Part shown: one piece after another, positions 1-64,000 of the stretch | Layout: each line of letters opens with the position of its first letter | Position numbering within the stretch: the first letter of the stretch is position 1 | Assembly (NCBI GenBank): GCA_000967895.1 | Contig: FO203512.1 | Location: forward strand, 4,215,531-4,279,530 | DNA from: Oleispira antarctica RB-8 | Lineage (GTDB): Bacteria > Pseudomonadota > Gammaproteobacteria > Pseudomonadales > Oceanobacteraceae | Direction of reading: 5' to 3' | DNA length: 64,000 nucleotides | The notes under the pieces: model-generated | Seen by the model: the letters and a program-made list of their open reading frames with translations, nothing else | What the model was told of the DNA's origin: nothing | The model's database searches: none | Translations under genes and position numbers: made by a program

Positions 1-107
1 TAATTACACTCGCTACGCCGAGGAGCGCTTATTAATTCCTCCTTTTCGTAGAAACGAATGGACTGAACTGAACAACCCGTTAATTTTGCTAATTCACCGA
101 TTTTCAA
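1..107 (-). CDS. cadR: MerR-family Cd/Pb-type regulator CadR, copy 1, N-terminal part only
   Basis: This is the first 35 codons of a MerR-family DNA-binding regulator that runs off the left edge. The visible residues form the winged-helix start (KIGELAKLTGCSVQSIRFYE) and closely match the full copy at 15685-16077. The start is taken as TTG at 107, because AAAAAGG lies just upstream and the second copy uses the same TTG. It is divergent from the transporter at 188, and the MerR-type promoter lies between them. The Cd/Pb specificity is inferred from the second copy, since the metal-binding end of this one is outside the window. Confidence 0.85.
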   Translation of the reverse strand, partial: MKIGELAKLTGCSVQSIRFYEKEELISAPRRSECN

Positions 108-125
108 ACAAACACCTTTTTACGA

Positions 126-156
126 TTGACTCTATAGTGACTATAGAGTTTAAACT
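126..156 (+). promoter_or_regulatory. MerR/CadR-type promoter and operator, copy 1
   Basis: A -35 TTGACT (126-131) and a -10 TAAACT (151-156) are separated by 19 bp. This is the over-long spacing that MerR-family activators correct by twisting DNA. The spacer holds a perfect inverted repeat at 129-149 with arms ACTCTATAG and CTATAGAGT around TGA. It drives the transporter at 188 and probably controls the divergent regulator. Confidence 0.85.
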
Positions 157-187
157 CACTAATACTAATAAAACAAGGTATTTTTAA

Positions 188-1087
188 ATGACAGAAACTT
201 GCAGTGGACAATGTCAAAGCGAGCCTGTGGAAATAAAGGCTACCACGGTCGACGACAATGCCTCTTTTGACAAAGAATTCACCAGTGAATTTATAGTGCC
301 TAAAATGGATTGTCCTTCGGAGGAACGACTCATTCGATTAACGCTCGACAGCATCAAGCCATCGGTTGGTTTACTGTTTGATATTCCAGCACGCAAAGTC
401 AGGGTTTTTCATGGGCATAATTTGGAGGAGATCACTACAAGACTCGAGTCTTTGAAGTTTGGTGCCAAGTTAGAAAACACGCAAGAAACTTGTGGTAAAG
501 AAGCTGCCAAAGCGACGGCGTCAGCGAAAGAAGCAGAAATCCAAGAAATGCAGATCCTTAAGTGGTTGCTTGCCATTAACGGATTCATGTTTGTTGTTGA
601 AATAATCGTTGGTTGGATGGCCCAATCGGCCGGTTTAATTGCAGATTCTCTCGACATGTTTGCTGATGCTACGGTTTATGGCTTGGCACTCTATGCCGTT
701 GGTCACAGTGTTAAAAAGAAGCTTAAAGCGGCGCGTGTTTCTGGCTGGTTGCAAATGATTTTAGCCTTAGGTGCATTGAGTGAAGTATTACGCCGTTTTA
801 TATTTGGAAGCGATCCCGCTTCAACCTTGATGATGGGGTTTGGGCTCCTCGCTTTGATCGCTAATGTTACTTGCTTGATGCTGATTTTTAAAAATAGAGA
901 GAGTGGCGCTCATATGAAAGCTAGCTGGATTTTTTCTGCCAATGATGTCATTGCCAACCTTGGGGTAATATTGGCCGGATTTCTGGTCGCATGGACGGGC
1001 TCGCTTTACCCTGACCTGGTGATTGGGTTAATCATTGGTGCGATTGTATTAACCGGTGCTCGTCGTATTTTACAGCTAAAATCTTAA
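188..1087 (+). CDS. CDF-like cation transporter with N-terminal metal-binding region, copy 1
   Basis: This 299-aa protein probably exports a divalent metal (Cd, Zn or Pb) across the inner membrane. The N-terminal ~110 residues are soluble and contain an HMA-like motif (KMDCPSEERLIR, near residue 39), plus a Cys-rich start. Membrane segments follow from about residue 126. The cation-diffusion-facilitator metal site is recognisable as IADSLDMFADA in TM2 and SANDVIANLG in TM5. The C-terminal cytoplasmic domain of classical CDF proteins is missing, so it is a compact variant. A CadR-type promoter lies directly upstream. A close paralogue sits at 16155-17054 in the same divergent arrangement. The family is clear; the exact metal is inferred from the regulator. 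Confidence 0.8.
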   Translation: MTETCSGQCQSEPVEIKATTVDDNASFDKEFTSEFIVPKMDCPSEERLIRLTLDSIKPSVGLLFDIPARKVRVFHGHNLEEITTRLESLKFGAKLENTQETCGKEAAKATASAKEAEIQEMQILKWLLAINGFMFVVEIIVGWMAQSAGLIADSLDMFADATVYGLALYAVGHSVKKKLKAARVSGWLQMILALGALSEVLRRFIFGSDPASTLMMGFGLLALIANVTCLMLIFKNRESGAHMKASWIFSANDVIANLGVILAGFLVAWTGSLYPDLVIGLIIGAIVLTGARRILQLKS

Positions 1088-1104
1088 TCGAAAGGAACTG
1101 TCTG

Positions 1105-1833
1105 CTGAATACTCATAACCCAAAAAACTTTATACCAGCTTTGAGATATCACGCCTTCACTCGCTTTTATGACACGGTCGTCCGTTTTACCACGAGAGAA
1201 ACCGTGTTTAAGACCGCTCTAGTAAAGCAATCTGTCTCTCATCCTGGAGAACGCTTGCTCGACCTTGGATGTGGAACAGGTACTTTGACTATGATAATGG
1301 CTGAGAACGAGGCTGAACTTCAGGTTGTCGGGGTCGATACCGATCCGACAACACTTGAAAAAGCTCAAAAAAAGCTGTCTTCTTTTGGTAACCGCGTCTC
1401 GCTACAACAGGGCTTTGCGCAACAGCTGCCATTCAAAAGAGACTCATTTGTGATCGTTGTATCGAGCCTGTTCTTTCATCATCTGACAAAAGCACAAAAA
1501 ATTGAGACCTTGAAAGAGATATTCCGCGTCTTAAAGCTTGGCGGGCGATTACATATTGCAGATTGGGGGAAGACATCATCCTTTGTTCAACAAGTATTAT
1601 TTATCGTCGTCCAGCTGCTTGACAGATTCGAAACAACCCAAGACAGTGTTGAGAACGCCCTACCGAAATTAATTAAAGACTCGGGGGTCACCCATATCGC
1701 AAACAGGCATTTTTTCGACCCCATTAGGCACTATCCGGTTATTTCAGGCAATCAGACTATGATTGTGCAGTTAGTCTTAATGAATAATCGCGAATGCATT
1801 ATTTTAACCTCCCAAATAAAAGCTAGAGAATAG
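1105..1833 (+). CDS. Class I SAM-dependent methyltransferase
   Basis: This is a Rossmann-fold methyltransferase. Motif I is LLDLGCGTGTLT and the post-I acidic residue lies in VVGVDTDPTTLEKA. The post-motif ILKLGGRLHIADWG is typical of the UbiE/ArsM-like Methyltransf_11/25 group. The substrate is unknown. No ATG fits the start. CTG at 1105 has AAAGGA eight bases upstream and gives an N-terminus reading MNTHNPKNFIPALRYHAF; TTG at 1141 is the alternative. It follows the transporter by 17 bases and precedes the CzcI-like gene by one base, so the three probably form one CadR-controlled transcript. Confidence 0.7.
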   Translation: MNTHNPKNFIPALRYHAFTRFYDTVVRFTTRETVFKTALVKQSVSHPGERLLDLGCGTGTLTMIMAENEAELQVVGVDTDPTTLEKAQKKLSSFGNRVSLQQGFAQQLPFKRDSFVIVVSSLFFHHLTKAQKIETLKEIFRVLKLGGRLHIADWGKTSSFVQQVLFIVVQLLDRFETTQDSVENALPKLIKDSGVTHIANRHFFDPIRHYPVISGNQTMIVQLVLMNNRECIILTSQIKARE

Positions 1834-1834
1834 A

Positions 1835-2167
1835 ATGCCGATGAAAAAGTGGTCGTCATATTGGTTGGTTTTATTGATTGTGATGCAGTCAATTACCGCT
1901 ATTGCCGACACCACCCAAGCACATCAATCTGAAGATATTCAAACTCCGACTGAAATCACTCAACCACAGTTGTTTGAAAAACCAACCCGATTTTTTAATG
2001 ATGGGTTCGATTGTTATTGTTATTGTTATTGCCACTTGTACTTAAGTGACTTGCCGACATTTTCGTTTGACTCTTTATCGTCCCTCAGAACTTTAGTGCT
2101 TAATGGATATCGTAATACAACACTTAGCGGGTCACGGTCTTCAGTATTTCGCCCACCCAAAGTTTAA
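1835..2167 (+). CDS. Small periplasmic Cys-rich CzcI-like protein, copy 1
   Basis: This 110-aa protein has a signal peptide (hydrophobic SYWLVLLIVMQSITAIA, cleavage near residue 24). Its mature part holds an alternating Cys-Tyr run ending CYCYCH (near residue 61), encoded by a TATTGT microrepeat, and the C-terminus ends in FRPPKV. Two other small proteins here (5778-6185 and 25811-26179) share the plan: signal peptide, central Cys/His cluster, C-terminal R-P-P tail, and a position just before a tolC-type gene. By analogy with CzcI of czcICBA operons, it may bind metal in the periplasm and modulate the pump. The tolC gene that follows is broken, so its original partner is gone. Confidence 0.6.
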   Translation: MPMKKWSSYWLVLLIVMQSITAIADTTQAHQSEDIQTPTEITQPQLFEKPTRFFNDGFDCYCYCYCHLYLSDLPTFSFDSLSSLRTLVLNGYRNTTLSGSRSSVFRPPKV

Positions 2168-2259
2168 TCCGACAATTATTTAATCACTCTTATATTTAGC
2201 CAGTGTCATGACATGTGTCCTGACGTTAACCTTTTATTATAAAGCCGTGGAATTTTTAC

Positions 2260-2452
2260 ATGAAAAAAAGCCTTAACAGGTCAAATTTTAGCGTGCAAAC
2301 TAAAAGAACATTCGGAATATGGTTCACTATTATTTGTTGTTTAACCAGTTTTCAAGTGACCTCAGCGCCGCATCACCTGACGATATACTCACATTAACAG
2401 AGGCTATCAAACGTTCTCTCGAACAAAACCCCTCCCTCAAAGTATTTGCTTT
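2260..2452 (+). pseudogene. Truncated and frameshifted tolC/czcC-type outer membrane channel gene
   Basis: ATG at 2260 opens a signal-peptide-like segment (MKKSLNRSNF, then a hydrophobic stretch ending FQVTSA). It is followed after a frame change by DDILTLTEAIKRSLEQNPSL, the classical N-terminal motif of TolC/CzcC proteins. Everything past about residue 60 is missing. At 2450-2455 the sequence passes directly into unrelated integrase-island cargo. With the CzcI-like gene just upstream, this is the surviving head of a second RND efflux operon. Confidence 0.75.
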
Positions 2453-2569
2453 TGGCTTGCAAAAAATGGGGAATACATTGAAGAAATGAAAGTCCTTAAA
2501 GTAGATCCCTTGAATCATCTGCATAACCAACTGAACAAGAAGCTACTAACCGCTGAGCTTGGAATCTAG
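2453..2569 (+). pseudogene. 3' remnant of the 98-aa integrase-operon protein
   Basis: The reading frame WLAKNGEYIEEMKVLKVDP onward to the stop at 2567-2569 matches the last 39 codons of the intact 98-aa protein at 46795-47091. The first 60% is missing because the junction with the tolC remnant lies at its left end. It has no start codon of its own and is not expected to be functional. Confidence 0.8.
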
Positions 2570-2601
2570 TTATCACTTCATCCAGCAAGTTCTCAGTCAT
2601 T

Positions 2602-3375
2602 ATGCTGATTCTTACTACTTCAATTATTCAGTGGCACTCTATCCAGTTTTGGGTAGAGATCGCTGAGAGTATTGGGGTTCTCTGGAGCATTGCCATTGAA
2701 GCGGCTGCAGTTTGGCTTTGGTGGCATAAGAAAGCGGTATTGGCGTTCATTGCTTCTTCCCTATTAATGGCAGGGCCGCTGTATTCATTAAGCGCGCCTG
2801 TTTATGAAGGTAAGCAATCTGAGGTTACTTTGACGTCTAGTCATCAGCAACAAGTCGATCTTTCCAGAGCGTCGATTACCGCCTTGAAGCAATCATTAGA
2901 TAGCTACCAAAAAAATAGCTTATCTCGTGTTGGCTGGGCAACTCGAATAGACGAAACTCGAAACGCATTGCAGGCAGAAATGGCAAGCCTGAAAAACCTC
3001 ATTAATGCAGGCCCTAAGCTGAAACAAACACCAATGCCTTGGTTAGTTATTGCTATAGAGGTGCTAGGACTGGCCGTGCTTCTATTGACTCAAGTTCTTA
3101 CTATTCAGGCGTTACAGGGAATTGCGGTAAAGTCGAAACAACCTGAAACAGCTGAGGATTCAAAGCATGATTATTCCGAACTGGCTCTTGCTCTATCAAG
3201 CCGTCTTTCAGATACGTTGAACGCAGAGGGGCTAAGTCAGGCTGAGTGGGCTCGGCGTAATGGTGTATCAACCAAGACTGTTTCTATGCTGATTAATCAC
3301 CAGAAACGATCCGGATCAGGTAAGGAATGTGTTTCGAAAAATGAGTTGGGTGGGATTCAAAGCGCTCTGAATTGA
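2602..3375 (+). CDS. Membrane-anchored HTH protein, copy 1 (start codon displaced)
   Basis: This 257-aa protein has two N-terminal membrane segments (about residues 20-65), a central helical, coiled-coil-like region (about 75-140), a third membrane segment (PWLVIAIEVLGLAVLLL) and a cytoplasmic C-terminus with a helix-turn-helix (LSQAEWARRNGVSTKTVSML). The paralogue at 47094 starts at an ATG that has changed to ATC here, so translation would have to begin at the downstream ATG at 2602, losing about nine residues. It may be silent or expressed weakly. Function unknown; the topology suggests a membrane-tethered DNA-binding regulator. Confidence 0.55.
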   Translation: MLILTTSIIQWHSIQFWVEIAESIGVLWSIAIEAAAVWLWWHKKAVLAFIASSLLMAGPLYSLSAPVYEGKQSEVTLTSSHQQQVDLSRASITALKQSLDSYQKNSLSRVGWATRIDETRNALQAEMASLKNLINAGPKLKQTPMPWLVIAIEVLGLAVLLLTQVLTIQALQGIAVKSKQPETAEDSKHDYSELALALSSRLSDTLNAEGLSQAEWARRNGVSTKTVSMLINHQKRSGSGKECVSKNELGGIQSALN

Positions 3376-3485
3376 ACAATTCTGTCACGATTAAAAATCA
3401 CAAATCATTGGTAAAAATCACGTTGATTATTTACCTATTCACCGTAACATTGAAACTAATAACGTGTTTCATTGAGGATATTAAA

Positions 3486-3956
3486 ATGGAAATAGCACCA
3501 GAGAATGTAACGAACGCAATGGTAAATAAAAAGATTGCCTATGTAGATATGGACCATACATTATGTGATTTTTCGGCCTCATACTTGAAATACAAAACAG
3601 ATTTTCCTGAAGTTGAGTATCCACATAGCGTACCAGGGTTTTCAGCGGCCTGGCACCGATGCCAAATTCTATTAAGGTGTATCAATGGCTAGAGAGTCTA
3701 AGCAATGTTAATTTGTATATCCTAAGTTCTAAATCCCTGCTCTTACACGGTGAAGAGGCTTTGGGTAGAGGAACACCTAGGACTTGATGCTGCCTACAAA
3801 TTAATTATTAGTCCCAATAAAGGATTAAATTTAGGCCACTACCTCATTGATGATTACATTGGTAAAGGTCAAGAAAACTTTGAAGGACAACTGCTTCAGT
3901 TTGAGTCAAGTGAATATCCAGTCTGGAAATCAATACGCAGATTTTTTGAGCTCTAA
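3486..3956 (+). pseudogene. Frameshifted HAD-family 5'-nucleotidase
   Basis: This is homologous to the intact 154-aa protein at 48104-48568. The catalytic start is present (YVDMDHTLCDFSASYLKYK). Two frame changes then break it: one near 3645, where the frame moves to GLAPMPNSIKVYQWLES, and one near 3740, where it moves to CSYTVKRLWVEEHLG. The C-terminal part, including LIDDYIGKGQENFEG, is readable to 3956. It is a dead copy within the duplicated cargo block. Confidence 0.8.
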
Positions 3957-4088
3957 TTAAATTGATAGATACTCGACAACCACATTTTACGCTCTCTCAG
4001 ATGCCGTGTAATCCCCACGAAAGTTAATAGCAACCATAAATAGAGATTTTCCGCACACTAAACGAAAGGAATAATCAGATGCCACGGA

Positions 4089-5392
4089 GGCTGTAGATAA
4101 ATCTGTGTAACTGCTTATCATAAGAGCCAGTAATGGCTAAGGATAAGTAGTTATGAACAAAGAAGCACTTGAAGCTTTTGCCCGTGAAGCGGCCAAAGGC
4201 ATAAAAACAGAACAAGATCTTAATGATTTTCGTCAGATGCTTACCAAGGTTACCGTTGAGCGTGCATTAAATGTTGAGCTTGATGATCATCTTGGTTACG
4301 ATAAACATGAAGTCTCTCGTACTTCCAATAGCCGCAACGGCACCACAAGCAAAACCCTTCGCACCGAAGATGGCCAGTTCGAGCTCAATACACCGAGAGA
4401 TCGAGAAGGAAGTTTCGAGCCTAAATTGGTTAAGAAAAATCAAACCCGATTCACTTCAATGGATGACAAAATCCTCTTCCTTTATGCTCAAGGAATGACG
4501 ACTCGTGAAATCGTTAAAACTTTTAAAGAACTCTATGGTGCTGATGCTTCTCCAAGTTTAATTTCTAAGGTCACTGATTCCGTCATTGAAGAAGTTGTTG
4601 AGTGGCAATCTCGAGAGTTAGATCCCATCTATCCAATCGTTTATCTGGACTGCATTGTACTCAAAATCAGGCAAGACAAGCAGGTTATAAACAAGGCCAT
4701 TTATCTTGCTTTAGGCGTCAACATGGAGGGCCATAAAGAATTATTAGGCATGTGGATTTCCGAAAACGAGGGGGCTAAGTTTTGGCTGAATGTATTAACT
4801 GAATTACAGAATCGAGGTGTGCAAGACATCCTAATTGCTTGTGTAGATGGCCTTAAAGGCTTTCCTGATGCGATCAATACGGTATTTCCAGAAACCCAAA
4901 TACAGCTTTGTATCGTGCATATGGTTCGCAACTCGATGAAGTATGTTCCTTGGAAAGATTACAAAGCGATTACGGCAGATTTAAAGACGATATATCAAGG
5001 GAGTACCGAAGAAAGCGCACTAAAGGCCCTTGCTGATTTCTCTAATAAATGGGATGAGAAATACCCTCAAATCAGTCGCTCCTGGAAAGCTCACTGGGAG
5101 AATTTGAATACATTATTTCAATACCCTGAAGACATCAGGAAAGCGATCTATACGAAAAATGCTATCGAGTCTCTTAACAGTGTCATTCGCAAAGCAACGA
5201 AGAAGCGTAAGGTTTTTCCTACGGAGGAGTCGGCCAAGAAAGTGGTTTATTTAGCGATACGCCAAGCGTCTGAAAAATGGACGATGCCAATAAGAAATTG
5301 GAAAACGGCCTTGAACCGATTTATGATCATGTTCGAAGACCGTTTAAAAGACTATATTTAAATAGAGCAGTTACACAGAATTATTTACAGGG
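4089..5392 (+). mobile_element. IS256-family insertion sequence
   Basis: A single transposase gene is flanked by imperfect inverted repeats of about 27 bp. The left end contains CTGTAGATAAATCTGTGTAA (4091-4110). The right end, read on the opposite strand, contains CTGTAAATAATTCTGTGTAA. The flanking 8-9 bases do not form a clear target duplication, so either the outermost bases are misplaced by a few positions or a flank was rearranged. It lies between the decayed cargo block and the Czc operon and may have mediated rearrangement there. Confidence 0.8.
4153..5361 (+). CDS. IS256-family transposase
   Basis: This 402-aa mutator-type (Transposase_mut) DDE transposase is full length for the family. 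N-terminal features include the HLGYDKHE and SRNGTTSKTL segments. The catalytic core shows IVYLDCIVLK (first Asp), ILIACVDGLKGF (second Asp), the QLCIVHMVRNS motif, and AIYTKNAIESLNS (catalytic Glu). No internal stop or frameshift is seen, so it could be active. Confidence 0.95.
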   Translation: MNKEALEAFAREAAKGIKTEQDLNDFRQMLTKVTVERALNVELDDHLGYDKHEVSRTSNSRNGTTSKTLRTEDGQFELNTPRDREGSFEPKLVKKNQTRFTSMDDKILFLYAQGMTTREIVKTFKELYGADASPSLISKVTDSVIEEVVEWQSRELDPIYPIVYLDCIVLKIRQDKQVINKAIYLALGVNMEGHKELLGMWISENEGAKFWLNVLTELQNRGVQDILIACVDGLKGFPDAINTVFPETQIQLCIVHMVRNSMKYVPWKDYKAITADLKTIYQGSTEESALKALADFSNKWDEKYPQISRSWKAHWENLNTLFQYPEDIRKAIYTKNAIESLNSVIRKATKKRKVFPTEESAKKVVYLAIRQASEKWTMPIRNWKTALNRFMIMFEDRLKDYI

Positions 5393-5777
5393 TCTCTGTA
5401 AATCGTTTAAAGCTGAATACATGATTAATACTCGAATCTATTGAAAACTCAACCTCACCATGAAACATCGCGAACATAAGCTGTACAATTGAATTCCTAC
5501 CCTAGATACAACAACTGAAGAGTCTTCAGTTCTACGAGATTTTTTACAAGTCGATCGATCAACTCCAACCGCTAAAAGTTTATTAACAATTAAAATTCTC
5601 TAAGCTTCGATTACTGTAAAAGAGGGTAGGATCCAATTCAATCATTTGATCAAAGTTAAACTAAAAGATCAATTAAAGCTTACGAAAAGAATAACCCTTC
5701 ATTACAAAGTTTTATTAGACTTAAACCCATAAGCTAATATATTATTCGCACCTAAACTTATTTTTCTGGTGGATTTA
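5393..5777. other. Non-coding stretch upstream of the Czc-type operon
   Basis: This AT-rich DNA of 385 bases between the insertion sequence and the CzcI-like gene has no open frame with coding character. It should hold the operon promoter; TAATAT near 5735 is a plausible -10. The sequence CATTACAAA at 5700-5708 matches one half of the CopR-like boxes found before copA and copRS, but the second half is not present. Confidence 0.4.
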
Positions 5778-6185
5778 GTGAACAAGCGCCCCTTGCTAAC
5801 CGTACTACTAATACTTCTGATTGCTTTGCAGTCTGTAGTTGCTAGTGCAGACGTGCATGCGCTATTTAATGCTCCAATCGATCATAATGATCTTGCGTTA
5901 GAACATACCCACAGTGGCGATACATCGGTTTATGGGCATTCTTCTAACGAAGAGCACGCCTCTGCAGACATTCAACAAAACAGTTCCGATCAAGTAAGCG
6001 ACCAAAATACCGAGATAAATTGTGAGCATTGCTGTCACTGCCACAACCCAAACCCTGTATCGGCACTGGTGAAAGAGCTGTCATCTCATAGGGACTCTTT
6101 GGACCTACAAAGTTTACGTACCACCTACCAAAAACGCTCTGAACTCCATTCTCCGGCGCTACGCCCTCCTATTGCCAACGTTTAA
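5778..6185 (+). CDS. Small periplasmic Cys/His-rich CzcI-like protein, copy 2
   Basis: This 135-aa protein has a signal peptide (MNKRPLLTVLLILLIALQ..., ending near VVASA). The mature part has scattered histidines and a tight cluster CEHCCHCH, and the C-terminus ends LRPPIANV. GTG at 5778 is chosen because GGTGG sits six bases upstream; GTG at 5769 would overlap that site. It is the first gene before czcCBA, the position CzcI occupies in Cupriavidus-type operons. Periplasmic metal binding and modulation of the pump are inferred. Confidence 0.65.
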   Translation: MNKRPLLTVLLILLIALQSVVASADVHALFNAPIDHNDLALEHTHSGDTSVYGHSSNEEHASADIQQNSSDQVSDQNTEINCEHCCHCHNPNPVSALVKELSSHRDSLDLQSLRTTYQKRSELHSPALRPPIANV

Positions 6186-6274
6186 CTTCAAAGTTATTGG
6201 CAACAGACCTCTATATTGATTGTAAATTATGAACGTCTGCTGTCCTTATTTTTTAATTTAAACAGGGCAAATTC

Positions 6275-7549
6275 ATGATTCTTTTACAGAATGCTTTACA
6301 CAGACCTACTGTGCGATTACTTGCGATCGCCAGTGTGATGGCAGTATTCGTACCCACTGCACAGGCTCAACAATCCAGTGGCAATAACATGCACTGGCTA
6401 CGCCAGCAGATTGAAGTCTTACCAGAAATACATGCAGCACAGCAGAAGCGAGACGCTTCTTTGTCTCAAGCGGACTCTTACTCACGAGCGCTATATAACC
6501 CTGAACTCGGTACTGGCTATGAGCGTGAAGGTGAACAAGATAACTATCAGGTCAGTATCAGTCAGAAAATAGATTGGTGGGATCAAAAAGGCAGCCGAGA
6601 GCAACAAGCTCAGTTCTTACGTATTCAGGCTGAACAAGACTACCGCTTTAACTATCAAACCATATTAAAAAACGCACTGCTGGCTTTTGTAAATTGGCAG
6701 GCCGCTAAGCAAAGATACGAACTCGCGTTAGATCAGGAGCAGCAGCTTGATCAGCTTATTAAGCTGGTTAAAAGCCGCTCAGCGAATGGTGACCTTGGTC
6801 AAATTGATGTTGAACTCACCCTACTGTCATTATCACAAACGTTAGCCGATACAGCTCAAGCAGTGGCGGCTTATCACAGCGCTGAAAACAGGGTTCGCCA
6901 GTGGATGCCAAATTGGCAGCCTACTACACCGGTTTTGAATGCCGCTTTTTGGAGTAATACTCAGCAGTTTTTAACCACTGATACATCCAATCCACAGCAA
7001 AGTGATAAAGAGCTTCTGCAAGCATTGCCCGAACTTCGTATTGCGAAAGCTGAATGGAAAATACAGCAAGCGCAAGCAGAAACAGTTCGTCGTGGTAATA
7101 AGGCAGAACCAACGATCGGCATTACTGCAGGGCAAAATGGCAACACTGATGTTGTAGGTTTGAATTTATCGATTCCGTTAAACATTCGTAATAATTACAG
7201 CGCAGTTAACCAGGCTGCTTTGCAAGGTGCTTACGCAGCGGAATCGGAATATCTAGCCAAACACCGTCAGCTTTCTTATCAGTTAGATTCTAGTCGCGCT
7301 TTAGCCACGCAATATAATTTGCAGCAGCAGCGCTGGAAAACGCTAATGCAAGATAGCCAATCAAACAGTGGTGAATTGCTAAAGCGTCAATGGAAAACCG
7401 GTGATTTAAGCACCAGCCAATATTTACAAGCGTTAAAGCAACGTATTGAAGGTATTCAGGCAGGTATTGTTCTCGACGAAGAAAGTAAATTGGCAAGCAT
7501 TAACTGGCTTTATAACAGTGGCCAAATTAATCGTATCTTCAATTTTTAA
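6275..7549 (+). CDS. czcC: TolC-family outer membrane channel of cation efflux (CzcC type)
   Basis: This 424-aa protein is the outer membrane exit duct of the adjacent RND pump. It has a signal peptide ending near AQAQ (residue 32), then long alpha-hairpin segments with OEP-type features: ALYNPELGTGYE after the first helix, and TVGLNLSIPL-like strands (VVGLNLSIPLNIRNNYSA) in the second repeat. Its length is normal for the family. It is followed after 57 bases by the adaptor and then the RND protein, in one operon with the CzcI-like gene. The general call is secure; the metal is not readable from this subunit. Confidence 0.88.
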   Translation: MILLQNALHRPTVRLLAIASVMAVFVPTAQAQQSSGNNMHWLRQQIEVLPEIHAAQQKRDASLSQADSYSRALYNPELGTGYEREGEQDNYQVSISQKIDWWDQKGSREQQAQFLRIQAEQDYRFNYQTILKNALLAFVNWQAAKQRYELALDQEQQLDQLIKLVKSRSANGDLGQIDVELTLLSLSQTLADTAQAVAAYHSAENRVRQWMPNWQPTTPVLNAAFWSNTQQFLTTDTSNPQQSDKELLQALPELRIAKAEWKIQQAQAETVRRGNKAEPTIGITAGQNGNTDVVGLNLSIPLNIRNNYSAVNQAALQGAYAAESEYLAKHRQLSYQLDSSRALATQYNLQQQRWKTLMQDSQSNSGELLKRQWKTGDLSTSQYLQALKQRIEGIQAGIVLDEESKLASINWLYNSGQINRIFNF

Positions 7550-7606
7550 GCGTTATTTAAATCTACACCTCGTTTTCAATTTTAATTTTTACAGCGGACA
7601 CTTATT

Positions 7607-8878
7607 ATGAAAAACACACAGCGTAATTTATTAGCTCTCGCCATTAGCCAGGTTTTAATTTTCTCACCTTCTGCTTTTGCCGGAGATGGTCATGACCATA
7701 GCCCAGCGGAATTTAAAACTGAAATTCATGATCATCAAAAAGAAATGGGCTACCAAGCTCATAATGAAGAAGGCCACGAAGAAGAGTCAGAACACGACGA
7801 GCATGACGATGGCGATGAACAACACGATCATGCAAAAACAAGTTCAGCAGATGAAGAAGAACACGGCGAAGGCGGTGTAACGCTAAGTGCTCAGCAAATG
7901 AAAATTGCAGGAATTCAATCTACAGTAATTGAACCTTACCAAGTTGAATTTAGCCGCTATGCCCCTGCTGAAATAAAAGCCAATGGTTACACCAGCTACC
8001 TAGCATCACCTCGTGTTGATTCTGTTGTTCTTAAGCGCCACGCCAATCTGGGTGAACACGTAGAAAAAGGCCAGCCTCTTGTTACCTTATTCAGTGAAAC
8101 CGTGGCGGATGCCCAAGCTCAATACTTATCCAATAGTGCTGAATGGAAACGTGTGAGTCAGCTGGGCCGTAAAGCCGTAGGCGACAAACGTTTCATCAGC
8201 GCCAAGGCTGATTACCAAGCGGCCTCTAGTCGCTTATTAGCTTATGGACTGGATGCAGCCTCTATTAAGTCGCTCGGCAAAAACAACCAAGCGCTACTAG
8301 GTGAATACACGCTAAAAGCACAAATCGACGGCGCCGTATTATCAGATAATTTCCATCAAGGTCAGCGCATCAGCGCGGGCACTGAGTTAATGGAATTGGC
8401 TAATGAAACTGAACTTTGGGTTGAAGCACGCTTACCTGCTAACCAAAATTTAACATTGGATAAAGGTACCGAAGCCATTATTAAAGTAGGTACCGAAAGC
8501 TTTGTCGGCACGGTGGCTCAAGAAGCTCATACCATTGATGAAGTAACCCGTACTCGTATCGTTCGCTTATTGGTGAATAACAGCGCTCACCGTTTACACC
8601 CTGGTATGTTTACTGATGTTTATTTTCAGTTTGAAAGCGAACGTCCTGTTATGGCAGTGGACGAAGGCGCTATTTTACGCGGTGCCGATGGTGACTGGAC
8701 AGTTTATGTAGAAGATCATCCAGGCGAATTTTTACCGGTAGAAGTTGAACGCGGCCGGTCTTTTGGTGAGTTACGCGAAATTGTAGGTATTAAGGCAGGC
8801 AGTAAGGTGGTGACTTCCGGAGCATTTTTTGTGGCATCACAAATTGCTAAGGGCGGCTTCGATCCGCACAACCATTAA
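7607..8878 (+). CDS. czcB: RND efflux periplasmic adaptor (CzcB type) with His/Asp/Glu-rich N-terminus
   Basis: This 423-aa membrane-fusion protein links the inner-membrane pump to the outer-membrane channel. A signal peptide ends near SAFA (residue 25). Residues about 26-85 are a strongly acidic and His-rich segment (GDGHDHSPAEF, HNEEGHEEESEHDEHDDGDE), a likely low-affinity divalent-cation sponge. The lipoyl/hairpin region (LKRHANLGEHVEKGQPLVTL) and beta-barrel region (ALLGEYTLKAQIDGAVL) follow, with the membrane-proximal domain near the C-terminus. The His-rich insert, in place of Met clusters, argues for zinc, cobalt or cadmium over copper. Confidence 0.88.
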   Translation: MKNTQRNLLALAISQVLIFSPSAFAGDGHDHSPAEFKTEIHDHQKEMGYQAHNEEGHEEESEHDEHDDGDEQHDHAKTSSADEEEHGEGGVTLSAQQMKIAGIQSTVIEPYQVEFSRYAPAEIKANGYTSYLASPRVDSVVLKRHANLGEHVEKGQPLVTLFSETVADAQAQYLSNSAEWKRVSQLGRKAVGDKRFISAKADYQAASSRLLAYGLDAASIKSLGKNNQALLGEYTLKAQIDGAVLSDNFHQGQRISAGTELMELANETELWVEARLPANQNLTLDKGTEAIIKVGTESFVGTVAQEAHTIDEVTRTRIVRLLVNNSAHRLHPGMFTDVYFQFESERPVMAVDEGAILRGADGDWTVYVEDHPGEFLPVEVERGRSFGELREIVGIKAGSKVVTSGAFFVASQIAKGGFDPHNH

Positions 8879-8930
8879 GATTAACAACTGTCGCAGATAC
8901 AAAGCCAACAGAATTTAAAGAGTAAGAAAT

Positions 8931-11900
8931 ATGTTTAATAAAATGATTGATTGGTCGGTACAAAACCGACTGCTCATAGTAATCGCCTTAGTGGCGCTTA
9001 TGGTGGGTGCCGTATTTAGTATTCCAAAACTAAACTTAGATGCTTTTCCAGATGTAACCAACGTTCAGGTTGTTGTCAATACAGAAGCACCGGGCCTAGC
9101 CGCTGAAGAAGTTGAGCAGCTCATCACCTATCCTATTGAAGCAGTGATGTACGCCCTTCCTGATGTGGAAGAAGTACGCTCTATTTCTAAAACCGGTTTA
9201 TCGGGTGTCACAGTTGTATTCAAGGAAGGCACCGATATTTATTTCGCACGCCAGTTAGTTTTTGAACGCTTACAAGCGGCCAAAGAATTAATTCCTAATG
9301 GTGTTGGTATTCCTTCTATGGGACCTAATACTTCGGGTCTTGGCCAGATATACCAATACCTATTGGTTGCTGATGAGAAATACACCAATACTGAAGGTTA
9401 TTCGGTAATGGATTTACGCAGCCTGAATGACTGGGTTGTGAAGCTATTAATTATGCCTGTTGATGGCGTCACTGACATTTTGTCTTTTGGTGGTGAAGTT
9501 CGCCAGTACCAAGTCAATATCAATCCATCACGTCTATTAGCTTACCAACTGAGCCAGCAAGATATTTCTGATGCTCTCGAGAATAACAACTCGAATGTCG
9601 GTGGTTGGTATATGAATCGCGGCCAAGAACAATTGGTTATTCGCGGCACGGGTTGGTTATCGTCAGATAAGAAAGGCCTTGAAGAAATTCGTCAGATTCC
9701 AGTAAAAACAGTGGCTGGCGTAGTGGTCACTATTAATGATGTTGCTACCGTATCGCTAGGCAGCGAAATCCGCCAGGGCGCGGTAACGATGAGTACAAAA
9801 GATGCTGAAGGTAACGTTAAAAATCTAGGTGAAGTCGTTACTGGCATTGTCTTAAAACGCATGGGCTCGAATACTAAATCAACCATTGATGGTATCAATC
9901 AGCGTGTTGAGTTAATTAATCAAGCCTTACCCGAAGGTGTACGTTTTCAAACTACTTACGACCAAGCAGATTTAATCACTAAAGCTGTTGAGACCGTTGT
10001 TAATGCTTTGTTATTGGCCTTCGTTTTTATCGTGATTGTATTAACCTTATTCTTGATGAACTTGCGCGCGACCTTCTTGGTATTAGTGTCTATTCCGATT
10101 TCAATTGGTATCGCGTTAATGGTGATGTCTTGGTATGGCTTATCGGCGAACTTGATGTCATTGGGCGGTATTGCGGTTGCCATTGGTATGCTAGTGGATG
10201 GCTCAGTGGTGATGGTCGAGAATATGTTTAAACATCTCAATGCGCCCCGCTCTGCTGGTCACGATAGTGAAGACAATGCTGGAAACGACGATGGTATTGC
10301 TTTACGTTTAATGCAAGCAGGCCGAGAAGTTGCACGCCCTATCTTTTTTGCGACGGCCATTATTCTTGTGGTCTTTATGCCGCTGTTTAGCTTTGAAGGC
10401 GTGGAAGCAAAATTATTCCAGCCGATGGCTATCAGCATTATGCTTGCCATGGTCTCTGCCCTTTTGGTGGCGTTAATCATTGTGCCTGCATTAGCCACTT
10501 TCATGTTCCGTGCACCGATTGTAGAAAAAGAAAGCTTCGTATTAAAACCTCTCGATCGCTTGTATCGTCGTGGTCTTACTTGGGCAATGAAGAATGCCAA
10601 AGCCGTGATCGCCATCGCCGTTGGCTTAATTATTTCAGCGCTCGCCTTGGTTCCACTTTTAGGCACTGAGTTTGTGCCTGAATTGGAAGAAGGTACGATT
10701 AACTTACGCGTAACACTCGCCCCCTCTTCTAGCTTGGAAACTGCATTAGACGTTGCACCCAAACTTGAGGCGATGTTACTTGAATTTCCTGAAGTAACTT
10801 ATGCCTTAAGCCGCGTAGGCCGCGCCGAAATTGGTGGTGATCCTGAGCCGGTCAATAACATTGAAATTTTCCTTGGCCTCAAACCTATTCCGCAATGGAC
10901 CAGTGCCGATAATCGCTACGCATTACAGGCGCTTATGGAAGAAAGACTGGAACAGTTCCCAGGCCTGTTATTGAACTTCTCTCAACCGATTGCAACCCGT
11001 GTTGATGAACTTTTATCCGGCGTAAAAGCACAGCTCGCGATTAAGTTATTTGGCAAAGACTTGGATGTATTGGTTGAAAAAGGCCAAGCGATTGAGAAGG
11101 TCGTGAAAACAATTGAAGGGGCTCGCGATGTTGCTATGGAACAAATTGCTGGCGAAGCACAGCTGGTAGTTACTCCTAACCGTCAGCAGCTTTCTCGTTA
11201 TGGTTTAAGCGTAGAAGATTTAATGTCAGTAGTTCGCGATGGTTTGGGCGGTAGATCGGCTGGGCAAATCATTAATGGTAACGAGCGTTATGATATTTAT
11301 GTTCGCCTTGGTAAAGAGTTCCGCAGTGACGAATCGAGTATCTCTGAGTTACGTTTGCAGTCACCAACGGGGGCATGGGTTCGCTTAGGCGATGTTGCAG
11401 AGGTATCTATCGAATCAGGCCCACCACAAGTTCGTCGTGATGATGTTCAGCGTCGCGTCGTGATTCAGGCTAACGTGCAAGGCCGTGATATGGGCAGTGT
11501 TGTTGCCGATATTCGCCAAGCGATTGATCTGCAAGTTGATCTACCAGCAGGTTACTCTGTCGACATTGGTGGGCAGTTTGAAAACCAACAGCGTGCGCAG
11601 GCAAGACTATCGTTGGTGGTACCGGTGTCGTTAGCGCTAATTGCCTTACTACTGTACTTTGCTTTCTCTTCTGTTGGCCAAGCGATGCTAATTTTGGTGA
11701 ACGTTCCATTGGCCGTTATTGGTGGTATTTTCTCTTTATATATTTCTAACCAGTATTTATCAGTGCCTAGCTCGGTCGGATTTATTACCCTATTCGGGGT
11801 AGCGGTTTTAAACGGCGTAGTCATGGTAGAAAGTATTAATCTGAGAGTACGTGAAGCAATGACTCAAGTCGGAGAATCTCTAGAAGATAGAATTCGCAGC

Positions 11901-12140
11901 GCGGCCTATGATGGTGCTATCTCTCGCTTACGTCCGGTATTAATGACGGCGATTACTTCGGCCTTGGGTTTAATCCCTATGCTGCTATCCGATGGTGTGG
12001 GTGCTGAAATTCAAAAGCCACTTGCCAGTGTCATTGTCGGCGGCTTGGTGACGGCAACATTGTTAACACTGTTTGTTTTACCTGTTCTATATCCTTTCTT
12101 TTCTCGTAAGAAGTTGGAGTCTGAACACATAATTAGATAG
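8931..12140 (+). CDS. czcA: Heavy-metal RND inner-membrane pump (CzcA/HME type)
   Basis: This 1069-aa proton-driven pump with twelve membrane segments has the periplasmic porter domains expected for the family (first loop LNLDAFPDVTNVQVVVNTEA). The TM4 signature at residues 417-431 reads AIGMLVDGSVVMVEN. It keeps the central Asp423 and Glu430, but the first Asp of the CzcA-type DFG motif is Ala. The three methionines of CusA-type copper pumps are absent (Asn or Leu at those sites). So copper is unlikely and a divalent cation is favoured, but the exact HME class is unclear. It is the last gene of the czcI-like/C/B/A operon. Confidence 0.88.
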   Translation: MFNKMIDWSVQNRLLIVIALVALMVGAVFSIPKLNLDAFPDVTNVQVVVNTEAPGLAAEEVEQLITYPIEAVMYALPDVEEVRSISKTGLSGVTVVFKEGTDIYFARQLVFERLQAAKELIPNGVGIPSMGPNTSGLGQIYQYLLVADEKYTNTEGYSVMDLRSLNDWVVKLLIMPVDGVTDILSFGGEVRQYQVNINPSRLLAYQLSQQDISDALENNNSNVGGWYMNRGQEQLVIRGTGWLSSDKKGLEEIRQIPVKTVAGVVVTINDVATVSLGSEIRQGAVTMSTKDAEGNVKNLGEVVTGIVLKRMGSNTKSTIDGINQRVELINQALPEGVRFQTTYDQADLITKAVETVVNALLLAFVFIVIVLTLFLMNLRATFLVLVSIPISIGIALMVMSWYGLSANLMSLGGIAVAIGMLVDGSVVMVENMFKHLNAPRSAGHDSEDNAGNDDGIALRLMQAGREVARPIFFATAIILVVFMPLFSFEGVEAKLFQPMAISIMLAMVSALLVALIIVPALATFMFRAPIVEKESFVLKPLDRLYRRGLTWAMKNAKAVIAIAVGLIISALALVPLLGTEFVPELEEGTINLRVTLAPSSSLETALDVAPKLEAMLLEFPEVTYALSRVGRAEIGGDPEPVNNIEIFLGLKPIPQWTSADNRYALQALMEERLEQFPGLLLNFSQPIATRVDELLSGVKAQLAIKLFGKDLDVLVEKGQAIEKVVKTIEGARDVAMEQIAGEAQLVVTPNRQQLSRYGLSVEDLMSVVRDGLGGRSAGQIINGNERYDIYVRLGKEFRSDESSISELRLQSPTGAWVRLGDVAEVSIESGPPQVRRDDVQRRVVIQANVQGRDMGSVVADIRQAIDLQVDLPAGYSVDIGGQFENQQRAQARLSLVVPVSLALIALLLYFAFSSVGQAMLILVNVPLAVIGGIFSLYISNQYLSVPSSVGFITLFGVAVLNGVVMVESINLRVREAMTQVGESLEDRIRSAAYDGAISRLRPVLMTAITSALGLIPMLLSDGVGAEIQKPLASVIVGGLVTATLLTLFVLPVLYPFFSRKKLESEHIIR

Positions 12141-12180
12141 ACGTAATATTTCAGTTACTACCATGCACTTAACAAATAAG

Positions 12181-12208
12181 AATAGATAGCGCGCAGCCGC
12201 TATTTATT
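12181..12208 (+). terminator. Hairpin after czcA, possible terminator
   Basis: An 11-bp imperfect stem (AATAGATAGCG against CGCTATTTATT) with a six-base loop sits 40 bases past the czcA stop. There is no strong T-run after it. A second short hairpin, GCCGC-AAA-GCGGC followed by TTTGTT, lies at 12343-12361. Either could end the operon. Confidence 0.4.
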
Positions 12209-12440
12209 CGAGTTGTTGAGCGAGTCCGGGGCAAGGTAGAATTAAAGCCCATATTTACTAGATATAATAAATAATGTTGATGTTGATGTTGATGAAGCTA
12301 CTCTAGCATCAAGATATGTGCGAAATCCTGTATGTTATATTTGCCGCAAAGCGGCTTTGTTCAGTAATATATTGTGACAGAGGTTTTGCATCACTCCGTC
12401 ATGTTAATAATTATCAAATAATCTTAAGGTGCTTAATAAA

Positions 12441-13349
12441 ATGTCCTCTAACCACAGTCATTCACATACCCCTACTAATGAGAATGGAGATACTAGTTCT
12501 AAGCGAATCGCGTGGGTATTTTTTCTAAATTTTGCATTCACAGTCATCGAATTTATTGGTGGCTGGCTAACTAATAGTACAGCAATCATGTCAGACGCAG
12601 TACATGATCTAGGGGATACTTTATCCATTGGCAGTGCCTGGATTCTAAACAAGTTGGGTAAGAAAAAAGCAACTGATGATTTCAGTTACGGCTTTCGTCG
12701 TTTATCGCTCTACGGCGCAATGATCAACAGCTTGGTTTTAATTGGTGGCTCTGCTTTTGTTCTTAGCGAAGCGATTCCCCGCTTATTCGACCCTGTAATG
12801 CCTGATGCAACCGGAATGCTAGGACTCGCTATTTTAGGTGTCACGGTAAATGGATTTGCAGCTTATCGACTCAGTGCTGGCCAGAGCTTAAACGAAAAAG
12901 TGCTCAACTGGCATTTACTAGAAGATGTATTAGGATGGGTTGGTGTATTAATTGTATCTATCGTCTTAATGTTCGCAGAATTACCGATTCTTGATCCTTT
13001 GTTATCAATCGCATTTACGTTATTTATTTTGGTTAATGTTTCGCGTAACTTTTGGACGACGTTAAAACTTTTCGCTCAATCAACACCTGATGCAACACTC
13101 GGAAAAAATATTGGTAGTGCATTAAAAGATATAGAAGGTATTAATAATGTTCATCACTTACATCTATGGTCACTGGATGGTGAGAATCACGTTTTAACGG
13201 CTCACCTAACACTGAAAGAAGCGTTGGACTCTTCTGCACAAATGCAGCTTAAAGAACACATAAACACGGCTTTAGAACACTTCCACCTGCAGCACACAAC
13301 AATAGAGCTTGAGTGGCCTGATGAAATCTGCAGAGATGGGTCTATGTAA
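12441..13349 (+). CDS. czcD: Cation diffusion facilitator exporter, CzcD/ZitB type
   Basis: This 302-aa inner-membrane proton/divalent-cation antiporter has a His-rich N-terminus (MSSNHSHSHTPTNENG). Six membrane segments carry the CDF site residues: IMSDAVHDLGDTLS in TM2 (HxxxD) and LEDVLGWVGVL in TM5, where HLLED supplies His and Asp. The C-terminal cytoplasmic domain ends with HHLHLWSLDGENHVLTAHL, as in metal-sensing CDF domains. ATG at 12441 is chosen over GTG at 12429, because AAGG would otherwise overlap the start. It is a full-length classical family member, unlike the two compact transporters in the window. Confidence 0.9.
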   Translation: MSSNHSHSHTPTNENGDTSSKRIAWVFFLNFAFTVIEFIGGWLTNSTAIMSDAVHDLGDTLSIGSAWILNKLGKKKATDDFSYGFRRLSLYGAMINSLVLIGGSAFVLSEAIPRLFDPVMPDATGMLGLAILGVTVNGFAAYRLSAGQSLNEKVLNWHLLEDVLGWVGVLIVSIVLMFAELPILDPLLSIAFTLFILVNVSRNFWTTLKLFAQSTPDATLGKNIGSALKDIEGINNVHHLHLWSLDGENHVLTAHLTLKEALDSSAQMQLKEHINTALEHFHLQHTTIELEWPDEICRDGSM

Positions 13350-13366
13350 ATTTTACGAGAAACCTA

Positions 13367-14427
13367 GATTCAACTCGTAAGTGCAACACAATTATCGGAA
13401 TTAGAAGTAAGCTGGGGTAATCTCTCTGCTTTTCGTTCCGGCAAGAATGATAGGCATTATGAGAAATTACACCCAGCTCACAGAAGAAGAAAGATACCAA
13501 ATTTATGAAGGTATTACATTAGGTTTGACTCAGACAGAGATTGCTGATGATTTAGATGTTAACAAATCAACTATTTCTCGAGAGTTAAAGCGCAATACTG
13601 GCCTACGAGGTTATCGCCCTAGGCAAGCTCAAATCCTATCCGATAGTCGTAAGTTGAACCATTCGTCTCAGCGTATAAATAAACAGCAGTGGGATAGAGT
13701 TGAGGACCTAATAGGGAAAGACTGGAGCCCTGAACAAACCAGTAGCTGGCTAGCATTGAATGAAGATATCAAAATTAGCCATGAGTGGATTTATCTGCAT
13801 ATTTATCAAGACAAGAAGATTGGTGGCGATCTGCATGAACATCTGCGCTGTCAAAAGAAAAGGCGTAAGCGCTAGGGTTCCAATGATCGACGCGGACAGC
13901 TAAAAAACCGAGTATCAATTGATGAGCGCCCCTCTATCGTCGATTTAAAAACTAGGGTGGGAGACTGGGAAGCTGATACCGTTGCAGGCAGGCAAACAGG
14001 CCCACGGTTAGTGACTCTCGTTGAAAGAAACGATTCACCTTAATCGGATTAGCTAAAAATAAAAGTTCTGAGGCCGTTACAGATACTATTCTAGAGATGC
14101 TGATTGGCTATCGTCGCCAAGTTAAAACGATCACCTACGACAATGGAAAAGAGTTCGCAGGTCATGTGGATATTGCAAAGGCGAGTAACTCTAAAGCTTA
14201 CTTCGCCCACCCATATAGCTCTTGGGAAAGGGGCTTAAATGAAAATACAAATGGATTGATTAGGCAGTATTTTCCGAAAGGCTCAGACTTTTCATTGATC
14301 ACAAAAAAAGATGTAAAAACAGTGATGGATAAAATTAATAATCGCCCCAAAAAATGCTTAGGATTTAAAACACCCAATCAGGTATTCTTAGGAATAAATC
14401 CACCTGTTGCACTTACGGGTTGAATTC
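13367..14427 (+). mobile_element. IS30-family insertion sequence, inactive
   Basis: The ends form inverted repeats of about 22 bp: GATTCAACTCGTAAGTGCAA on the left (from 13367) and its near-complement, containing GTTGCACTTACGGGTTGAAT, on the right (14405-14427). The right repeat overlaps the transposase stop codon. The transposase is broken twice, so the element is a fossil. No clear short target duplication is visible. Confidence 0.85.
13459..14423 (+). pseudogene. IS30-family transposase with in-frame stop and frameshift
   Basis: The N-terminal HTH is intact (YTQLTEEERYQIYEGITLGL, then DLDVNKSTISRELKRN). An in-frame TAG at 13873-13875 interrupts a basic stretch (KKRRKR). The frame then continues through VGDWEADTVAGRQTG, the first catalytic Asp region, and breaks near 14036. 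The second part carries TITYDNGKEFAGH and SWERGLNENTNGLIRQYFPK, with the remaining DDE residues. The two lesions make it non-functional unless recoded. Confidence 0.9.
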
Positions 14428-15640
14428 GCGAAGTATAAAACAAGCGGAAATCGCATTACTAAATAATAAATACATCACTGCTTTTTCGTTAACTTTCAAA
14501 GTAACACTATTTGATTAACTGATCGTCGATCTAATCATGCTATTGAATCAAGTTTCTCAAACGTATTCAGCTGCAGTATCCGTGAAATCTGCTGCTTGCA
14601 CTAGGAATCTTCGATTGGAACTTTAAAAAGCATAGTAATAAATAGGTACATACCGCGATCCATATTTGTGTAAGAGCTACATTTTTCTGCAATTTATAAA
14701 CAGATTTATTTTCAGGTTTTGTTTGATCTTATGAAAAACAATTAAAGATTAACACCATTTTTTCTTTTAGAAAACTATAAAAAGATCTTTAAGCGTTTTG
14801 AGATTGGACCTAATATTTTAAGTTATGGATGATCTAGTTTCATTTTTCATACATTGCTTTCGATAGCCATGCGATGACCATTACTTTGATTATAAGGTTT
14901 GCTATAAGAATGAGTTAAAGAAAAAGGCATCGTTTGGTATTCATGTTGCAGACACCCTACCTTGATAAATTTCATCACGCTATGTCCCGCTAATTTAAGG
15001 TAATGAGTAATAGAATCTGTATTAAATACAATGCAATCACAGAATGTATGTGACGCAGACTTAAGCTCGAACTAGTCGCTATACTAAACTATTGTTTTCT
15101 GATTTTACTTTTTCTCGTATAAACCACAACACCAAACCTATTTTGTGGATGATTACCAACCTCACAATACCAACGACATTACGGTCGATATCACCTAATA
15201 AAAGAGTTCTATGCAAGCCAATAATTAATTTAAAACTGTCTTTGCAAAGGCTACTATTGGTTCATATTGAATTTACCCAAGGTAAATATTTAATCGGAGC
15301 ATCGTGACGAATGTAGTTGAGTTTCCAGAAGCTATTTTCGGCTAAAAACTGATCGGCATGGATGTACAGTGTATAGAGTAATAAGGGGGGGGTAAGAACA
15401 GGTTACTTATCATTTTTATATCATTGTGTGATCTCAGATTCACATATGGCAAAACCCAGTTACCTAAATGATTGCCAGTAACACTAGCGCAATCAAGGTA
15501 AACTAGAGGTAATGTTAGCGAAAGAACAGATGAAAAATATTAAAGGTCGAAATAAGTTAATACCCAAGAGTAGAGTCCAACTCTTGGTTTATTACAAAAA
15601 TAAGTTATTAATTAAAATCCGTTACTAGTTATAAAAGCGA
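14428..15640. other. About 1.2 kb AT-rich DNA without recognisable genes
   Basis: No open frame here has a convincing start, ribosome-binding site or protein-like composition. A 71-codon frame at 15092-15307 lacks these features. A run of eight G lies at 15385-15392. The stretch separates the dead IS30 element from the second cadR module and is probably decayed DNA. Confidence 0.5.
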
Positions 15641-15671
15641 CGCCAGTATTCTTCAATATCGAATACTGGCG
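15641..15671 (-). terminator. Hairpin downstream of cadR
   Basis: A perfect 11-bp stem (CGCCAGTATTC and GAATACTGGCG) with a nine-base loop lies 14 bases past the cadR stop on the minus strand. It is followed on that strand by TCGCTTTT. It is a plausible intrinsic terminator with a weak U-tract. Confidence 0.6.
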
Positions 15672-15684
15672 ATTATTGATAGGT

Positions 15685-16077
15685 TTATTTACCAGACAAG
15701 TCTTGCAAAATACCACAATTTTCTACGATTTGATCTCTACTACATTTTGATCTTAGTTTAATTAGCGACGCTTTCAATTTTTCTAGCTCGCTCATGCGGA
15801 AACCGATTTGTACTATATGTTTGTCAAGTAAAAAATTAACTGCTTCACATTGAATTTCCGGTAACCGCTTTAAATCGAGTAGCAGCTTGATTTCAGCAAG
15901 TGTAATATCCAGATTCCGGCAGCGTTTAATGAAAGCTAATTGCTCCAGATTGCTTTTATCATAAAGTCGGTAATTGCCATCACTACGTTTTGGAGCAGTT
16001 AATAACCGCTCCTTTTCATAGAAACGAATTGACTGCACTGAGCAGCCAGTCAACTTTGATAGTTCGCCTATTTTCAA
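15685..16077 (-). CDS. cadR: Cd(II)/Pb(II)-responsive MerR-family regulator CadR/PbrR type, copy 2
   Basis: This 130-aa regulator has an N-terminal winged helix (MKIGELSKLTGCSVQSIRFY), a dimerisation helix around residues 80-112, and the metal-binding cysteines of the CadR/PbrR subgroup at Cys77, Cys112 and Cys121 (LRSKC then VENCGIL). TTG at 16077 is chosen because AAAAGGGG lies just upstream and the reading starts with the conserved KIGEL; the longer open frame upstream would cross the promoter. It is divergent from the transporter at 16155, with the operator between them. It should repress without metal and activate with Cd or Pb. Confidence 0.88.
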   Translation of the reverse strand: MKIGELSKLTGCSVQSIRFYEKERLLTAPKRSDGNYRLYDKSNLEQLAFIKRCRNLDITLAEIKLLLDLKRLPEIQCEAVNFLLDKHIVQIGFRMSELEKLKASLIKLRSKCSRDQIVENCGILQDLSGK

Positions 16078-16093
16078 GTAAACCCCTTTTGTA

Positions 16094-16124
16094 TTGACTC
16101 TATAGCTACTACAGAGTTTAAACT
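16094..16124 (+). promoter_or_regulatory. MerR/CadR-type promoter and operator, copy 2
   Basis: TTGACT (16094-16099) and TAAACT (16119-16124) are 19 bp apart. The inverted repeat at 16097-16117 has arms ACTCTATAG and CTACAGAGT around CTA. This is one mismatch from perfect, whereas copy 1 at 129-149 is perfect. Confidence 0.83.
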
Positions 16125-16154
16125 CATTCACATGGATAAAACAAGGTTTATATA

Positions 16155-17054
16155 ATGAATGAAACGTGTAATGGACCATGCCAAAAATCGCCTGCGGAGT
16201 TAGAAATAAATACTCCCGAAGACAACGGGTCTTTTGACAAAATATTTACTAGTGAATATAACGTCCCAAAGATGGACTGTCCTTCTGAAGAACGTTTGAT
16301 TCGATTAATATTCGATAGCATTGAGCCACCAGTAGGCCTGCTGTTCGATATTCCAGAGCGCAAAGTTAGGGTCTTTCATGATGGTAATTTGGATGAGATA
16401 ACGTTAAAAATTGAGTCCTTAGGATTTGGCGCAAAGTTAAGTTCAACACAGAAAAGTTGTGATAAAGAGATTTCTAAAGCAAAGGCATTTGCAAAAGACA
16501 ATGAAGCTCAAGAAACCAGAATACTAATGTGGTTACTTGTCATTAACGCTAGTATGTTTATGATTGAAATAGTCGTGGGTTGGACTGCCCAATCGGCTGG
16601 ATTGATTGCCGATTCTCTCGATATGTTTGCGGATGCTGCTGTTTATGGCATGGCACTCTTTGCCGTTGGTCATAGTATAAAAATGAAGCTTCGCGCGGCG
16701 CATTTATCGGGTTGGTTACAATTAATTTTAGCCCTGGGAGCACTGAGCGAAGTACTCAGACGTTTCGTATTTGGGAGCGAACCTGTTTCAACACTCATGA
16801 TGGGATTTGGTTTGGTTGCTTTGATAGCTAATGTTACTTGCTTAATGCTGATTTTTAAAAACAAAGAGGGCGGCGCTCACATGAAAGCCAGTTGGATTTT
16901 CTCAGCGAATGATGTCATTGCTAATTTGGGCGTAATTTTAGCGGGTTTTCTGGTTGCTTGGACGGGATCAAGATACCCAGATTTAGTCGTTGGCTTAATT
17001 ATAGGCGTAATAGTTCTCAACGGCTCACGTCGTATATTACAATTAAAATCCTAA
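16155..17054 (+). CDS. CDF-like cation transporter with N-terminal metal-binding region, copy 2
   Basis: This 299-aa paralogue of the protein at 188-1087 has the same length and is nearly collinear. The N-terminal soluble part contains KMDCPSEERLIR; the transmembrane part contains IADSLDMFADA and SANDVIANLG. Most differences fall in the soluble linker (residues about 85-125) and in the first ~30 residues. It is controlled by the adjacent CadR promoter. It probably exports Cd, Pb or Zn; having two copies may raise dosage or split specificity. Confidence 0.8.
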   Translation: MNETCNGPCQKSPAELEINTPEDNGSFDKIFTSEYNVPKMDCPSEERLIRLIFDSIEPPVGLLFDIPERKVRVFHDGNLDEITLKIESLGFGAKLSSTQKSCDKEISKAKAFAKDNEAQETRILMWLLVINASMFMIEIVVGWTAQSAGLIADSLDMFADAAVYGMALFAVGHSIKMKLRAAHLSGWLQLILALGALSEVLRRFVFGSEPVSTLMMGFGLVALIANVTCLMLIFKNKEGGAHMKASWIFSANDVIANLGVILAGFLVAWTGSRYPDLVVGLIIGVIVLNGSRRILQLKS

Positions 17055-17087
17055 CCATTGGAAAATGTAAATGAAAATTTCCAATCC

Positions 17088-17171
17088 ATGACTTTTAATT
17101 TAGTCATTGTTGCGGCGCTGCTAATTGGAACCGGTCTTTGGCACTTCATATCAGTAAAAAAGAGGGGTTAG
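17088..17171 (+). CDS. Possible 27-aa single-membrane-segment protein
   Basis: ATG at 17088 opens a short frame: a hydrophobic segment LVIVAALLIGTGLWHF, then a basic tail SVKKRG and a stop at 17171. It follows the transporter by 33 bases on the same strand. The composition is that of a small membrane peptide, but no clear Shine-Dalgarno precedes it. An 8-bp inverted repeat (ATTGGAAA and TTTCCAAT) lies just upstream. Confidence 0.35.
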   Translation: MTFNLVIVAALLIGTGLWHFISVKKRG

Positions 17172-17238
17172 TTCATTAACGTTTGTCGTTAAAAATACTT
17201 AACCCGTAAAATAACCGCCATCCTGTCCCTACAGATCA

Positions 17239-17253
17239 CTTGCTTAAAGCAAG
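17239..17253 (+). promoter_or_regulatory. 15-bp palindrome upstream of the ATP-grasp gene
   Basis: CTTGCTTAAAGCAAG is a perfect palindrome around a central A. It lies 33 bases before the ATG at 17287, within the presumed promoter. It resembles a MerR-type operator half-site pair, but no well-spaced -35/-10 pair is obvious. Confidence 0.3.
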
Positions 17254-17286
17254 GTAAAGTTTTTAGTGTTTAACAGGAAAAATCGA

Positions 17287-18594
17287 ATGAATGATTCAAC
17301 CATCAAGACAACAGATGCAACCATCAATAATGGTAATGCCCGCAGCATTAGTGCTGCTAACACGTTAAATCAGGGTTGTTTTTGCACAACACTGAATACC
17401 AAGCACTTAGATACCATACTGCGCCAAGATACGCTTAATTTAGATGTGTTAGCTACCCACCCACAATTATTTTCAAGTACCACGGTTTTTATATCACCGA
17501 CTCAATTACAACAAATGAAAGAGATTATTAAAGCCGTTGAAAATGTGGTCAATTTGCCAATGTATGTTGAGCAGGCCCTTAAAAGAGCCACGGGGATTGC
17601 TGCCTACACACATGGCACCAAAGGGGTATTTATGGGCTACGATTTTCACTTAAGTGAAACGGGCCCTAAAGTCATAGAAATCAATACGAATGCAGGTGGG
17701 GCTTTTTTAAATTCGGCTCTAATCAGTGCCCAAACAAAATGTTGTCGCGACGCAGGGATATTACTACCGCAACTAAAATTGAGTTTTGAAGAACAGTTTA
17801 TCGCTATGTTTCTCAACGAATGGAAAATACAACGAGGTGACAAGCCACTGACTACCGTGGCCATTGTCGATGAGGATCCCAAACAACAATTTCTCTATCC
17901 AGAATTTAAGATGGCGCAACGATTGTTTAAAAGCCATGGGATCAGCACCATAATTGCAGGTCCAGACGAATTTCAGATAGTCGATAATACGCTTTGTTAT
18001 CAGGGGAGAACTATTGACCTCATCTACAACCGCCTAACGGATTTCTCTCTTGCAGACACTCATAACAGCGCTCTACGTCAAGCTTATGAAGAAGGCCATA
18101 TCGTGGTTACACCCAATCCACGTCAGCACGCCCTTTACGCAGACAAGCGCAATCTTGGGATATTAGGCGATGCGGTCAATTTAAAAAGTATGGGCGCTAC
18201 GGATAGCGACATTGCCACTTTACAACACGGCATTCCAACAACCCTAAATGTCAGCGTAGAGAATGCTGCTGACTTATGGGCCAAGCGCAAGCAATTATTT
18301 TTTAAACCCGCCGCGGGTTTTGGTAGCCGCGCCACCTACCGAGGTGACAAGTTGACTAAACGAGTATGGGGTGAAATTCTGCAGGCAGAGTATGTTGCGC
18401 AACAACTAATAAAGCCAAGTGAGCGTGGCATTCTAATGGACGAGCGCGAAATCGCATTAAAAATGGACATCCGTGCCTATGTTTATGCAGGAGAAATTCA
18501 GCTACTGGCTGCTCGACTTTATCAGGGACAAACCACGAATTTCAGAACAGATGGTGGCGGTTTTGCTCCGGTATTTGTGGTGCCTGATGAGTAG
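17287..18594 (+). CDS. Circularly permuted ATP-grasp-like protein of unknown substrate
   Basis: This 435-aa soluble protein has ATP-grasp-like motifs in permuted order. The metal/phosphate-binding strand KVIEINTNAGGAFLN comes early (about residue 130). The nucleotide-binding lysine and glycine-rich strand FFKPAAGFGSRATYRG comes late (about 340). The C-terminus has KMDIRAYVYAG, AARLYQGQTTNFR and GGGFAPVF, like the tail of CP_ATPgrasp families. A CFC motif lies near residue 32. ATG at 17287 is used because AGGA lies nine bases upstream. It may ligate a small peptide or thiol, but no substrate can be read. The neighbour is a Cd/Pb transporter module. Confidence 0.6.
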   Translation: MNDSTIKTTDATINNGNARSISAANTLNQGCFCTTLNTKHLDTILRQDTLNLDVLATHPQLFSSTTVFISPTQLQQMKEIIKAVENVVNLPMYVEQALKRATGIAAYTHGTKGVFMGYDFHLSETGPKVIEINTNAGGAFLNSALISAQTKCCRDAGILLPQLKLSFEEQFIAMFLNEWKIQRGDKPLTTVAIVDEDPKQQFLYPEFKMAQRLFKSHGISTIIAGPDEFQIVDNTLCYQGRTIDLIYNRLTDFSLADTHNSALRQAYEEGHIVVTPNPRQHALYADKRNLGILGDAVNLKSMGATDSDIATLQHGIPTTLNVSVENAADLWAKRKQLFFKPAAGFGSRATYRGDKLTKRVWGEILQAEYVAQQLIKPSERGILMDEREIALKMDIRAYVYAGEIQLLAARLYQGQTTNFRTDGGGFAPVFVVPDE

Positions 18595-18733
18595 CAGAAT
18601 CATCAGGCTGTCTTTACGCTTACCCTAAAATTTCCGACATTGTGAATTCACGTTATTTATCAACTAAAAAACACAACTGTGAATTGGGATTGAAGAATCG
18701 ATTTGACTCTTTGAGAAAATAGTTGATTAATCC

Positions 18734-18767
18734 TATCTCTAGCCACGATCATCACGGGCTAGAGATA
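18734..18767. terminator. Bidirectional hairpin between ATP-grasp gene and cusA
   Basis: An 11-bp perfect stem (TATCTCTAGCC and GGCTAGAGATA) with a 12-base loop sits between two convergent genes. It can act as a terminator in both directions, although T-runs are weak. Confidence 0.65.
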
Positions 18768-18806
18768 GTACAGCGGTTAATACGACTAATAATTAAATTT
18801 TAATTA

Positions 18807-21800
18807 TCATTTATTCACTACGAATCGAATTGTGCTTTTACGCCATAAAAAATAAATTGCAGGTACAACTAGTAAGGTCAAAATAACCGCGCTAAGCATC
18901 CCCCCTACCATGGGTGCAGCAATACGACTCATCACTTCAGAGCCCGTTCCTGTGCCATATAAAATAGGCAGTAAGCCTGCAACAATGGCAGCCGCCGTCA
19001 TCATTACCGGACGCACTCGCATACCCGCGCCCTGTAAAACAGCTTGTGATAATACGGCGACTGTTACGGGAGTGTTCGTTTCATCGCACTCAGCCAGCAT
19101 TGCACGATAGGCTTGATTGAGATAAACCAGCATAATCACGCCAATTTCCACCGCGACCCCAGCTAAGGCAATAAACCCAACCCCAACGGCCACCGAGAAA
19201 TTAAATCCCTGTAAATACATCAACCAGATACTGCCCACCATCGCCAATGGTAAAGTGCCCATAATAATGGCTACCTCAACAAAATTACGAAAATTAATGA
19301 ACAATAAAATAATAATAATGAACAAGGTGAAAGGCACAACATAAGTGAGTTTTGCTTTAGCTCGCTGCATATATTCATACTGCCCAGACCAGGCAATGGA
19401 ATAGCCCGCAGGTAAATCTAATTGATCTGCAACAATAACCTGCGCTGATTCGACATAGGTGCCTACATCAATATTTTCAATATCAATAAATGCCCAGCCA
19501 TTGAGTCTGGCGTTTTCACTCTTGATGCCTGGCGGTCCATCCTCTACCACGATATTAGCCACTGATCCTAAGGATATGCGCTGCCCTGAAGGTGTGACGA
19601 TAGGCAATAAAGCTAACTGTTCAGGTGAGTTACGATAATCCTGCGGATAACGAATATTAATGGGGTAACGCTCCAAACCTTCAACGGTTTGCGAGACATT
19701 CATACCACCAATAGCAGAAGCAACCACTTGCTGCACGTCAGCAATATTAAGACCGTATCGAGCGGCTTTCTCCCGCTGAATATCAACCTTAATATAGCGC
19801 CCACCGGCTACCCGTTCAGAATAAACCGAGGCTGTACCAGGAACATCTTGCAGAATATTTTCCAGCTGTTGCCCGATGGATTGGATAGTCGACAAATCTG
19901 GCCCGGCAATTTTAATTCCAACTGGGGTTTTAATCCCTGTCGCCAACATATCGATACGAGTTTTAATAGGCATCACCCAGGCATTAGTCACCCCAGGGAA
20001 TTTCACTAAGGCATCCAACTCTGCAATCAGACTTTTAGTGGTCACACCCTCTCGCCACTGATCTCTTGGTTTCAATTGAATAAAGGTTTCGATCATGGTT
20101 AAAGGTGCTGGATCGGTGGCGGTATCTGCGCGACCGACCTTACCAAATACAGTTTTAACTTCTGGTAGGGTGTAGATCAGTTTATCGGTTTGCTGCAGTA
20201 ATTCACGAGCCTTACCAATAGATATTCCAGGATAAGTTGTTGGCATATACATCAGGTCACCTTCATCCAGCGGCGGAATAAATTCACTGCCAATTTTATC
20301 CAACGGCCATAGTCCCACCAACAATACCAGCACAGCCAACATCAAGGTCTTTTTAGGATGTTCTAGCACCTGTTTCAGGACCGGTAAATACGCTTTGGTT
20401 AATAACCGATTTACCGGGTTTTTATGCTCAGGCAGAATTTTCCCTCGAATAAAGTAGCCCATTAATACAGGAACAAGGGTAATCGCAAGTATGGCAGAGG
20501 CCGCCATGGCATACGTTTTTGTGAAAGCTAGCGGTGAAAACATTCGTCCTTCTTGAGCTTCCAGCGTGAATACAGGAACAAAGCTGACCGTAATAATCAT
20601 TAAACTAAAAAACAATGCGGGCCCCACTTCAGCCGCAGAATTCGCCACAACTTCCCAGCGATTCTTTTTTGTCAGCGGTGTTCGCTCCATGTGTTTATGC
20701 ATGTTTTCAATCATGACAATGGCACCATCAATCATTGCCCCAATCGCTATGGCAATCCCCCCTAGCGACATAATATTCGCATTAAGTCCCTGAAAATACA
20801 TAACAATAAACGCGGCCAAAATGCCCACAGGTAAACTAAAAATAGCCACCAATGATGAACGTACATGAAACAGAAAGACCATACAAACTAAGGCAACAAC
20901 AAGAAATTCTTCTAATAGTTTAAAGCCAAGATTTTCCACCGCACGCTCAATCAATCCGCTACGGTCATAAACAGTAACGACCTCTACCCCTTCCGGTAAG
21001 CCTTTTTTTAACTGCTCAAGTTTTTCTTTGACGCCATTAATCGTTTCCTGAGCATTTTCACCAAAGCGCATAATGATAATGCCACCGGCAACCTCTCCCT
21101 CACCATTAAGTTCGGCAATACCGCGTCGCATCTGTGGCCCAACACCGATATGGGCAATATCTTTAAGTAACAAAGGTGTGCCATTTTGATTCACGCCGAG
21201 TGGAATATTACCGATATCTTGTTCGTTTTTTAGATATCCCGTAGCACGTACCATGTATTCCGCTTCAGCCATTTCAACTACCGAAGCACCTATTTCCTGA
21301 TTGCCGCGCTTAATCGCCATTTGAATGTGAGACAGAGGAATATTAAAGGCACGTAATTTATCCGGATCAACCTTAATCTGATATTGCTTCACCATACCGC
21401 CCAGTGAAGTCACTTCCGATACACCGGGTACCGTTTGCAGTTCGTACTTTAAGAACCAATCTTGTAAGCTTCGTAACTGGCTAATATCCAACTGGCCCGT
21501 TTTGTCCTGCAATGCATACAAGTAAACCCAACCTACCCCCGTCGCATCAGGGCCTAATTGAGGCCGTACACCAGCAGGTAAATCGGCAGATACCTGACTC
21601 AAATATTCCAGCACTCGTGAACGAGCCCAATATAAATCGGTATCTTCATCAAAGATGACATAAACATAGGAGTCACCAAAAAAAGAATAACCTCGCACCG
21701 TTACGGCCCCCGGTACCGATAACATGGATGTGGTGAGAGGATAGGTTACTTGGTCTTCAACCACCTGAGGTGCTTGCCCGGCATAACTTGTTTTGATAAT

Positions 21801-21941
21801 AACCTGTACGTCGGAAAGGTCAGGTAACGCATCTATCGGTGTATTTTTTACCGAATAAAGCCCGATAGCCACAACGACTAAAGTCGCTAATAAAACAAAG
21901 AAACGATTACCAACCGACCAGCGAATAATAGATTCAATCAT
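18807..21941 (-). CDS. cusA: Copper/silver RND pump CusA (HME4)
   Basis: This 1044-aa inner-membrane proton-driven Cu(I)/Ag(I) exporter has twelve membrane segments. The TM4 signature [15 protein letters not shown] is of the CusA (HME4) type. The methionine triad is present at Met566 (DLMYMPTT), Met616 (PLTMIETF) and Met665 (RIDMLATG), with the same 50 and 49 residue spacing as in E. coli CusA. ATG at 21941 is chosen because GGGAG lies eight bases upstream; it overlaps the end of cusB by eight bases (ATGATTGA). It is the third gene of a tightly coupled cusC-cusB-cusA set. Confidence 0.93.
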
Positions 21942-23682
21942 TGCTTGAGCTCCCATTATTACTGGCTGGCATCGTTGACGATATTATTTCATTAATAACA
22001 AAGTCCCCATCTACAAGGTTGAATCTGAACTCTAATAACATGCTTTCTTCTAAGACGGACATATCTATATTTTCATCCACCAAAAAATTCAGTGTCGCAG
22101 CAGGTCGATTCCATTTTTCAACAGGGCCTCGTGAAATATTGAGCATGCGATGACCTACCATAATACTGTTAATAACACCGTCAACCTTACCCGAGTTATC
22201 GGAACTTTCACTCATTGATGCGGCCGCACGTAAATCAACAACGCTATAATCACCGGTTATATTTTTTTGTATTTGAATCTGTATATCAGCATTAACATCC
22301 AACAAAGCCATATCAACTTCAGCGGCGACAACAAAATCCATAGTCATGGCAGGCCAGTCCCAATTCGGTATGGGCTGATGGCTGACATTAATCATCCGGT
22401 GGTCCAGCATAATGCTATTAATTTTAGCTTCAGTCCAAACAGTATCTAAAGTAATCGCTGCGCTATCCTCGGTATGATTCATGCGTTTAAAATCAGAAGT
22501 TTTACTGGATTCAGAGTCGAGTAAAAATTGTGCAGAGGTCACTACACGCTCCCCCACTTCCAGTCCCATAAGAATTTCAGAAAAATTTTCGCTGGTTCGA
22601 CCTAGCTTAACTTCTACCGATTTAAAACGCCCTTCACCCAAAGCCAGCACTGCTCGGTCCATAGAACCGGTACGAATGACGGCCTCTTTTGGAATCAATA
22701 ATGTGTCACCCGTCGTTTTAGTATGAATGGTTACTTGAGCAAACATATTAGGTTTTAATTCACGGTTATCATTATCAAAACGTAATCGCACTTTAAGCGT
22801 ACGCGTCTTGATATCCAGCGAGGGATAAACATAATCAACACGCCCTTGCCAAAGTTTCCCTGGCAAATAATCCAAATTCATGGTGACAGGAAGACCTTCA
22901 ACAACAGAGGCCGCCTGCTCTTCAAAAACCTCAGCCTCTACCCACACCTGATTTAATGCACCAATGGACATTAAGCTAGTGCCTGGTTTAACGAAAAACC
23001 CCTGACGTATGTTTAAATTATCCAGCACACCCGTTTGTGGCGAATAAAAAGTAACATTCTGCTGTACCTTACGATCTTTTTTCAACTTTGCTATCGCGCT
23101 GAGGGGGATCTGCAATGCCTTTAAACGATCTTCCGCTGCTCTGACCAGTCGCTTATTATTACGATCCAGCGCCAGCACTAATTCTTCTTGAGCATTAACC
23201 AATGCTGGAGAATATATTTCATAAAGTGGCTGGCCTTTTTTCACTGGGTCACCAGCGGCTTTGACATAGAGCTTATCTATCCAGCCTTCGACTCTGGGGT
23301 GAATGTGTAATAGCTGATCTTCATCATACTTAACATAACCCACTGTTTTTATTTCTGTATGTAATGCTTTAGATTCAACAAGGGCTGTTCGCACTCCCAA
23401 ATTATTCACCACATCAGGCGATATACTAATACTGCCGGGGCCAGCATCAACTCCGGATGATTTATTATCATAAAAAGGAATCAAGTCCATTCCCATAGGG
23501 GATTTCCCTGGTTTATCCCGCTGATAATTGGGGTCCATAGGGGCTACCCAATATAAGGGTTCATCTGCTGCTGGTACACTCGCGACCTCCGACGCATTGT
23601 CATTCATTAGATAGAACACCCCAGAAGTGATCAACACACCCAGTGCGACACCTGTCGCCATTGAAAACTTGTTATTAATCAT
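21934..23682 (-). CDS. cusB: CusB-type adaptor with two C-terminal CusF-like domains
   Basis: This 582-aa periplasmic adaptor starts at ATG 23682 (GGAG eight bases upstream, overlap ATGATTAA with cusC). After the signal/anchor it has a heavy-metal-binding segment ([20 protein letters not shown]), then the lipoyl-hairpin and beta-barrel domains of CusB. Unlike E. coli CusB, it carries two fused CusF-like OB domains at the end. The first keeps all Cu(I) ligands ([20 protein letters not shown]: His, Trp, Met, Met). The second has the same frame ([20 protein letters not shown]), but the ligands are replaced by Arg, Arg, Ala and Leu. So it combines the chaperone and adaptor in one chain. Confidence 0.93.
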
Positions 23683-25123
23683 TATGGTTCTCCACCTGAC
23701 GTTCACTAAAACGTCCGTCAATAATTTGATTTGAATTTTTCATAAAAAAGTAATTTAGCTGGGCACGTAATTTTTGTCGCTCAACCTCAATGTCCAATGA
23801 CGCAATGTTAGCGTTAAGCTCTGCAATGCGAGCACGTACCACTTCGGAGAAATCCCCGGTGACATTGGTATAGGCTGTCAATGACGCCTCTGCTTGTTCA
23901 TGCATCTGCGGTAATAATTGTGTTTGATATAACTTATGGCGTTGATCCAAACGCAGTAGCTGTGCCTTTGTCGCTTCAAACGATGCCATTAGCTGACGTA
24001 ATAAGAGCCATTTTTGGGTCCGCATAGCTTCCGTTTTATACACTGCGGATTGAACTTCTTTATCCTGTTTATTGCCAGTAAATAACGGTACATCAAAGCT
24101 AAGGCCGACAGAAAAAAGATCTGCCCGCTCTTCATCCATAGGGCTAGCATCACGATAGCCATAACTTGCATTAACAGCCCACTCAGGCTTGTACTTTTGC
24201 TTGGCCAACGCGATACCGCTATTAGTGGCTTTTATTTTTTGCTCCACACTCATAACAGAAGGATGATCCACTAAATACTCATAGAGTTTTTGCGGCTGAG
24301 TTTGCTTAGCACTGGTATAAAGTTCAGCATTCAATAATTTTATATCGGGCAGCTTTCTATCCAACGTTAAGGCCTCAGATGAAAGATTATTGCCAATACC
24401 AATTTCGTGCTCAGATATATTCATTAAGTCAGCAGCTGATGCTTGCGCTATAAAATAATTATTACGCCATTCATCAAGACGCTGCAGTGCAATATCCCGC
24501 TGTTGATTTAATACCGTTAGGCGATCATCCAGCTGTGTTAACTCTAGCTGTGCACGTACAATATCCTGCTGACTGGTTTTCCCCATTGTCGTTGCATAAC
24601 TCGACTCTGCCACATCAACCAGCTGCTCAAACAAAGAACGATCTCGCTCGATCAAAGCAATACTTTCCTGAGCCTTGTAAGCATCAAGCCACAATTTAGC
24701 GACGTTCACGACTACGCGAGCCTTACGCTCCTGACGCTGATAAGGGTATTCATTTGCCATGAGTTCAAGTTGTTTACGCTTGAGGTTTAAACTGTCACCA
24801 CGGGGAAACATTTGTGAAACCCCTATTTTAAATTGCGTCATGCCCTCTTGATTAAAATCAAAGGTATCCGAGGGTAAATTGGCGAACCCTAAGGAGACCT
24901 TCGGATCTGGCAAAGAGCCTGAAGCCACGCTGAGCGATGATAATGAATCCTGAGATTGCTGATTACTCAATAGCCAAAGATCATTTTCCTGCGCCATTTT
25001 GACCGTATTACTCAAGGTTAAAACCTGCGACTGAGCAATACTAATGGATGAGCCTGTTACTAATATAAGCGAAGCCAGCAGGGGCTTTAATTCAACCGAC
25101 CTTGGTAGCATAAATTTAGACAC
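23675..25123 (-). CDS. cusC: TolC-family outer membrane channel CusC type
   Basis: This 482-aa outer membrane efflux protein starts at GTG 25123, with AGGAG upstream in the preceding gene; the stop TAG and start GTG share one base. A signal peptide ends near SISIAQS. The repeats of the OEP family are visible (ASGSLPDPKVSLGFANLP and FSVGLSFDVPLFTGNKQDKE). It is slightly longer than average through helical insertions. It forms the exit duct of the CusCBA system and is co-transcribed with DUF411, cusB and cusA. Confidence 0.9.
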   Translation of the reverse strand: MSKFMLPRSVELKPLLASLILVTGSSISIAQSQVLTLSNTVKMAQENDLWLLSNQQSQDSLSSLSVASGSLPDPKVSLGFANLPSDTFDFNQEGMTQFKIGVSQMFPRGDSLNLKRKQLELMANEYPYQRQERKARVVVNVAKLWLDAYKAQESIALIERDRSLFEQLVDVAESSYATTMGKTSQQDIVRAQLELTQLDDRLTVLNQQRDIALQRLDEWRNNYFIAQASAADLMNISEHEIGIGNNLSSEALTLDRKLPDIKLLNAELYTSAKQTQPQKLYEYLVDHPSVMSVEQKIKATNSGIALAKQKYKPEWAVNASYGYRDASPMDEERADLFSVGLSFDVPLFTGNKQDKEVQSAVYKTEAMRTQKWLLLRQLMASFEATKAQLLRLDQRHKLYQTQLLPQMHEQAEASLTAYTNVTGDFSEVVRARIAELNANIASLDIEVERQKLRAQLNYFFMKNSNQIIDGRFSERQVENHND

Positions 25124-25647
25124 TAGTACTGCTCCTGTGCATTATTAATTGAAGCATAAATACTACTGCTGCCATCGATATTCAATTGCAAAACTTGGTA
25201 AGGTGAAAACTTATTACCAACTTCCATTCCAGGGCTGCCCAGCGGCATGCCGGGAACGGAGAGACCTATTGCCCCTTCAGGTTTTTCGTTAAGAAATTGT
25301 TGAATAAATTTTGCAGGGATATGACCTTCAAATACATATCCATCTTTGGACACCGCCGTATGGCAGGATCTGTATTTAGGAGCAATGCCTTTCTCCTGTT
25401 TAAACTCAGCTAAACTATTGCTGTTATGAATTCCTGTTGTTAGCCCACTTGAATTTAAATGATCAATCCATTTGCCACAACAACCACAGCTTGGGTGTTT
25501 ATATACCTCAAGGATAGCGGCCTCTTGATGACTATCGCCTATTTTACTATTTCCTATTTGGCTATCAGTATTAGGCTTTGAACAAGCACTAAGAACAGAG
25601 AATAAAACACTTAATAGCAACAGACTTGATACCGATTTAAAAGACAT
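25123..25647 (-). CDS. DUF411-family copper-binding lipoprotein (CopG-like)
   Basis: This 174-aa protein has a lipobox (SVLSACSKPN, Cys at about residue 22), so it is probably a periplasm-facing lipoprotein. The DUF411 domain follows, with VYKHPSCGCCGKWIDHL (CxxC-type metal site) and YRSCHTAVSKDGYVFEGHIP, then the family ending GLSVPGMPLGSPGME. The family is associated with copper and silver resistance. It is the first gene of the cusCBA transcript. It probably binds Cu(I) in the periplasm and delivers it to the pump; that role is inferred. Confidence 0.85.
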   Translation of the reverse strand: MSFKSVSSLLLLSVLFSVLSACSKPNTDSQIGNSKIGDSHQEAAILEVYKHPSCGCCGKWIDHLNSSGLTTGIHNSNSLAEFKQEKGIAPKYRSCHTAVSKDGYVFEGHIPAKFIQQFLNEKPEGAIGLSVPGMPLGSPGMEVGNKFSPYQVLQLNIDGSSSIYASINNAQEQY

Positions 25648-25810
25648 ATTTCCTCACGATGCCACAGCCGCAAAATTATAATAGCGAACTTAATGTAGCG
25701 TTATAAACCTGAATTAACAGATAAAAAATTATTTGTAATGGGCGTAGTATTTTCCCGCTAAATATCATCAGATTGAAACTCATCTATAAAACAGACAGAT
25801 TCATCCTGTA

Positions 25811-26179
25811 TTAGCGAGCTATTGGTGGTCGATAAGGCGTTGGTAAATAAGGCGCAGGTAAAGAAGTGATTGTAGCGAGATCGATAAATTGAAATGACGC
25901 AATGTCAGAAGTATAGTTATTATCAAATAACAGTGCCGCACCGCAGTGAGCCACAGCACAGTTACAATCCAACTGGCAGCAACTTGCTAAGTCATTTGCT
26001 AAATCAAGGTTAGTTTCGTGATTCATACCGTGACAATCAGTAGAAATCGGCATGGTAAATGGTTGACTCATAGGCATATCTCCAAGCATAACAGTAGCCA
26101 TAGCTGACTGGACCAAAAAGGTCGTCAGCATAAGCAATACTATTATTTTTTTGAAATATTTAAACAATCGACTAACCAC
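25811..26179 (-). CDS. Small periplasmic Cys/His-rich CzcI-like protein, copy 3
   Basis: This 122-aa protein has a signal peptide (hydrophobic IIVLLMLTTFLVQSAMA). The mature part is rich in metal ligands: DCHGMNHE, CCQLDCNC and AHCG. The C-terminus ends YRPPIAR. Like the other two small proteins, it lies just upstream of an efflux operon (DUF411-cusCBA) on the same strand, 163 bases away. This one has more Cys and Met, fitting copper. A role as a periplasmic metal binder or pump modulator is inferred. Confidence 0.65.
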   Translation of the reverse strand: MVSRLFKYFKKIIVLLMLTTFLVQSAMATVMLGDMPMSQPFTMPISTDCHGMNHETNLDLANDLASCCQLDCNCAVAHCGAALLFDNNYTSDIASFQFIDLATITSLPAPYLPTPYRPPIAR

Positions 26180-26251
26180 CTACTTTAAATTTAAGAGTAT
26201 GAACAAACGAACAGTAATTCAACATGGACAATGGCACTACTTGCTCCCCGC

Positions 26252-26267
26252 CATGATTTAAATCATG
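26252..26267 (-). promoter_or_regulatory. Perfect 16-bp palindrome, FNR/ANR-like, upstream of the cus cluster
   Basis: CATGATTTAAATCATG contains TGAT-TTAA-ATCA, the core of FNR/ANR/DNR sites, with changed outer bases. Its centre is about 80 bases before the start of the CzcI-like gene, a suitable place for an activator of a promoter starting near 26218. Redox control of copper export would make sense, since Cu(I) dominates without oxygen. Confidence 0.4.
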
Positions 26268-26278
26268 CATTTAAATAT

Positions 26279-26497
26279 TTAACGACTGATAAATCTAAAA
26301 ATCTGAGAAAATAAGTTTCTATATGGATGAGAGAAGCGACTTTTAAAACTTTCAGATAACACATCGGAATCTGAACTGACACTTGAAGAGTATAGTTTTT
26401 CTGCATACTTCTTGTTTATTTCCCCCCATGCAAATACCATATCAGCTCTATCCTTAGGGCCCATTACTTTTTCAGATTGGTTAAAGTTAAGCATCAA
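26279..26497 (-). CDS. Hypothetical short frame, possibly a gene fragment
   Basis: This is a 72-codon frame (contains VMGPKDRADMVFAWGEINKK). The same frame stays open further upstream to about 26600 without a good start codon (reading IPSVLCCKDENFLGVRIVSL). This suggests the 3' end of a longer decayed gene. There is no strong ribosome-binding site. Function unknown. Confidence 0.3.
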   Translation of the reverse strand: MMLNFNQSEKVMGPKDRADMVFAWGEINKKYAEKLYSSSVSSDSDVLSESFKSRFSHPYRNLFSQIFRFISR

Positions 26498-26614
26498 GGC
26501 ACTATTAATCGAAAGCCATAAAGATACAATTCTGACGCCAAGAAAATTTTCATCCTTGCAACAAAGGACCGATGGAATTAAAAGCTTAGGAAATAAGTAG
26601 TGTAAATTATTTAA

Positions 26615-27556
26615 CTAGCCCAAAATAAATGCCATATTCCATGTGCGATATAAACTTACCCACTCCTCATCAAGTGCAACCACAGGAAAATAAGCACCTT
26701 CTCCGCTTAGCGAAGTATACGACTCACTGCGCTCACCCAACGGAAAAACAGAGGTTAATTCGAAGCTTTCCCGGTGACATTTTTTTAGAATATCTTCAGA
26801 TAGAACATGAGCAGCCAGCGCATTATCACCAAAGCCATGTTTGAATTCTGTAATGCCAGCTTCATATATATTAATTCTTAACCAGTCATTACAAACGCAC
26901 TGATGCTTTTTATTACAAATAGGCAGCAGGAGCTTATGCTCTAAAAAGGATATTTTTTTCATGCGATAGAGTTGGTCAATATTCTCATTATTGACAGGCA
27001 ACTCTCCCAGCTCTCGCTTAACACGAAAATACACCATTGCCATGTCGAGAGAGACAGCTTTGGCCGTGCCAAAGAAATTAAGGGACGCAGGGAAAGTATT
27101 TATAAAGGACGTCAATACATGATTGCCATCTATCCCAAGCTCTTTTTCTTTTAAACGGATGTGCTCAACATATTCTACAAAAAAATCATTGTTATTACAC
27201 ATAGCCACCGTTAAGGCTTCAAGAATGTAAATTACATGAACTGTTTTTATAATACAGGGGGAAGGATGCAGCCAATTCTTTTCTAATGCGACTTCAATAA
27301 AATCAACAACGGCTGGATTTTTATACTCCAAACCCCACTGTATTTGTGAAAATAATGGCGCTAGATTTTGAGGTTTTAACAATGCACTATTGATAAAGTT
27401 TTTCATCGGGATGTAGCTAGTTTCAAAATCATCAATTTTCATCTCTATGAATATTTCTTTGATGATTGAAATCTCGGTATTCATATCGATAGAAATGCCT
27501 AACGCCTTCATTGCGTCTTCAATAAGTTGTTTTGGTCTGCTATTAGAAACATCCAT
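26615..27556 (-). CDS. Hypothetical 313-aa protein
   Basis: A complete frame with ATG at 27556 encodes a predominantly helical soluble protein with no signal peptide. Features seen are a Cys cluster CNKKHQCVCNDW (about residue 213), an acidic N-terminus, and a C-terminus rich in aromatic residues (DEEWVSLYRTWNMAFILG). It is divergent from copA, and the CopR-like box at 27676 lies in the shared intergenic region, so copper control is possible. I do not recognise the family. Confidence 0.55.
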   Translation of the reverse strand: MDVSNSRPKQLIEDAMKALGISIDMNTEISIIKEIFIEMKIDDFETSYIPMKNFINSALLKPQNLAPLFSQIQWGLEYKNPAVVDFIEVALEKNWLHPSPCIIKTVHVIYILEALTVAMCNNNDFFVEYVEHIRLKEKELGIDGNHVLTSFINTFPASLNFFGTAKAVSLDMAMVYFRVKRELGELPVNNENIDQLYRMKKISFLEHKLLLPICNKKHQCVCNDWLRINIYEAGITEFKHGFGDNALAAHVLSEDILKKCHRESFELTSVFPLGERSESYTSLSGEGAYFPVVALDEEWVSLYRTWNMAFILG

Positions 27557-27675
27557 AATCCACTACACCTTAATACCCATAAACCTACTGAAATAGCTTT
27601 TAAGCTCGATAATGAGAGCACGAACTACTTACTCAATTATTTTAAGGTATTGAGCGCACAAGAAGATGACCTGTA

Positions 27676-27695
27676 CATTACAAATTTGTCATATT
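27676..27695 (+). promoter_or_regulatory. CopR/CusR-type box upstream of copA
   Basis: CATTACAAATTTGTCATATT contains ATTACAA-AT-TTGTCAT, one base from the CusR palindrome (ATGACAA-N2-TTGTCAT). It is nearly identical to the box before copRS at 41023-41042. It lies 89 bases before the copA start. Confidence 0.75.
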
Positions 27696-27783
27696 AAAGT
27701 CATGCCTGCGTCAGAAGTAATGGTCTAGTCTTTGTATAAATTAATAGATAGTGAGCATAGCTCATAATACCAGAGGGTTTAAC

Positions 27784-29610
27784 ATGAAGCAGTCAGAACC
27801 AGAGATCACGCATCCAAGGATGCTATCTCGCCGTCACTTCGTGCAAGGCTTAGCAGCAGGCGGGGTTATCGCATCTGCACCCAGCCTACTCCATGCGAAC
27901 GAGCAGAAACAGCGGACTCAACTGGGTACGGCGCCAGAGTTAAGCGGTGACGTTATCGAACTTGAAATTGCCCAGTTGCCGGTAAATTTTACCGGTGGTG
28001 CTCGCTTAGCCACAACCATTAATGGCTCGATACCCGCCCCTACCCTGCGCTTACGTGAAGGTGATGACGTCACAATTAAGGTGACGAATCGCTTATCGGT
28101 GCCCACTTCAATCCATTGGCACGGCATTATTTTGCCTTACCAAATGGACGGGGTGCCTGGTATTAGTTTCAAAGGCATTGCACCTGGAGAAACCTTCACC
28201 TACCAATTTAAGTTGCAGCAAAGCGGCACCTATTGGTATCACTCCCACAGTGGCTTTCAAGAAATGACCGGCATGTATGGCGCATTAATTATTGAGCCCC
28301 GCATCAAAGACACCGTGACTGCAGATCGAGACCATGTCGTGCTGCTATCAGACTGGACGGATGAAGACCCCATGGCGGTATTTGGCAAGCTGAAAGCACA
28401 AGGTGATTTTTATAATTTCAGCCAACCGACCGTCAGTGACTTTTTCAAAGATGTGTCTACACTCGGCTTTAGCGCCGCGCTCGATAAGCGCCAAATGTGG
28501 AATAGTATGCGCATGAGCCCCACAGACCTTGCCGACCTATCCTCCTCGGCCATTACGTATTTAATGAACGGCACTACCCCTGCGGGAAATTGGGCTGGCG
28601 TATTTAAGCACGGTGAGCGAGTACGCTTACGCTATATCAATGGATCCAGTAATACCTTTTATGATGTGCGCATTCCCGGTTTAAAAATGAGTGTGGTACA
28701 GGCCGATGGCCAGAATGTAAAACCGGTAACCGTTGATGAGTTTCGCTTTGGACCGGGTGAAACCTACGATGTTATCGTTGAACCAAAACAACAAGCGTAT
28801 ACCCTGTTTGCGCAAAGTATGGATCGCACCGGTTATGCTCGGGGCACCTTATCGATAGCGGCGGGTTTAACCGCGCCAGTACCGAAACTTGACCCCGTAG
28901 AATGGCTAGCCATGAAAGACATGATGGGTAAGATGGATCATGGCTCTATGGATATGAGTAAAGGAGAAATGGACCATAGCACCATGGATATGAGTAAAGG
29001 AGGAATGGACCATAGCACCATGGCTATGGATCACAGTCAGCATCAAATGAATCCAAACACCCATAATCCCTTAGCCATACCGTCACAAAAAGTGAATCAC
29101 GCAAAAACAGAATACGGTCCGTCGGTGGATATGCGCGTCGATATGCCACGCACTAACCTAGACGATCCAGGTATTGGCTTACGTAATAACGGCCGTCGAG
29201 TACTGACCCTGGCTGACTTGCATTCACGGGATGGCATCTTAGATGACCAACGTATACCAACACGAGAAATCGAACTGCACCTTACCGGTAATATGGAGCG
29301 CTATAGCTGGTCTTTTGATGGTTTAGAATTTGGTGAAAGCACCCCTGTGGCAATGAAACAAGGAGAGCGCATTAGGGTTATTTTGCAAAACGACACTATG
29401 ATGACTCACCCTATGCATTTGCATGGCATGTGGAGTGATTTAGAAAGCGATGATGGCACATTAACGGTGCGCCGCCATACTATTCAGGTACAGCCCTCGC
29501 AGCGTATTAGCTTTTTAACCACCCCCCACGATTTAGGACGCTGGGCATGGCATTGTCATTTATTGTTCCATATGGATGCGGGTATGTTCCGTGAGGTAGT
29601 TGTATCATGA
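27784..29610 (+). CDS. copA: Periplasmic multicopper oxidase CopA (PcoA type)
   Basis: This 608-aa copper oxidase is exported by Tat (SRRHFVQGLAAGG with the twin Arg) and probably oxidises Cu(I) in the periplasm. The four copper motifs are intact: SIHWHGIILPYQMDG, YWYHSHSGFQEMTG, THPMHLHGMW and WHCHLLFHMDAGMF. Between domains 2 and 3 (about residues 385-425) lies a Met/His-rich segment with near-tandem units (MDHGSMDMSKGEMDHSTMDM). ATG at 27784 is chosen because AGAGGG lies upstream; the open frame could start 11 codons earlier. It overlaps copB by four bases (ATGA). Confidence 0.95.
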   Translation: MKQSEPEITHPRMLSRRHFVQGLAAGGVIASAPSLLHANEQKQRTQLGTAPELSGDVIELEIAQLPVNFTGGARLATTINGSIPAPTLRLREGDDVTIKVTNRLSVPTSIHWHGIILPYQMDGVPGISFKGIAPGETFTYQFKLQQSGTYWYHSHSGFQEMTGMYGALIIEPRIKDTVTADRDHVVLLSDWTDEDPMAVFGKLKAQGDFYNFSQPTVSDFFKDVSTLGFSAALDKRQMWNSMRMSPTDLADLSSSAITYLMNGTTPAGNWAGVFKHGERVRLRYINGSSNTFYDVRIPGLKMSVVQADGQNVKPVTVDEFRFGPGETYDVIVEPKQQAYTLFAQSMDRTGYARGTLSIAAGLTAPVPKLDPVEWLAMKDMMGKMDHGSMDMSKGEMDHSTMDMSKGGMDHSTMAMDHSQHQMNPNTHNPLAIPSQKVNHAKTEYGPSVDMRVDMPRTNLDDPGIGLRNNGRRVLTLADLHSRDGILDDQRIPTREIELHLTGNMERYSWSFDGLEFGESTPVAMKQGERIRVILQNDTMMTHPMHLHGMWSDLESDDGTLTVRRHTIQVQPSQRISFLTTPHDLGRWAWHCHLLFHMDAGMFREVVVS

Positions 29611-30560
29611 AAAAAATTCAACGTATTCTAACTAAGAGAAGATTACTCGCACATGCGCTGACCCTTGCAGGTCTGGCTAGCAGCTCTGCAGTACTCGCAC
29701 AAGAAAGCGACATGCACTCAGGTCATGACATGGCCGCGATGCAAAATACACCCAAAGCAATGGATCATTCGAACATGGCCGGGATGGATCATGGCTCAAT
29801 GAATAGTAAGATGCAGCCTCAAGGCGGTGACGCCCCTAAAGACGCACGCGACCCTCACGCTTATTCCAATGGTTACACGCTAACGGCAGGCCCCTATGCG
29901 CAATCAGGTCCGCGCCAATTAAAGTTAGCCGATGAGCATGCTTTCTGGGCAGTGTTAGGAGATAGGCTCGAATACAATCCTGATACTGAAAGCACAGTAT
30001 TTGATTTACAAGCTTGGTATGGCACAACCTTCAATCGCTTAGTAATTAAAGCAGAAGGCGATATTGCCGATGGCAGCCTTGAAGAAATGCAAACCGATGT
30101 TTTATACAGCCAAGCTTTTTCCGGTTATTTCGATGCCCAGTTAGGTGTCCGTTTAGATCGAAATGAAGCGGGTACCGACAGGCAATGGCTAGCCGCCAGT
30201 GTGCAAGGTTTAGCGCCTTACTGGTTCGAAGTAGACGCTAGCGTCTATTTAGGAGAAGACGCTAGAACAGCCTTAGCTTTGCAAGCAGAATATGAATTAC
30301 TCTTTACCCAACGAATAATTTTGCAGTCTAGCGCCGAACTTACCGCTTATGGCAAAGAAGATTTAGACAATGGCATCGGCTCAGGCTTATCGAGCGGTAA
30401 ATTAGGTATGCGTCTACGTTATGAAATAAATCGTCAATTTGCCCCTTATGTGGGTGTGGAATGGGCTCGCAGTTTTGGCGATACCGCCGATCTTATGCGA
30501 AGCGCTGGCGGCTCTGTTGAAGATACAGAATATGTTGCAGGCTTACGGTTTTGGTTTTAA
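29607..30560 (+). CDS. copB: Copper resistance outer membrane protein CopB (PcoB type)
   Basis: This 317-aa protein has a signal peptide (ALTLAGLASSSAVLA) and then a Met/His-rich segment (MHSGHDMAAMQNTPKAMDHS and MAGMDHGSMNSKM). The remainder is beta-barrel, with alternating strands and a terminal phenylalanine (YVAGLRFWF). The PcoB/CopB family partners the multicopper oxidase at the outer membrane. The gene is translationally coupled to copA through the ATGA overlap. Confidence 0.93.
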   Translation: MKKIQRILTKRRLLAHALTLAGLASSSAVLAQESDMHSGHDMAAMQNTPKAMDHSNMAGMDHGSMNSKMQPQGGDAPKDARDPHAYSNGYTLTAGPYAQSGPRQLKLADEHAFWAVLGDRLEYNPDTESTVFDLQAWYGTTFNRLVIKAEGDIADGSLEEMQTDVLYSQAFSGYFDAQLGVRLDRNEAGTDRQWLAASVQGLAPYWFEVDASVYLGEDARTALALQAEYELLFTQRIILQSSAELTAYGKEDLDNGIGSGLSSGKLGMRLRYEINRQFAPYVGVEWARSFGDTADLMRSAGGSVEDTEYVAGLRFWF

Positions 30561-30574
30561 ATAAAGGAAATAAC

Positions 30575-31144
30575 ATGTCTATTACGAGTACAACCACCTA
30601 CATTAAACGCGTAGCCATTTTTATCAGCATTATGGTATTTGGCGCAGTCGCATTTCTCTATTCTGGTTTGTACCCTATGGGGGCCGATACGCCACACTTC
30701 CAAGCGACTACTTGGGCATTAGAAACGTTAAGAGAACAATCGATTGCCCGCGCCGCCAGTGACCTCATCGTACCAGAAGACATTGAAACCTCTGATCGTT
30801 TATTGGCAGGTGGGGCTGATTACAATGATATGTGTTCAAGCTGCCATCTTAAACCGGGGAAAACATCCAGCGACTTCACTTTAGGCTTATACCCTGCACC
30901 GCCTAACTTAGCCTTGAGTCACGCTGAACATCCTCATAGTGACAATGAAGAAGATGCCGATAAGCGCCGCTTTTGGATTATCAAACACGGCATTAAAGCA
31001 TCAGGCATGCCGTCTTGGGCACCTGGCCATGATGATGAGCGTATTTGGAATATGGTGGCGTTTCTTAAACGCTTACCGAAGTTAACGCCTGATCAATATC
31101 AGATTTTAACCGCGCGTGAAAAGGGATCTGCTGGGCATCATTAA
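30575..31144 (+). CDS. Membrane-anchored monoheme cytochrome c
   Basis: This 189-aa protein has an N-terminal membrane anchor (VAIFISIMVFGAVAFLYSG), one heme site Cys87-Ser-Ser-Cys90-His91, and a distal methionine candidate in KASGMPSWAPGH. ATG at 30575 follows AAAGGA by six bases. It lies directly after copB. It may pass electrons from, or to, copper oxidation by CopA; that coupling is inferred from position only. Confidence 0.85.
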   Translation: MSITSTTTYIKRVAIFISIMVFGAVAFLYSGLYPMGADTPHFQATTWALETLREQSIARAASDLIVPEDIETSDRLLAGGADYNDMCSSCHLKPGKTSSDFTLGLYPAPPNLALSHAEHPHSDNEEDADKRRFWIIKHGIKASGMPSWAPGHDDERIWNMVAFLKRLPKLTPDQYQILTAREKGSAGHH

Positions 31145-31249
31145 AATAACGTTTCACGTTAAAAATGTAGCCAAAAGTTTTAATTATTCGAGGTAAACCA
31201 AACTAGCGATAAAAGCTAATTTTTCTTCTTTTGACCGGCGTGACTTGAA

Positions 31250-32134
31250 TTATTTTTTGGGCGCGCTTGGTTTAGGTAAAACTGATATCACAACACCGAC
31301 AATTACAGTGACGACTCCCATCCATTGCCAAGGCGATAATGACTCCTCAAAATAAACCCCGCCAATTACCAAACCAAATATAGGGGTTAAAAAACTGAAT
31401 ATATTAAGCTGATTAAGAGGAGCTTTATCCATTAACCAAAACCAGATTAAAAAGGGAAGCGCTGTTCCTGGGATCGCGAGCATCATAAGAATAGCGAAGT
31501 AAGTTAGGTCCCAGCTCAACGCGGGGACTATTTTTATAGTAGGCACTAGTATCATTAGTGGAAGCGATCCGATAATCAGCTGCCCACTCATGGCATAGAA
31601 AATGTCTATTTGATTAGAATTCTTTTTTAATAAGACATTACTAATGGCAATACCTAGGGCCGCACAAACGATGTAGATAACGCCATAAACAGTATCCGCA
31701 TTATTATCTAATGCACCGTTGAGCCCAACAATGGCGATACCGGCAAACCCCAATAGAATACCGATAAGAACAAATCGATGGATGACTTCTTTGAGAATAA
31801 CGACAGCCAATAGACTGGCAATAAGCGGCTGAGTATTTGTTAGCACCGTTGCCAATCCTGGAGAGATCAGGCTGCCCGCGTAAAACATCCCCCAAAACCC
31901 AATCGTAGTCGCCGTAAAACCAATAACCGAGATGACCATCCAAGTATGGAATGATTTGGGGAAGGGCCGCCGCAAAACAAGGGCACATAGCAGCAAAAAT
32001 AGTCCTCCGAGCAGAGCTCGCAAAAAAGCTGTTTGCATCAAAGGGGCGTAAGGGATAGTTAATACTATTAATGGATAACAGATTGACCAAAGTAACATCA
32101 CTAGCGACGTTAAAAAAATAATGCGAACCATCAA
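31250..32134 (-). CDS. EamA/DMT-family transporter
   Basis: This 294-aa protein has ten predicted membrane segments in two EamA repeats (first ends near VVILKEVIHRFVLIGILLGF; second has PIFGLVIGGVYFEESLSPWQ). Substrate unknown; members export amino acids or metabolites. It is convergent with the cytochrome gene and not obviously part of the metal operons. Confidence 0.85.
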   Translation of the reverse strand: MMVRIIFLTSLVMLLWSICYPLIVLTIPYAPLMQTAFLRALLGGLFLLLCALVLRRPFPKSFHTWMVISVIGFTATTIGFWGMFYAGSLISPGLATVLTNTQPLIASLLAVVILKEVIHRFVLIGILLGFAGIAIVGLNGALDNNADTVYGVIYIVCAALGIAISNVLLKKNSNQIDIFYAMSGQLIIGSLPLMILVPTIKIVPALSWDLTYFAILMMLAIPGTALPFLIWFWLMDKAPLNQLNIFSFLTPIFGLVIGGVYFEESLSPWQWMGVVTVIVGVVISVLPKPSAPKK

Positions 32135-32295
32135 CGTTTTCCCTTCTATCTATCTATTTCACTCGCTCTAAAATTATCAGTTTATCGAAAGCTTTTTAAA
32201 GTAACCCTGCCGGCGATTAGTTCAGCTGTATTCCTCTCACATCTTTGATGTAAAATAAACAGATCCAATTACCGCTTCTTGCCCATTGAATTATC

Positions 32296-32793
32296 CTAAT
32301 GACATCCACCGTCTCTGGTAAGATGAGCCAGGTTGTCAAGCTCACACTCCTCATTATAATGAATCACGCCTCGCTTTATTTTATCCACTAGGCCATCACG
32401 CAGGCTGATAGCCACCTGTTCGATGATATTTTCAATATCTTCTAATGAGACTTGCAGAAGATCGTAGGTCACATAGAGATCTTGTCCTTCAAACACTAAG
32501 GCTTCAATTCCCATCAGTGCCTGAAGAGACTCTGTTATTGCTGCAGTGAGTTCTGCATCAAGCGCCTTAGAAAAACGTATTTTCCGCTTTTTAAATACTG
32601 TCTGTTTTTTTTGCTTAGGCGATAATCCACGCTGCGGATCACCCACAAATAAGTGGGGACGGTCTTTAAATCGATCCAAACATTGTGACGAACAGAAATA
32701 ATGATCGATACCCTGAAAGCTAAACAGTAGAGAGCGGTTAATTTTTGTCATACTACAAACAGGACAATGGATCGTGAACTCGATTTCACTCAT
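32296..32793 (-). CDS. TRASH/YHS-type zinc-ribbon plus degenerate HMA-like domain protein
   Basis: This 165-aa protein has an N-terminal treble-clef metal site, Cys10-Pro-Val-Cys13 and Cys34-x3-Cys38 (HYFCSSQC), as in TRASH/YHS domains. Residues about 75-140 have the fold pattern of a heavy-metal-associated domain (TESLQALMGIEALVFEGQDL, then VSLEDIENIIEQ) but no CxxC. The C-terminus ends GGCH. The second half is homologous to the protein at 39702-40070. Both lie just after a PII-like gene. It may sense or carry metal in the cytosol. Confidence 0.7.
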   Translation of the reverse strand: MSEIEFTIHCPVCSMTKINRSLLFSFQGIDHYFCSSQCLDRFKDRPHLFVGDPQRGLSPKQKKQTVFKKRKIRFSKALDAELTAAITESLQALMGIEALVFEGQDLYVTYDLLQVSLEDIENIIEQVAISLRDGLVDKIKRGVIHYNEECELDNLAHLTRDGGCH

Positions 32794-32986
32794 TAGAATT
32801 TCCTTATTTTACAGGCCACTGCCATTCAAGAATTTATATATTTCACTATCAGTGGTTATTACCAACATAGTACTGGGGTCAAATACAGACTGTAAACTTC
32901 AGGTGGTGACGTCAATCAATCCCAGCATCGCTAACTCTTTAGACATTAATAAGAAGGATGTTTTTTACTATATGTAATATTATGCC

Positions 32987-33325
32987 TCACCGATGTAATT
33001 GAAAATCATTACTCACTGCGCTTCGTTTATCATGTATCCAGATCAGGTCTTTGACAGGAGCAATGCAGACCAGTCCTTCACTTTCGGTATTAACATGCGC
33101 TGCATCCACAATCAACTGAGCAATTTCTTTCGCCTGCTCCGCATTGGCATAAATTTCAATTTGAATATGTTTGATCAAATGATTTTCATTAAAGCTGTCG
33201 AAGTAATCCCCGCGGCCACGAACAGGGTATAAGGTAAACCCCTTAACACCATGTTGAATTAAAGAATCCTCTACATTTTTTAGACGAAATTCGTCGAAAA
33301 TGGCAGTGATTTTGTTAATATTCAT
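32987..33325 (-). CDS. PII-like signalling protein, copy 1
   Basis: This 112-aa protein has the PII ferredoxin-like fold pattern: MNINKITAIFDEFRLKNVED, GFTLYPVRGRGDYFD, then HIQIEIYANAEQAKEIAQLI and the C-terminal VCIAPVKDLIWI. The T-loop is shorter than in GlnB. Such PII relatives are known beside heavy-metal RND pumps (PII-NG group) and may bind nucleotides or metal. It is followed after 193 bases by the TRASH/HMA-like gene on the same strand. A paralogue is at 40141-40458. Confidence 0.8.
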   Translation of the reverse strand: MNINKITAIFDEFRLKNVEDSLIQHGVKGFTLYPVRGRGDYFDSFNENHLIKHIQIEIYANAEQAKEIAQLIVDAAHVNTESEGLVCIAPVKDLIWIHDKRSAVSNDFQLHR

Positions 33326-33383
33326 TTGGTACTCCCGTTTATCTCACCATAATTTGTTCAGCAGCAATGTGTCGCGAATAGGT

Positions 33384-33641
33384 TTATGAATCAAGACGAT
33401 TGTAAATAGATGCAAGTATCCAACCCATAGCGCCAGCCATCACAAACCAACCCACCATTCCAACAGCAACGCCAAATACTGACAAGTGCCAATTCATGTC
33501 ACGTAGCTCCATGTGAACCATATCACCAGACATCGACATCATCATTTCGGGCATAATAATAACTAGCACACTGCAAATCAGCCAAAGAATAGAAGCGCTA
33601 ATTGAAGATGCCAAACCAAATTTCATTGCATTAAGTTTCAT
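33384..33641 (-). CDS. DUF5676-type small membrane protein
   Basis: This 85-aa protein has two membrane helices (about residues 10-30 and 53-76), separated by a Met-rich loop (MPEMMMSMSGDMVHMELRD). The end YNRLDS and overall plan fit the DUF5676 family, often found in metal-resistance islands. It has the same orientation as the PII-like gene, with 58 bases between them. Confidence 0.75.
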   Translation of the reverse strand: MKLNAMKFGLASSISASILWLICSVLVIIMPEMMMSMSGDMVHMELRDMNWHLSVFGVAVGMVGWFVMAGAMGWILASIYNRLDS

Positions 33642-33675
33642 AATACTTCCTCAGTGTGTTTAAGAATTAAATCCA

Positions 33676-34134
33676 TTACATATCGTCAAAACGGTTAGTA
33701 GCCTGCACCATTATCATAGTTTCATGTTCCTCAAAAAAACTTAATGCATCCAAAAGCTCTTTTGCAGAAGGAATAGCAGCCTGCATAGATAAAAAACGAA
33801 ATAGAGACAATAAATACTGATGTTTTTTTACAACTATAGCGACAATTTGCTGGGCATTAAGGTCAGAAAATGGTCTATCACAGAATTCACCATGATCTAG
33901 CTTGAATTTATTTACATATTCAACACACCAAGTATTTAGCGCATGCTCATTTCCTTTTTTTTCAAAAACATCTACAACTTTAGCTATCTCACTTTCATGA
34001 TTAGATAGATAGGATAAAACTAATTTCGCTCGCTCATCTTCATTATCTTTTTGGCACATAGATAAGCACTCACTGAGTTCTGAATGCACCCCTCTAGTCC
34101 AGCGAACCACATCTCTTAAAGTCTCAACTTCCAC
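33676..34134 (-). CDS. Ferritin-like/helical-bundle protein of unknown function
   Basis: This 152-aa all-helical protein has SNHESEIAKVVDVFEK and FFEEHETMIM, where Glu and His could form a metal site like that of ferritin-like proteins. GTG at 34134 is chosen because AAGGAG ends six bases upstream; the TTG two codons earlier abuts that site. It lies 34 bases before DUF5676 on the same strand, so they are probably co-transcribed. The ferritin-like reading is an inference from helix pattern. Confidence 0.55.
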   Translation of the reverse strand: MEVETLRDVVRWTRGVHSELSECLSMCQKDNEDERAKLVLSYLSNHESEIAKVVDVFEKKGNEHALNTWCVEYVNKFKLDHGEFCDRPFSDLNAQQIVAIVVKKHQYLLSLFRFLSMQAAIPSAKELLDALSFFEEHETMIMVQATNRFDDM

Positions 34135-34216
34135 AACCAACTCCTTCTTCTAGGCTTAATGTTCATTTATTATCGATAATTTTATATCCGCACTAAGTGC
34201 CGACGATATAAAATCA

Positions 34217-35563
34217 TTATTTATCTGAATGCATATGCTCATGTTTATTACTCTTTCTTACAACTGATCGTAAGAATATAGTTTCGCCCACCGCAATGAC
34301 AATCATCGTTAAAAGAGCGACTATTAATACATATGGATCAGAATTTAACTTAACCCAAACGAATCCTATTAAGACTAATAGATCTAAAATTATGGCGGTA
34401 ATAGGTACCCATTTCTTCGCATTGACATCTTTCAATAGGTAACGAAGCAGCCCCCAATGAATTGAGATATCCATAATTAGATAAAACACGATGCCGAGAG
34501 CGGCTATACGGGATAGATCAAAGAATGCAGTAAGTATAATTCCTAAAGCAGCGGTATATACCAAGGTATGCTTTTGTATATTTCCTGGCATACCGAAGTG
34601 ACTATGAGGAATTAATTTCATCTCGGTTAACATCGCCAGCATACGGGACACTGCAAATGAACTTGCTAAAACTCCTCCAGCAGTTGCAGTCATAGCAATA
34701 GCAACAGTAAACCATACTCCAAACTCTCCAAGAACAGGCCGAGATGCTGCCGCTAGGGAATAGTTTTTTGTCGCTATGATTTCACTTAAAGGAAGATTGC
34801 CAGCGACAGCAAAACCGACCAATACATAAATAAGTACACAGAGCGCAATAGAAATAACAATAGCCCTACCAATGTTTTTATGAGGGTTAACTACCTCAGA
34901 GCCACTATTTGTTATAGTGGTAAATCCTTTAAAGGCTAAAATCCCCAAAGCCGTTGCACCCAAAAAATTACTTAACGTTCCAACTTCAGCGGTAGCATCA
35001 AGATCGACAGCCAAATTATCAGCAAGATAAACGCCAACGAAACCAATAATAAGAATGCCTAATATTTTAGCTAGCCCGATAAATCCAGCGATTCCCTGAA
35101 TAAGACGATTGCCGAGTAAATTAATAATAAACGCTACCACTATTAGCGATACGCCTAATATAGATATGATATTACCAGAGTCATCACCGCCAAATAATTG
35201 CATCGTATAGGATCCAAAGGTACGCGCTAAAAAACTTTGAGCGATCACCATCGAAAAATACATAAGTAATGCATTAAAAGCAGTGGGTAACCTATTTCCA
35301 TAAGCTTTATGCAAATACATACCAACCCCTCCCGCAGAAGGATAGGCATTGGATATTTTGATGTAAGAGTAGGAACTGAATGCCACGATTATGGCTGAGG
35401 CAATGAATGCATAAGGAAATAAAGCTCCAACCATTTCAGCCATTTGCCCTGTCAATGCAAAGATCCCAGCACCGATCATAACGCCAGTCCCTAACATGAC
35501 AGTACCTGCAAGGGTTAAGCTACCTTTATCATAATTTGTATTTCGATTTTGTTTATTAAGCAT
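34217..35563 (-). CDS. APC-family amino-acid permease
   Basis: This 448-aa protein has twelve membrane segments and the APC signature in TM1 (GTGVMIGAGIFALTGQMAEM), then AYPSAGGVGMYLHKAYGN in TM2-3. A short basic/His C-terminal tail (SNKHEHMHSDK) is present. Substrate unknown. It lies among metal genes, oriented with the ferritin-like gene, so it may share their transcript. Confidence 0.85.
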   Translation of the reverse strand: MLNKQNRNTNYDKGSLTLAGTVMLGTGVMIGAGIFALTGQMAEMVGALFPYAFIASAIIVAFSSYSYIKISNAYPSAGGVGMYLHKAYGNRLPTAFNALLMYFSMVIAQSFLARTFGSYTMQLFGGDDSGNIISILGVSLIVVAFIINLLGNRLIQGIAGFIGLAKILGILIIGFVGVYLADNLAVDLDATAEVGTLSNFLGATALGILAFKGFTTITNSGSEVVNPHKNIGRAIVISIALCVLIYVLVGFAVAGNLPLSEIIATKNYSLAAASRPVLGEFGVWFTVAIAMTATAGGVLASSFAVSRMLAMLTEMKLIPHSHFGMPGNIQKHTLVYTAALGIILTAFFDLSRIAALGIVFYLIMDISIHWGLLRYLLKDVNAKKWVPITAIILDLLVLIGFVWVKLNSDPYVLIVALLTMIVIAVGETIFLRSVVRKSNKHEHMHSDK

Positions 35564-35634
35564 TACATTCCCTCAAAAATAGCAACGGGATTTTTTATTA
35601 ACATCCATTACTTCCAAAGATTATTTTCAATGAT

Positions 35635-36273
35635 TTAGGTTTTAAAATTTAATCTAGGAATCCACGCGGGTGTGATTTCCATATACTGACGATAGGTATC
35701 ACCAAATTCCTCTAGCGCGATACTTTCTTCCCGTTTGGCTAAACGCACATAGACTACGAGTAAAATTGGAAACATGACCAGTGTCGGTATAGTTGGCCAT
35801 TGTAATAAAAATCCAAACATAATTATGATGAAAGCAATGTATTGCGGATGACGACAGCGGGCGTACCAGCCAGTAGTCGCCAAGGAGTGAGTTTGCTGAG
35901 CTTTATGTAAGACACTCCAAGCAGATGACAACAAAAAGAAGCCTGCAATTATAAATACATTACTGGCGATATGCAGTGGGTCAAAATGTGCATTACCTTC
36001 AAAACCAAGCAAGGTATGAAGTAAATGTCCGTTATCATGGGCTAAAAAATCTATCCCCGGATAATTTTCGGCCAACCAACCTGACAGAAAATAGATGGTT
36101 AACGGAAAGCCATACATCTCGGTAAACAGCGCTACAATAAACGCTGAAAAGGCACCAAAACTGCGCCAGTCCAATGTTGTTTTTGGTTTTGTAAAACTAA
36201 ACGCAAAAAAAATGAAAATTGCAGAGTTAATTATTACTAAAGGCCACAGGCCATAATCTGATTCACCATGCAT
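35635..36273 (-). CDS. Isoprenylcysteine-methyltransferase-like membrane protein
   Basis: This 212-aa protein has five or six membrane segments. The C-terminal motif is typical of ICMT/PEMT families: TGWYARCRHPQYIAFI, then EESIALEEFGDTYRQYM. The cofactor is presumably SAM; the substrate in bacteria is unknown. It is the last gene of the set P-type ATPase, cupredoxin, DUF2933 and this methyltransferase, which share one strand with 10-51 base gaps. Confidence 0.8.
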   Translation of the reverse strand: MHGESDYGLWPLVIINSAIFIFFAFSFTKPKTTLDWRSFGAFSAFIVALFTEMYGFPLTIYFLSGWLAENYPGIDFLAHDNGHLLHTLLGFEGNAHFDPLHIASNVFIIAGFFLLSSAWSVLHKAQQTHSLATTGWYARCRHPQYIAFIIIMFGFLLQWPTIPTLVMFPILLVVYVRLAKREESIALEEFGDTYRQYMEITPAWIPRLNFKT

Positions 36274-36308
36274 ACTATTTCTCCTTTACCTTGAGCATAA
36301 ATGCTCCA

Positions 36309-36599
36309 TTATTGATGGTGATCTTTTTTTGTATGCTTATCATCTACTGGCTGCACCGTATCGCGGCCATCTTTTAGTCCCCGCTGATATTCATCGCCAT
36401 CTTCGTTACTCTTATGATGACCATGACCTTTATGCATAAACATATGCATAAAGGGACACGCCAGAAGTATCAAAAATGGAAGGTACTGCCAGACATGTTC
36501 ACTGTGTTCCATTAGCAGGAAATAGCTGGCTGCGCCAATAAGTCCCAAAGCGGCTAGACCTTTTGGGCTTAGCCAAAAGGATGCTTTTTTATTGCTCAT
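36309..36599 (-). CDS. DUF2933-type small membrane protein
   Basis: This 96-aa protein has two short membrane helices (GLAALGLIGAASYFLLMEH and YLPFLILLACPFMHMFM), followed by a His-rich cytoplasmic or periplasmic tail (HKGHGHHKSNEDG, ending KKDHHQ). The family accompanies copper ATPases. It is 10 bases before the cupredoxin gene in the operon. Confidence 0.8.
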   Translation of the reverse strand: MSNKKASFWLSPKGLAALGLIGAASYFLLMEHSEHVWQYLPFLILLACPFMHMFMHKGHGHHKSNEDGDEYQRGLKDGRDTVQPVDDKHTKKDHHQ

Positions 36600-36609
36600 A
36601 GTATTTCTC

Positions 36610-36963
36610 CTATTGAACCGTTATTTGCCCACGGTACATTTGCATCTGACAATGAAAGTCATAGCTTCCTGCTTTCATTGCAGGAAGCTGAATAGTTTTT
36701 AATTTATTATGCGGCAGTAAATCACTGATTTGTAAATCAGGAATTAATAAAGTCTCCGAGCAAGGCGACTGATCTTTGCGCAAAAAATTTATTTCTACTG
36801 GGTTACCCGCTGCGACTGAAATCCTTGACGGGGAGTAGGTGCCGTTTTCAACGGTAATGATAATCCCCTGCTCTCCTACTTTGGTTTCTTCTGGTTTATA
36901 CAGCCAGAACCACCACACAATTAAGCCAATCAATAACAAACCCATGAGGTTAATAATCATCAT
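36610..36963 (-). CDS. Membrane-anchored cupredoxin-like protein
   Basis: This 117-aa protein has an N-terminal membrane anchor (LMGLLLIGLIVWWFWLY) and a cupredoxin domain: VENGTYSPSRISVAAGNPVE, then QSPCSETLLIPDL, and the C-terminal ligand loop GSYDFHCQMQMYRGQ. His, Cys and Met candidates suit a copper site. It is co-transcribed with the P-type ATPase and may receive exported copper. Confidence 0.85.
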   Translation of the reverse strand: MMIINLMGLLLIGLIVWWFWLYKPEETKVGEQGIIITVENGTYSPSRISVAAGNPVEINFLRKDQSPCSETLLIPDLQISDLLPHNKLKTIQLPAMKAGSYDFHCQMQMYRGQITVQ

Positions 36964-37014
36964 AATAAAATCTCCTACGTCCTATAATGTTCAGTTAATG
37001 TTTATCTATTTTGA

Positions 37015-39549
37015 TTAGTGCTCTTCCGCTTTAAAAAAGCGTAAACGGTTAGCATTACTGACCACGGTTAATGATGAAAATGCCATTGCGGCGCCTGCGA
37101 TAACTGGGCTGAGTAACACACCAAAGAAGGGATATAGGATGCCCGCGGCAAAAGGCACACCCGCCACGTTGTAAATAAAAGCTCCGAATAAGTTTTGCTT
37201 AATATTACTAAGCGTGGCTTTACTCACCGCAATCGCGTCTGCCAAACCATGCAGTGATCCCCGCATTAAGGTAATATCAGCACTTTCAATAGCGACATCG
37301 GTCCCTGTACCAATAGCAAAGCCTACGTTGGCAATGGCAAGCGCTGGCGCATCATTAATGCCATCCCCTGTCATGCCCACAATCTCACCCTGCATTTGCA
37401 ATTCTTGTACTTTTTCAGATTTTTGTTCCGGCAGTACTTCAGCAAAAAACTCAGTAATTCCTACTTTCTTAGCGACAGCTTTTGCAGTATCTCGATTATC
37501 ACCGGTAAGCATTACGACTCGAATGCCATTTTTTTGTAGACGCTTAATGGCCGCGATGGAGTCTTCTTTGATGGGATCGGCGACGGCGATGATAGCGGAA
37601 AATTTATTATCAATAGCAAAGAACATTGGGGTTTTGGCTTCAGCGGCTAAGGCTTGAGCTTTTTCAACAAAATCACCCAATTCAATACCTTTCTCATGCA
37701 TTAGTTTTTCATTACCAAAGAGTAAGGTTTTACCATCCACTTCGGCCTGCACACCATGACCTGCAATCGCTTTAAAGTTACTGGCTTTACCAATGCTTAG
37801 CCCAGACTCTTGCGCAGACTCCACAATCGCCATGGCTAACGGATGCTCCGAACCACTTTCTAATGTGGCTGATAATCTCAAAACAGTGTCTTCGTCAAAC
37901 TCTCCGGCTAATACCACATCAGTAACCTTTGGAGCCCCTAAAGTGATGGTGCCTGTTTTATCTAGAATCATGGCTGTGATTTTTGATGCGGTTTGCAAGG
38001 CTTCACCATTACGGATCAAAACCCCGGCTTCGGCCGCTTTACCAACGCCAACCATTACCGACATCGGCGTCGCAAGCCCAAGCGCACAAGGGCAAGCAAT
38101 AATAAGTACGGTAGTCGCCGATATAATGGCGTAGGCGATTACGGGCTCAGGCCCAAAGTTCAACCAAATTAAAGCGCTGGTGACTGCAATAATCATCACG
38201 ACAGGCACAAAATAAGCGGAGATAACATCTGCCATACGACCAATCGGCGGCTTTGAGTTTTGCGCGCGCTTCACCATATTAATGATCTGCGCTAGCGCTG
38301 TATCTTTACCGACCCGAGTCGCTTTGAATAAGATAGAGCCGGTTTTATTAATAGTACCTGCGACGACTTCTGCCCCGACAGTTTTTTCTACCGGCATAGA
38401 TTCACCCGTCAGCATCGATTCATCAATCGCGGTATGACCTTCAATCACTTTGCCATCCACAGAAATTTTTTCACCGGGTCGAACGCGAACCACATCGTTC
38501 AGCAGCACTTGATCAATAGCGATGTCGACTTCAATGCCATCACGAATGACCCGCGCAGTTTTAGGCTGCAATCCGATAAGACGTTTAATGGCTTCAGAAG
38601 TACGACCACGGGCTTTCAACTCCAGCGCCAAACCTAAATTAATTAAACCAATAATCATTGCCGTCGCTTCAAAATAAACGTGGCGAGCCATTTCTGGCAC
38701 TGCTTCTGGGGCAAAAACAACCACCATGGAATAAAGCCATGCGGTACCGGTACCCAGTGCGATCAATGTATCCATATTGGCGGAATGATTTTTGAATGAC
38801 TGCCAGGCGCCAACATAAAAGTGCTTACCCGAAAATACCATCACCCCTAACGTTATCAGCCCGACAACCAGCCAAGCCAACTGCTCTGATATCGTGCTCA
38901 CCGTCATTTCGCCCACGACAAGGCCGTAGACCATAAGAGGGATACCGACTGCCAACGCGATGGTCATTTCACGCATAAGGCGCTTGTAATAAACTTCGTC
39001 AGCAATTTCTTTTTCGTTTAAAGCCTCGTCCTCATTTTCAGCGGTACTCACTTTGGCATTGTAGCCAGCTTGTTCTACCGCTTTAATCAAATCTAACTGT
39101 TTTGCTGTACCTGTAACCGTCACGGTACGCTGAGCAAAGTTCATTTCTGCACGACTAACCCCAGCTACTTGTTTTAAAGCCGATTCGATTTTATTGACAC
39201 AACTTCCACAACTTGCGCCGTCTATGAGCAGCTCTATTTCAGAACCGTCAAAACTGCCTTTCACTTCAGTTTTTTCATCTAAAGTATCACTCTCAAATTC
39301 TTCCGTACTCATCTTGGCACTGTAACCAGCCTGCTCTACAGCCGTGATCAAATCCAATAGTGTTGCTGCGCCTACAACCTTCACAGTGCGCTGAGCAAAG
39401 TTCATTTCTGCCTGGGTCACCCCACTAACTTCTTGTAAGGCTGATTCAATTTTTTTCACACAACTTCCGCAATTTGCACCATCAATTAAAAGCTTTATTT
39501 CTGAAAGGGTCGAGTTACTTTCCACCTCATTCACATTAGACACCGTCAT
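37015..39549 (-). CDS. copA: Cu(I)-translocating P-type ATPase with two HMA domains
   Basis: This 844-aa P1B-type ATPase exports cytosolic Cu(I). Two tandem HMA domains bind copper at Cys27/Cys30 (GANCGSC) and Cys114/Cys117 (GASCGSC). The core has the transport motif [12 protein letters not shown], phosphorylation [25 protein letters not shown] and [11 protein letters not shown]. Eight membrane segments are expected. The two HMA domains are close duplicates of each other at protein level. A CueR-type operator lies upstream at 39605-39635. This is not the same protein as the multicopper oxidase also called CopA. Confidence 0.96.
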
Positions 39550-39604
39550 TATTTAATTCCTTACTCAATTAGTTCAGAGTGCAACTAAGCACACTTTTAA
39601 TTAA

Positions 39605-39635
39605 AAGGTACACCTATGTCCTAGACATAGGTCAA
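39605..39635 (-). promoter_or_regulatory. CueR-type promoter/operator upstream of the Cu P-type ATPase
   Basis: On the minus strand TTGACC (39635-39630) and TACCTT (39610-39605) are 19 bp apart. A perfect inverted repeat at 39612-39632 has arms ACCTATGTC and GACATAGGT around CTA. This is the MerR/CueR architecture. No CueR gene is in the window, so the regulator must be elsewhere. Confidence 0.82.
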
Positions 39636-39701
39636 GCACATAGTTTTATCATTCGCAGATTTTCTTCTAATACGATGTGTAATGATTTTCATGAATCACC
39701 T

Positions 39702-40070
39702 TCATTTCTTTTTCTTTCCGGTAAGCGGATTTGAATGGCACGACCATGGGGTGTCTTTGATATTTGCCTTTATATTTTCATCAGTATATTCGTACCAGCT
39801 TTTCTTAGTATTGTTCCACCAATCTTTTGCAACACTGATGAAATGATTATCTAATATACTTTCAACATCCTCTAAGCTTTTATAGGATGCATCATAGGAC
39901 ACGGTTATTGTATGTTCATCTTTAACAAGAACGACCTCATCAATTCCAATAATCCTATCAATCTCTTTTTCTATACAATCCCAAGGTACATCACCATCAC
40001 CTTCCAGCTTTAAATGACGCTTAACTAAATAATTAGTATTTATTGTCGCTTTATGTTTCTTTTCACTCAT
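39702..40070 (-). CDS. Degenerate HMA-like protein paired with PII-like copy 2
   Basis: This 122-aa cytosolic protein has the secondary-structure pattern of a heavy-metal-associated domain (IEKEIDRIIGIDEVVLVKDE, then YKSLEDVESILDNHF) without CxxC. It ends in a conserved-looking TPWSCHSNP. It is homologous to the second half of the protein at 32296-32793, but lacks the Cys-rich N-terminal domain. It lies directly downstream of the PII-like gene at 40141. Function unknown. Confidence 0.65.
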   Translation of the reverse strand: MSEKKHKATINTNYLVKRHLKLEGDGDVPWDCIEKEIDRIIGIDEVVLVKDEHTITVSYDASYKSLEDVESILDNHFISVAKDWWNNTKKSWYEYTDENIKANIKDTPWSCHSNPLTGKKKK

Positions 40071-40140
40071 GATCTTTCCTCTACTATATGAAAGACTTCA
40101 AAAATTTAAATAATATAAAATTACTATTTATTACACTTAG

Positions 40141-40458
40141 CTAATTAAGTTTTAATTTTCTAGAACAGCCAAAGAGTCCTTCAATAGGTTCTATAGATAC
40201 TAGAAATTTATCGCTATCATTAACAGATACCACTGACTCGATCAAACGCGCAACTTTCTTTGCGTGCTCCGCATCTACGTATATTTCAATTTGGGTATGC
40301 TTAATTAAAAGATAGCTATTAGCGTTACTATTACCTGAACTCGCTCCGACACAATGAGTTGAAAAGCCAGAGGCTGCATAGGCCCTTAATGCTTCCTGTA
40401 CATCCTTAAGCCTAAGCTCATCAAAAATAGCACTCACTTTTTTAATTTCCATACTCAA
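40141..40458 (-). CDS. PII-like signalling protein, copy 2
   Basis: This 105-aa PII-like protein resembles the one at 32987-33325 in both ends: VSAIFDELRLKDVQEALRAY and HTQIEIYVDAEHAKKVARLI, then VSIEPIEGLF. The T-loop region (CVGASSGNSNANSYL) is unlike copy 1 and lacks the GRG motif, so ligand binding may differ. It is followed by the HMA-like gene after 70 bases, mirroring the first pair. Confidence 0.75.
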   Translation of the reverse strand: MSMEIKKVSAIFDELRLKDVQEALRAYAASGFSTHCVGASSGNSNANSYLLIKHTQIEIYVDAEHAKKVARLIESVVSVNDSDKFLVSIEPIEGLFGCSRKLKLN

Positions 40459-40564
40459 CCTTAATTAAATATCAGTTGTAACTGAAAGATATTATGTCCA
40501 TGAGCTATGTCGGAGCCACTTTTAGCAGAAAAGTGAAGATAACAAGGCTATCAAAACTCACGAA

Positions 40565-40873
40565 TTACTTATGGCTATGACCTTCATACATTTTTCCAGG
40601 TACATCACCATTCATATCCATTTTCTCAGTTTTTTTCATGCCTTTCGAATCCATGCTGTGCATTTGATTCATGCACTTTTTCATCATTGCTTGAGTCACT
40701 GGATCATTCATATCCATTTTTGAATGGTCCATTGTTTTCATCATTTCGCAATTTGCCATCTCAGATCCTTCAGCGTGCTCTGCTGGATCGTGAGCATGAA
40801 CGGATGCTACTAGGAACATCATTGGTATTGCTGTTGAGATTACAGACCATTTTGACTTGTTAGTTAATTTCAT
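40565..40873 (-). CDS. Met/His-rich periplasmic copper-binding protein
   Basis: This 102-aa protein has a signal peptide ending SVHAHD. The mature part is rich in Met and His (MANCEMMKTMDHSKMDMND and MMKKCMNQMHSMDSKGMKK), with a tail YEGHSHK. This composition indicates Cu(I) or Ag(I) buffering in the periplasm. It is divergent from copRS, with the CopR-like box between them, so it is probably copper-induced. Confidence 0.75.
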   Translation of the reverse strand: MKLTNKSKWSVISTAIPMMFLVASVHAHDPAEHAEGSEMANCEMMKTMDHSKMDMNDPVTQAMMKKCMNQMHSMDSKGMKKTEKMDMNGDVPGKMYEGHSHK

Positions 40874-41022
40874 TTTCTTTCCCTTTTGTTTTTCATTTTA
40901 TTTGTTGATAAGCCTAGCTTACTCTACACCCTAGATACAAAGGTACTGACACCGAGATGACTAGAGAACCTAAAGACTAAATTCAGCTTACCCCCATATA
41001 ACTGTCCTAAAGATGACTGCAG

Positions 41023-41042
41023 CATTACAAAAATGTCATATT
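41023..41042 (+). promoter_or_regulatory. CopR/CusR-type box between the Met-rich gene and copRS
   Basis: CATTACAAAAATGTCATATT differs from the box upstream of copA (27676-27695) at only two central positions. It sits 107 bases before copR and 150 bases before the divergent gene at 40873, so it could control both and provide autoregulation. Confidence 0.75.
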
Positions 41043-41148
41043 CATGTAATCTAACTGACAGTTCTTATACTCTATACTCATTCTTTAGCATCACGTCTAA
41101 AGAGCTCCTTATTTGAAGAACCCTTGCCTAGAGAGTAGCGGACCTAAA

Positions 41149-41829
41149 ATGAAATTATTAGTCGTAGAAGATGAGATTAAAACGGGACAATACCTTAAGA
41201 AGGGGCTTTCTGAAGCTGGATTAATTGTGGATCTAGCGTGCACCGGCATGGACGGTCACCACCAAGCAGTTACCGAAAAATATGACCTCATTATTCTAGA
41301 CGTAATGCTGCCTGACATTGATGGCTGGCACATATTAAAAACCCTGCGCAGCAATGGAGATTTAACCCCCGTTCTATTTTTAAGCGCCAAAGATAGCACC
41401 GAGGATAAGGTTAAAGGCTTAGAGCTAGGGGCCGATGATTACCTTGCCAAGCCCTTCGTATTCGCTGAACTGTTAGCAAGAGTAAGAACGCTACTAAGGC
41501 GCGGCATACCCAATCAAGAGCTTGATACATTAACCATTGCCAATATGACTCTCGACCTCAAACGCCGCTCTGCAATAAGAGAGGGTCAACGAATTAACTT
41601 AACCAATAAAGAGTTTTCGTTGCTCGAGCTATTATTAAGAAGACAAGGCGAGGTATTACCGAGATCGCTTATAGCGTCCCAAGTTTGGGATATGAATTTT
41701 GATAGTGATACCAATGTAATCGATGTCGCCATTCGAAGGTTACGCTCAAAGATAGACTCCAACTTTCAGCCGAAATTAATACATACCGTTCGTGGCATGG
41801 GCTATGTCCTTGAGGCATACAATGAGTAA
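41149..41829 (+). CDS. copR: Copper-responsive OmpR-type response regulator CopR/CusR
   Basis: This 226-aa regulator has a receiver domain with the phosphoryl site in [17 protein letters not shown] and Lys in DYLAKPF, and a C-terminal winged helix with [18 protein letters not shown] at 41149 ([13 protein letters not shown]) gives the usual length; the frame is open further upstream but the extra residues are not family-like. It overlaps copS by eight bases. It presumably binds the two boxes at 27676 and 41023. Confidence 0.92.
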
Positions 41830-43264
41830 TAAAGCCTCCAGTAACAAAACAAGAAGACCCATGTCTCTTGTCATGAATGTGACGATTAGAGTGGGCATAA
41901 TAATATCCTTATGCTTCATCGCACTTGGCTTTGCCGTACAGCAATCGATCCACCATCATTTTTTAGAGCAAGATGCCGATGAGCTTCACGTTATTGAGAC
42001 GACCGTGAAAAGTGCACTTAACCAAGCCATTAACGGTTCAGATAATCCGTTATTGAGCCGCGAAGAGTTGAAAGTCTATTTAGAGAATACAATCTCAGGG
42101 CATCACGGTGTCTATTTTGCAGTTTTTGATCATGCGCAGCAGCTACTTTATAAAAATGGCGAGCTTGATTTTCAACCCTTAATCGATAACAACCACATCA
42201 ATAAATCAGTGACACCTAAGACGTTATATTCTTGGGATACCCCAGATCATAACTATTGGGGAACTCTGCTTGCGACTAAACTCTACTCAAGTGACCCTAA
42301 AAAAACATGGATCATCGCGGTAGCGGCACAAACTGATTTTCATCATTCATTTATGACCACTTTTTTTAGAACGCTCTGGTCTTTAATGGTTCTTGCCAGC
42401 TTATTAACAACGTTTGCCGCTTGGCTCGCCATTCGAAACGGACATAGACCCTTACATCAAATAAGCACAGAAATTAAAAGCATTACCTCCGAGCAATTAA
42501 ATCGTCGTTTAAATACTCATAACATTCCGCCAGAATTGCTTGAACTGGTTGAATCTTTTAATACCATGATCACCTCCATGGACTCTGTCTTTCAAAAACT
42601 GTCACACTTTTCTGCCGATATTGCCCACGAACTTCGCACACCGATAACCAACCTTTCAACACAAACACAAGTGGCACTGAATCAAGCTAGGTCAACGGCA
42701 GAATATCAAGAAATACTCTATTCCAATCTAGAAGAATACAATCGACTTAACACGATTGTCAGAGACATGCTGTGGCTAGCTAAAACAGACAACAATATTT
42801 TAACGCTAGAAAAAACAGAACTGGATATTAAGAAGGAAGTTGAAAACTTATTTGATTATTTTGAAGCTTGGGCAGAAGAACAAAGTATCAGCTTAAAAGT
42901 ACAAGGCGATACATTAAACATTCAAGCCGATAAAAACTTAATTCAACGAGCACTAAGCAATCTTTTAACCAATGCCATACGTCATGCGTCACCCAATACC
43001 GCTGTTACCATAATATTAGAGAGTACTGATAATACGGTTCATATTACGGTTAAAAACATAGGTTCAATAATTTCTAATGAGCATATCGATCGTATTTTTG
43101 ACCGTTTTTATCGCATAGATCCGTCTAGGCAGCGACATTTTTTGAATGAGGGAATTGGCCTTGGGCTATCGATTGTGCAATCGATCGTTCAAGCTCATAA
43201 AGGCAGCATAAATGTCACCTCTGGTAATGAAGAGACCAGCTTTACTCTTATCTTTCCTAAATAA
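41822..43264 (+). CDS. copS: Copper-sensing histidine kinase CopS/CusS
   Basis: This 480-aa kinase has TM1 ([17 protein letters not shown]), a periplasmic sensor region with several His residues ([16 protein letters not shown]), TM2 ([17 protein letters not shown]), HAMP, the phospho-acceptor box ([16 protein letters not shown]), and the ATP-binding [10 protein letters not shown] and [12 protein letters not shown] at 41822 overlaps the copR stop (ATGAGTAA). It matches heavy-metal sensor kinases. Confidence 0.92.
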
Positions 43265-43307
43265 CAGTAATTGCACAACGAGTTAAATCTATCGGTAGCG
43301 CTATCCA

Positions 43308-43432
43308 CTACAGAATAACCCTCTCCACAAACCCTTGAATTTGCTTATTAACAACCTCTGCCTGCTCAGCAAATACCATGTGCGTACCAGTCTTAATAAC
43401 TGAATCGCCCCCTAGTTCACTAAAAGCTCATC
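43308..43432 (-). pseudogene. C-terminal remnant of an alpha/beta hydrolase
   Basis: Read on the minus strand, the frame gives ELGGDSVIKTGTHMVFAEQA and then VVNKQIQGFVERVIL before a stop. This is the usual end of alpha/beta hydrolases, with the catalytic His in GTHMVF. Nothing of the nucleophile region remains and stops occur upstream. It is a decayed fragment. Confidence 0.6.
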
Positions 43433-43574
43433 CGGTGCTAGCAATTTAGACTTGGGATGGCTGCAGGGTTTGGATTGTTAAAGTTAAGCTGGTTTTCTAT
43501 TTTAGCTATTCGAAAAATCAGAATTAAATCGAGCTAAGTATAATACCCGTCGCTTCTCTATGGAGGTAAATACA

Positions 43575-43925
43575 ATGACTTACTACATTATAAAGGTATT
43601 GATCACAGCAGCTCTAATAGTCCTCATCGCAGAGGTTTCAAAGCGTAGCAGCTTTATAGGAGCGGTACTTGCGTCTGTTCCTCTGACATCGACATTAGCA
43701 ATGCTTTGGCTTTACATCGATACAGGAAGTGTCGATAAAGTCAGCGAGCTAGCGAGTAGCGTATTTTGGCTAGTTCTCCCGTCATTAGCATTATTCCTTA
43801 CTTTACCGATCCTCTTGTCTCAAGGGATAGGATTTTACCTGAGTCTTTCAATATCTATCATAGTAACCGCTGCATGTTACTTTCTCATGATTATGGTTTT
43901 ACGATATTGTGATGTGCCCCTCTAA
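43575..43925 (+). CDS. DUF3147-type membrane protein
   Basis: This 116-aa protein has four hydrophobic segments (ALIVLIAEVSKRSSFIGAVL fits DUF3147; then LAMLWLYID, LVLPSLALFLTLPILL and the C-terminal segment). ATG at 43575 follows GGAGGT by seven bases, a strong site. Function unknown; it may be a small inner-membrane transporter-like protein. Confidence 0.75.
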   Translation: MTYYIIKVLITAALIVLIAEVSKRSSFIGAVLASVPLTSTLAMLWLYIDTGSVDKVSELASSVFWLVLPSLALFLTLPILLSQGIGFYLSLSISIIVTAACYFLMIMVLRYCDVPL

Positions 43926-44003
43926 ATTTTAGGCTATTACCAGCACTTCTTTACAACTTTGATTGTTATATTGTTGTCAACTTCATAACTGTGAATATTA
44001 AAG

Positions 44004-44386
44004 ATGCGCTTGGGTGAACTTGAGAAGCTAATACTTCAATACTTTTGGAATATGGGGCCAGCTGATGCGAAGCAGGTATTTTCTTATTTTGAAAAAAACG
44101 TGGCGGCACTCTAAATACCATTCAAAGTACTTTAGATAGATTATTTAAAAAAGGCTTACTCCTGCGTGAGAAACAAGGCCATGCATTTCAATACAGAGCA
44201 GCTATCGAGCGAGATGCATTTCTTGGTAATCTGATTAATAAAATCTCAAACGACTTCGGCGGTAACGCTGATAATGCACTTCTAGCAGCATTTTCTTCTC
44301 TTTCTAGTGATTTAGATAACTCACAGCTAGATGAACTAGAACGCTTAATTGATCAGCGTCGTTTATTAAGTAATAAAGGCTCATAA
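44004..44386 (+). pseudogene. BlaI/MecI/CopY-family repressor, frameshifted
   Basis: ATG at 44004 starts MRLGELEKLILQYFWNMGPA, the typical winged-helix start of BlaI/MecI proteins. The frame breaks in a run of seven A near 44090. It resumes as RGGTLNTIQSTLDRLFKKGL, then LLREKQGHAFQYRAA and a helical C-terminus to 44386. A single-base slip in the A-run explains the loss. Confidence 0.8.
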
Positions 44387-44388
44387 GA

Positions 44389-44815
44389 ATGATTTTCGGA
44401 GGCTTGGGCCTGGCTCTTAATATTACAACGATTGTGATTTTAAGCTGCAGCTTCACCTTGATTCTTACGTCTGTAATCATGAAGCACTTCCATGATTCCT
44501 TATCTAATTTCAATGCAATTAGTAGATCTCGAATACTTTAGTGCATTGTTATTTTACCTTGGTTTGTTAGCGCTCTATCCGTCGTTGCTTTAGTATTTCC
44601 CGAGCTATTTCAATGGAAAGGAGTCTGGGCTTCATTGCATTGGCATCACATATACAATTTCTCAGTATTCAGTTGGCATGGAGCATCCTTAATAATATTC
44701 AGTAGCTTTTGTTTGCTGTTATTGCTCTCTAGGCTAGCCCGAGCTTTGAAGATACATTCCAGTGTGAATCAGCTAAATTCTTTTTCAAAACCAGATGTTT
44801 TATCAAATGGATGCC
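44389..44815 (+). pseudogene. BlaR1/MecR1-type M56 membrane protein, stop and truncation
   Basis: Starting three bases after the BlaI-type gene, the frame begins MIFGGLGLALNITTIVILSC, has an in-frame TAG at 44539-44541, and continues as WHHIYNFSVFSWHGASL with membrane segments. The peptidase domain is missing, because the sequence runs into the attachment-site region at about 44815. The pair is a dead BlaI/BlaR1-type sensor system cut by the element boundary. Confidence 0.7.
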
Positions 44816-44822
44816 TGAGGCC

Positions 44823-44850
44823 GCAAGTTCGATTCTTGCAGGGCGGACCA
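44823..44850 (+). other. tRNA 3'-end-like sequence, putative att site
   Basis: The sequence folds as a T-arm and acceptor end: GCAAG (44823-44827), loop TTCGATT, CTTGC, then AGGGCGG, A and CCA at 44848-44850. No 5' half of a tRNA precedes it; a BlaR1-type remnant does. It is therefore most likely the direct-repeat copy left by integration into a tRNA 3' end. The tRNA identity is not determined. Confidence 0.6.
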
Positions 44851-44875
44851 TTTCCCTTTTTTGACTCCTACCCCT

Positions 44876-44933
44876 GTGACCAATTGTTGCTGATTTTTAC
44901 GTCGGTGACCAAAACGTGACCAAACGGTGACCA
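44876..44933 (+). repeat. Four direct GTGACCA repeats beside the att site
   Basis: GTGACCA occurs at 44876, 44905, 44916 and 44927, all on the same strand, the last three spaced by 11 bases (about one helical turn). This pattern suits arm-type binding sites for the integrase or accessory sites for the excisionase encoded next to it. Confidence 0.55.
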
Positions 44934-45021
44934 CGCCTAATTTTTACCCCTACTTATCTTAAAAATGACTGTGTCCTTTATGGCCACAGCCTAAAATATT
45001 TTTACCTTTGTTAAAGCGCTA

Positions 45022-45252
45022 TCAATCTTCTACGTCTGCTATGTATTCAGCCAGATCTTGAACATTACAAGAAAAAAACTTACACAGCTTATCTAAGCTA
45101 TCTGTTCCCGCATTATAACCACGTTGATTGATCATCTTAGACAAAGTCATTCTATGAATGCCGGTTGCTTCAGCGACCTCTCCAATTGTTACTCTTCGAT
45201 CCTCACTGAACTCTTTGTCAGCAATCCGCTCTTTAATCTTGAAACGAATCAT
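45022..45252 (-). CDS. Xre-family HTH regulator
   Basis: This 76-aa Cro/CI-like protein has the HTH in TIGEVAEATGIHRMTLSKMI and an acidic C-terminus (LAEYIADVED). ATG at 45252 (MIRFKIKER) is preferred to the earlier frame start. It is divergent from the excisionase-like gene, and the TATCA/TGATA sites lie between, so it is probably the repressor controlling excision and integrase expression. Confidence 0.75.
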   Translation of the reverse strand: MIRFKIKERIADKEFSEDRRVTIGEVAEATGIHRMTLSKMINQRGYNAGTDSLDKLCKFFSCNVQDLAEYIADVED

Positions 45253-45284
45253 TTTTTCACCACTCAATATTTATTACTTACAAA

Positions 45285-45374
45285 TGATACATAAAAGTAT
45301 CAAAGAAAGCTTGCACGCATCATTAATTAATGCTTTTATATATCAAGTGAAGCGTAAAACTATCATTTGATACA
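45285..45374. promoter_or_regulatory. TTTGATAC-type operator sites between repressor and excisionase genes
   Basis: TGATAC-ATAAAA-GTATCA (45285-45302) and TATCA-TT-TGATA (45361-45372) share the half-site TTTGATAC. They flank the divergent promoters of the Xre gene (45252) and the excisionase-like gene (45391). Binding by the Xre protein is inferred. Confidence 0.5.
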
Positions 45375-45390
45375 TTAAAGGATATTAAAA

Positions 45391-45609
45391 ATGAGTAACA
45401 ATCAGACTTATTTAACAACAGATGAACTCTCTGGTCGCATCAAATACGACCCTCGCACGATCCGCAACGTACTAAAAGATTCTGTGTTGCTTGAAGGCAT
45501 TCATTATTTCCGCCCATTTGGTGGCCGTAAGATTCTTTATATCTGGGATCGCATTGAAACAGACATGCAGAAAATCTCTGCTGGCCAAGTCAGCAACTGT
45601 CTTCAATAG
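45391..45609 (+). CDS. AlpA/excisionase-like HTH protein
   Basis: This 72-aa protein has a winged-helix pattern (TTDELSGRIKYDPRTIRNVL, then HYFRPFGGRKILYIWDRIE) of the excisionase/AlpA type. It ends 11 bases before the integrase and shares its strand. It is the probable recombination directionality factor of this element. Confidence 0.75.
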   Translation: MSNNQTYLTTDELSGRIKYDPRTIRNVLKDSVLLEGIHYFRPFGGRKILYIWDRIETDMQKISAGQVSNCLQ

Positions 45610-45620
45610 GAGGAATTAAT

Positions 45621-46802
45621 ATGGCCACTATTACCGTACGCAATGATTTTCTTGTCCTGGATTTTAGGTATAAAAATAAGCGTTGCAGAGAAAAAACAAA
45701 GTTCACCGATACCCCTGCTAATCGTAAGAAGTTGAAAACTATTTGTGAACGCTTAGAAGCTGAAATCGTATTAGGTACACTAGACTACGCGTCATACTTT
45801 CCTAAAAGTAAGCGCGCGATTGAGTTTGCAGATCATGACAAACACATGCAACAGACATCTGCTACTTATCCAACTTATGGTGAATTTTATGATACATGGT
45901 ATTTGGAAAATGAAGTTCGCTGGACTAAGTCATCAGCCAAAGCGGTTCGCCATAACGTCAGCCGATATTCTATGCCTGTCTTTAGAGATACTCCGATCGA
46001 CAAAATAAGCAGAAGCGACTTATTAGCTTTTCGAGCGGATTTATCTAAAGGGCGCGTTGGCTTACATGCGATAAAAAATGTAACGGTGAATAAGATCATG
46101 TCGCCCATGCGGCAAATACTAGATGAAGCCGCTTATCGCTTCGATTATCCATCGCCTTTTATCAACATAAAAACCTTAAAGAAGCAGCGCACCGATGTGA
46201 ATCCTTTTTCCACAGAGGAGGTGCAGATGATCATAAAAAACATTAGGGCTGATTATCGTTCTTATGTCATCGCTCGTTTCTTTACCGGCATGCGTACCAA
46301 TGAGATCAACGGTTTGAAGTGGAAATTTGTTGATTTCAAACGACGCCAAATACTTGTACGTGAAGGTTGGGTATTAGGCGAAACAACTTACTTGAAAACA
46401 GATGGGTCGTCTCGAGACATTGATATGAGCCAAGCGGTTTACGACTGCCTACAAGAACAGTTGAAAATAACGAAAGGCCAAACATACGTTTTCAGCAATA
46501 ACGCAGGCATGCCTATTAGTTTGAATAATTTTGCTAAAAGAGTGTGGACCCCTTTATTGGCTTTCTTGGGCATCGAATATCGAAAGCCCTACGAAACGCG
46601 CCATACCGCAGCAACTCTATGGCTCGCTTCCGGCGAAGCACCAGAGTATATCGCCAGACAAATGGGCCATACCACTACCGAAATGCTATTTCGTGTTTAC
46701 AGCCGGTATGTGCCAAATCTAACGCGTAACGACGGCAGTGCTTTTGACAAAATGATAAGCAATTCCATAAACCCTGCAATAAAAGGAGAGCAACATGATT
46801 AA
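45621..46802 (+). CDS. int: Tyrosine-type site-specific recombinase (integrase)
   Basis: This 393-aa integrase has an N-terminal arm-binding domain (FRYKNKRCREKTKFTDTP, DUF3596-like), a core-binding domain, and a catalytic domain with FFTGMRTNEINGLKW (first Arg), YETRHTAATLWLASGE (second Arg; the usual first His of this box is Tyr, as in related integrases), GHTTTEMLFRVYSRYVP (His and nucleophilic Tyr). It is intact, and its stop overlaps the next gene by eight bases (ATGATTAA). It should target the tRNA-type site at 44823. Confidence 0.93.
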   Translation: MATITVRNDFLVLDFRYKNKRCREKTKFTDTPANRKKLKTICERLEAEIVLGTLDYASYFPKSKRAIEFADHDKHMQQTSATYPTYGEFYDTWYLENEVRWTKSSAKAVRHNVSRYSMPVFRDTPIDKISRSDLLAFRADLSKGRVGLHAIKNVTVNKIMSPMRQILDEAAYRFDYPSPFINIKTLKKQRTDVNPFSTEEVQMIIKNIRADYRSYVIARFFTGMRTNEINGLKWKFVDFKRRQILVREGWVLGETTYLKTDGSSRDIDMSQAVYDCLQEQLKITKGQTYVFSNNAGMPISLNNFAKRVWTPLLAFLGIEYRKPYETRHTAATLWLASGEAPEYIARQMGHTTTEMLFRVYSRYVPNLTRNDGSAFDKMISNSINPAIKGEQHD

Positions 46803-47091
46803 CGACAATTTAATGCAGGTACTCTCAGAGCAAACCAAGCACAAAGCTCAAAAACGAGAGTTCCGTATGCTTGCTCAGTTACTTGCCCAGCAGTTCCATA
46901 TTCATCAAGGACGTCACCTTGTAGGCTTACTTGGCAATGGTGATGAGCATAACAATGTTGAGGCGATCGCCTATTGGTTAGCAGAAAAAGGGGAATACAT
47001 TGAGGAGATGAAAGTCTTACACGTTGATCCTTTAAACCACCTGCATAATGAGCTGGGTAAGAAGCTAATCAATGCCGAGCATGGGATTTAG
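46795..47091 (+). CDS. Hypothetical 98-aa protein of the integrase operon
   Basis: This is a soluble protein without a signal peptide, rich in His and acidic residues (HIHQGRHLVGLLGNGDEHNN, then WLAEKGEYIEEMKVLHVDPL). It overlaps the integrase stop by eight bases and is two bases before the membrane HTH gene, so the three are translationally coupled. A 3' remnant exists at 2453-2569. Family unknown to me. Confidence 0.7.
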   Translation: MINDNLMQVLSEQTKHKAQKREFRMLAQLLAQQFHIHQGRHLVGLLGNGDEHNNVEAIAYWLAEKGEYIEEMKVLHVDPLNHLHNELGKKLINAEHGI

Positions 47092-47093
47092 TT

Positions 47094-47897
47094 ATGCAGA
47101 CCTCTGATAAGTTCTCAGCGGTAACGCTGATTCTTACTACTTCGATTATTCAGTGGCACTCTATCCAATTCTGGATGGAGGCTGCTGAGAGCATAGGGTT
47201 TCTTTGGAGCATTGCCATTGAAGCGGCTGCAGTTTGGCTTTGGTGGCATAAGAAAACGGCATTGGCTTTCATTGCTTCATCCCTATTAATGGCAGGGCCA
47301 CTGTATTCATTAAGCGCGCCTGTTTATGAAGGCAAACAATCTGAAGTTGCCTTGGCGTCTAGCCATCAACAACAGATCGATCTTTCCAGAGCATCTATTA
47401 CCGCCTTGAAGCAATCATTAGCTAGCTACCAACAAAATAGCTTGTCTCGTGTTGGCTGGGCTACTCGAATAGACGAAACTCGAAATGCATTACAGGCAGA
47501 AACGGCAAACCTGAAACTCCTCATTAATGCAGGCCCTAAGCTGAAACAAACACCAATGCCTTGGTTAGTTATTGCAATAGAGGTGCTAGGACTGGCCGTG
47601 CTGCTATTGACTCAAGTCCTTACTATTCAGGCGTTACGGGGAATTTCGGTAAAGTCGAAACAACCTGAAACAGCGGAGGATTCAAGGCACGATTATTCCG
47701 AACTAGCTCATGCCCTATCAAGCCGTCTTTCAGATACGTTGAGCGCTGAGGGACTAAGTCAGGCGGAGTGGGCTCGGTGTAATGGCGTATCAACCAAGAG
47801 TGTTTCTATGTTGATTAATCACCAGAAACGATCCGAAGCAGGTAAGGAATGTATTTCGAAAAATGAACTGAGTGGGATACGTAATGCACTAGGCTGA
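47094..47897 (+). CDS. Membrane-anchored HTH protein, intact copy
   Basis: This 267-aa protein has two membrane helices (about 30-75, SIAIEAAAVWLWWHKK and ASSLLMAGPLYSLSA), a coiled-coil-like region (about 85-150, SRASITALKQSLASYQQN), a third membrane helix (WLVIAIEVLGLAVLLLT), and a C-terminal HTH (LSQAEWARCNGVSTKSVSML). With three segments, the HTH and the helical region lie on opposite sides of the membrane. It is co-transcribed with the integrase and may couple an envelope signal to element gene control. This is an inference from topology and position. Confidence 0.65.
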   Translation: MQTSDKFSAVTLILTTSIIQWHSIQFWMEAAESIGFLWSIAIEAAAVWLWWHKKTALAFIASSLLMAGPLYSLSAPVYEGKQSEVALASSHQQQIDLSRASITALKQSLASYQQNSLSRVGWATRIDETRNALQAETANLKLLINAGPKLKQTPMPWLVIAIEVLGLAVLLLTQVLTIQALRGISVKSKQPETAEDSRHDYSELAHALSSRLSDTLSAEGLSQAEWARCNGVSTKSVSMLINHQKRSEAGKECISKNELSGIRNALG

Positions 47898-48103
47898 ATG
47901 CCTTACTTTCCAATCATTATCTTATAAAATTATGTTAAATATCGCGTTGTTTATTTGGCTATTCACAGTAATACTTAAAGCAACAATCATGTTATTGATA
48001 GGTTAAAAATGAAAGTAGCAATCATATTTTTATCGTTGCCCCAGGCTTTTCTGTAGCAGCGTATTAGGGTCACTGACTGAAAAGAGCGGCTAGATAAATT
48101 AAT

Positions 48104-48568
48104 ATGAATAACCTTGAGAAGAAAATTGTATATGTTGATATGGACTTCACCCTGTGTGATTTTGGGGCATCGTATCTGCAATACAAACAATTACACCCTG
48201 AAGAAGCCTTTCCTCACAGCGTGCCTGGATTCTTTATCGGATTAGCGCCAACTCTTGGTGCTATTGAGACTTTTCAGTGGCTCAATGAAAAACAGGATAT
48301 TGATCTATACATTTTAACCGCTCCTTCAATACGCAATCCACACTCTTACACAGAAAAGCGTCTATGGGTCGAAAAACACTTAGGACTTGAAGCTGCCTAT
48401 AAATTGATTATCAGTCCAAACAAGGGTTTGAATAAAGGGCATTATTTAATTGATGACTATACAGAAGGCAAGGGGCAGGAAAACTTTGAGGGTAAGATAT
48501 TGCAGTTTGGCTCTAAGGAATTTCCAGACTGGAAATCTGTACAGAGCTTTTTTGAACGCGGTTATTAA
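48104..48568 (+). CDS. HAD-family 5'-nucleotidase (NT5C-like)
   Basis: This 154-aa protein has motif I in YVDMDFTLCDFGASYL (nucleophile and general acid Asp), a Thr/Ser motif near ILTAPS, and LIDDYTEGKGQENFEG with motif IV acids. Its length and motifs fit the 5'(3')-deoxyribonucleotidase group, which removes phosphate from nucleotides. It is five bases before the SIR2 gene. A frameshifted copy is at 3486-3956. Confidence 0.75.
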   Translation: MNNLEKKIVYVDMDFTLCDFGASYLQYKQLHPEEAFPHSVPGFFIGLAPTLGAIETFQWLNEKQDIDLYILTAPSIRNPHSYTEKRLWVEKHLGLEAAYKLIISPNKGLNKGHYLIDDYTEGKGQENFEGKILQFGSKEFPDWKSVQSFFERGY

Positions 48569-48573
48569 TTGAT

Positions 48574-49371
48574 ATGAATTCTCTAATAAATTCTAACCTA
48601 TTTTTAGAAGTTGCCAAATTAATCAAACAGGCTGATGCACTCCTTATTTGCGCGGGCGCTGGAATGGGTGTCGACTCAGGGCTGCCTGATTTTCGTGGTA
48701 ATCATGGCTTCTGGAAAGCTTATTCCGCATTAGAGCAAGAAGGCTTATCGTTCATCGATCTTGCAAACCCTCAAGGCTTCGAAACTAATCCAAAACGAGC
48801 TTGGGGCTTCTACGGACATAGGTATCATCTTTATAATCAAACAGTCCCCCATGAAGGTTTTCAGATATTGAAGAAGTGGTGTTCACTAAAGAGCAACCCA
48901 AGTTTTGTCTTCACCTCTAACGTCGATGGTCACTTCCAAAAGGCGGGTTTTGAAGATGCTCAGGTATTTGAATGTCATGGTTCCATCAATCACCTTCAAT
49001 GCTCAGGAACCGATGATCGCCCTTGCTCTGGGATATGGGCTGCCAGCAAGGATTCAAACTTACAGTCTTTAAAAGTTGATACGAAAAATTTATCTGCTCA
49101 GTCGGACTTACCTAAATGCCCACATTGCCTGAGCCTAGCCAGACCTAACATCCTAATGTTCAATGATTATAACTGGCAGCCAGAGCGCAGCGAGATGCAA
49201 GAGAATAGGTTTCAGTATTGGAAAGATGATCTGCTAAACACTGACCAAAAACTTTTAGTTATAGAGATCGGGGCTGGTACTGCTATTCCTTCGGTGCGAT
49301 ACGCTTCTGAGTCGATGAACACCGATATTATTCGTATCAACCCTAGAGAAAGCCATGCCCTGATAACGTAG
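48574..49371 (+). CDS. SIR2-family NAD-dependent protein, C-terminus shortened by frameshift
   Basis: This 265-aa protein has the Rossmann NAD motif CAGAGMGVDSGLPDFRG (residues 26-42), the catalytic His135 in ECHGSINHL, and a zinc ribbon with Cys143, Cys151 and the later CPHC pair. It may be a deacetylase or, in a defence setting, an NAD-consuming enzyme. A further 20 codons (GTG 49371 to TGA 49433, reading VSIALAGLEALQAIENHVDL) lie in another frame just past the stop and resemble the normal family tail. So a small lesion has trimmed the end; the core is intact. Confidence 0.75.
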   Translation: MNSLINSNLFLEVAKLIKQADALLICAGAGMGVDSGLPDFRGNHGFWKAYSALEQEGLSFIDLANPQGFETNPKRAWGFYGHRYHLYNQTVPHEGFQILKKWCSLKSNPSFVFTSNVDGHFQKAGFEDAQVFECHGSINHLQCSGTDDRPCSGIWAASKDSNLQSLKVDTKNLSAQSDLPKCPHCLSLARPNILMFNDYNWQPERSEMQENRFQYWKDDLLNTDQKLLVIEIGAGTAIPSVRYASESMNTDIIRINPRESHALIT

Positions 49372-49483
49372 TGTCAATCGCATTAGCAGGGTTAGAGGCT
49401 CTACAAGCTATTGAAAATCATGTGGATCTTTGAAAAACAATTAAACGTAAAGAGTGCCTAGGAAACTAGGTGCTATTCACCGC

Positions 49484-51976
49484 TTATTTAAATTTATTTT
49501 TCAAAAGACTTGGTTTTCTTAACACAGCAGCCTTGGTAATAACCGACCAACCACACTTTTCCATACGGTTCTTTTCACTGGCAGTCTCAGTTATTGCCAA
49601 CTTTCTCTTTGGCCAACTAAATAAAGGCTGCACAATTACCCTAGCGCTATCAAATAATTCATACGAAAGAGTCGGTGCCTCTACATCATCGTAAAATAAA
49701 TCGACAACTAAATTATCAAATTCATCATCCAGCCCTTGAGAAACTTCACTCCACTCAGGCGTCAGTTCAATGTCACTAATGTCTCGCTGCGGCTTCTTAT
49801 TAAAATAAAATTCATAAACGCCCTTTGCTGCTATTACAGTATTAACTTCATCGTTTAATGAAAAACCCTGCAAACCACTTAAACGTACCCATCCTTTAGC
49901 CCTGGTTAGTGCAACATACAGTTGGTTTCTTGCGCTAATACTTGCTTCAAGACTCGCAATACGATCAAGGCCGACAACATAAACCATCTCAGCTTCATTA
50001 CCTTTTGCACGATTTACTTCAGCGATAGTCACAGCGTTTTCATACCAAAATAGGTTGGGATCGGTATTCGGATATTTGGGTTTTAGCTCATTTACTTTAG
50101 TCGCCGAGGGAATATAGAAATTAATCCCCGCTTGCCGCAGCGCTGTGCTCAACTGCTCTATATCCGAGTTCATATCTAGGTAGTCGAACTTTTTATTGCC
50201 TAGAATCACCACGAGTATCTGCCGTGACGGCTTTAAGCCTTGAATATTAATATCTGCAACAATACGCGCCGCTGTGTCGCGAATTTCTTCCGTGCGACTA
50301 TGAAAATAGGCTACTTCCATACTTGGCTCAGCACTCAACTCGGACATAGGATTGGGGGAGTTCTCTGCCGGTCGCCATAACTTCACTTGCTGGCCAGTTA
50401 AAAATTTACCCTCGACTTCATATCCAAGGTTATTCCAGTCCCGCTGGTTGGTCACCCCAGAAATCATACCCTCGCCTCGTAACAACCCCATGCCAATCGC
50501 ATGCGCAGCCACCAATATAGGACCGGGTGTTCGGTAACAGCGCTGCATAACAATACTGCGCTTAATACCACCCTGATATTGCCCCATCATCAGAGTGCTA
50601 TTCTCCGCTCCAAAGACTTCTGCAGCAGATGGTATTACAGGGGCTTCGATACACTGTGCCTCATCATACCCCCAAATTAAGCGCCTCAATGGCAACTTAT
50701 TATCTGGTTTTATTCCCTTATCGAACATATCCGATGTCTGAGGAACAGGGATATCTTTGCATAGATGATAAGCCATCCAGTAATAGGATTGCCGCCCTTC
50801 ACGCTTAAGGTGCTCATCAACCACCAAGTCCTGACCTTCGTCGATCAAAATAGCATCAAACATCCCCTCTAGCTGACGTCCTTGCAAATCCAGCTGATCC
50901 AGAAATTTAGTCGCGGCTACCACCAGTAACTCCGTGGGGCTGCCTTGATGGCCAACAGTACTGGGAGTCAATTTAGTGACATGATGCTGCTTGCAAGCTT
51001 CAGAATAGAGCCCCGGCTGCCCTTTTGCCCCCCAGGCATGAAGCACTCGAAGCCTGCTCGTATCGGGGTCATAAATCACCTCTCCCTGTGTAAAGTGGCT
51101 AATATACCGCCCTATTAAATCAATGACGATGTCATAGAGCGAGCGCGTGAAGAACACCATAGCGATATCCCAATCGGGGTGTTTCAAGTGCATCGCCGCT
51201 GCCTTCTGACACAACAGTACGGTCTTGCCAGAACCAGCAATACCACGAATACGTTGTGGACCCTCGGGGATTTGTTTGGCAGCTTTCTCTTGTTCAATGT
51301 CCATCGCCATGACCCGCTCTTTAGCGGCATTGATAGCGTCAGACTTCGTGACTATTTTTTCGACACTAGGTACCTCCTGCACACGCAGTACCGAGGTAGC
51401 ACCCACGACATGACAAAGATCTTGCCACTTACCATCATCCAATGGATCGCCATCTGCAACAGCCGTAACAGTCTTCAGCTGTTGCTGTATATCGCCACTA
51501 AGATCATCTTTGAATAAAATAGGAGGATTACTAAGCTGCTGATCGAAGCCCTTGGCCTGCCACTGCTTACGGGTAATATTGGGCAAAGCAACCACGGCAC
51601 GACCTGCAACACGACGACGCAAAGTCGATTTTCTATCCGTCAAACCAAGAAAACTAAACAGGTGATTTTCAGCCTGCTCATAAGGATTACCAAAATCTTC
51701 ATAGAAATCGACATAAGACCAGCGGTGACCATCAATAGCCGCCACCTGTTCAATTTTCAAGCCTTTAACTTCAATGATCACAACGCCCAGTTTTTGATCG
51801 AGCAATAAGATATCAGGCTCGCGACGCTTCTCCCCAACCTTAAGAAACATTGGGTAGCGCCAGTAAGCAAGGCAACAGTTACCAGAGAAATCTTTAACAA
51901 TTTTTGCCCAAACCCTTCTCTCAGCCTCTTCCCCGGGCATTTTGTATTTTTCAGTAATAATAAAATTATTTTTCAT
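49484..51976 (-). CDS. NERD-nuclease/UvrD-like helicase fusion
   Basis: This 830-aa protein has an N-terminal NERD domain with nuclease residues (REPDILLLD, then IIEVKG: Asp55, Glu69 and Lys71), then an SF1 helicase: Walker A GIAGSGKTVLL (Lys252), Walker B ILIDEGQDL, and late motifs NRAKGNEAEMVYVVGLD and LYVALTRAKGWVRLSG. It processes DNA or RNA ends in principle. It shares the strand of the hsd cluster and follows hsdR by 83 bases, so it is probably a defence accessory. Confidence 0.85.
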   Translation of the reverse strand: MKNNFIITEKYKMPGEEAERRVWAKIVKDFSGNCCLAYWRYPMFLKVGEKRREPDILLLDQKLGVVIIEVKGLKIEQVAAIDGHRWSYVDFYEDFGNPYEQAENHLFSFLGLTDRKSTLRRRVAGRAVVALPNITRKQWQAKGFDQQLSNPPILFKDDLSGDIQQQLKTVTAVADGDPLDDGKWQDLCHVVGATSVLRVQEVPSVEKIVTKSDAINAAKERVMAMDIEQEKAAKQIPEGPQRIRGIAGSGKTVLLCQKAAAMHLKHPDWDIAMVFFTRSLYDIVIDLIGRYISHFTQGEVIYDPDTSRLRVLHAWGAKGQPGLYSEACKQHHVTKLTPSTVGHQGSPTELLVVAATKFLDQLDLQGRQLEGMFDAILIDEGQDLVVDEHLKREGRQSYYWMAYHLCKDIPVPQTSDMFDKGIKPDNKLPLRRLIWGYDEAQCIEAPVIPSAAEVFGAENSTLMMGQYQGGIKRSIVMQRCYRTPGPILVAAHAIGMGLLRGEGMISGVTNQRDWNNLGYEVEGKFLTGQQVKLWRPAENSPNPMSELSAEPSMEVAYFHSRTEEIRDTAARIVADINIQGLKPSRQILVVILGNKKFDYLDMNSDIEQLSTALRQAGINFYIPSATKVNELKPKYPNTDPNLFWYENAVTIAEVNRAKGNEAEMVYVVGLDRIASLEASISARNQLYVALTRAKGWVRLSGLQGFSLNDEVNTVIAAKGVYEFYFNKKPQRDISDIELTPEWSEVSQGLDDEFDNLVVDLFYDDVEAPTLSYELFDSARVIVQPLFSWPKRKLAITETASEKNRMEKCGWSVITKAAVLRKPSLLKNKFK

Positions 51977-52059
51977 TAATAAACTTCTCAGTAAATATTT
52001 CCCACGCCAGAAGAATCGACAGCACGGTTAATAATGCACCTGTTATCATAAGTTTCTAC

Positions 52060-54975
52060 CTAAAATCCGCTATAAAACACATCAACATACTGTTTCATTT
52101 TCTCAGCAATACGAGGGATCATTTTCTTACGCTGCATTAGTGTTGGTTTTGTTTCCATTGCTTCTACAATCTCTTCTCGCAACGGTTCTTGGTTACTAGA
52201 CACCATTCTCTCTACTAGTGATTTAAAGGTATCGCTCACTAGGTGCTCTTCGTCGCAGACCGCTTTTAAGCTGGCTTCTTTTTGGTCTTCCCAGTAGGTA
52301 TCAAATGCTTCTAGCACTTGTTCTTCTGTATCTAGGCCACCCATATTTTTCTGAATAAAATCATCGATCAACTCTTTCTTGTTGCGTAGCTCTGGCGAGC
52401 CGCCCAGTAAGTCCATGATGGATTTGTATTGATACTCGTAATCTTTGTCGGTATCTGCACCTTTAAGCATGGCGATGAGGTTTAGAATGTATTTCACATT
52501 AATTTCATCACGAGCAATCAGTTCTAACTCAAAATCGACTTCTTCGAGTATCGAAGACTTCTGCTTCTGATTGTCTGTTTTTACCTTGTCATACAGATCT
52601 AGGTATTTGCTTTTGTAGTCTTCAAACTCTTGTTCATCCATTTTGACTTTGTCGAATTCAAAATCGGCAAAGCTTTCTAGAATGTTACGCAGGCGAATAA
52701 GCTCACGAAAGGCTTGTACAAATTCTACTTCGGCGTCTTCATCTTTTAGGTCGTCTACGTCTTCAAAATCAGGGCATATGGCCTTCATCTCGAAGTAGGC
52801 TTTGTTGAACAGTTTTACGAAGTCTTCAAACGGCGGCATGATCACCGTTTCCTTCGCATCCTTATTGCTGAACAGCGTTAGGGCTGTGTCTGTGGCTTTT
52901 TTAAGGTTACGGAAGCTTACGATATTCCCTTGTGATTTTTGCTCGTTAAGAATGCGGTTGGTGCGCGAGAAGGCTTGTATTAGGCCGTGGTGTTTTAAAT
53001 TTTTATCCACGTACAGGGTGTTTAACGGCTTGCTATCAAAGCCTGTTAAAAACATGTTAACCACTAACAGGATATCGACTTTTTTATCTCGTACTTTTTT
53101 AGAGATGTCGTTGTAGTAGTTGTAATACGACTGACTGTCTTTGGTGGTGTAAGCGGTGCCAAACATCTCATTATAATCACCGATATACGATTCAAGCTTG
53201 TCTCGGCTATGGGTGAATACAGTACTGTTGTAGCTGGCCCCTGCATCGGCTATTGCATTCATCTCGACTTCTTCAGCAGAATCTTGCGAAGCATCTAAAA
53301 AGCCATTGGCTTCTGGGTCGTCTTCGTTGGTGCCGTAAGAGAAGATAGTCGCGATTTTTAAGTCGTGTAGGCCTTCTTCTTTTTTGCGTTTAAACAGGTC
53401 GTAATACTTGATTAGCGTATCCACACTGCTCACACAAAACATGCCTGTGAAATTCGGGTAATGGGTTTTGTGCTTGTGGTGGGCGATGATGTAGTCGGTT
53501 ATTTTTTCTAGGCGGCGCTCATCATCCATTAGCTCTTTTGTATCGATGCCTTCTACTTCGATATCCATTTCGTTTTTGCTGTCTAATTTTTTGTAGCGGC
53601 CCACGTATTCGATGGCGAACTTGAGTACGTTTTCGTCTTTAATGGCATCCACAATGGTGTACTTGTGCAGGCACTTGTCAAATAAGTCTTTGGTGGTGTA
53701 TTTACGGCTGGCTTTGGTATGGGCGTTATCCACAAAGATTGGGGTACCCGTAAAACCAAACATCTGGCTATTGTTAAAAAAGCCTGTGATGTTTTGGTGG
53801 GTATCACCAAACTGGCTGCGATGGCATTCGTCAAAGATGAATACAATGGGTTTATCTTTTAAGCCTTCCATTCGCTGGGTATAGCGCTTTTTGGTGATGG
53901 CGTTATTCAGCTTTTGAATAGTGGTGACAATCAGCTTGCTATTGCGGGTGCTGTTATTGTGTTTAGACACATAGGTATCGGTGAACTGTTGCACCAGTAC
54001 ATTTGTTTTATCTGTGCCGTCTACGCAGCCTTTTGAGAAGGCGTTAAATTCTTTGCTGGTTTGGTAATCTAGGTCTTTACGGTCGACTACGAATACGACT
54101 TTATGCACGCCTTCTGAAGCAGTGAGTAGTTGCGCAGTTTTAAATGACGTGAGTGTTTTACCGGAACCCGTTGTGTGCCAGATGTATCCGTTTTGCCCCT
54201 CATCTTTAGGGGCATTATTTACACGCTCAATAATGGCTTCGGTGGCATAGATTTGATATGAACGCATGACCATCAAACACTTTAACGCTTCGTTTTGCAC
54301 GATGTAGCGATTCAGCATTTTATTTAATTGTGCTTGATCAAAAAACTCACGAGTGAAGTCTTCTAGCTTGGTATAACGGTTGTTGTCTTCATCGGCCCAA
54401 TAGAAGGTTTGTTTGTAGCTTTGTTTTTTATTGTTGGCGTAGTACTTGGTATTTACGCCATTAGATATGACGAACATTTGAACATATTGAAACAAGCCGT
54501 AACTTGCCCAATAGCTGTGTCGCTGGTAACGCTGAATTTGGTTGAAGGCTTCTTTCATTTCTAAGCCACGGCGTTTTAGCTCTACCTGCACCAGCGGTAA
54601 ACCGTTCACTAAAATGGTCACGTCGTAACGGTTTTTAAAGCGGCCTTCTACGGTAACTTGCTGAGTGGCTTGCCACTGGTTTGCCTCGTGGTCTTCGTGC
54701 AGAAAACGCACATAGCCCGACGTGCCATCGTCTTTATCGTATTGAAAGCGATCCCTTAGGGTTTTAGCTTTTTCAAAGATGCTGCCTTTGGCCAGATGAT
54801 TTAGAATTTGTTTAAATTCAGTCTGGCTCAGCTGTACATCATTCAGCTTTTCTAGCTGGATTTTTAGATTGGCAAGCAAGCTTGCCTCGTCAGTGACACT
54901 GACCAACTCAAATGATTGCTGCTCTAATTTTTTAAGCAAATCACTTTCTAATACGGCTTCAGGTTGAATGGCCAT
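52060..54975 (-). CDS. hsdR: Type I restriction endonuclease subunit HsdR
   Basis: This 971-aa restriction-translocase subunit has a nuclease region with LPLVQVELKRRG, a helicase with WHTTGSGKTLTSFK (Walker A), VFIFDECHRSQFGD (DEAD-type box), FGFTGTPIF, and later DILLVVNMFLTGFDS and QAFSRTNRI. The coiled C-terminus binds HsdM. ATG at 54975 is chosen because AAGGA lies upstream. It appears intact. Confidence 0.95.
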   Translation of the reverse strand: MAIQPEAVLESDLLKKLEQQSFELVSVTDEASLLANLKIQLEKLNDVQLSQTEFKQILNHLAKGSIFEKAKTLRDRFQYDKDDGTSGYVRFLHEDHEANQWQATQQVTVEGRFKNRYDVTILVNGLPLVQVELKRRGLEMKEAFNQIQRYQRHSYWASYGLFQYVQMFVISNGVNTKYYANNKKQSYKQTFYWADEDNNRYTKLEDFTREFFDQAQLNKMLNRYIVQNEALKCLMVMRSYQIYATEAIIERVNNAPKDEGQNGYIWHTTGSGKTLTSFKTAQLLTASEGVHKVVFVVDRKDLDYQTSKEFNAFSKGCVDGTDKTNVLVQQFTDTYVSKHNNSTRNSKLIVTTIQKLNNAITKKRYTQRMEGLKDKPIVFIFDECHRSQFGDTHQNITGFFNNSQMFGFTGTPIFVDNAHTKASRKYTTKDLFDKCLHKYTIVDAIKDENVLKFAIEYVGRYKKLDSKNEMDIEVEGIDTKELMDDERRLEKITDYIIAHHKHKTHYPNFTGMFCVSSVDTLIKYYDLFKRKKEEGLHDLKIATIFSYGTNEDDPEANGFLDASQDSAEEVEMNAIADAGASYNSTVFTHSRDKLESYIGDYNEMFGTAYTTKDSQSYYNYYNDISKKVRDKKVDILLVVNMFLTGFDSKPLNTLYVDKNLKHHGLIQAFSRTNRILNEQKSQGNIVSFRNLKKATDTALTLFSNKDAKETVIMPPFEDFVKLFNKAYFEMKAICPDFEDVDDLKDEDAEVEFVQAFRELIRLRNILESFADFEFDKVKMDEQEFEDYKSKYLDLYDKVKTDNQKQKSSILEEVDFELELIARDEINVKYILNLIAMLKGADTDKDYEYQYKSIMDLLGGSPELRNKKELIDDFIQKNMGGLDTEEQVLEAFDTYWEDQKEASLKAVCDEEHLVSDTFKSLVERMVSSNQEPLREEIVEAMETKPTLMQRKKMIPRIAEKMKQYVDVFYSGF

Positions 54976-55079
54976 GGTTTTCCTTAACACTTTATTCTTA
55001 ACTTCTAAATAGCACTTCAGCGGCCTTGTGTGGCAATTGCCGCTGTCTCTATTCGCTATAAATACTTTTTAAATAAACG

Positions 55080-56309
55080 CTAAACAAACATTTGTTGTAA
55101 CAGGCCTTTTTTGTAGACCTGGGTTTGTTCGATTTGTTGCTGGGCTAGGTTGATTTTTTGATCTATAGATTTCAGAAATCTAGCTATTTTCTTTTGCTCC
55201 AAATAGCAGGGAATCAGCCTTCTAAACGTTACAAAGTCACTGAAATGCACTCTCTTTTTTTCTTCAAGGGTTCCGGTTGCCATTTTATTGTAAAAGTAAA
55301 TCATTCCATAACTCTTTAAATACTCCTCCATGAACTCATGATCTAAAGCGTCGTTGAAATAAAAGACGTCATAATACTTTGATAGCAATACCATTCCATC
55401 ACCACTGTGCCTTGCGATAGCGCCAAATCTTAGATTCATAGGGTTCATCGCAAAATCACCAGGGTGAACCACCTTATAGGCTTCGCTGGTATCATTAACT
55501 AAAAAATCACGTACATACCTAGCTGATTTAGGCTCAATACCATTCTTTATAGTTAAACTATGCAATGGTATATCTTCGGTAACAGGTAATCCCTTTCGCA
55601 CCGTTATAAAGTCGCCCAAACACTCTCGCGTCCAATCAGGATAGTCCTCCCCTTTATCATCTTTAAAACGTAGCTGCTGACTAAACAACTGCTGCAGAAT
55701 GCCTTTCTTGTATAACACCAGCTGTTCATGTTTTTGTTTATACAATCTGACTTTGTTATCTACGTAGGAGAGGAAGGAGGCGATTTTGTCGGCTTCTTCC
55801 GATTTAGGAGGTAGGCATAAATATAACGATTTCATGTGCGTCCCATACAAATGAATGACAGATGCTCCTTGAGCGTACCTGGCTATGTCATACTTTCGTT
55901 TATGGCTTAAGTAATAGGCTAAAAAAAGTCCATTAATTTTTGACCTAAGGATATTTAAATCACCGCTTAAGGCTACACCTTCTTTCCTAACACATGATGC
56001 TCTCGCAATATCCAATGCTGATTCACCTGATGCAGGAATGATTACATCATTAACTTTGCTTAAAATTAAAGACTTTTTATCTAAGTTTGTTTTTGAACGT
56101 ATCTGATCAATTATCTCATCATAATGAGTATAAAGTTCACCATACCTAATACATTCTAATTTCCCTTCTGTGACAATATCTGCTTTTGATATACCTTTCC
56201 CTTTGAGAAAGGAAGCTACATTACCTAACCTGGATCTATTCCACTCCCCACTAAACTCCGGAAACCTGAGCTGAGGCACTTTGCTTTGTACTTGTTGTGT
56301 ATTAGCCAT
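55080..56309 (-). CDS. hsdS: Type I restriction specificity subunit HsdS
   Basis: This 409-aa DNA-recognition subunit has two target-recognition domains (about residues 15-170 and 215-375), separated by a conserved helix (IASFLSYVDNKVRLYKQKHE). A second helix lies at the C-terminus (IARFLKSIDQKINLAQQQIE). Recognition sequence cannot be predicted here. It starts eight bases after hsdM. It is longest-standing type I, gamma-like in order M-S-R. Confidence 0.92.
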   Translation of the reverse strand: MANTQQVQSKVPQLRFPEFSGEWNRSRLGNVASFLKGKGISKADIVTEGKLECIRYGELYTHYDEIIDQIRSKTNLDKKSLILSKVNDVIIPASGESALDIARASCVRKEGVALSGDLNILRSKINGLFLAYYLSHKRKYDIARYAQGASVIHLYGTHMKSLYLCLPPKSEEADKIASFLSYVDNKVRLYKQKHEQLVLYKKGILQQLFSQQLRFKDDKGEDYPDWTRECLGDFITVRKGLPVTEDIPLHSLTIKNGIEPKSARYVRDFLVNDTSEAYKVVHPGDFAMNPMNLRFGAIARHSGDGMVLLSKYYDVFYFNDALDHEFMEEYLKSYGMIYFYNKMATGTLEEKKRVHFSDFVTFRRLIPCYLEQKKIARFLKSIDQKINLAQQQIEQTQVYKKGLLQQMFV

Positions 56310-56317
56310 ACCGCCTC

Positions 56318-57976
56318 CTAAGGTGCCTGAATGTTGAGCTGCTTGCAGAATTCAGCCAGCTGTGTGCCCACACTTTTCAATTCTGTTTCAATACCTGAGA
56401 TGGCTTGTGTTACCGTTGCCAAGTCTACGGGCGCTTCTTCTTCAAAGGTATCCACATAGCGCGGAATATTCAGATTATAACCGTTATCTTCAATCCCGCT
56501 CTCTTCCCCGCTCAAGACTGAATCTTTCAGCAGCTCACCGTTTTCATCCAGTTGAGATTTAATCGGTGCCACAAAGGCAAGCTTGTCGATATTTTTGCGC
56601 TGGGTGTAGGCATTCATAATGCGGTCTAAATCTTCATCGCGCAGAAAGTTTTGGCTTTTTGTCTTACCAGAATGGGCACTGGCATCAATAAATAAAACAT
56701 CATCCGCTTTTTTGCTTTGAGCTGAGCTGTTGCGATTCTTTTTAAGCACCAAAATACAAGTGGGGATATTGGTGCCAAAAAACACGTTAGCTGGCAAACC
56801 AATCACCGCATCTAAGGCGTTGTGTTTTTCAATTAAGAATTTACGAATATGGCCTTCCGCTGCGCCACGGAAAAGTACACCGTGAGGCAATACCACCGCC
56901 AGCGTGCCGTTATCATCTAACTGGTGATACATGTGCTGCACAAAGGCAAAATCGGCTTTACCGGCTGGGGCTAATTTTCCGTAGTCTTGAAAACGCTCGT
57001 CGGTTAAGTGACCAGCATCCGCTGACCAATTGGCCGAGAACGGTGGGTTGGCGACTACGGCATCAAAGCGTTTTTCAATATGATGTGGTGCTTCTAGGGT
57101 ATCGTCTTGCTGAATATCAAAGCGGCTGTAATGCACGTCGTGCAGGATCATGTTCATGCGCGCTAGGTTGTAGGTACTTGGGTTGGATTCTTGGCCGAAG
57201 TACTGCAAGGTTTTGGTTAGCTGTTCGCCATTTTTGTGGGTGCCTAATTCGCGGGCCACACGTAATAACAAGGAGCCAGAACCACAGGTAGGATCGTATA
57301 CGCTGCGAATGTCATCACGACCGTGAGTGACGATTTGCGCTAACAGTTTGGAGACCATTTGCGGGGTGTAGAATTCACCGGCTTTTTTACCGGCACCACT
57401 GGCAAATTGGCCAATGAGGTATTCGTAGGCATCGCCCAGTACGTCGATCTCGGTATCGTCTAATGCAAAGTCGATGGCATCTAGGTGGCTTAATACTTGT
57501 GAGATGAGTTCGTTTTTGGCTTTTTCGGTTTTACCCAGTTTGTTGGAGCTTAGGTCTAGGTCATCAAACAGGCCGTTGAAGTCGTCTTCGGCGTCGGTGC
57601 CCATGGTGGATTGTTCGATATGGCGCAGTACTTCACCTAGTTGCTCGATGATGAATTCGCCCTGCTCGCCTTTTTGCGCTAAACAATGGAATAGTTCACT
57701 GGGCTTTAGGAAGTAACCTAGGTGATTGATGGTTTCTTCTTTTAGGGCTTCTAGAGTTTCTTGGCCTTCTTCGCTGGCTTCATCAATATCGATGAATTTG
57801 ATGCCGTCTTCGGCTAATAAGTTATCAGCGTATAGGTGGATTTTTTCGGATAGGAATTTGTAGAAGATGAAACCTAAGATGTAATCACGGAAGTCATCGG
57901 CGCTCATGTTGCCGCGTAGGGCGTTGGCGATGTTCCAGAGTTGTTTTTCTAGGTTCTTTTTGTGTTCTGTGACCAT
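56318..57976 (-). CDS. hsdM: Type I methyltransferase subunit HsdM
   Basis: This 552-aa adenine methyltransferase has an N-terminal helical domain (LWNIANALRGNMSADDFRDY), SAM-binding YDPTCGSGSLLLRVAREL, and the catalytic NPPFSANW. The C-terminal helical part is intact. It methylates host sites and, with HsdS, guides HsdR. It is the first gene of the hsdMSR set on this strand. Confidence 0.95.
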   Translation of the reverse strand: MVTEHKKNLEKQLWNIANALRGNMSADDFRDYILGFIFYKFLSEKIHLYADNLLAEDGIKFIDIDEASEEGQETLEALKEETINHLGYFLKPSELFHCLAQKGEQGEFIIEQLGEVLRHIEQSTMGTDAEDDFNGLFDDLDLSSNKLGKTEKAKNELISQVLSHLDAIDFALDDTEIDVLGDAYEYLIGQFASGAGKKAGEFYTPQMVSKLLAQIVTHGRDDIRSVYDPTCGSGSLLLRVARELGTHKNGEQLTKTLQYFGQESNPSTYNLARMNMILHDVHYSRFDIQQDDTLEAPHHIEKRFDAVVANPPFSANWSADAGHLTDERFQDYGKLAPAGKADFAFVQHMYHQLDDNGTLAVVLPHGVLFRGAAEGHIRKFLIEKHNALDAVIGLPANVFFGTNIPTCILVLKKNRNSSAQSKKADDVLFIDASAHSGKTKSQNFLRDEDLDRIMNAYTQRKNIDKLAFVAPIKSQLDENGELLKDSVLSGEESGIEDNGYNLNIPRYVDTFEEEAPVDLATVTQAISGIETELKSVGTQLAEFCKQLNIQAP

Positions 57977-58146
57977 GATAATTTGCGCCCTCTTAGATTA
58001 TGATGTTGGGAATATGAGGCCATTATAATACTTATAACCCACGATTCCTGTGCTTATATATTGTTCTCATCACTTGCTTTGATGATATTTTAATTAACAG
58101 CGGTATTTATACTCACTTTACAGCCAAGGGGCAATGTAACCCTGGC

Positions 58147-58272
58147 TTACGGCTTTGATGAGTTTAGCTCTAGCAGTCTTAAAAGCTGATTTTGTGCCGT
58201 ATTAAATCTTGTTTTTGCCTGTTCTAGTTTTAACTGCTCTTCTTCGAGGTCAGGAATTGATATTAATTGCTC
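58147..58272 (-). other. Short coding-like remnant between RloC-like gene and hsdM
   Basis: A 41-codon frame reads QLISIPDLEEEQLKLEQAKT and then FNTAQNQLLRLLELN before a stop at 58147. It has no start codon and begins after a stop. The IPDLEEEQ plus helix is reminiscent of the end of an HsdS-like target domain, so it may be a leftover of an earlier specificity gene. The rest of the 329-base gap shows nothing. Confidence 0.3.
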
Positions 58273-58305
58273 TCAGGAGCAATTATTACTGATATTTAAA
58301 AGTGA

Positions 58306-60516
58306 TTAAGCGGCATCCCCCATCATCATCTCGTAGTGGCCAATATTATTAGTGTATTCAAACACTTTCTTAAATACCGCTAGATACCTTTCAGCTGAAT
58401 CATCAGGTGTCTGAACATATAAATCATCTGGAATCGTGTGTGAGCCATCATTGATCCAGCTTATCAATGATCGACATATTTGTTGCTCTTCAAATGTTTC
58501 AAACTGATCGACTAATGTAGGATCCTCAAGTTTGCCAAGAATCTTGAAGTAGTGTTCCACAACTCTACGCATGGAATTTTGTAAAGTAATACCAGAATTA
58601 CGTTGCCAGTCTTTTATCTCGCGCCAGAGCAATTCATAGGACGACTCAATTGGGTTGCTTATTCCATATGCTGTCACTGAGGTTATATTTTGATTCTTTC
58701 TAAGAATCCAAAAACCAGTATGACTATCACCATTTGAACGACTGTTTATAAAAGATGCCTCTTTGTGAAAGTACACATTATGTGTCAGCAAGAATAACTG
58801 CTTTATATTATTGCCCCCATCCTTAGAAAATCGAATCAGATCTTTTACAATAGTGCTTACGACATAAAGAATATTACTATCTAAACTAGAGATGGGATCA
58901 TCAATAACTAACACGCGATCATCTGTCACCGACCCTTCATCATTACCGCCTTTCGTTAACTGCACAAAATAGAGGAATGTAATAAAAGTTATTTCACCCT
59001 CACTCAATGTTTCCAATGCCAACTCACCATTCTCTCGCTGAATTGAATAATAATTTTCCACATTAGGTGAGGGTACGATGCTAAAATTAGTGAACCCGTA
59101 AGCTCTTAACAAGCGATTAATCTCATCCACTGCAGGCTGAACGCTGGTGACATTTCTACCCAAATCAACGATCTCAGCATCCAAAGAACTAATTTCAGTA
59201 CTTCTCGTACTTATTTGACTCGATATACTATCTATTCCTCTTTGCAAACCATTCGCACGTTGCTCATGAGCAGTTATTTTGGCTGTGAGTTGCTCTACCA
59301 TAAATCGCCACGCAGATTGCTTTAATGCAGTAACTTCATTGTTAAAGTTAGCGACTAATTGATTATGCGGAGTAATCAAGTCATTAGCTTGGCGAATAAG
59401 AACAGTCAGCGCTTCAATATCTGGTGCTGTACTTGTTAGCTCCACCTGTTGGCTGGTTTTTTCTAACTTACCTTGAATCTTCAATGTATTTTCGGAAATC
59501 TGACTATGCAAAGCTCGGAGGTGAGCAGAGAATGCGTCAACGTCCAATTTAGAATCTATTTTGGAAGCCTCTGACGCCTCAATTCGATCGAGAGTGTCTA
59601 ACACAGCACTCGTCAGACTCAAGTATGCCATTTGGTGTGCAGTAACCCTTACCTTATCCTGCTCATAACTTTCATCAAAATATTCTTCAATTTGACCACG
59701 AAACACATCACCAATCGTAGGCTGTTGACAGAAAGGGCAATCCTCACTTTCTTGAATATAATTCCGTCCCTGGTTGACCCAATCACTAATATCCAACTTT
59801 GATATTAAGCCTGCTATATCCACATCGGTTTTACCCACAATCACTTGCTGCCAAATAGCGCTCGACTCCAGTGTTACTAAGTTTTCATAAGCAGGTATAA
59901 GAGGAATGGTATCTATACGAATTGGTTGCTCACCTAATAAGGTTTCTGATTTAGATACCAGCATATCTAGCGTTAGCAATTGGCTGCCATTTGATTGCTT
60001 TTCGGCCAGGACTCTATCTCGGAAATTAGGTTTAGTATTAATACTTCCGCGCAGTGCTTCTTTCAAATCACCTTCATACTGTTTATACACAGCCCAACAA
60101 TCATTGGTGAATACTTCTTTAAGATCGTCAAGACGAGCTTGCTGGGCACCAATCGTTGCTTGCTGTGTAACTTGAACACCTCTTAAATCCGACACCTGCC
60201 TTTTTTTATTATTGATATGTTGAATGTCTTCAGTAGTAGCTTCTCCTAGGGTAAATACACCCGCTACCTCTCCCGAGCCAAAATTTTGTTCACGAAAACG
60301 CTTGTTATAGACCAATGTTTTAAGAACTCTGCCACCTTCCCAGCTTATAGAGCAATGTTCATATACTCCGCTATCTGGATAAGCTAGAAAATTTGATAAG
60401 GTTGTTTTTCCACAACCGTTAGCTCCGTAAAAGAAATTGACTGTTTTTAATTCGCTAATGCTTATTCCACTGGCATCATAGCTGGCTATGCTGGCAATTT
60501 TTAAGTTATTAATCAT
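58306..60516 (-). CDS. RloC-like AAA_13 ATPase, candidate anticodon nuclease
   Basis: This 736-aa protein has an ABC/SMC-like ATPase split by a coiled coil. Walker A is FYGANGCGKTTLSN (Lys37), the signature LSEGE is at 504-508, and Walker B VLVIDDP at 535-541. A zinc-hook-like Cys260-Pro-Phe-Cys263 lies in the coiled-coil region, as in RloC. The C-terminal part has Arg650-x3-Glu654 (MRRVVEHYF) and His693 (NDGSHT), which could match the Arg/Glu/His site of PrrC/RloC anticodon nucleases. It lies upstream of hsdMSR on the same strand, the classical location. The nuclease role is inferred. Confidence 0.75.
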   Translation of the reverse strand: MINNLKIASIASYDASGISISELKTVNFFYGANGCGKTTLSNFLAYPDSGVYEHCSISWEGGRVLKTLVYNKRFREQNFGSGEVAGVFTLGEATTEDIQHINNKKRQVSDLRGVQVTQQATIGAQQARLDDLKEVFTNDCWAVYKQYEGDLKEALRGSINTKPNFRDRVLAEKQSNGSQLLTLDMLVSKSETLLGEQPIRIDTIPLIPAYENLVTLESSAIWQQVIVGKTDVDIAGLISKLDISDWVNQGRNYIQESEDCPFCQQPTIGDVFRGQIEEYFDESYEQDKVRVTAHQMAYLSLTSAVLDTLDRIEASEASKIDSKLDVDAFSAHLRALHSQISENTLKIQGKLEKTSQQVELTSTAPDIEALTVLIRQANDLITPHNQLVANFNNEVTALKQSAWRFMVEQLTAKITAHEQRANGLQRGIDSISSQISTRSTEISSLDAEIVDLGRNVTSVQPAVDEINRLLRAYGFTNFSIVPSPNVENYYSIQRENGELALETLSEGEITFITFLYFVQLTKGGNDEGSVTDDRVLVIDDPISSLDSNILYVVSTIVKDLIRFSKDGGNNIKQLFLLTHNVYFHKEASFINSRSNGDSHTGFWILRKNQNITSVTAYGISNPIESSYELLWREIKDWQRNSGITLQNSMRRVVEHYFKILGKLEDPTLVDQFETFEEQQICRSLISWINDGSHTIPDDLYVQTPDDSAERYLAVFKKVFEYTNNIGHYEMMMGDAA

Positions 60517-60904
60517 TACTAATCCCTTAGTTTAAAAAATATTTTGCTATCGTGTTTAATCGTTTGGCAGGGATCTGAGAAGGCTTTTATGGTGGTCAAC
60601 TTCACTTTACCAATCAGAATTATCTATCATTACGCTAGGGGCGATTGATATGTCTCATATAAGTGACTTCATTATAACGATCCTATTTAGGATATCTCGT
60701 AAATGGCTTTATATATTTTCTGGCAAATACTTAACTAGTACCGCTATGTCGTAGGCTGATGAGACTTGTAAAAATAAGGAATCAAGTAGGTTACAAGCTT
60801 ATTAGATATAACTAACGCCAGGCCTATTAGTGCTTACTAATTAATTAGATGTGAAATAGCACTAATTCTATTTCATGACTACATTTTTTGGTTCATAAAT
60901 TGGG
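60517..60904. other. Intergenic region between RloC-like and Sel1-repeat genes
   Basis: These 388 bases have no coding frame of note. A 7-bp hairpin (GAAATAG and CTATTTC, 60853-60874) lies 31 bases past the end of the Sel1 gene on the minus strand and may act as a terminator, though no T-run follows. The promoter for the RloC-like gene should be near 60540-60700. Confidence 0.4.
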
Positions 60905-62245
60905 CTATCTACTTGATTTAAACATATTCATCGCATTTTCATTACCTAGGTTTGCTGACTCTTGAAGCCAGTATAAGGATTGATCATGATCCTGTTTAAC
61001 TCCCTTACCCTTGGCATATTGAAAAGCTACGCTATACATAGCTTCAGCATGACCTTGATTTGCTGCTTTCTGCGCCCAATAAAATCCTTGTTTATAGCTC
61101 TGCACAACACCACGTCCCGTACTGTAAATTTCTCCGAGTTCATTTTGAGCATTTGCATAGCCTTGTTCGGCTGATTTTTGGAACCAATAAACTGATTGCT
61201 TGTAGCTCTTTTTAATCCCCAACCCGTGCTTATACAAAAGAGCTAAATTGTACTGAGAACGAGCGTTTCCCAGATCAGACGCTTTTTGGTACAAATAAAA
61301 TGCTCGTTTATCGCTCTGCTGCACACCCAAGCCTTTAAGATACATTCCAGCAAGAAAGTCCTGAGTTGACGCGTAACCCTGATCGGCTGCTTTTTGATAC
61401 CAGTGAGCCGCCATCTTGTAATCTTGATCCACTCCTAGTCCTTTGTAATACATATTACCTAAATTGCTTTGTGCGCCTCCTCCCCCTTGTGCTGCTGCCT
61501 TCTGGTACCAGTAAATAGCCTGCGTGTAGCTCTGTTTAACACCCTTGCCTCCTATATATAGATTACCTAGATTCAATTGTGCCCCCGCAATTCCGCGTTC
61601 AGCTGCCTTCAAAAACCATTGACTAGCTTCAAGAGAGTTCTGCTCTACCCCTTTAAGCCCCCAGTAATAATCATTCCCCTTCTCAAACATATCAATTGCA
61701 GACAACTCTTTTGATTTGTTTGCGAATGCCAAAGCGAGCTTTTGCTTTTCATTGTCAGTTTTACTATTCTCCAAAGCATTTTTAAGCGCCAACATTTCCA
61801 ACCTCATGTCTTCAAATGCTTTTGCACTTTGGCTCAATTGGTCTTTCAGCTTGATCTTCTCTTCATCATTAGAAGCCAATTCTTTAATACGTTTCAGGAT
61901 ATCTTTAGGATCCGCAGCCATCTTGGCCTTTATGTAGAACACATATCCATTCCATCTCTCTTCCAGAACCTCAACTTTCACAAAACCAGCAGTCATCGCC
62001 CGAATGTCTTGCTTAGCATCTGTTTTACCCTTTGAGTTCTCAGAAACGTCTATTCGTGAATAGATGTAAGTCCCAAGTTCATTTAGCAGCTCTAGCTTCA
62101 CTTCCTGCATAGCCATTTGGCGCGCTGATATCTTGCTGTCAGCTTCGCCAGCAATATAGGTGTAATCGCGAACGAATTCTTTTGTATCGGCCCAAGTACT
62201 GAGTGTAGATATAAGCAATATGATCAGTAAAGACAAGCGGCTCAT
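60905..62245 (-). CDS. Secreted Sel1-repeat (SLR) protein
   Basis: This 446-aa protein has a signal peptide (LSLLIILLISTLSTWA), an N-terminal domain of ~120 residues (TYIAGEADSKISARQMAM), a coiled-coil stretch, and seven Sel1-type repeats of about 36 residues (for example AIYWYQKAAAQGGGGAQSNL and VYWFQKSAEQGYANAQNELG). These give a periplasmic or secreted protein-binding solenoid. Partner unknown. Confidence 0.88.
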   Translation of the reverse strand: MSRLSLLIILLISTLSTWADTKEFVRDYTYIAGEADSKISARQMAMQEVKLELLNELGTYIYSRIDVSENSKGKTDAKQDIRAMTAGFVKVEVLEERWNGYVFYIKAKMAADPKDILKRIKELASNDEEKIKLKDQLSQSAKAFEDMRLEMLALKNALENSKTDNEKQKLALAFANKSKELSAIDMFEKGNDYYWGLKGVEQNSLEASQWFLKAAERGIAGAQLNLGNLYIGGKGVKQSYTQAIYWYQKAAAQGGGGAQSNLGNMYYKGLGVDQDYKMAAHWYQKAADQGYASTQDFLAGMYLKGLGVQQSDKRAFYLYQKASDLGNARSQYNLALLYKHGLGIKKSYKQSVYWFQKSAEQGYANAQNELGEIYSTGRGVVQSYKQGFYWAQKAANQGHAEAMYSVAFQYAKGKGVKQDHDQSLYWLQESANLGNENAMNMFKSSR

Positions 62246-62579
62246 CTGAAGATTCCATTCTGGTAGACATTGTTTAAGTTAGATGGGATTACAGCATAGA
62301 ACATACACATCACCAAATTCTATGACCCTCGCTACCTGAAAACCCAACATGACCATCCGTCAAATAGAGAGTTTTTAATTTGGTAGTTTCAATGCAAAAG
62401 AAGGGGGATAAAATAGTAGGCTCGTTTTAGGGGTTTTCTAAGAAATAAACAACACTCCCAATAACTCTACAGCTTTAAGACGTCAACAGCCTTAGCCGTT
62501 CGGCAAGTTAATTGTCGTCTAATAAATAGCCATTTGATAAAAAGTATTACAGGGGGCTTGCACGCTGTCTATCTTAATA
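62246..62579. other. Intergenic region with no recognised element
   Basis: These 334 AT-rich bases lie between the Sel1-repeat gene and the next unknown gene, both on the minus strand. I see no conserved motif or long frame; the promoter of the Sel1 gene is presumably here. Confidence 0.4.
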
Positions 62580-63572
62580 TTAGTAAACGAAAGATTCTTG
62601 GCCAGTTGGCGCTGTGCTCAACCCTAAAATTTTTCCTTTTGTGAAATCATTAATGTACTCACCATTAAATATTTTTTGATATGTCCTAACCGTCAAATAG
62701 CATTTTTTTCTAGATTTTGCGATATCGCAAATAGCATCGAAATGCTCTTCATCATACTGACATATCATATTACTGCTTTTATTTGTCGGATCTATAACAA
62801 CTGTAGGAGCGTTCAGTCTATATGATATATTAATGATAAAAGCTTCAACCTGAAGAGCTTCTAACTCATCATTTTCGAACGATTTTAGAGGTTTAGCTTT
62901 TTGAATATTAACGACATCTTTTTTACCGTTTATTTCGTAGGCTAGAGAAACGTCCGTGTTTGCTTTTCTCAAAAAAGATACTGCATGCTCCATAAATTTT
63001 TGCTGTTCGGGTGAAGATACGACTAAATATTTTTGATATTTTTCTTTAAGGCCAGGTGTTTTTATCTCATCTATATTGAAAACTTTCACTTCGTCAGGTT
63101 CATTTTCTGCAATAACTGCAAATTTGTTGATATTATCTAGTGCTTCCGCAGCAAAGTTTCGTATTTCGCCTATAAAATCGTCAGAAAAAAGATCCGATAA
63201 TTTATGCGGATAAGATAATTTTAATGAAACATAAACACTGCCCGTCTGAAAATCAGAAGTATCCTTATCCAACAAGCCATATGTATTTTTGTTAATACAA
63301 GCACCGGTGGGAAGTTGAGGTTTTAAATAACTGCTTAATATATTAAACAAACCGTCTACTGCCTTAAGTTGAGCTGCCGATTTTTTATTCTCTTTCCACT
63401 CAATTGATTTGTCTTCATCTTTATAAAAAGTTTCATAAGTTTCATAAATAGGTACTTCAATTATATTTATTTCTACTAACTCAGATGATTCGCTGCGTCC
63501 TGCCAAGTCGCTATCATCTCTAGATTTCAATTGCTTATTTAACTGTTTTTTAAACTCTTTATTAGTAGTCAT
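62580..63572 (-). CDS. Hypothetical 330-aa protein
   Basis: A complete frame from ATG 63572 encodes a soluble, charged, mostly alpha/beta protein with no signal peptide. The N-terminus is basic and polar (MTTNKEFKKQLNKQLKSRDD); the remainder has no motif that I recognise. It sits in the accessory region beyond the restriction cluster. Function unknown. Confidence 0.6.
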   Translation of the reverse strand: MTTNKEFKKQLNKQLKSRDDSDLAGRSESSELVEINIIEVPIYETYETFYKDEDKSIEWKENKKSAAQLKAVDGLFNILSSYLKPQLPTGACINKNTYGLLDKDTSDFQTGSVYVSLKLSYPHKLSDLFSDDFIGEIRNFAAEALDNINKFAVIAENEPDEVKVFNIDEIKTPGLKEKYQKYLVVSSPEQQKFMEHAVSFLRKANTDVSLAYEINGKKDVVNIQKAKPLKSFENDELEALQVEAFIINISYRLNAPTVVIDPTNKSSNMICQYDEEHFDAICDIAKSRKKCYLTVRTYQKIFNGEYINDFTKGKILGLSTAPTGQESFVY

Positions 63573-63676
63573 AAGTTGTGTTTTTTCTTATAATCGCAGA
63601 AGATAATAAAAATTTAGCACACACAACATATAGTGTCCAGCTACTAAAAAATACAAAAAAAATACCACATAGGCTA

Positions 63677-64000
63677 TTAGCCTAATTTTAAGCTCAGAGT
63701 AATCGATAATATAAACATTATTCGCTGAAGCATAATTTGAGTATTGATTCGCTTATTCAACCCAAATTTAATTGCCTTTTTACTTTGTTTTCTTAGAGGA
63801 ACCTTTTCAGTAGAAACTAGTTTAATTTCGCCATTTAAGGTTAACTTCAAATCAGAGAAAAAGACTTTATGAATGAGTTTAATAGCTTCAAGCTCAAGAC
63901 TATCACTAACGATATTCACATCACCTTTCAGTGTTCTTTGCCAGATTAAAAAGGCTGTACTTAAGCTGAAAATTTCACTCTCTGGTAGCTCACCCAGTAA
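63677..64000 (-). CDS. Hypothetical protein, C-terminal part, runs off the right edge
   Basis: The frame stays open from the edge at 64000 (reading LLGELPESEIFSLSTAF) to the stop at 63677, with 107 codons visible. The C-terminus has a basic stretch (KVPLRKQSKKAIKFGLNKR) followed by a hydrophobic segment (IMFILSITLSLKLG) that could be a tail anchor. The start is outside the window. Family unknown. Confidence 0.5.
   Translation of the reverse strand, partial: LLGELPESEIFSLSTAFLIWQRTLKGDVNIVSDSLELEAIKLIHKVFFSDLKLTLNGEIKLVSTEKVPLRKQSKKAIKFGLNKRINTQIMLQRIMFILSITLSLKLG

Follow-up and report, generated by a model that had tools for sequence, protein, structure and literature searches.

The window analysed here, a 64,000-nucleotide stretch of the Oleispira antarctica RB-8 genome, holds a single copper island with two pairs of genes, each made up of a gene for a PII-like protein (PII1 or PII2) and a gene for an HMA-like protein (Table 1). 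Both pairs were found where a sequence-only reading had placed them, with their members on the same strand and spaced by about 190 bp (PII1 and the YHS-HMA gene) and about 70 bp (PII2 and its partner). The P-type ATPase gene, whose product is 76% identical to an annotated relative in another locus (L010), marks the start of a gene run that ends with PII1 and the YHS-HMA gene. The predicted MerR/CueR-type element consists of TTGACC, a spacer of 19 bp that contains a perfect inverted repeat of 9 bp, and TACCTT. CusABC-like genes are also present in the island, some 11–14 kb from PII1. The gene run has the same core as the merR-copA-cupredoxin-DUF2933-ICMT cluster of marine bacteria, for which a published table includes genes of O. 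antarctica RB-8 (part of PMC8478169); the PII and HMA-like members are additions here, and the terms PII, P-II and ‘heavy metal-associated’ were not found in the text of that paper. An Rfam scan of positions 26000–46000 gave nothing useful, and a promoter and terminator scan returned 22 promoters versus 26.7 expected and 12 terminators versus 7.2 expected (sd 2.7).

Table 1. The two PII/HMA-like pairs and the neighbouring genes and elements, in window coordinates
Feature	Position	Strand	Description
YHS-HMA-like partner of PII1	32296..32793	-	165 aa; YHS/TRASH four-Cys domain and divergent HMA-like domain, GGCH end
PII1	32987..33325	-	short-T-loop, PII-NG-like protein, 112 aa
DUF5676 protein	33384..33641	-	directly upstream of PII1
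hyp154	33676..34140	-	recurrent in these operons, without Pfam family
Amino-acid/APC-type permease	34217..35563	-	
ICMT	35635..36273	-	isoprenylcysteine carboxyl methyltransferase-like protein
DUF2933 protein	36309..36599	-	
Cupredoxin-like protein	36610..36963	-	gene preceding PII1 in most relatives
Heavy-metal P-type ATPase	37015..39549	-	two HMA repeats; copper type by relatives
MerR/CueR-type operator-promoter	39605..39635	-	predicted from sequence; between HMA-like and ATPase genes
HMA-like partner of PII2	39702..40070	-	122 aa, without CxxC, WSCH near C-terminus
PII2	40141..40458 (as listed)	-	degenerate PII-like protein; in-frame ATG at 40452
Met/His-rich small protein	40565..40873	-	apparent signal peptide (from sequence); upstream of PII2

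PII proteins are textbook sensors of nitrogen, carbon and energy status. The two PII-like proteins of the window are 42% identical to each other (E 5e-24). PII1 matches the Pfam P-II family (PF00543) with 53.4 bits (E 3.6e-14), above the cut-off of 25 bits, whereas PII2 stays just under it with 22.6 bits (E 1.4e-4), and because of this shortfall only PII1 is counted as a member of the PII superfamily. Canonical PII proteins carry Q39, K58 and Y51 in the T-loop region and TGxxGDGKI in the B-loop (PMC6516651), and this set of GlnB/GlnK motifs was not found in the PII-like proteins described here. A closer likeness is to the PII-NG group of the PII superfamily (Sant'Anna et al., 2009, as given in part of PMC7726332), in which PII-domain proteins distinct from GlnB/GlnK are likewise encoded beside RND heavy-metal efflux genes; in Geobacter, for instance, the PII-NG gene GSU2134 heads the cobalt-induced czcABC operon (same part of PMC7726332). 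The sequence-only reading had drawn this comparison, and it fits by genomic context and by loop anatomy as aligned with canonical PIIs. Clustering with RND efflux genes was also found, with CusA within 8 kb in 20 of 39 class PII loci. The T-loop stretch has 17 residues in all 70 PII-NG-like proteins, versus 24 in all eight canonical ones; none of the 70 has Lys at the K90 position (one has a gap there), and in 43 the Q39/K58 pair is Tyr/His. PII1 carries Y and H at these two columns, and its K90 position is replaced too. Unlike PII-NG, it has SEG instead of GDG in the B-loop, and an HMA-like partner was not found in the part of PMC7726332 that describes PII-NG. By sequence and genome comparison, the proteins belong to a short-T-loop PII group that is often encoded near copper P-type ATPases and CusA/CzcA-type pumps.

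In a tree of these proteins, five canonical PIIs are split from the PII-NG-like ones by a branch with support of 100/100. Ten of 20 loci from the search set containing L040–L053 were used for it, and L121, L132, L135, L243 and others were omitted as copies, fragments or duplicates. L230, a partial, low-scoring PII of family f244, had first been labelled canonical but groups with the PII-NG-like rows, and was therefore left out of the residue count and of the count of adjacency changes given below. The 266-aa PII frame of L132, considered as a possible fusion, was rejected as such; it continues from an upstream frame, with a stop inside the PII part. Likewise rejected as copper-linked was the match in L252 (Haliovirga), which adjoins an ammonium transporter.

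CutA1, which has a PII-like fold, is linked in the literature to copper tolerance, and the PII-like proteins might similarly bind metal themselves, through the His at the Lys58 column and, in a subset, a Cys tail, with the HMA-like protein merely as donor or acceptor. His does occupy this column in 50 of the 70 PII-NG-like proteins, nine of the 70 have at least two Cys in the C-terminal tail, and the authors of the Geobacter study suggest that PII-NG senses metal inside the cell (part of PMC7726332). We nevertheless consider this very doubtful: Cys residues in the tail are no general feature and PII1 has none, the window proteins match Pfam P-II and not CutA (neither PII1 nor PII2 had a CutA match in Pfam and NCBIfam scans), and a CutA study, as cited in part of PMC9240420, argues against a metal role for CutA itself.

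The two HMA-like partners had been described as homologous, and profile comparison relates them: they share 29% identity across 66 aa (E 5e-7), and their family profiles align over 103 columns including the tail (hhalign probability 98.3, E 1.9e-14). Similarity to HMA domains is low but recurrent: Pfam HMA (PF00403) matches seven of 13 family members at E ≤ 1 (best 4e-5), with a best score among the 13 of 24.4 bits versus a cut-off of 24.8, and 18.1 bits for the window member; against true HMA domains, hhalign gives the family a probability of 89.5 (E 2e-6). The YHS part of the PII1 partner scores 27.1 bits against Pfam YHS (E 4.1e-6; cut-off 30.3) with its four Cys present, and three relatives score above the cut-off (31.6–42.3 bits). 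A PDB search with the two window HMA-like proteins gave no match better than E 0.06.

The Cys residues of these proteins differ in part from what had been read from the sequence. A C-terminal CH is indeed present in both partners, but only GGCH forms the extreme C-terminus, WSCH being followed by 10 further residues. Similarly, the statement that neither partner has CxxC holds for the HMA-like domain, but not for the upstream YHS/TRASH part of 32296–32793, which reads CPVC...CSSQC. Across the family, 51 of 52 proteins have a CC or CH tail, and CxxC occurs in the searched stretch of five; four of these have CPxC in an upstream YHS part, while the remaining one, L026, is the window protein's copy in Oleispira. 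The recurrent neighbour of PII thus described appears to be a divergent HMA-like protein with an optional YHS/TRASH domain, no CxxC in the HMA domain and a conserved CC/CH tail.

PII/HMA-like adjacency is recurrent in other genomes, but it is not fixed. The class-wide sample comprised 369 genomes, of which 40 of the 82 with a PII match and 38 of the 129 with an HMA match were counted. At score limits chosen after viewing the match lists, both families occur in 21 genomes and are immediate neighbours in 10 of these, a number that takes in the window, two same-genus pairs and one truncated PII (G300). When the HMA-like limit is relaxed to E ≤ 1e-5, 37 of the 40 PII genomes have both, and in 10 of the 37 they are adjacent. 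The weaker HMA matches of this sample (30–60 bits) may represent either a wider family or true HMA domains. In the phylum sample, adjacency was seen in 8 of 13, the window included, the remaining seven all being of family f244. All PII/HMA-like pairs within one locus examined lie on the same strand, and both gene orders recur among the adjacent ones. Spacing outside Oleispira ranges from an 8-base overlap to a 36-base gap in 11 of 15 adjacent pairs; of the other four, two are separated by roughly 20 bases according to matched coordinates, and two have distances of 45 and 101 bases. Adjacency with an intact PII is seen under the family codes f1, f79, f127, f133, f167, f172, f181 and f244, and with a truncated PII in f130. 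On the PII tree it requires at least nine changes, counted after exclusion of seven rows at contig ends or otherwise unclear.

The earlier notion of a ‘fixed’ partner is not supported. In the PII1 orthologs outside Oleispira (L040–L053), the HMA-like gene lies 0.87–2.93 kb off in 14 of 14 loci. With adjacency in 0 of 14, the view that the pair is fixed or ancestral within the merR-copA cluster was rejected. Here, DUF2933 follows PII1 in 13 loci and a cupredoxin gene precedes it in 12. PII and HMA-like genes are also non-adjacent in L032, L033 and L244, and L034 is without an HMA-like gene. On plasmids, the 18 records with an HMA-like match and the six matched by PII1 have no member in common. 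The pairing in Oleispira looks secondary: PII1 is placed elsewhere than in its relatives, beside the YHS-HMA gene, and PII2 looks like a fast-diverging relative beside an HMA-like gene.

The second pair may moreover be decaying, with PII2 losing its function; the ‘twice-occurring’ pattern of the window therefore would overstate conservation. This appears quite possible, if short of even odds in our judgement, and is compatible with every other explanation considered here. PII2 has S at the conserved G39 and F at the B-loop G84, its end branch on the tree is long (1.76), and outside the window the only close copies seen lie in a near-identical island of a second Oleispira genome (L026/L039). 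Conserved loop residues are lost, and PII2 may be non-functional. Against decay, no stop interrupts its frame in either Oleispira genome (98% identical), and its HMA-like neighbour retains the conserved residues of the HMA-like family.

Given such rearrangement, adjacency could simply have arisen as genes were shuffled and operons trimmed in mobile copper islands, without any functional link. The different placement of PII1 in Oleispira, the absence of adjacency from the other PII1-clade loci examined and the confinement of phylum adjacency outside the window to one family all point this way. We regard it as distinctly unlikely, as adjacency with an intact PII recurs under eight family codes, in both orders and mostly with tight spacing. 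For 10 of 21 under random placement in a 20-gene island, the binomial p is 2e-5 (0.009 for a 10-gene island), a rough null in which the genomes are not independent. A plasmid search with PII2 gave no match, and searched viral contigs yielded nothing useful.

The two proteins might also be independent tools, co-located because both serve the exporter: the HMA-like protein would, like CopZ, chaperone or buffer Cu(I) on behalf of the P-type ATPase, and the PII-like protein would separately regulate a pump, with no contact between them. Consistent with this, HMA-like genes can lie next to CuATPase, ICMT or multicopper oxidase/CopB genes where PII was not found, PII-NG-like genes occur beside CusA or CuATPase without an HMA-like gene (31 of 39 class PII-NG-like loci, some of them cut by contig ends, showed none within 8 kb), and all 14 L040–L053 loci hold both in one cluster as non-neighbours. 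However, where an HMA-like gene does lie within 8 kb of PII in the class loci, it directly adjoins PII in 7 of 8, more often than CusA (6 of 20) or Cu-ATPase (6 of 16); CusB (0 of 12), MerR (0 of 12) and TolC (0 of 9) were never adjacent. In the phylum control, 13 loci picked largely for holding both genes, the HMA-like gene is adjacent in 6 of 10 and MerR in 3 of 6. Where they share an island, PII and HMA-like genes are direct same-strand neighbours at a higher rate than was counted for other genes of the islands. A CopZ-type chaperone also normally carries CxxC. The family resembles CopZ and other HMA-domain copper chaperones in its divergent HMA-like domain, recognized by profile, and in being encoded with a copper-type P-type ATPase, but differs in lacking CxxC at the HMA position and in its CC/CH tail and optional YHS domain. 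Overall, we find independent tools rather unlikely.

The recurrent pairing of PII with a chaperone-like protein in copper-resistance clusters of several groups of bacteria hints that the two might sense copper together and regulate metal pumps; in keeping with the sequence-only reading, they may form a metal-status signalling module. Tentatively, and with somewhat less than even confidence, we propose that each pair is a cytosolic two-protein adaptor acting on the neighbouring exporter. The HMA-like protein would use its Cys/His tail and, where present, the YHS Cys to bind Cu(I) or a different thiophilic metal, and would dock on the PII trimer; the metal-dependent complex would then set the activity of the exporter, trimeric CusA where present or a P-type ATPase. 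The mode would resemble GlnK-AmtB or SbtB-SbtA, with copper status as input, replacing or beside nucleotides. These, too, involve small PII-family proteins, and GlnK is encoded beside the transporter it regulates (part of PMC10710835), but the T-loop stretch here is seven residues shorter than in canonical PII, PII1 has other residues at the Q39, K58 and K90 positions, and a third, chaperone-like party is involved. A more specific version, in which the CC/CH-tailed protein docks on a short-T-loop PII trimer as the receptor for copper and makes PII a post-translational copper-status gate on RND/P-type exporters, we consider unlikely as it stands. PII proteins are not known to receive input from a dedicated metallochaperone-like partner; if true, such a receptor and gate would constitute an undescribed metal-signalling system.

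An established ligand or target of the metal-associated PII-NG branch was not found in the portion of the literature covered, and a literature search on PG0541 gave nothing useful. The recurrent compact partner gene offers a concrete hypothesis for the source of information of PII-NG, which is directly testable by co-purification and co-folding. Furthermore, the HMA-like domain with its CC-N-K/R-P-P or CH tail defines a recognizable family for which neither Pfam nor NCBIfam gave a name here. None of the pair proteins scored above a cut-off in the NCBIfam scan, and plasmid-borne family members are annotated as ‘hypothetical protein’ or ‘cation transporter’.

Both PII/HMA-like pairs lie inside a copper island; the observation of two such pairs in a sequence-only reading is confirmed. 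The closest named relative, an Oleispira MAG (locus L039), has the same island, with proteins 80–100% identical to those of the window, nearly all of them at least 90%, and a copper gene cluster of this kind is listed for Oleispira antarctica RB-8 in PMC8478169. In the window, the ATPase-led gene run closes with PII1 followed by its partner YHS-HMA, while PII2 and its HMA-like partner are located upstream of the ATPase, with a MerR/CueR-type promoter in between. The ORFs of window positions 28000–46000 include no MerR gene that was noticed; a MerR-type gene, read from the sequence, adjoins a CDF-type transporter elsewhere.

Features of the copper island and other genes of the window (window positions)
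Feature	Position (strand)	Remarks
PII1	32987–33325 (−)	first pair
YHS-HMA	32296–32793 (−)	partner of PII1
PII2	40141–40458 (−)	second pair
HMA-like	39702–40070 (−)	partner of PII2
MerR/CueR-type operator-promoter	39605–39635	TTGACC, 19-bp spacer, perfect inverted repeat at 39612–39632; precedes Cu-ATPase
CusB-type adaptor	21934–23721	two CusF-type copper-binding domains at C-terminus, HMBD near N-terminus
RND pump		ACR_tran match
Outer-membrane efflux protein
DUF411 protein
Multicopper oxidase and CopB
CusS-type sensor kinase and response regulator
Heavy-metal P-type ATPase		two HMA repeats; first gene of run
Amino-acid permease
Cupredoxin, DUF2933, ICMT-like protein, DUF5676
hyp154	33676–34140	no Pfam family (best E 0.022)
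MerR-type gene	15685–16179	adjoins CDF-type transporter

PII1 and PII2 are 42% identical. Their partners match only weakly in a pairwise comparison (E = 5e-7) and strongly when profiles are compared (probability 98.3, E = 1.9e-14, 103 columns), which bears out the proposed homology of the two. Kinship of this family to true HMA domains appears to be remote: seven of 13 scanned members match Pfam HMA at E ≤ 1, the best of the 13 just under the cut-off, and hhalign gives a probability of 89.5. The family is defined in part by a CC or CH close to the C-terminal end, often in the form (A/S)CCN(K/R)PP. Of 52 different sequences, which include some close copies, 51 have it; the single exception ends in HHH. 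The cysteines of a YHS domain were found in 13 of the 52 by a simple pattern, an undercount, since L120, L238, L241, L242 and L245 also carry such an N-terminus. CxxC occurs in five members; in the four viewed it is the CPxC of the YHS part, the remaining member being the Oleispira copy L026.

The adjacency recurs in other genomes. Among 369 genomes of the class sample, a PII1-family profile matched 82 at E ≤ 1e-9, of which 40 were counted (E ≤ 6.3e-12), and a combined HMA-like profile matched 129 at E ≤ 1e-5, of which 38 were counted (≥60 bits); these limits were chosen after the hit lists were seen. Both families co-occur in 21 genomes (Fisher p = 1.7e-13, with shared copper islands and ancestry contributing) and are immediate neighbours in ten (window, G126, G174, G214, G300, G302, G328, G332, G340 and G402), where the PII of G300 is truncated and each of G214/G328 and G302/G402 is a pair within one genus. 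In five others they lie 10–22 kb apart on one contig (G162, G171, G287, G293, G327) and in six on separate contigs (G134, G155, G274, G276, G291, G295). When all HMA-like matches at E ≤ 1e-5 are admitted, both families are present in 37 of the 40 PII genomes and adjacent in 10 of these 37. PII scores of at least 108 bits occur in 21 genomes, window included, of the phylum samples (396 genomes for PII, 398 for HMA-like); the next match, at 79 bits, marks the onset of canonical PIIs, and G689 has a partial PII-NG-like match at 75 bits. An HMA-like match of at least 59 bits is present as well in 13 of these 21, in each case with one such match on the PII contig. The genes are adjacent in eight of the 13, namely the window plus seven members of family f244 (for G644 and some of the gaps, from match coordinates), and 1.4–9.5 kb apart in the remaining five. 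In G300 (L121:7277–7941), an HMA-like gene comes after a PII remnant of 43 residues and before another HMA-like fragment; this copy of the cluster appears to be decaying.

The pairing is recurrent but not fixed, contrary to the initial reading, of which the recurrence and the relatedness of the partners stand. Scanning genome contigs with the PII alignment yielded 20 loci; in 14 (L040–L053, with Haliea, a Cycloclasticus MAG, Alcanivorax nanhaiticus, Pseudohongiella, Thalassolituus, Kangiella and Psychromonas among the hosts) the HMA-like gene lies on the strand of the PII1 ortholog at a distance of 0.87–2.93 kb, not next to it. There, DUF2933 follows the ortholog in 13 of 14 loci and a cupredoxin gene precedes it in 12 of 14. 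Among the 20, both pairs are present only at L039. The two genes are likewise non-adjacent in L032, L033 and L244, and no HMA-like gene was found in L034, L054 and L058 or annotated in L055–L057. Plasmid searches returned 18 records with the HMA-like protein, six others with PII1 and none with PII2.

Within islands, we counted genes up to 8 kb from the PII in 39 class loci (PII ≥85 bits; L106 and L119 share a genome, the truncated locus of G300 is excluded and some loci are cut by contig ends), with adjacency defined as the next same-strand gene at a gap of ≤200 bp, counted up to where the matched domain begins. An HMA-like gene occurs in 8 of the 39 and is adjacent in seven, the eighth (L134) being 101 bp away by gene ends. 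Corresponding values are 6/20 for CusA, 6/16 for CuATPase, 0/12 each for CusB and MerR, 0/9 for TolC, 0/4 each for DUF411 and multicopper oxidase, and 0/3 for CopB. In 13 phylum loci, chosen largely for holding both genes, they are 6/10 for HMA-like, 3/6 for MerR, 2/6 for CuATPase and 2/11 for CusA. The PII gene comes first in the window, L120, L121, L134 and L136, and the HMA-like gene in L106, L107, L129, L135, L139 and L238–L243; in 11 of 15 adjacent pairs outside Oleispira, the spacing ranges from an 8-base overlap to a 36-base gap. On a PII tree of 74 rows and 108 columns with many unresolved forks, adjacency (14 adjacent, 48 not) needs at least nine changes, and the arrangement has therefore been gained and lost repeatedly.

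We compared 70 different sequences of the PII-NG-like group, i.e. the short-T-loop PIIs of the window and their relatives, with eight canonical ones, with residue roles taken in part from PMC6516651. The stretch from G39 to E57 has 17 residues in 70/70 and 24 in 8/8 canonical proteins. The canonical Gln39/Lys58 pair (8/8) is replaced by Tyr/His in 43/70, GDG is retained in 37/70 and reads SEG or SDG in 17/70, and Lys90 is missing throughout (70/70, one a gap). At the Gln39, Lys58 and GDG positions, PII1 has Y, H and SEG, and PII2 has G, H and DKF, with S at G39. Because of these replaced residues and the altered loop, unchanged canonical nucleotide binding is unlikely; the proteins may nevertheless bind some nucleotide. 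Among solved structures, those closest in sequence are of ordinary PII proteins, with 2eg1 the best match (E = 8.9e-8). Cysteines after the last strand number at least one in 18/70 and at least two in 9/70 (0/8 canonical); two-Cys tails, e.g. KC-x4-C, occur in L105, L106, L107, L128, L133, L134, L138, L141 and L143.

The data support a functional linkage between PII-NG-like proteins and a small, metal-binding-looking protein in copper islands. Beyond co-location, we infer each step: the PII trimer would receive information on metal status from the HMA-like protein, and the complex of the two might then act on a pump. We found no description of the pair in openly licensed papers on PII-NG, PII-like proteins and metal efflux, CutA or YHS. 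The likely advance lies in recognizing that an HMA-like family with a CC/CH tail recurrently neighbours metal-associated PII proteins.

Related loci contain further gene sets. In L028:12309–19984, L040:13996–20336, L144:3827–11983 and other merR-copA loci, the copper cluster is extended by genes for a pyrimidine/AMP-phosphorylase-like protein, PRPP synthetase, a beta-CASP metallo-hydrolase, acetate kinase (partial in L028) and a phosphoketolase-like protein, none of which was seen in window positions 28000–46000. In the Alcanivorax-type loci L054:8062–18367, L056:202–10242, L055 and L057, a PII-like gene stands ahead of a complex-I-like set comprising chain 3, a 49-kDa-like protein fused to a heavy-metal-binding HMBD, NADHdh and three antiporter-type subunits; the set closes with hyp154, which also recurs in copper gene clusters. 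Finally, on Paraburkholderia and Caballeronia plasmids (L251, L253), a PII-NG-like gene lies amid genes for multicopper oxidase, a high-potential iron-sulfur protein and Dsb proteins.
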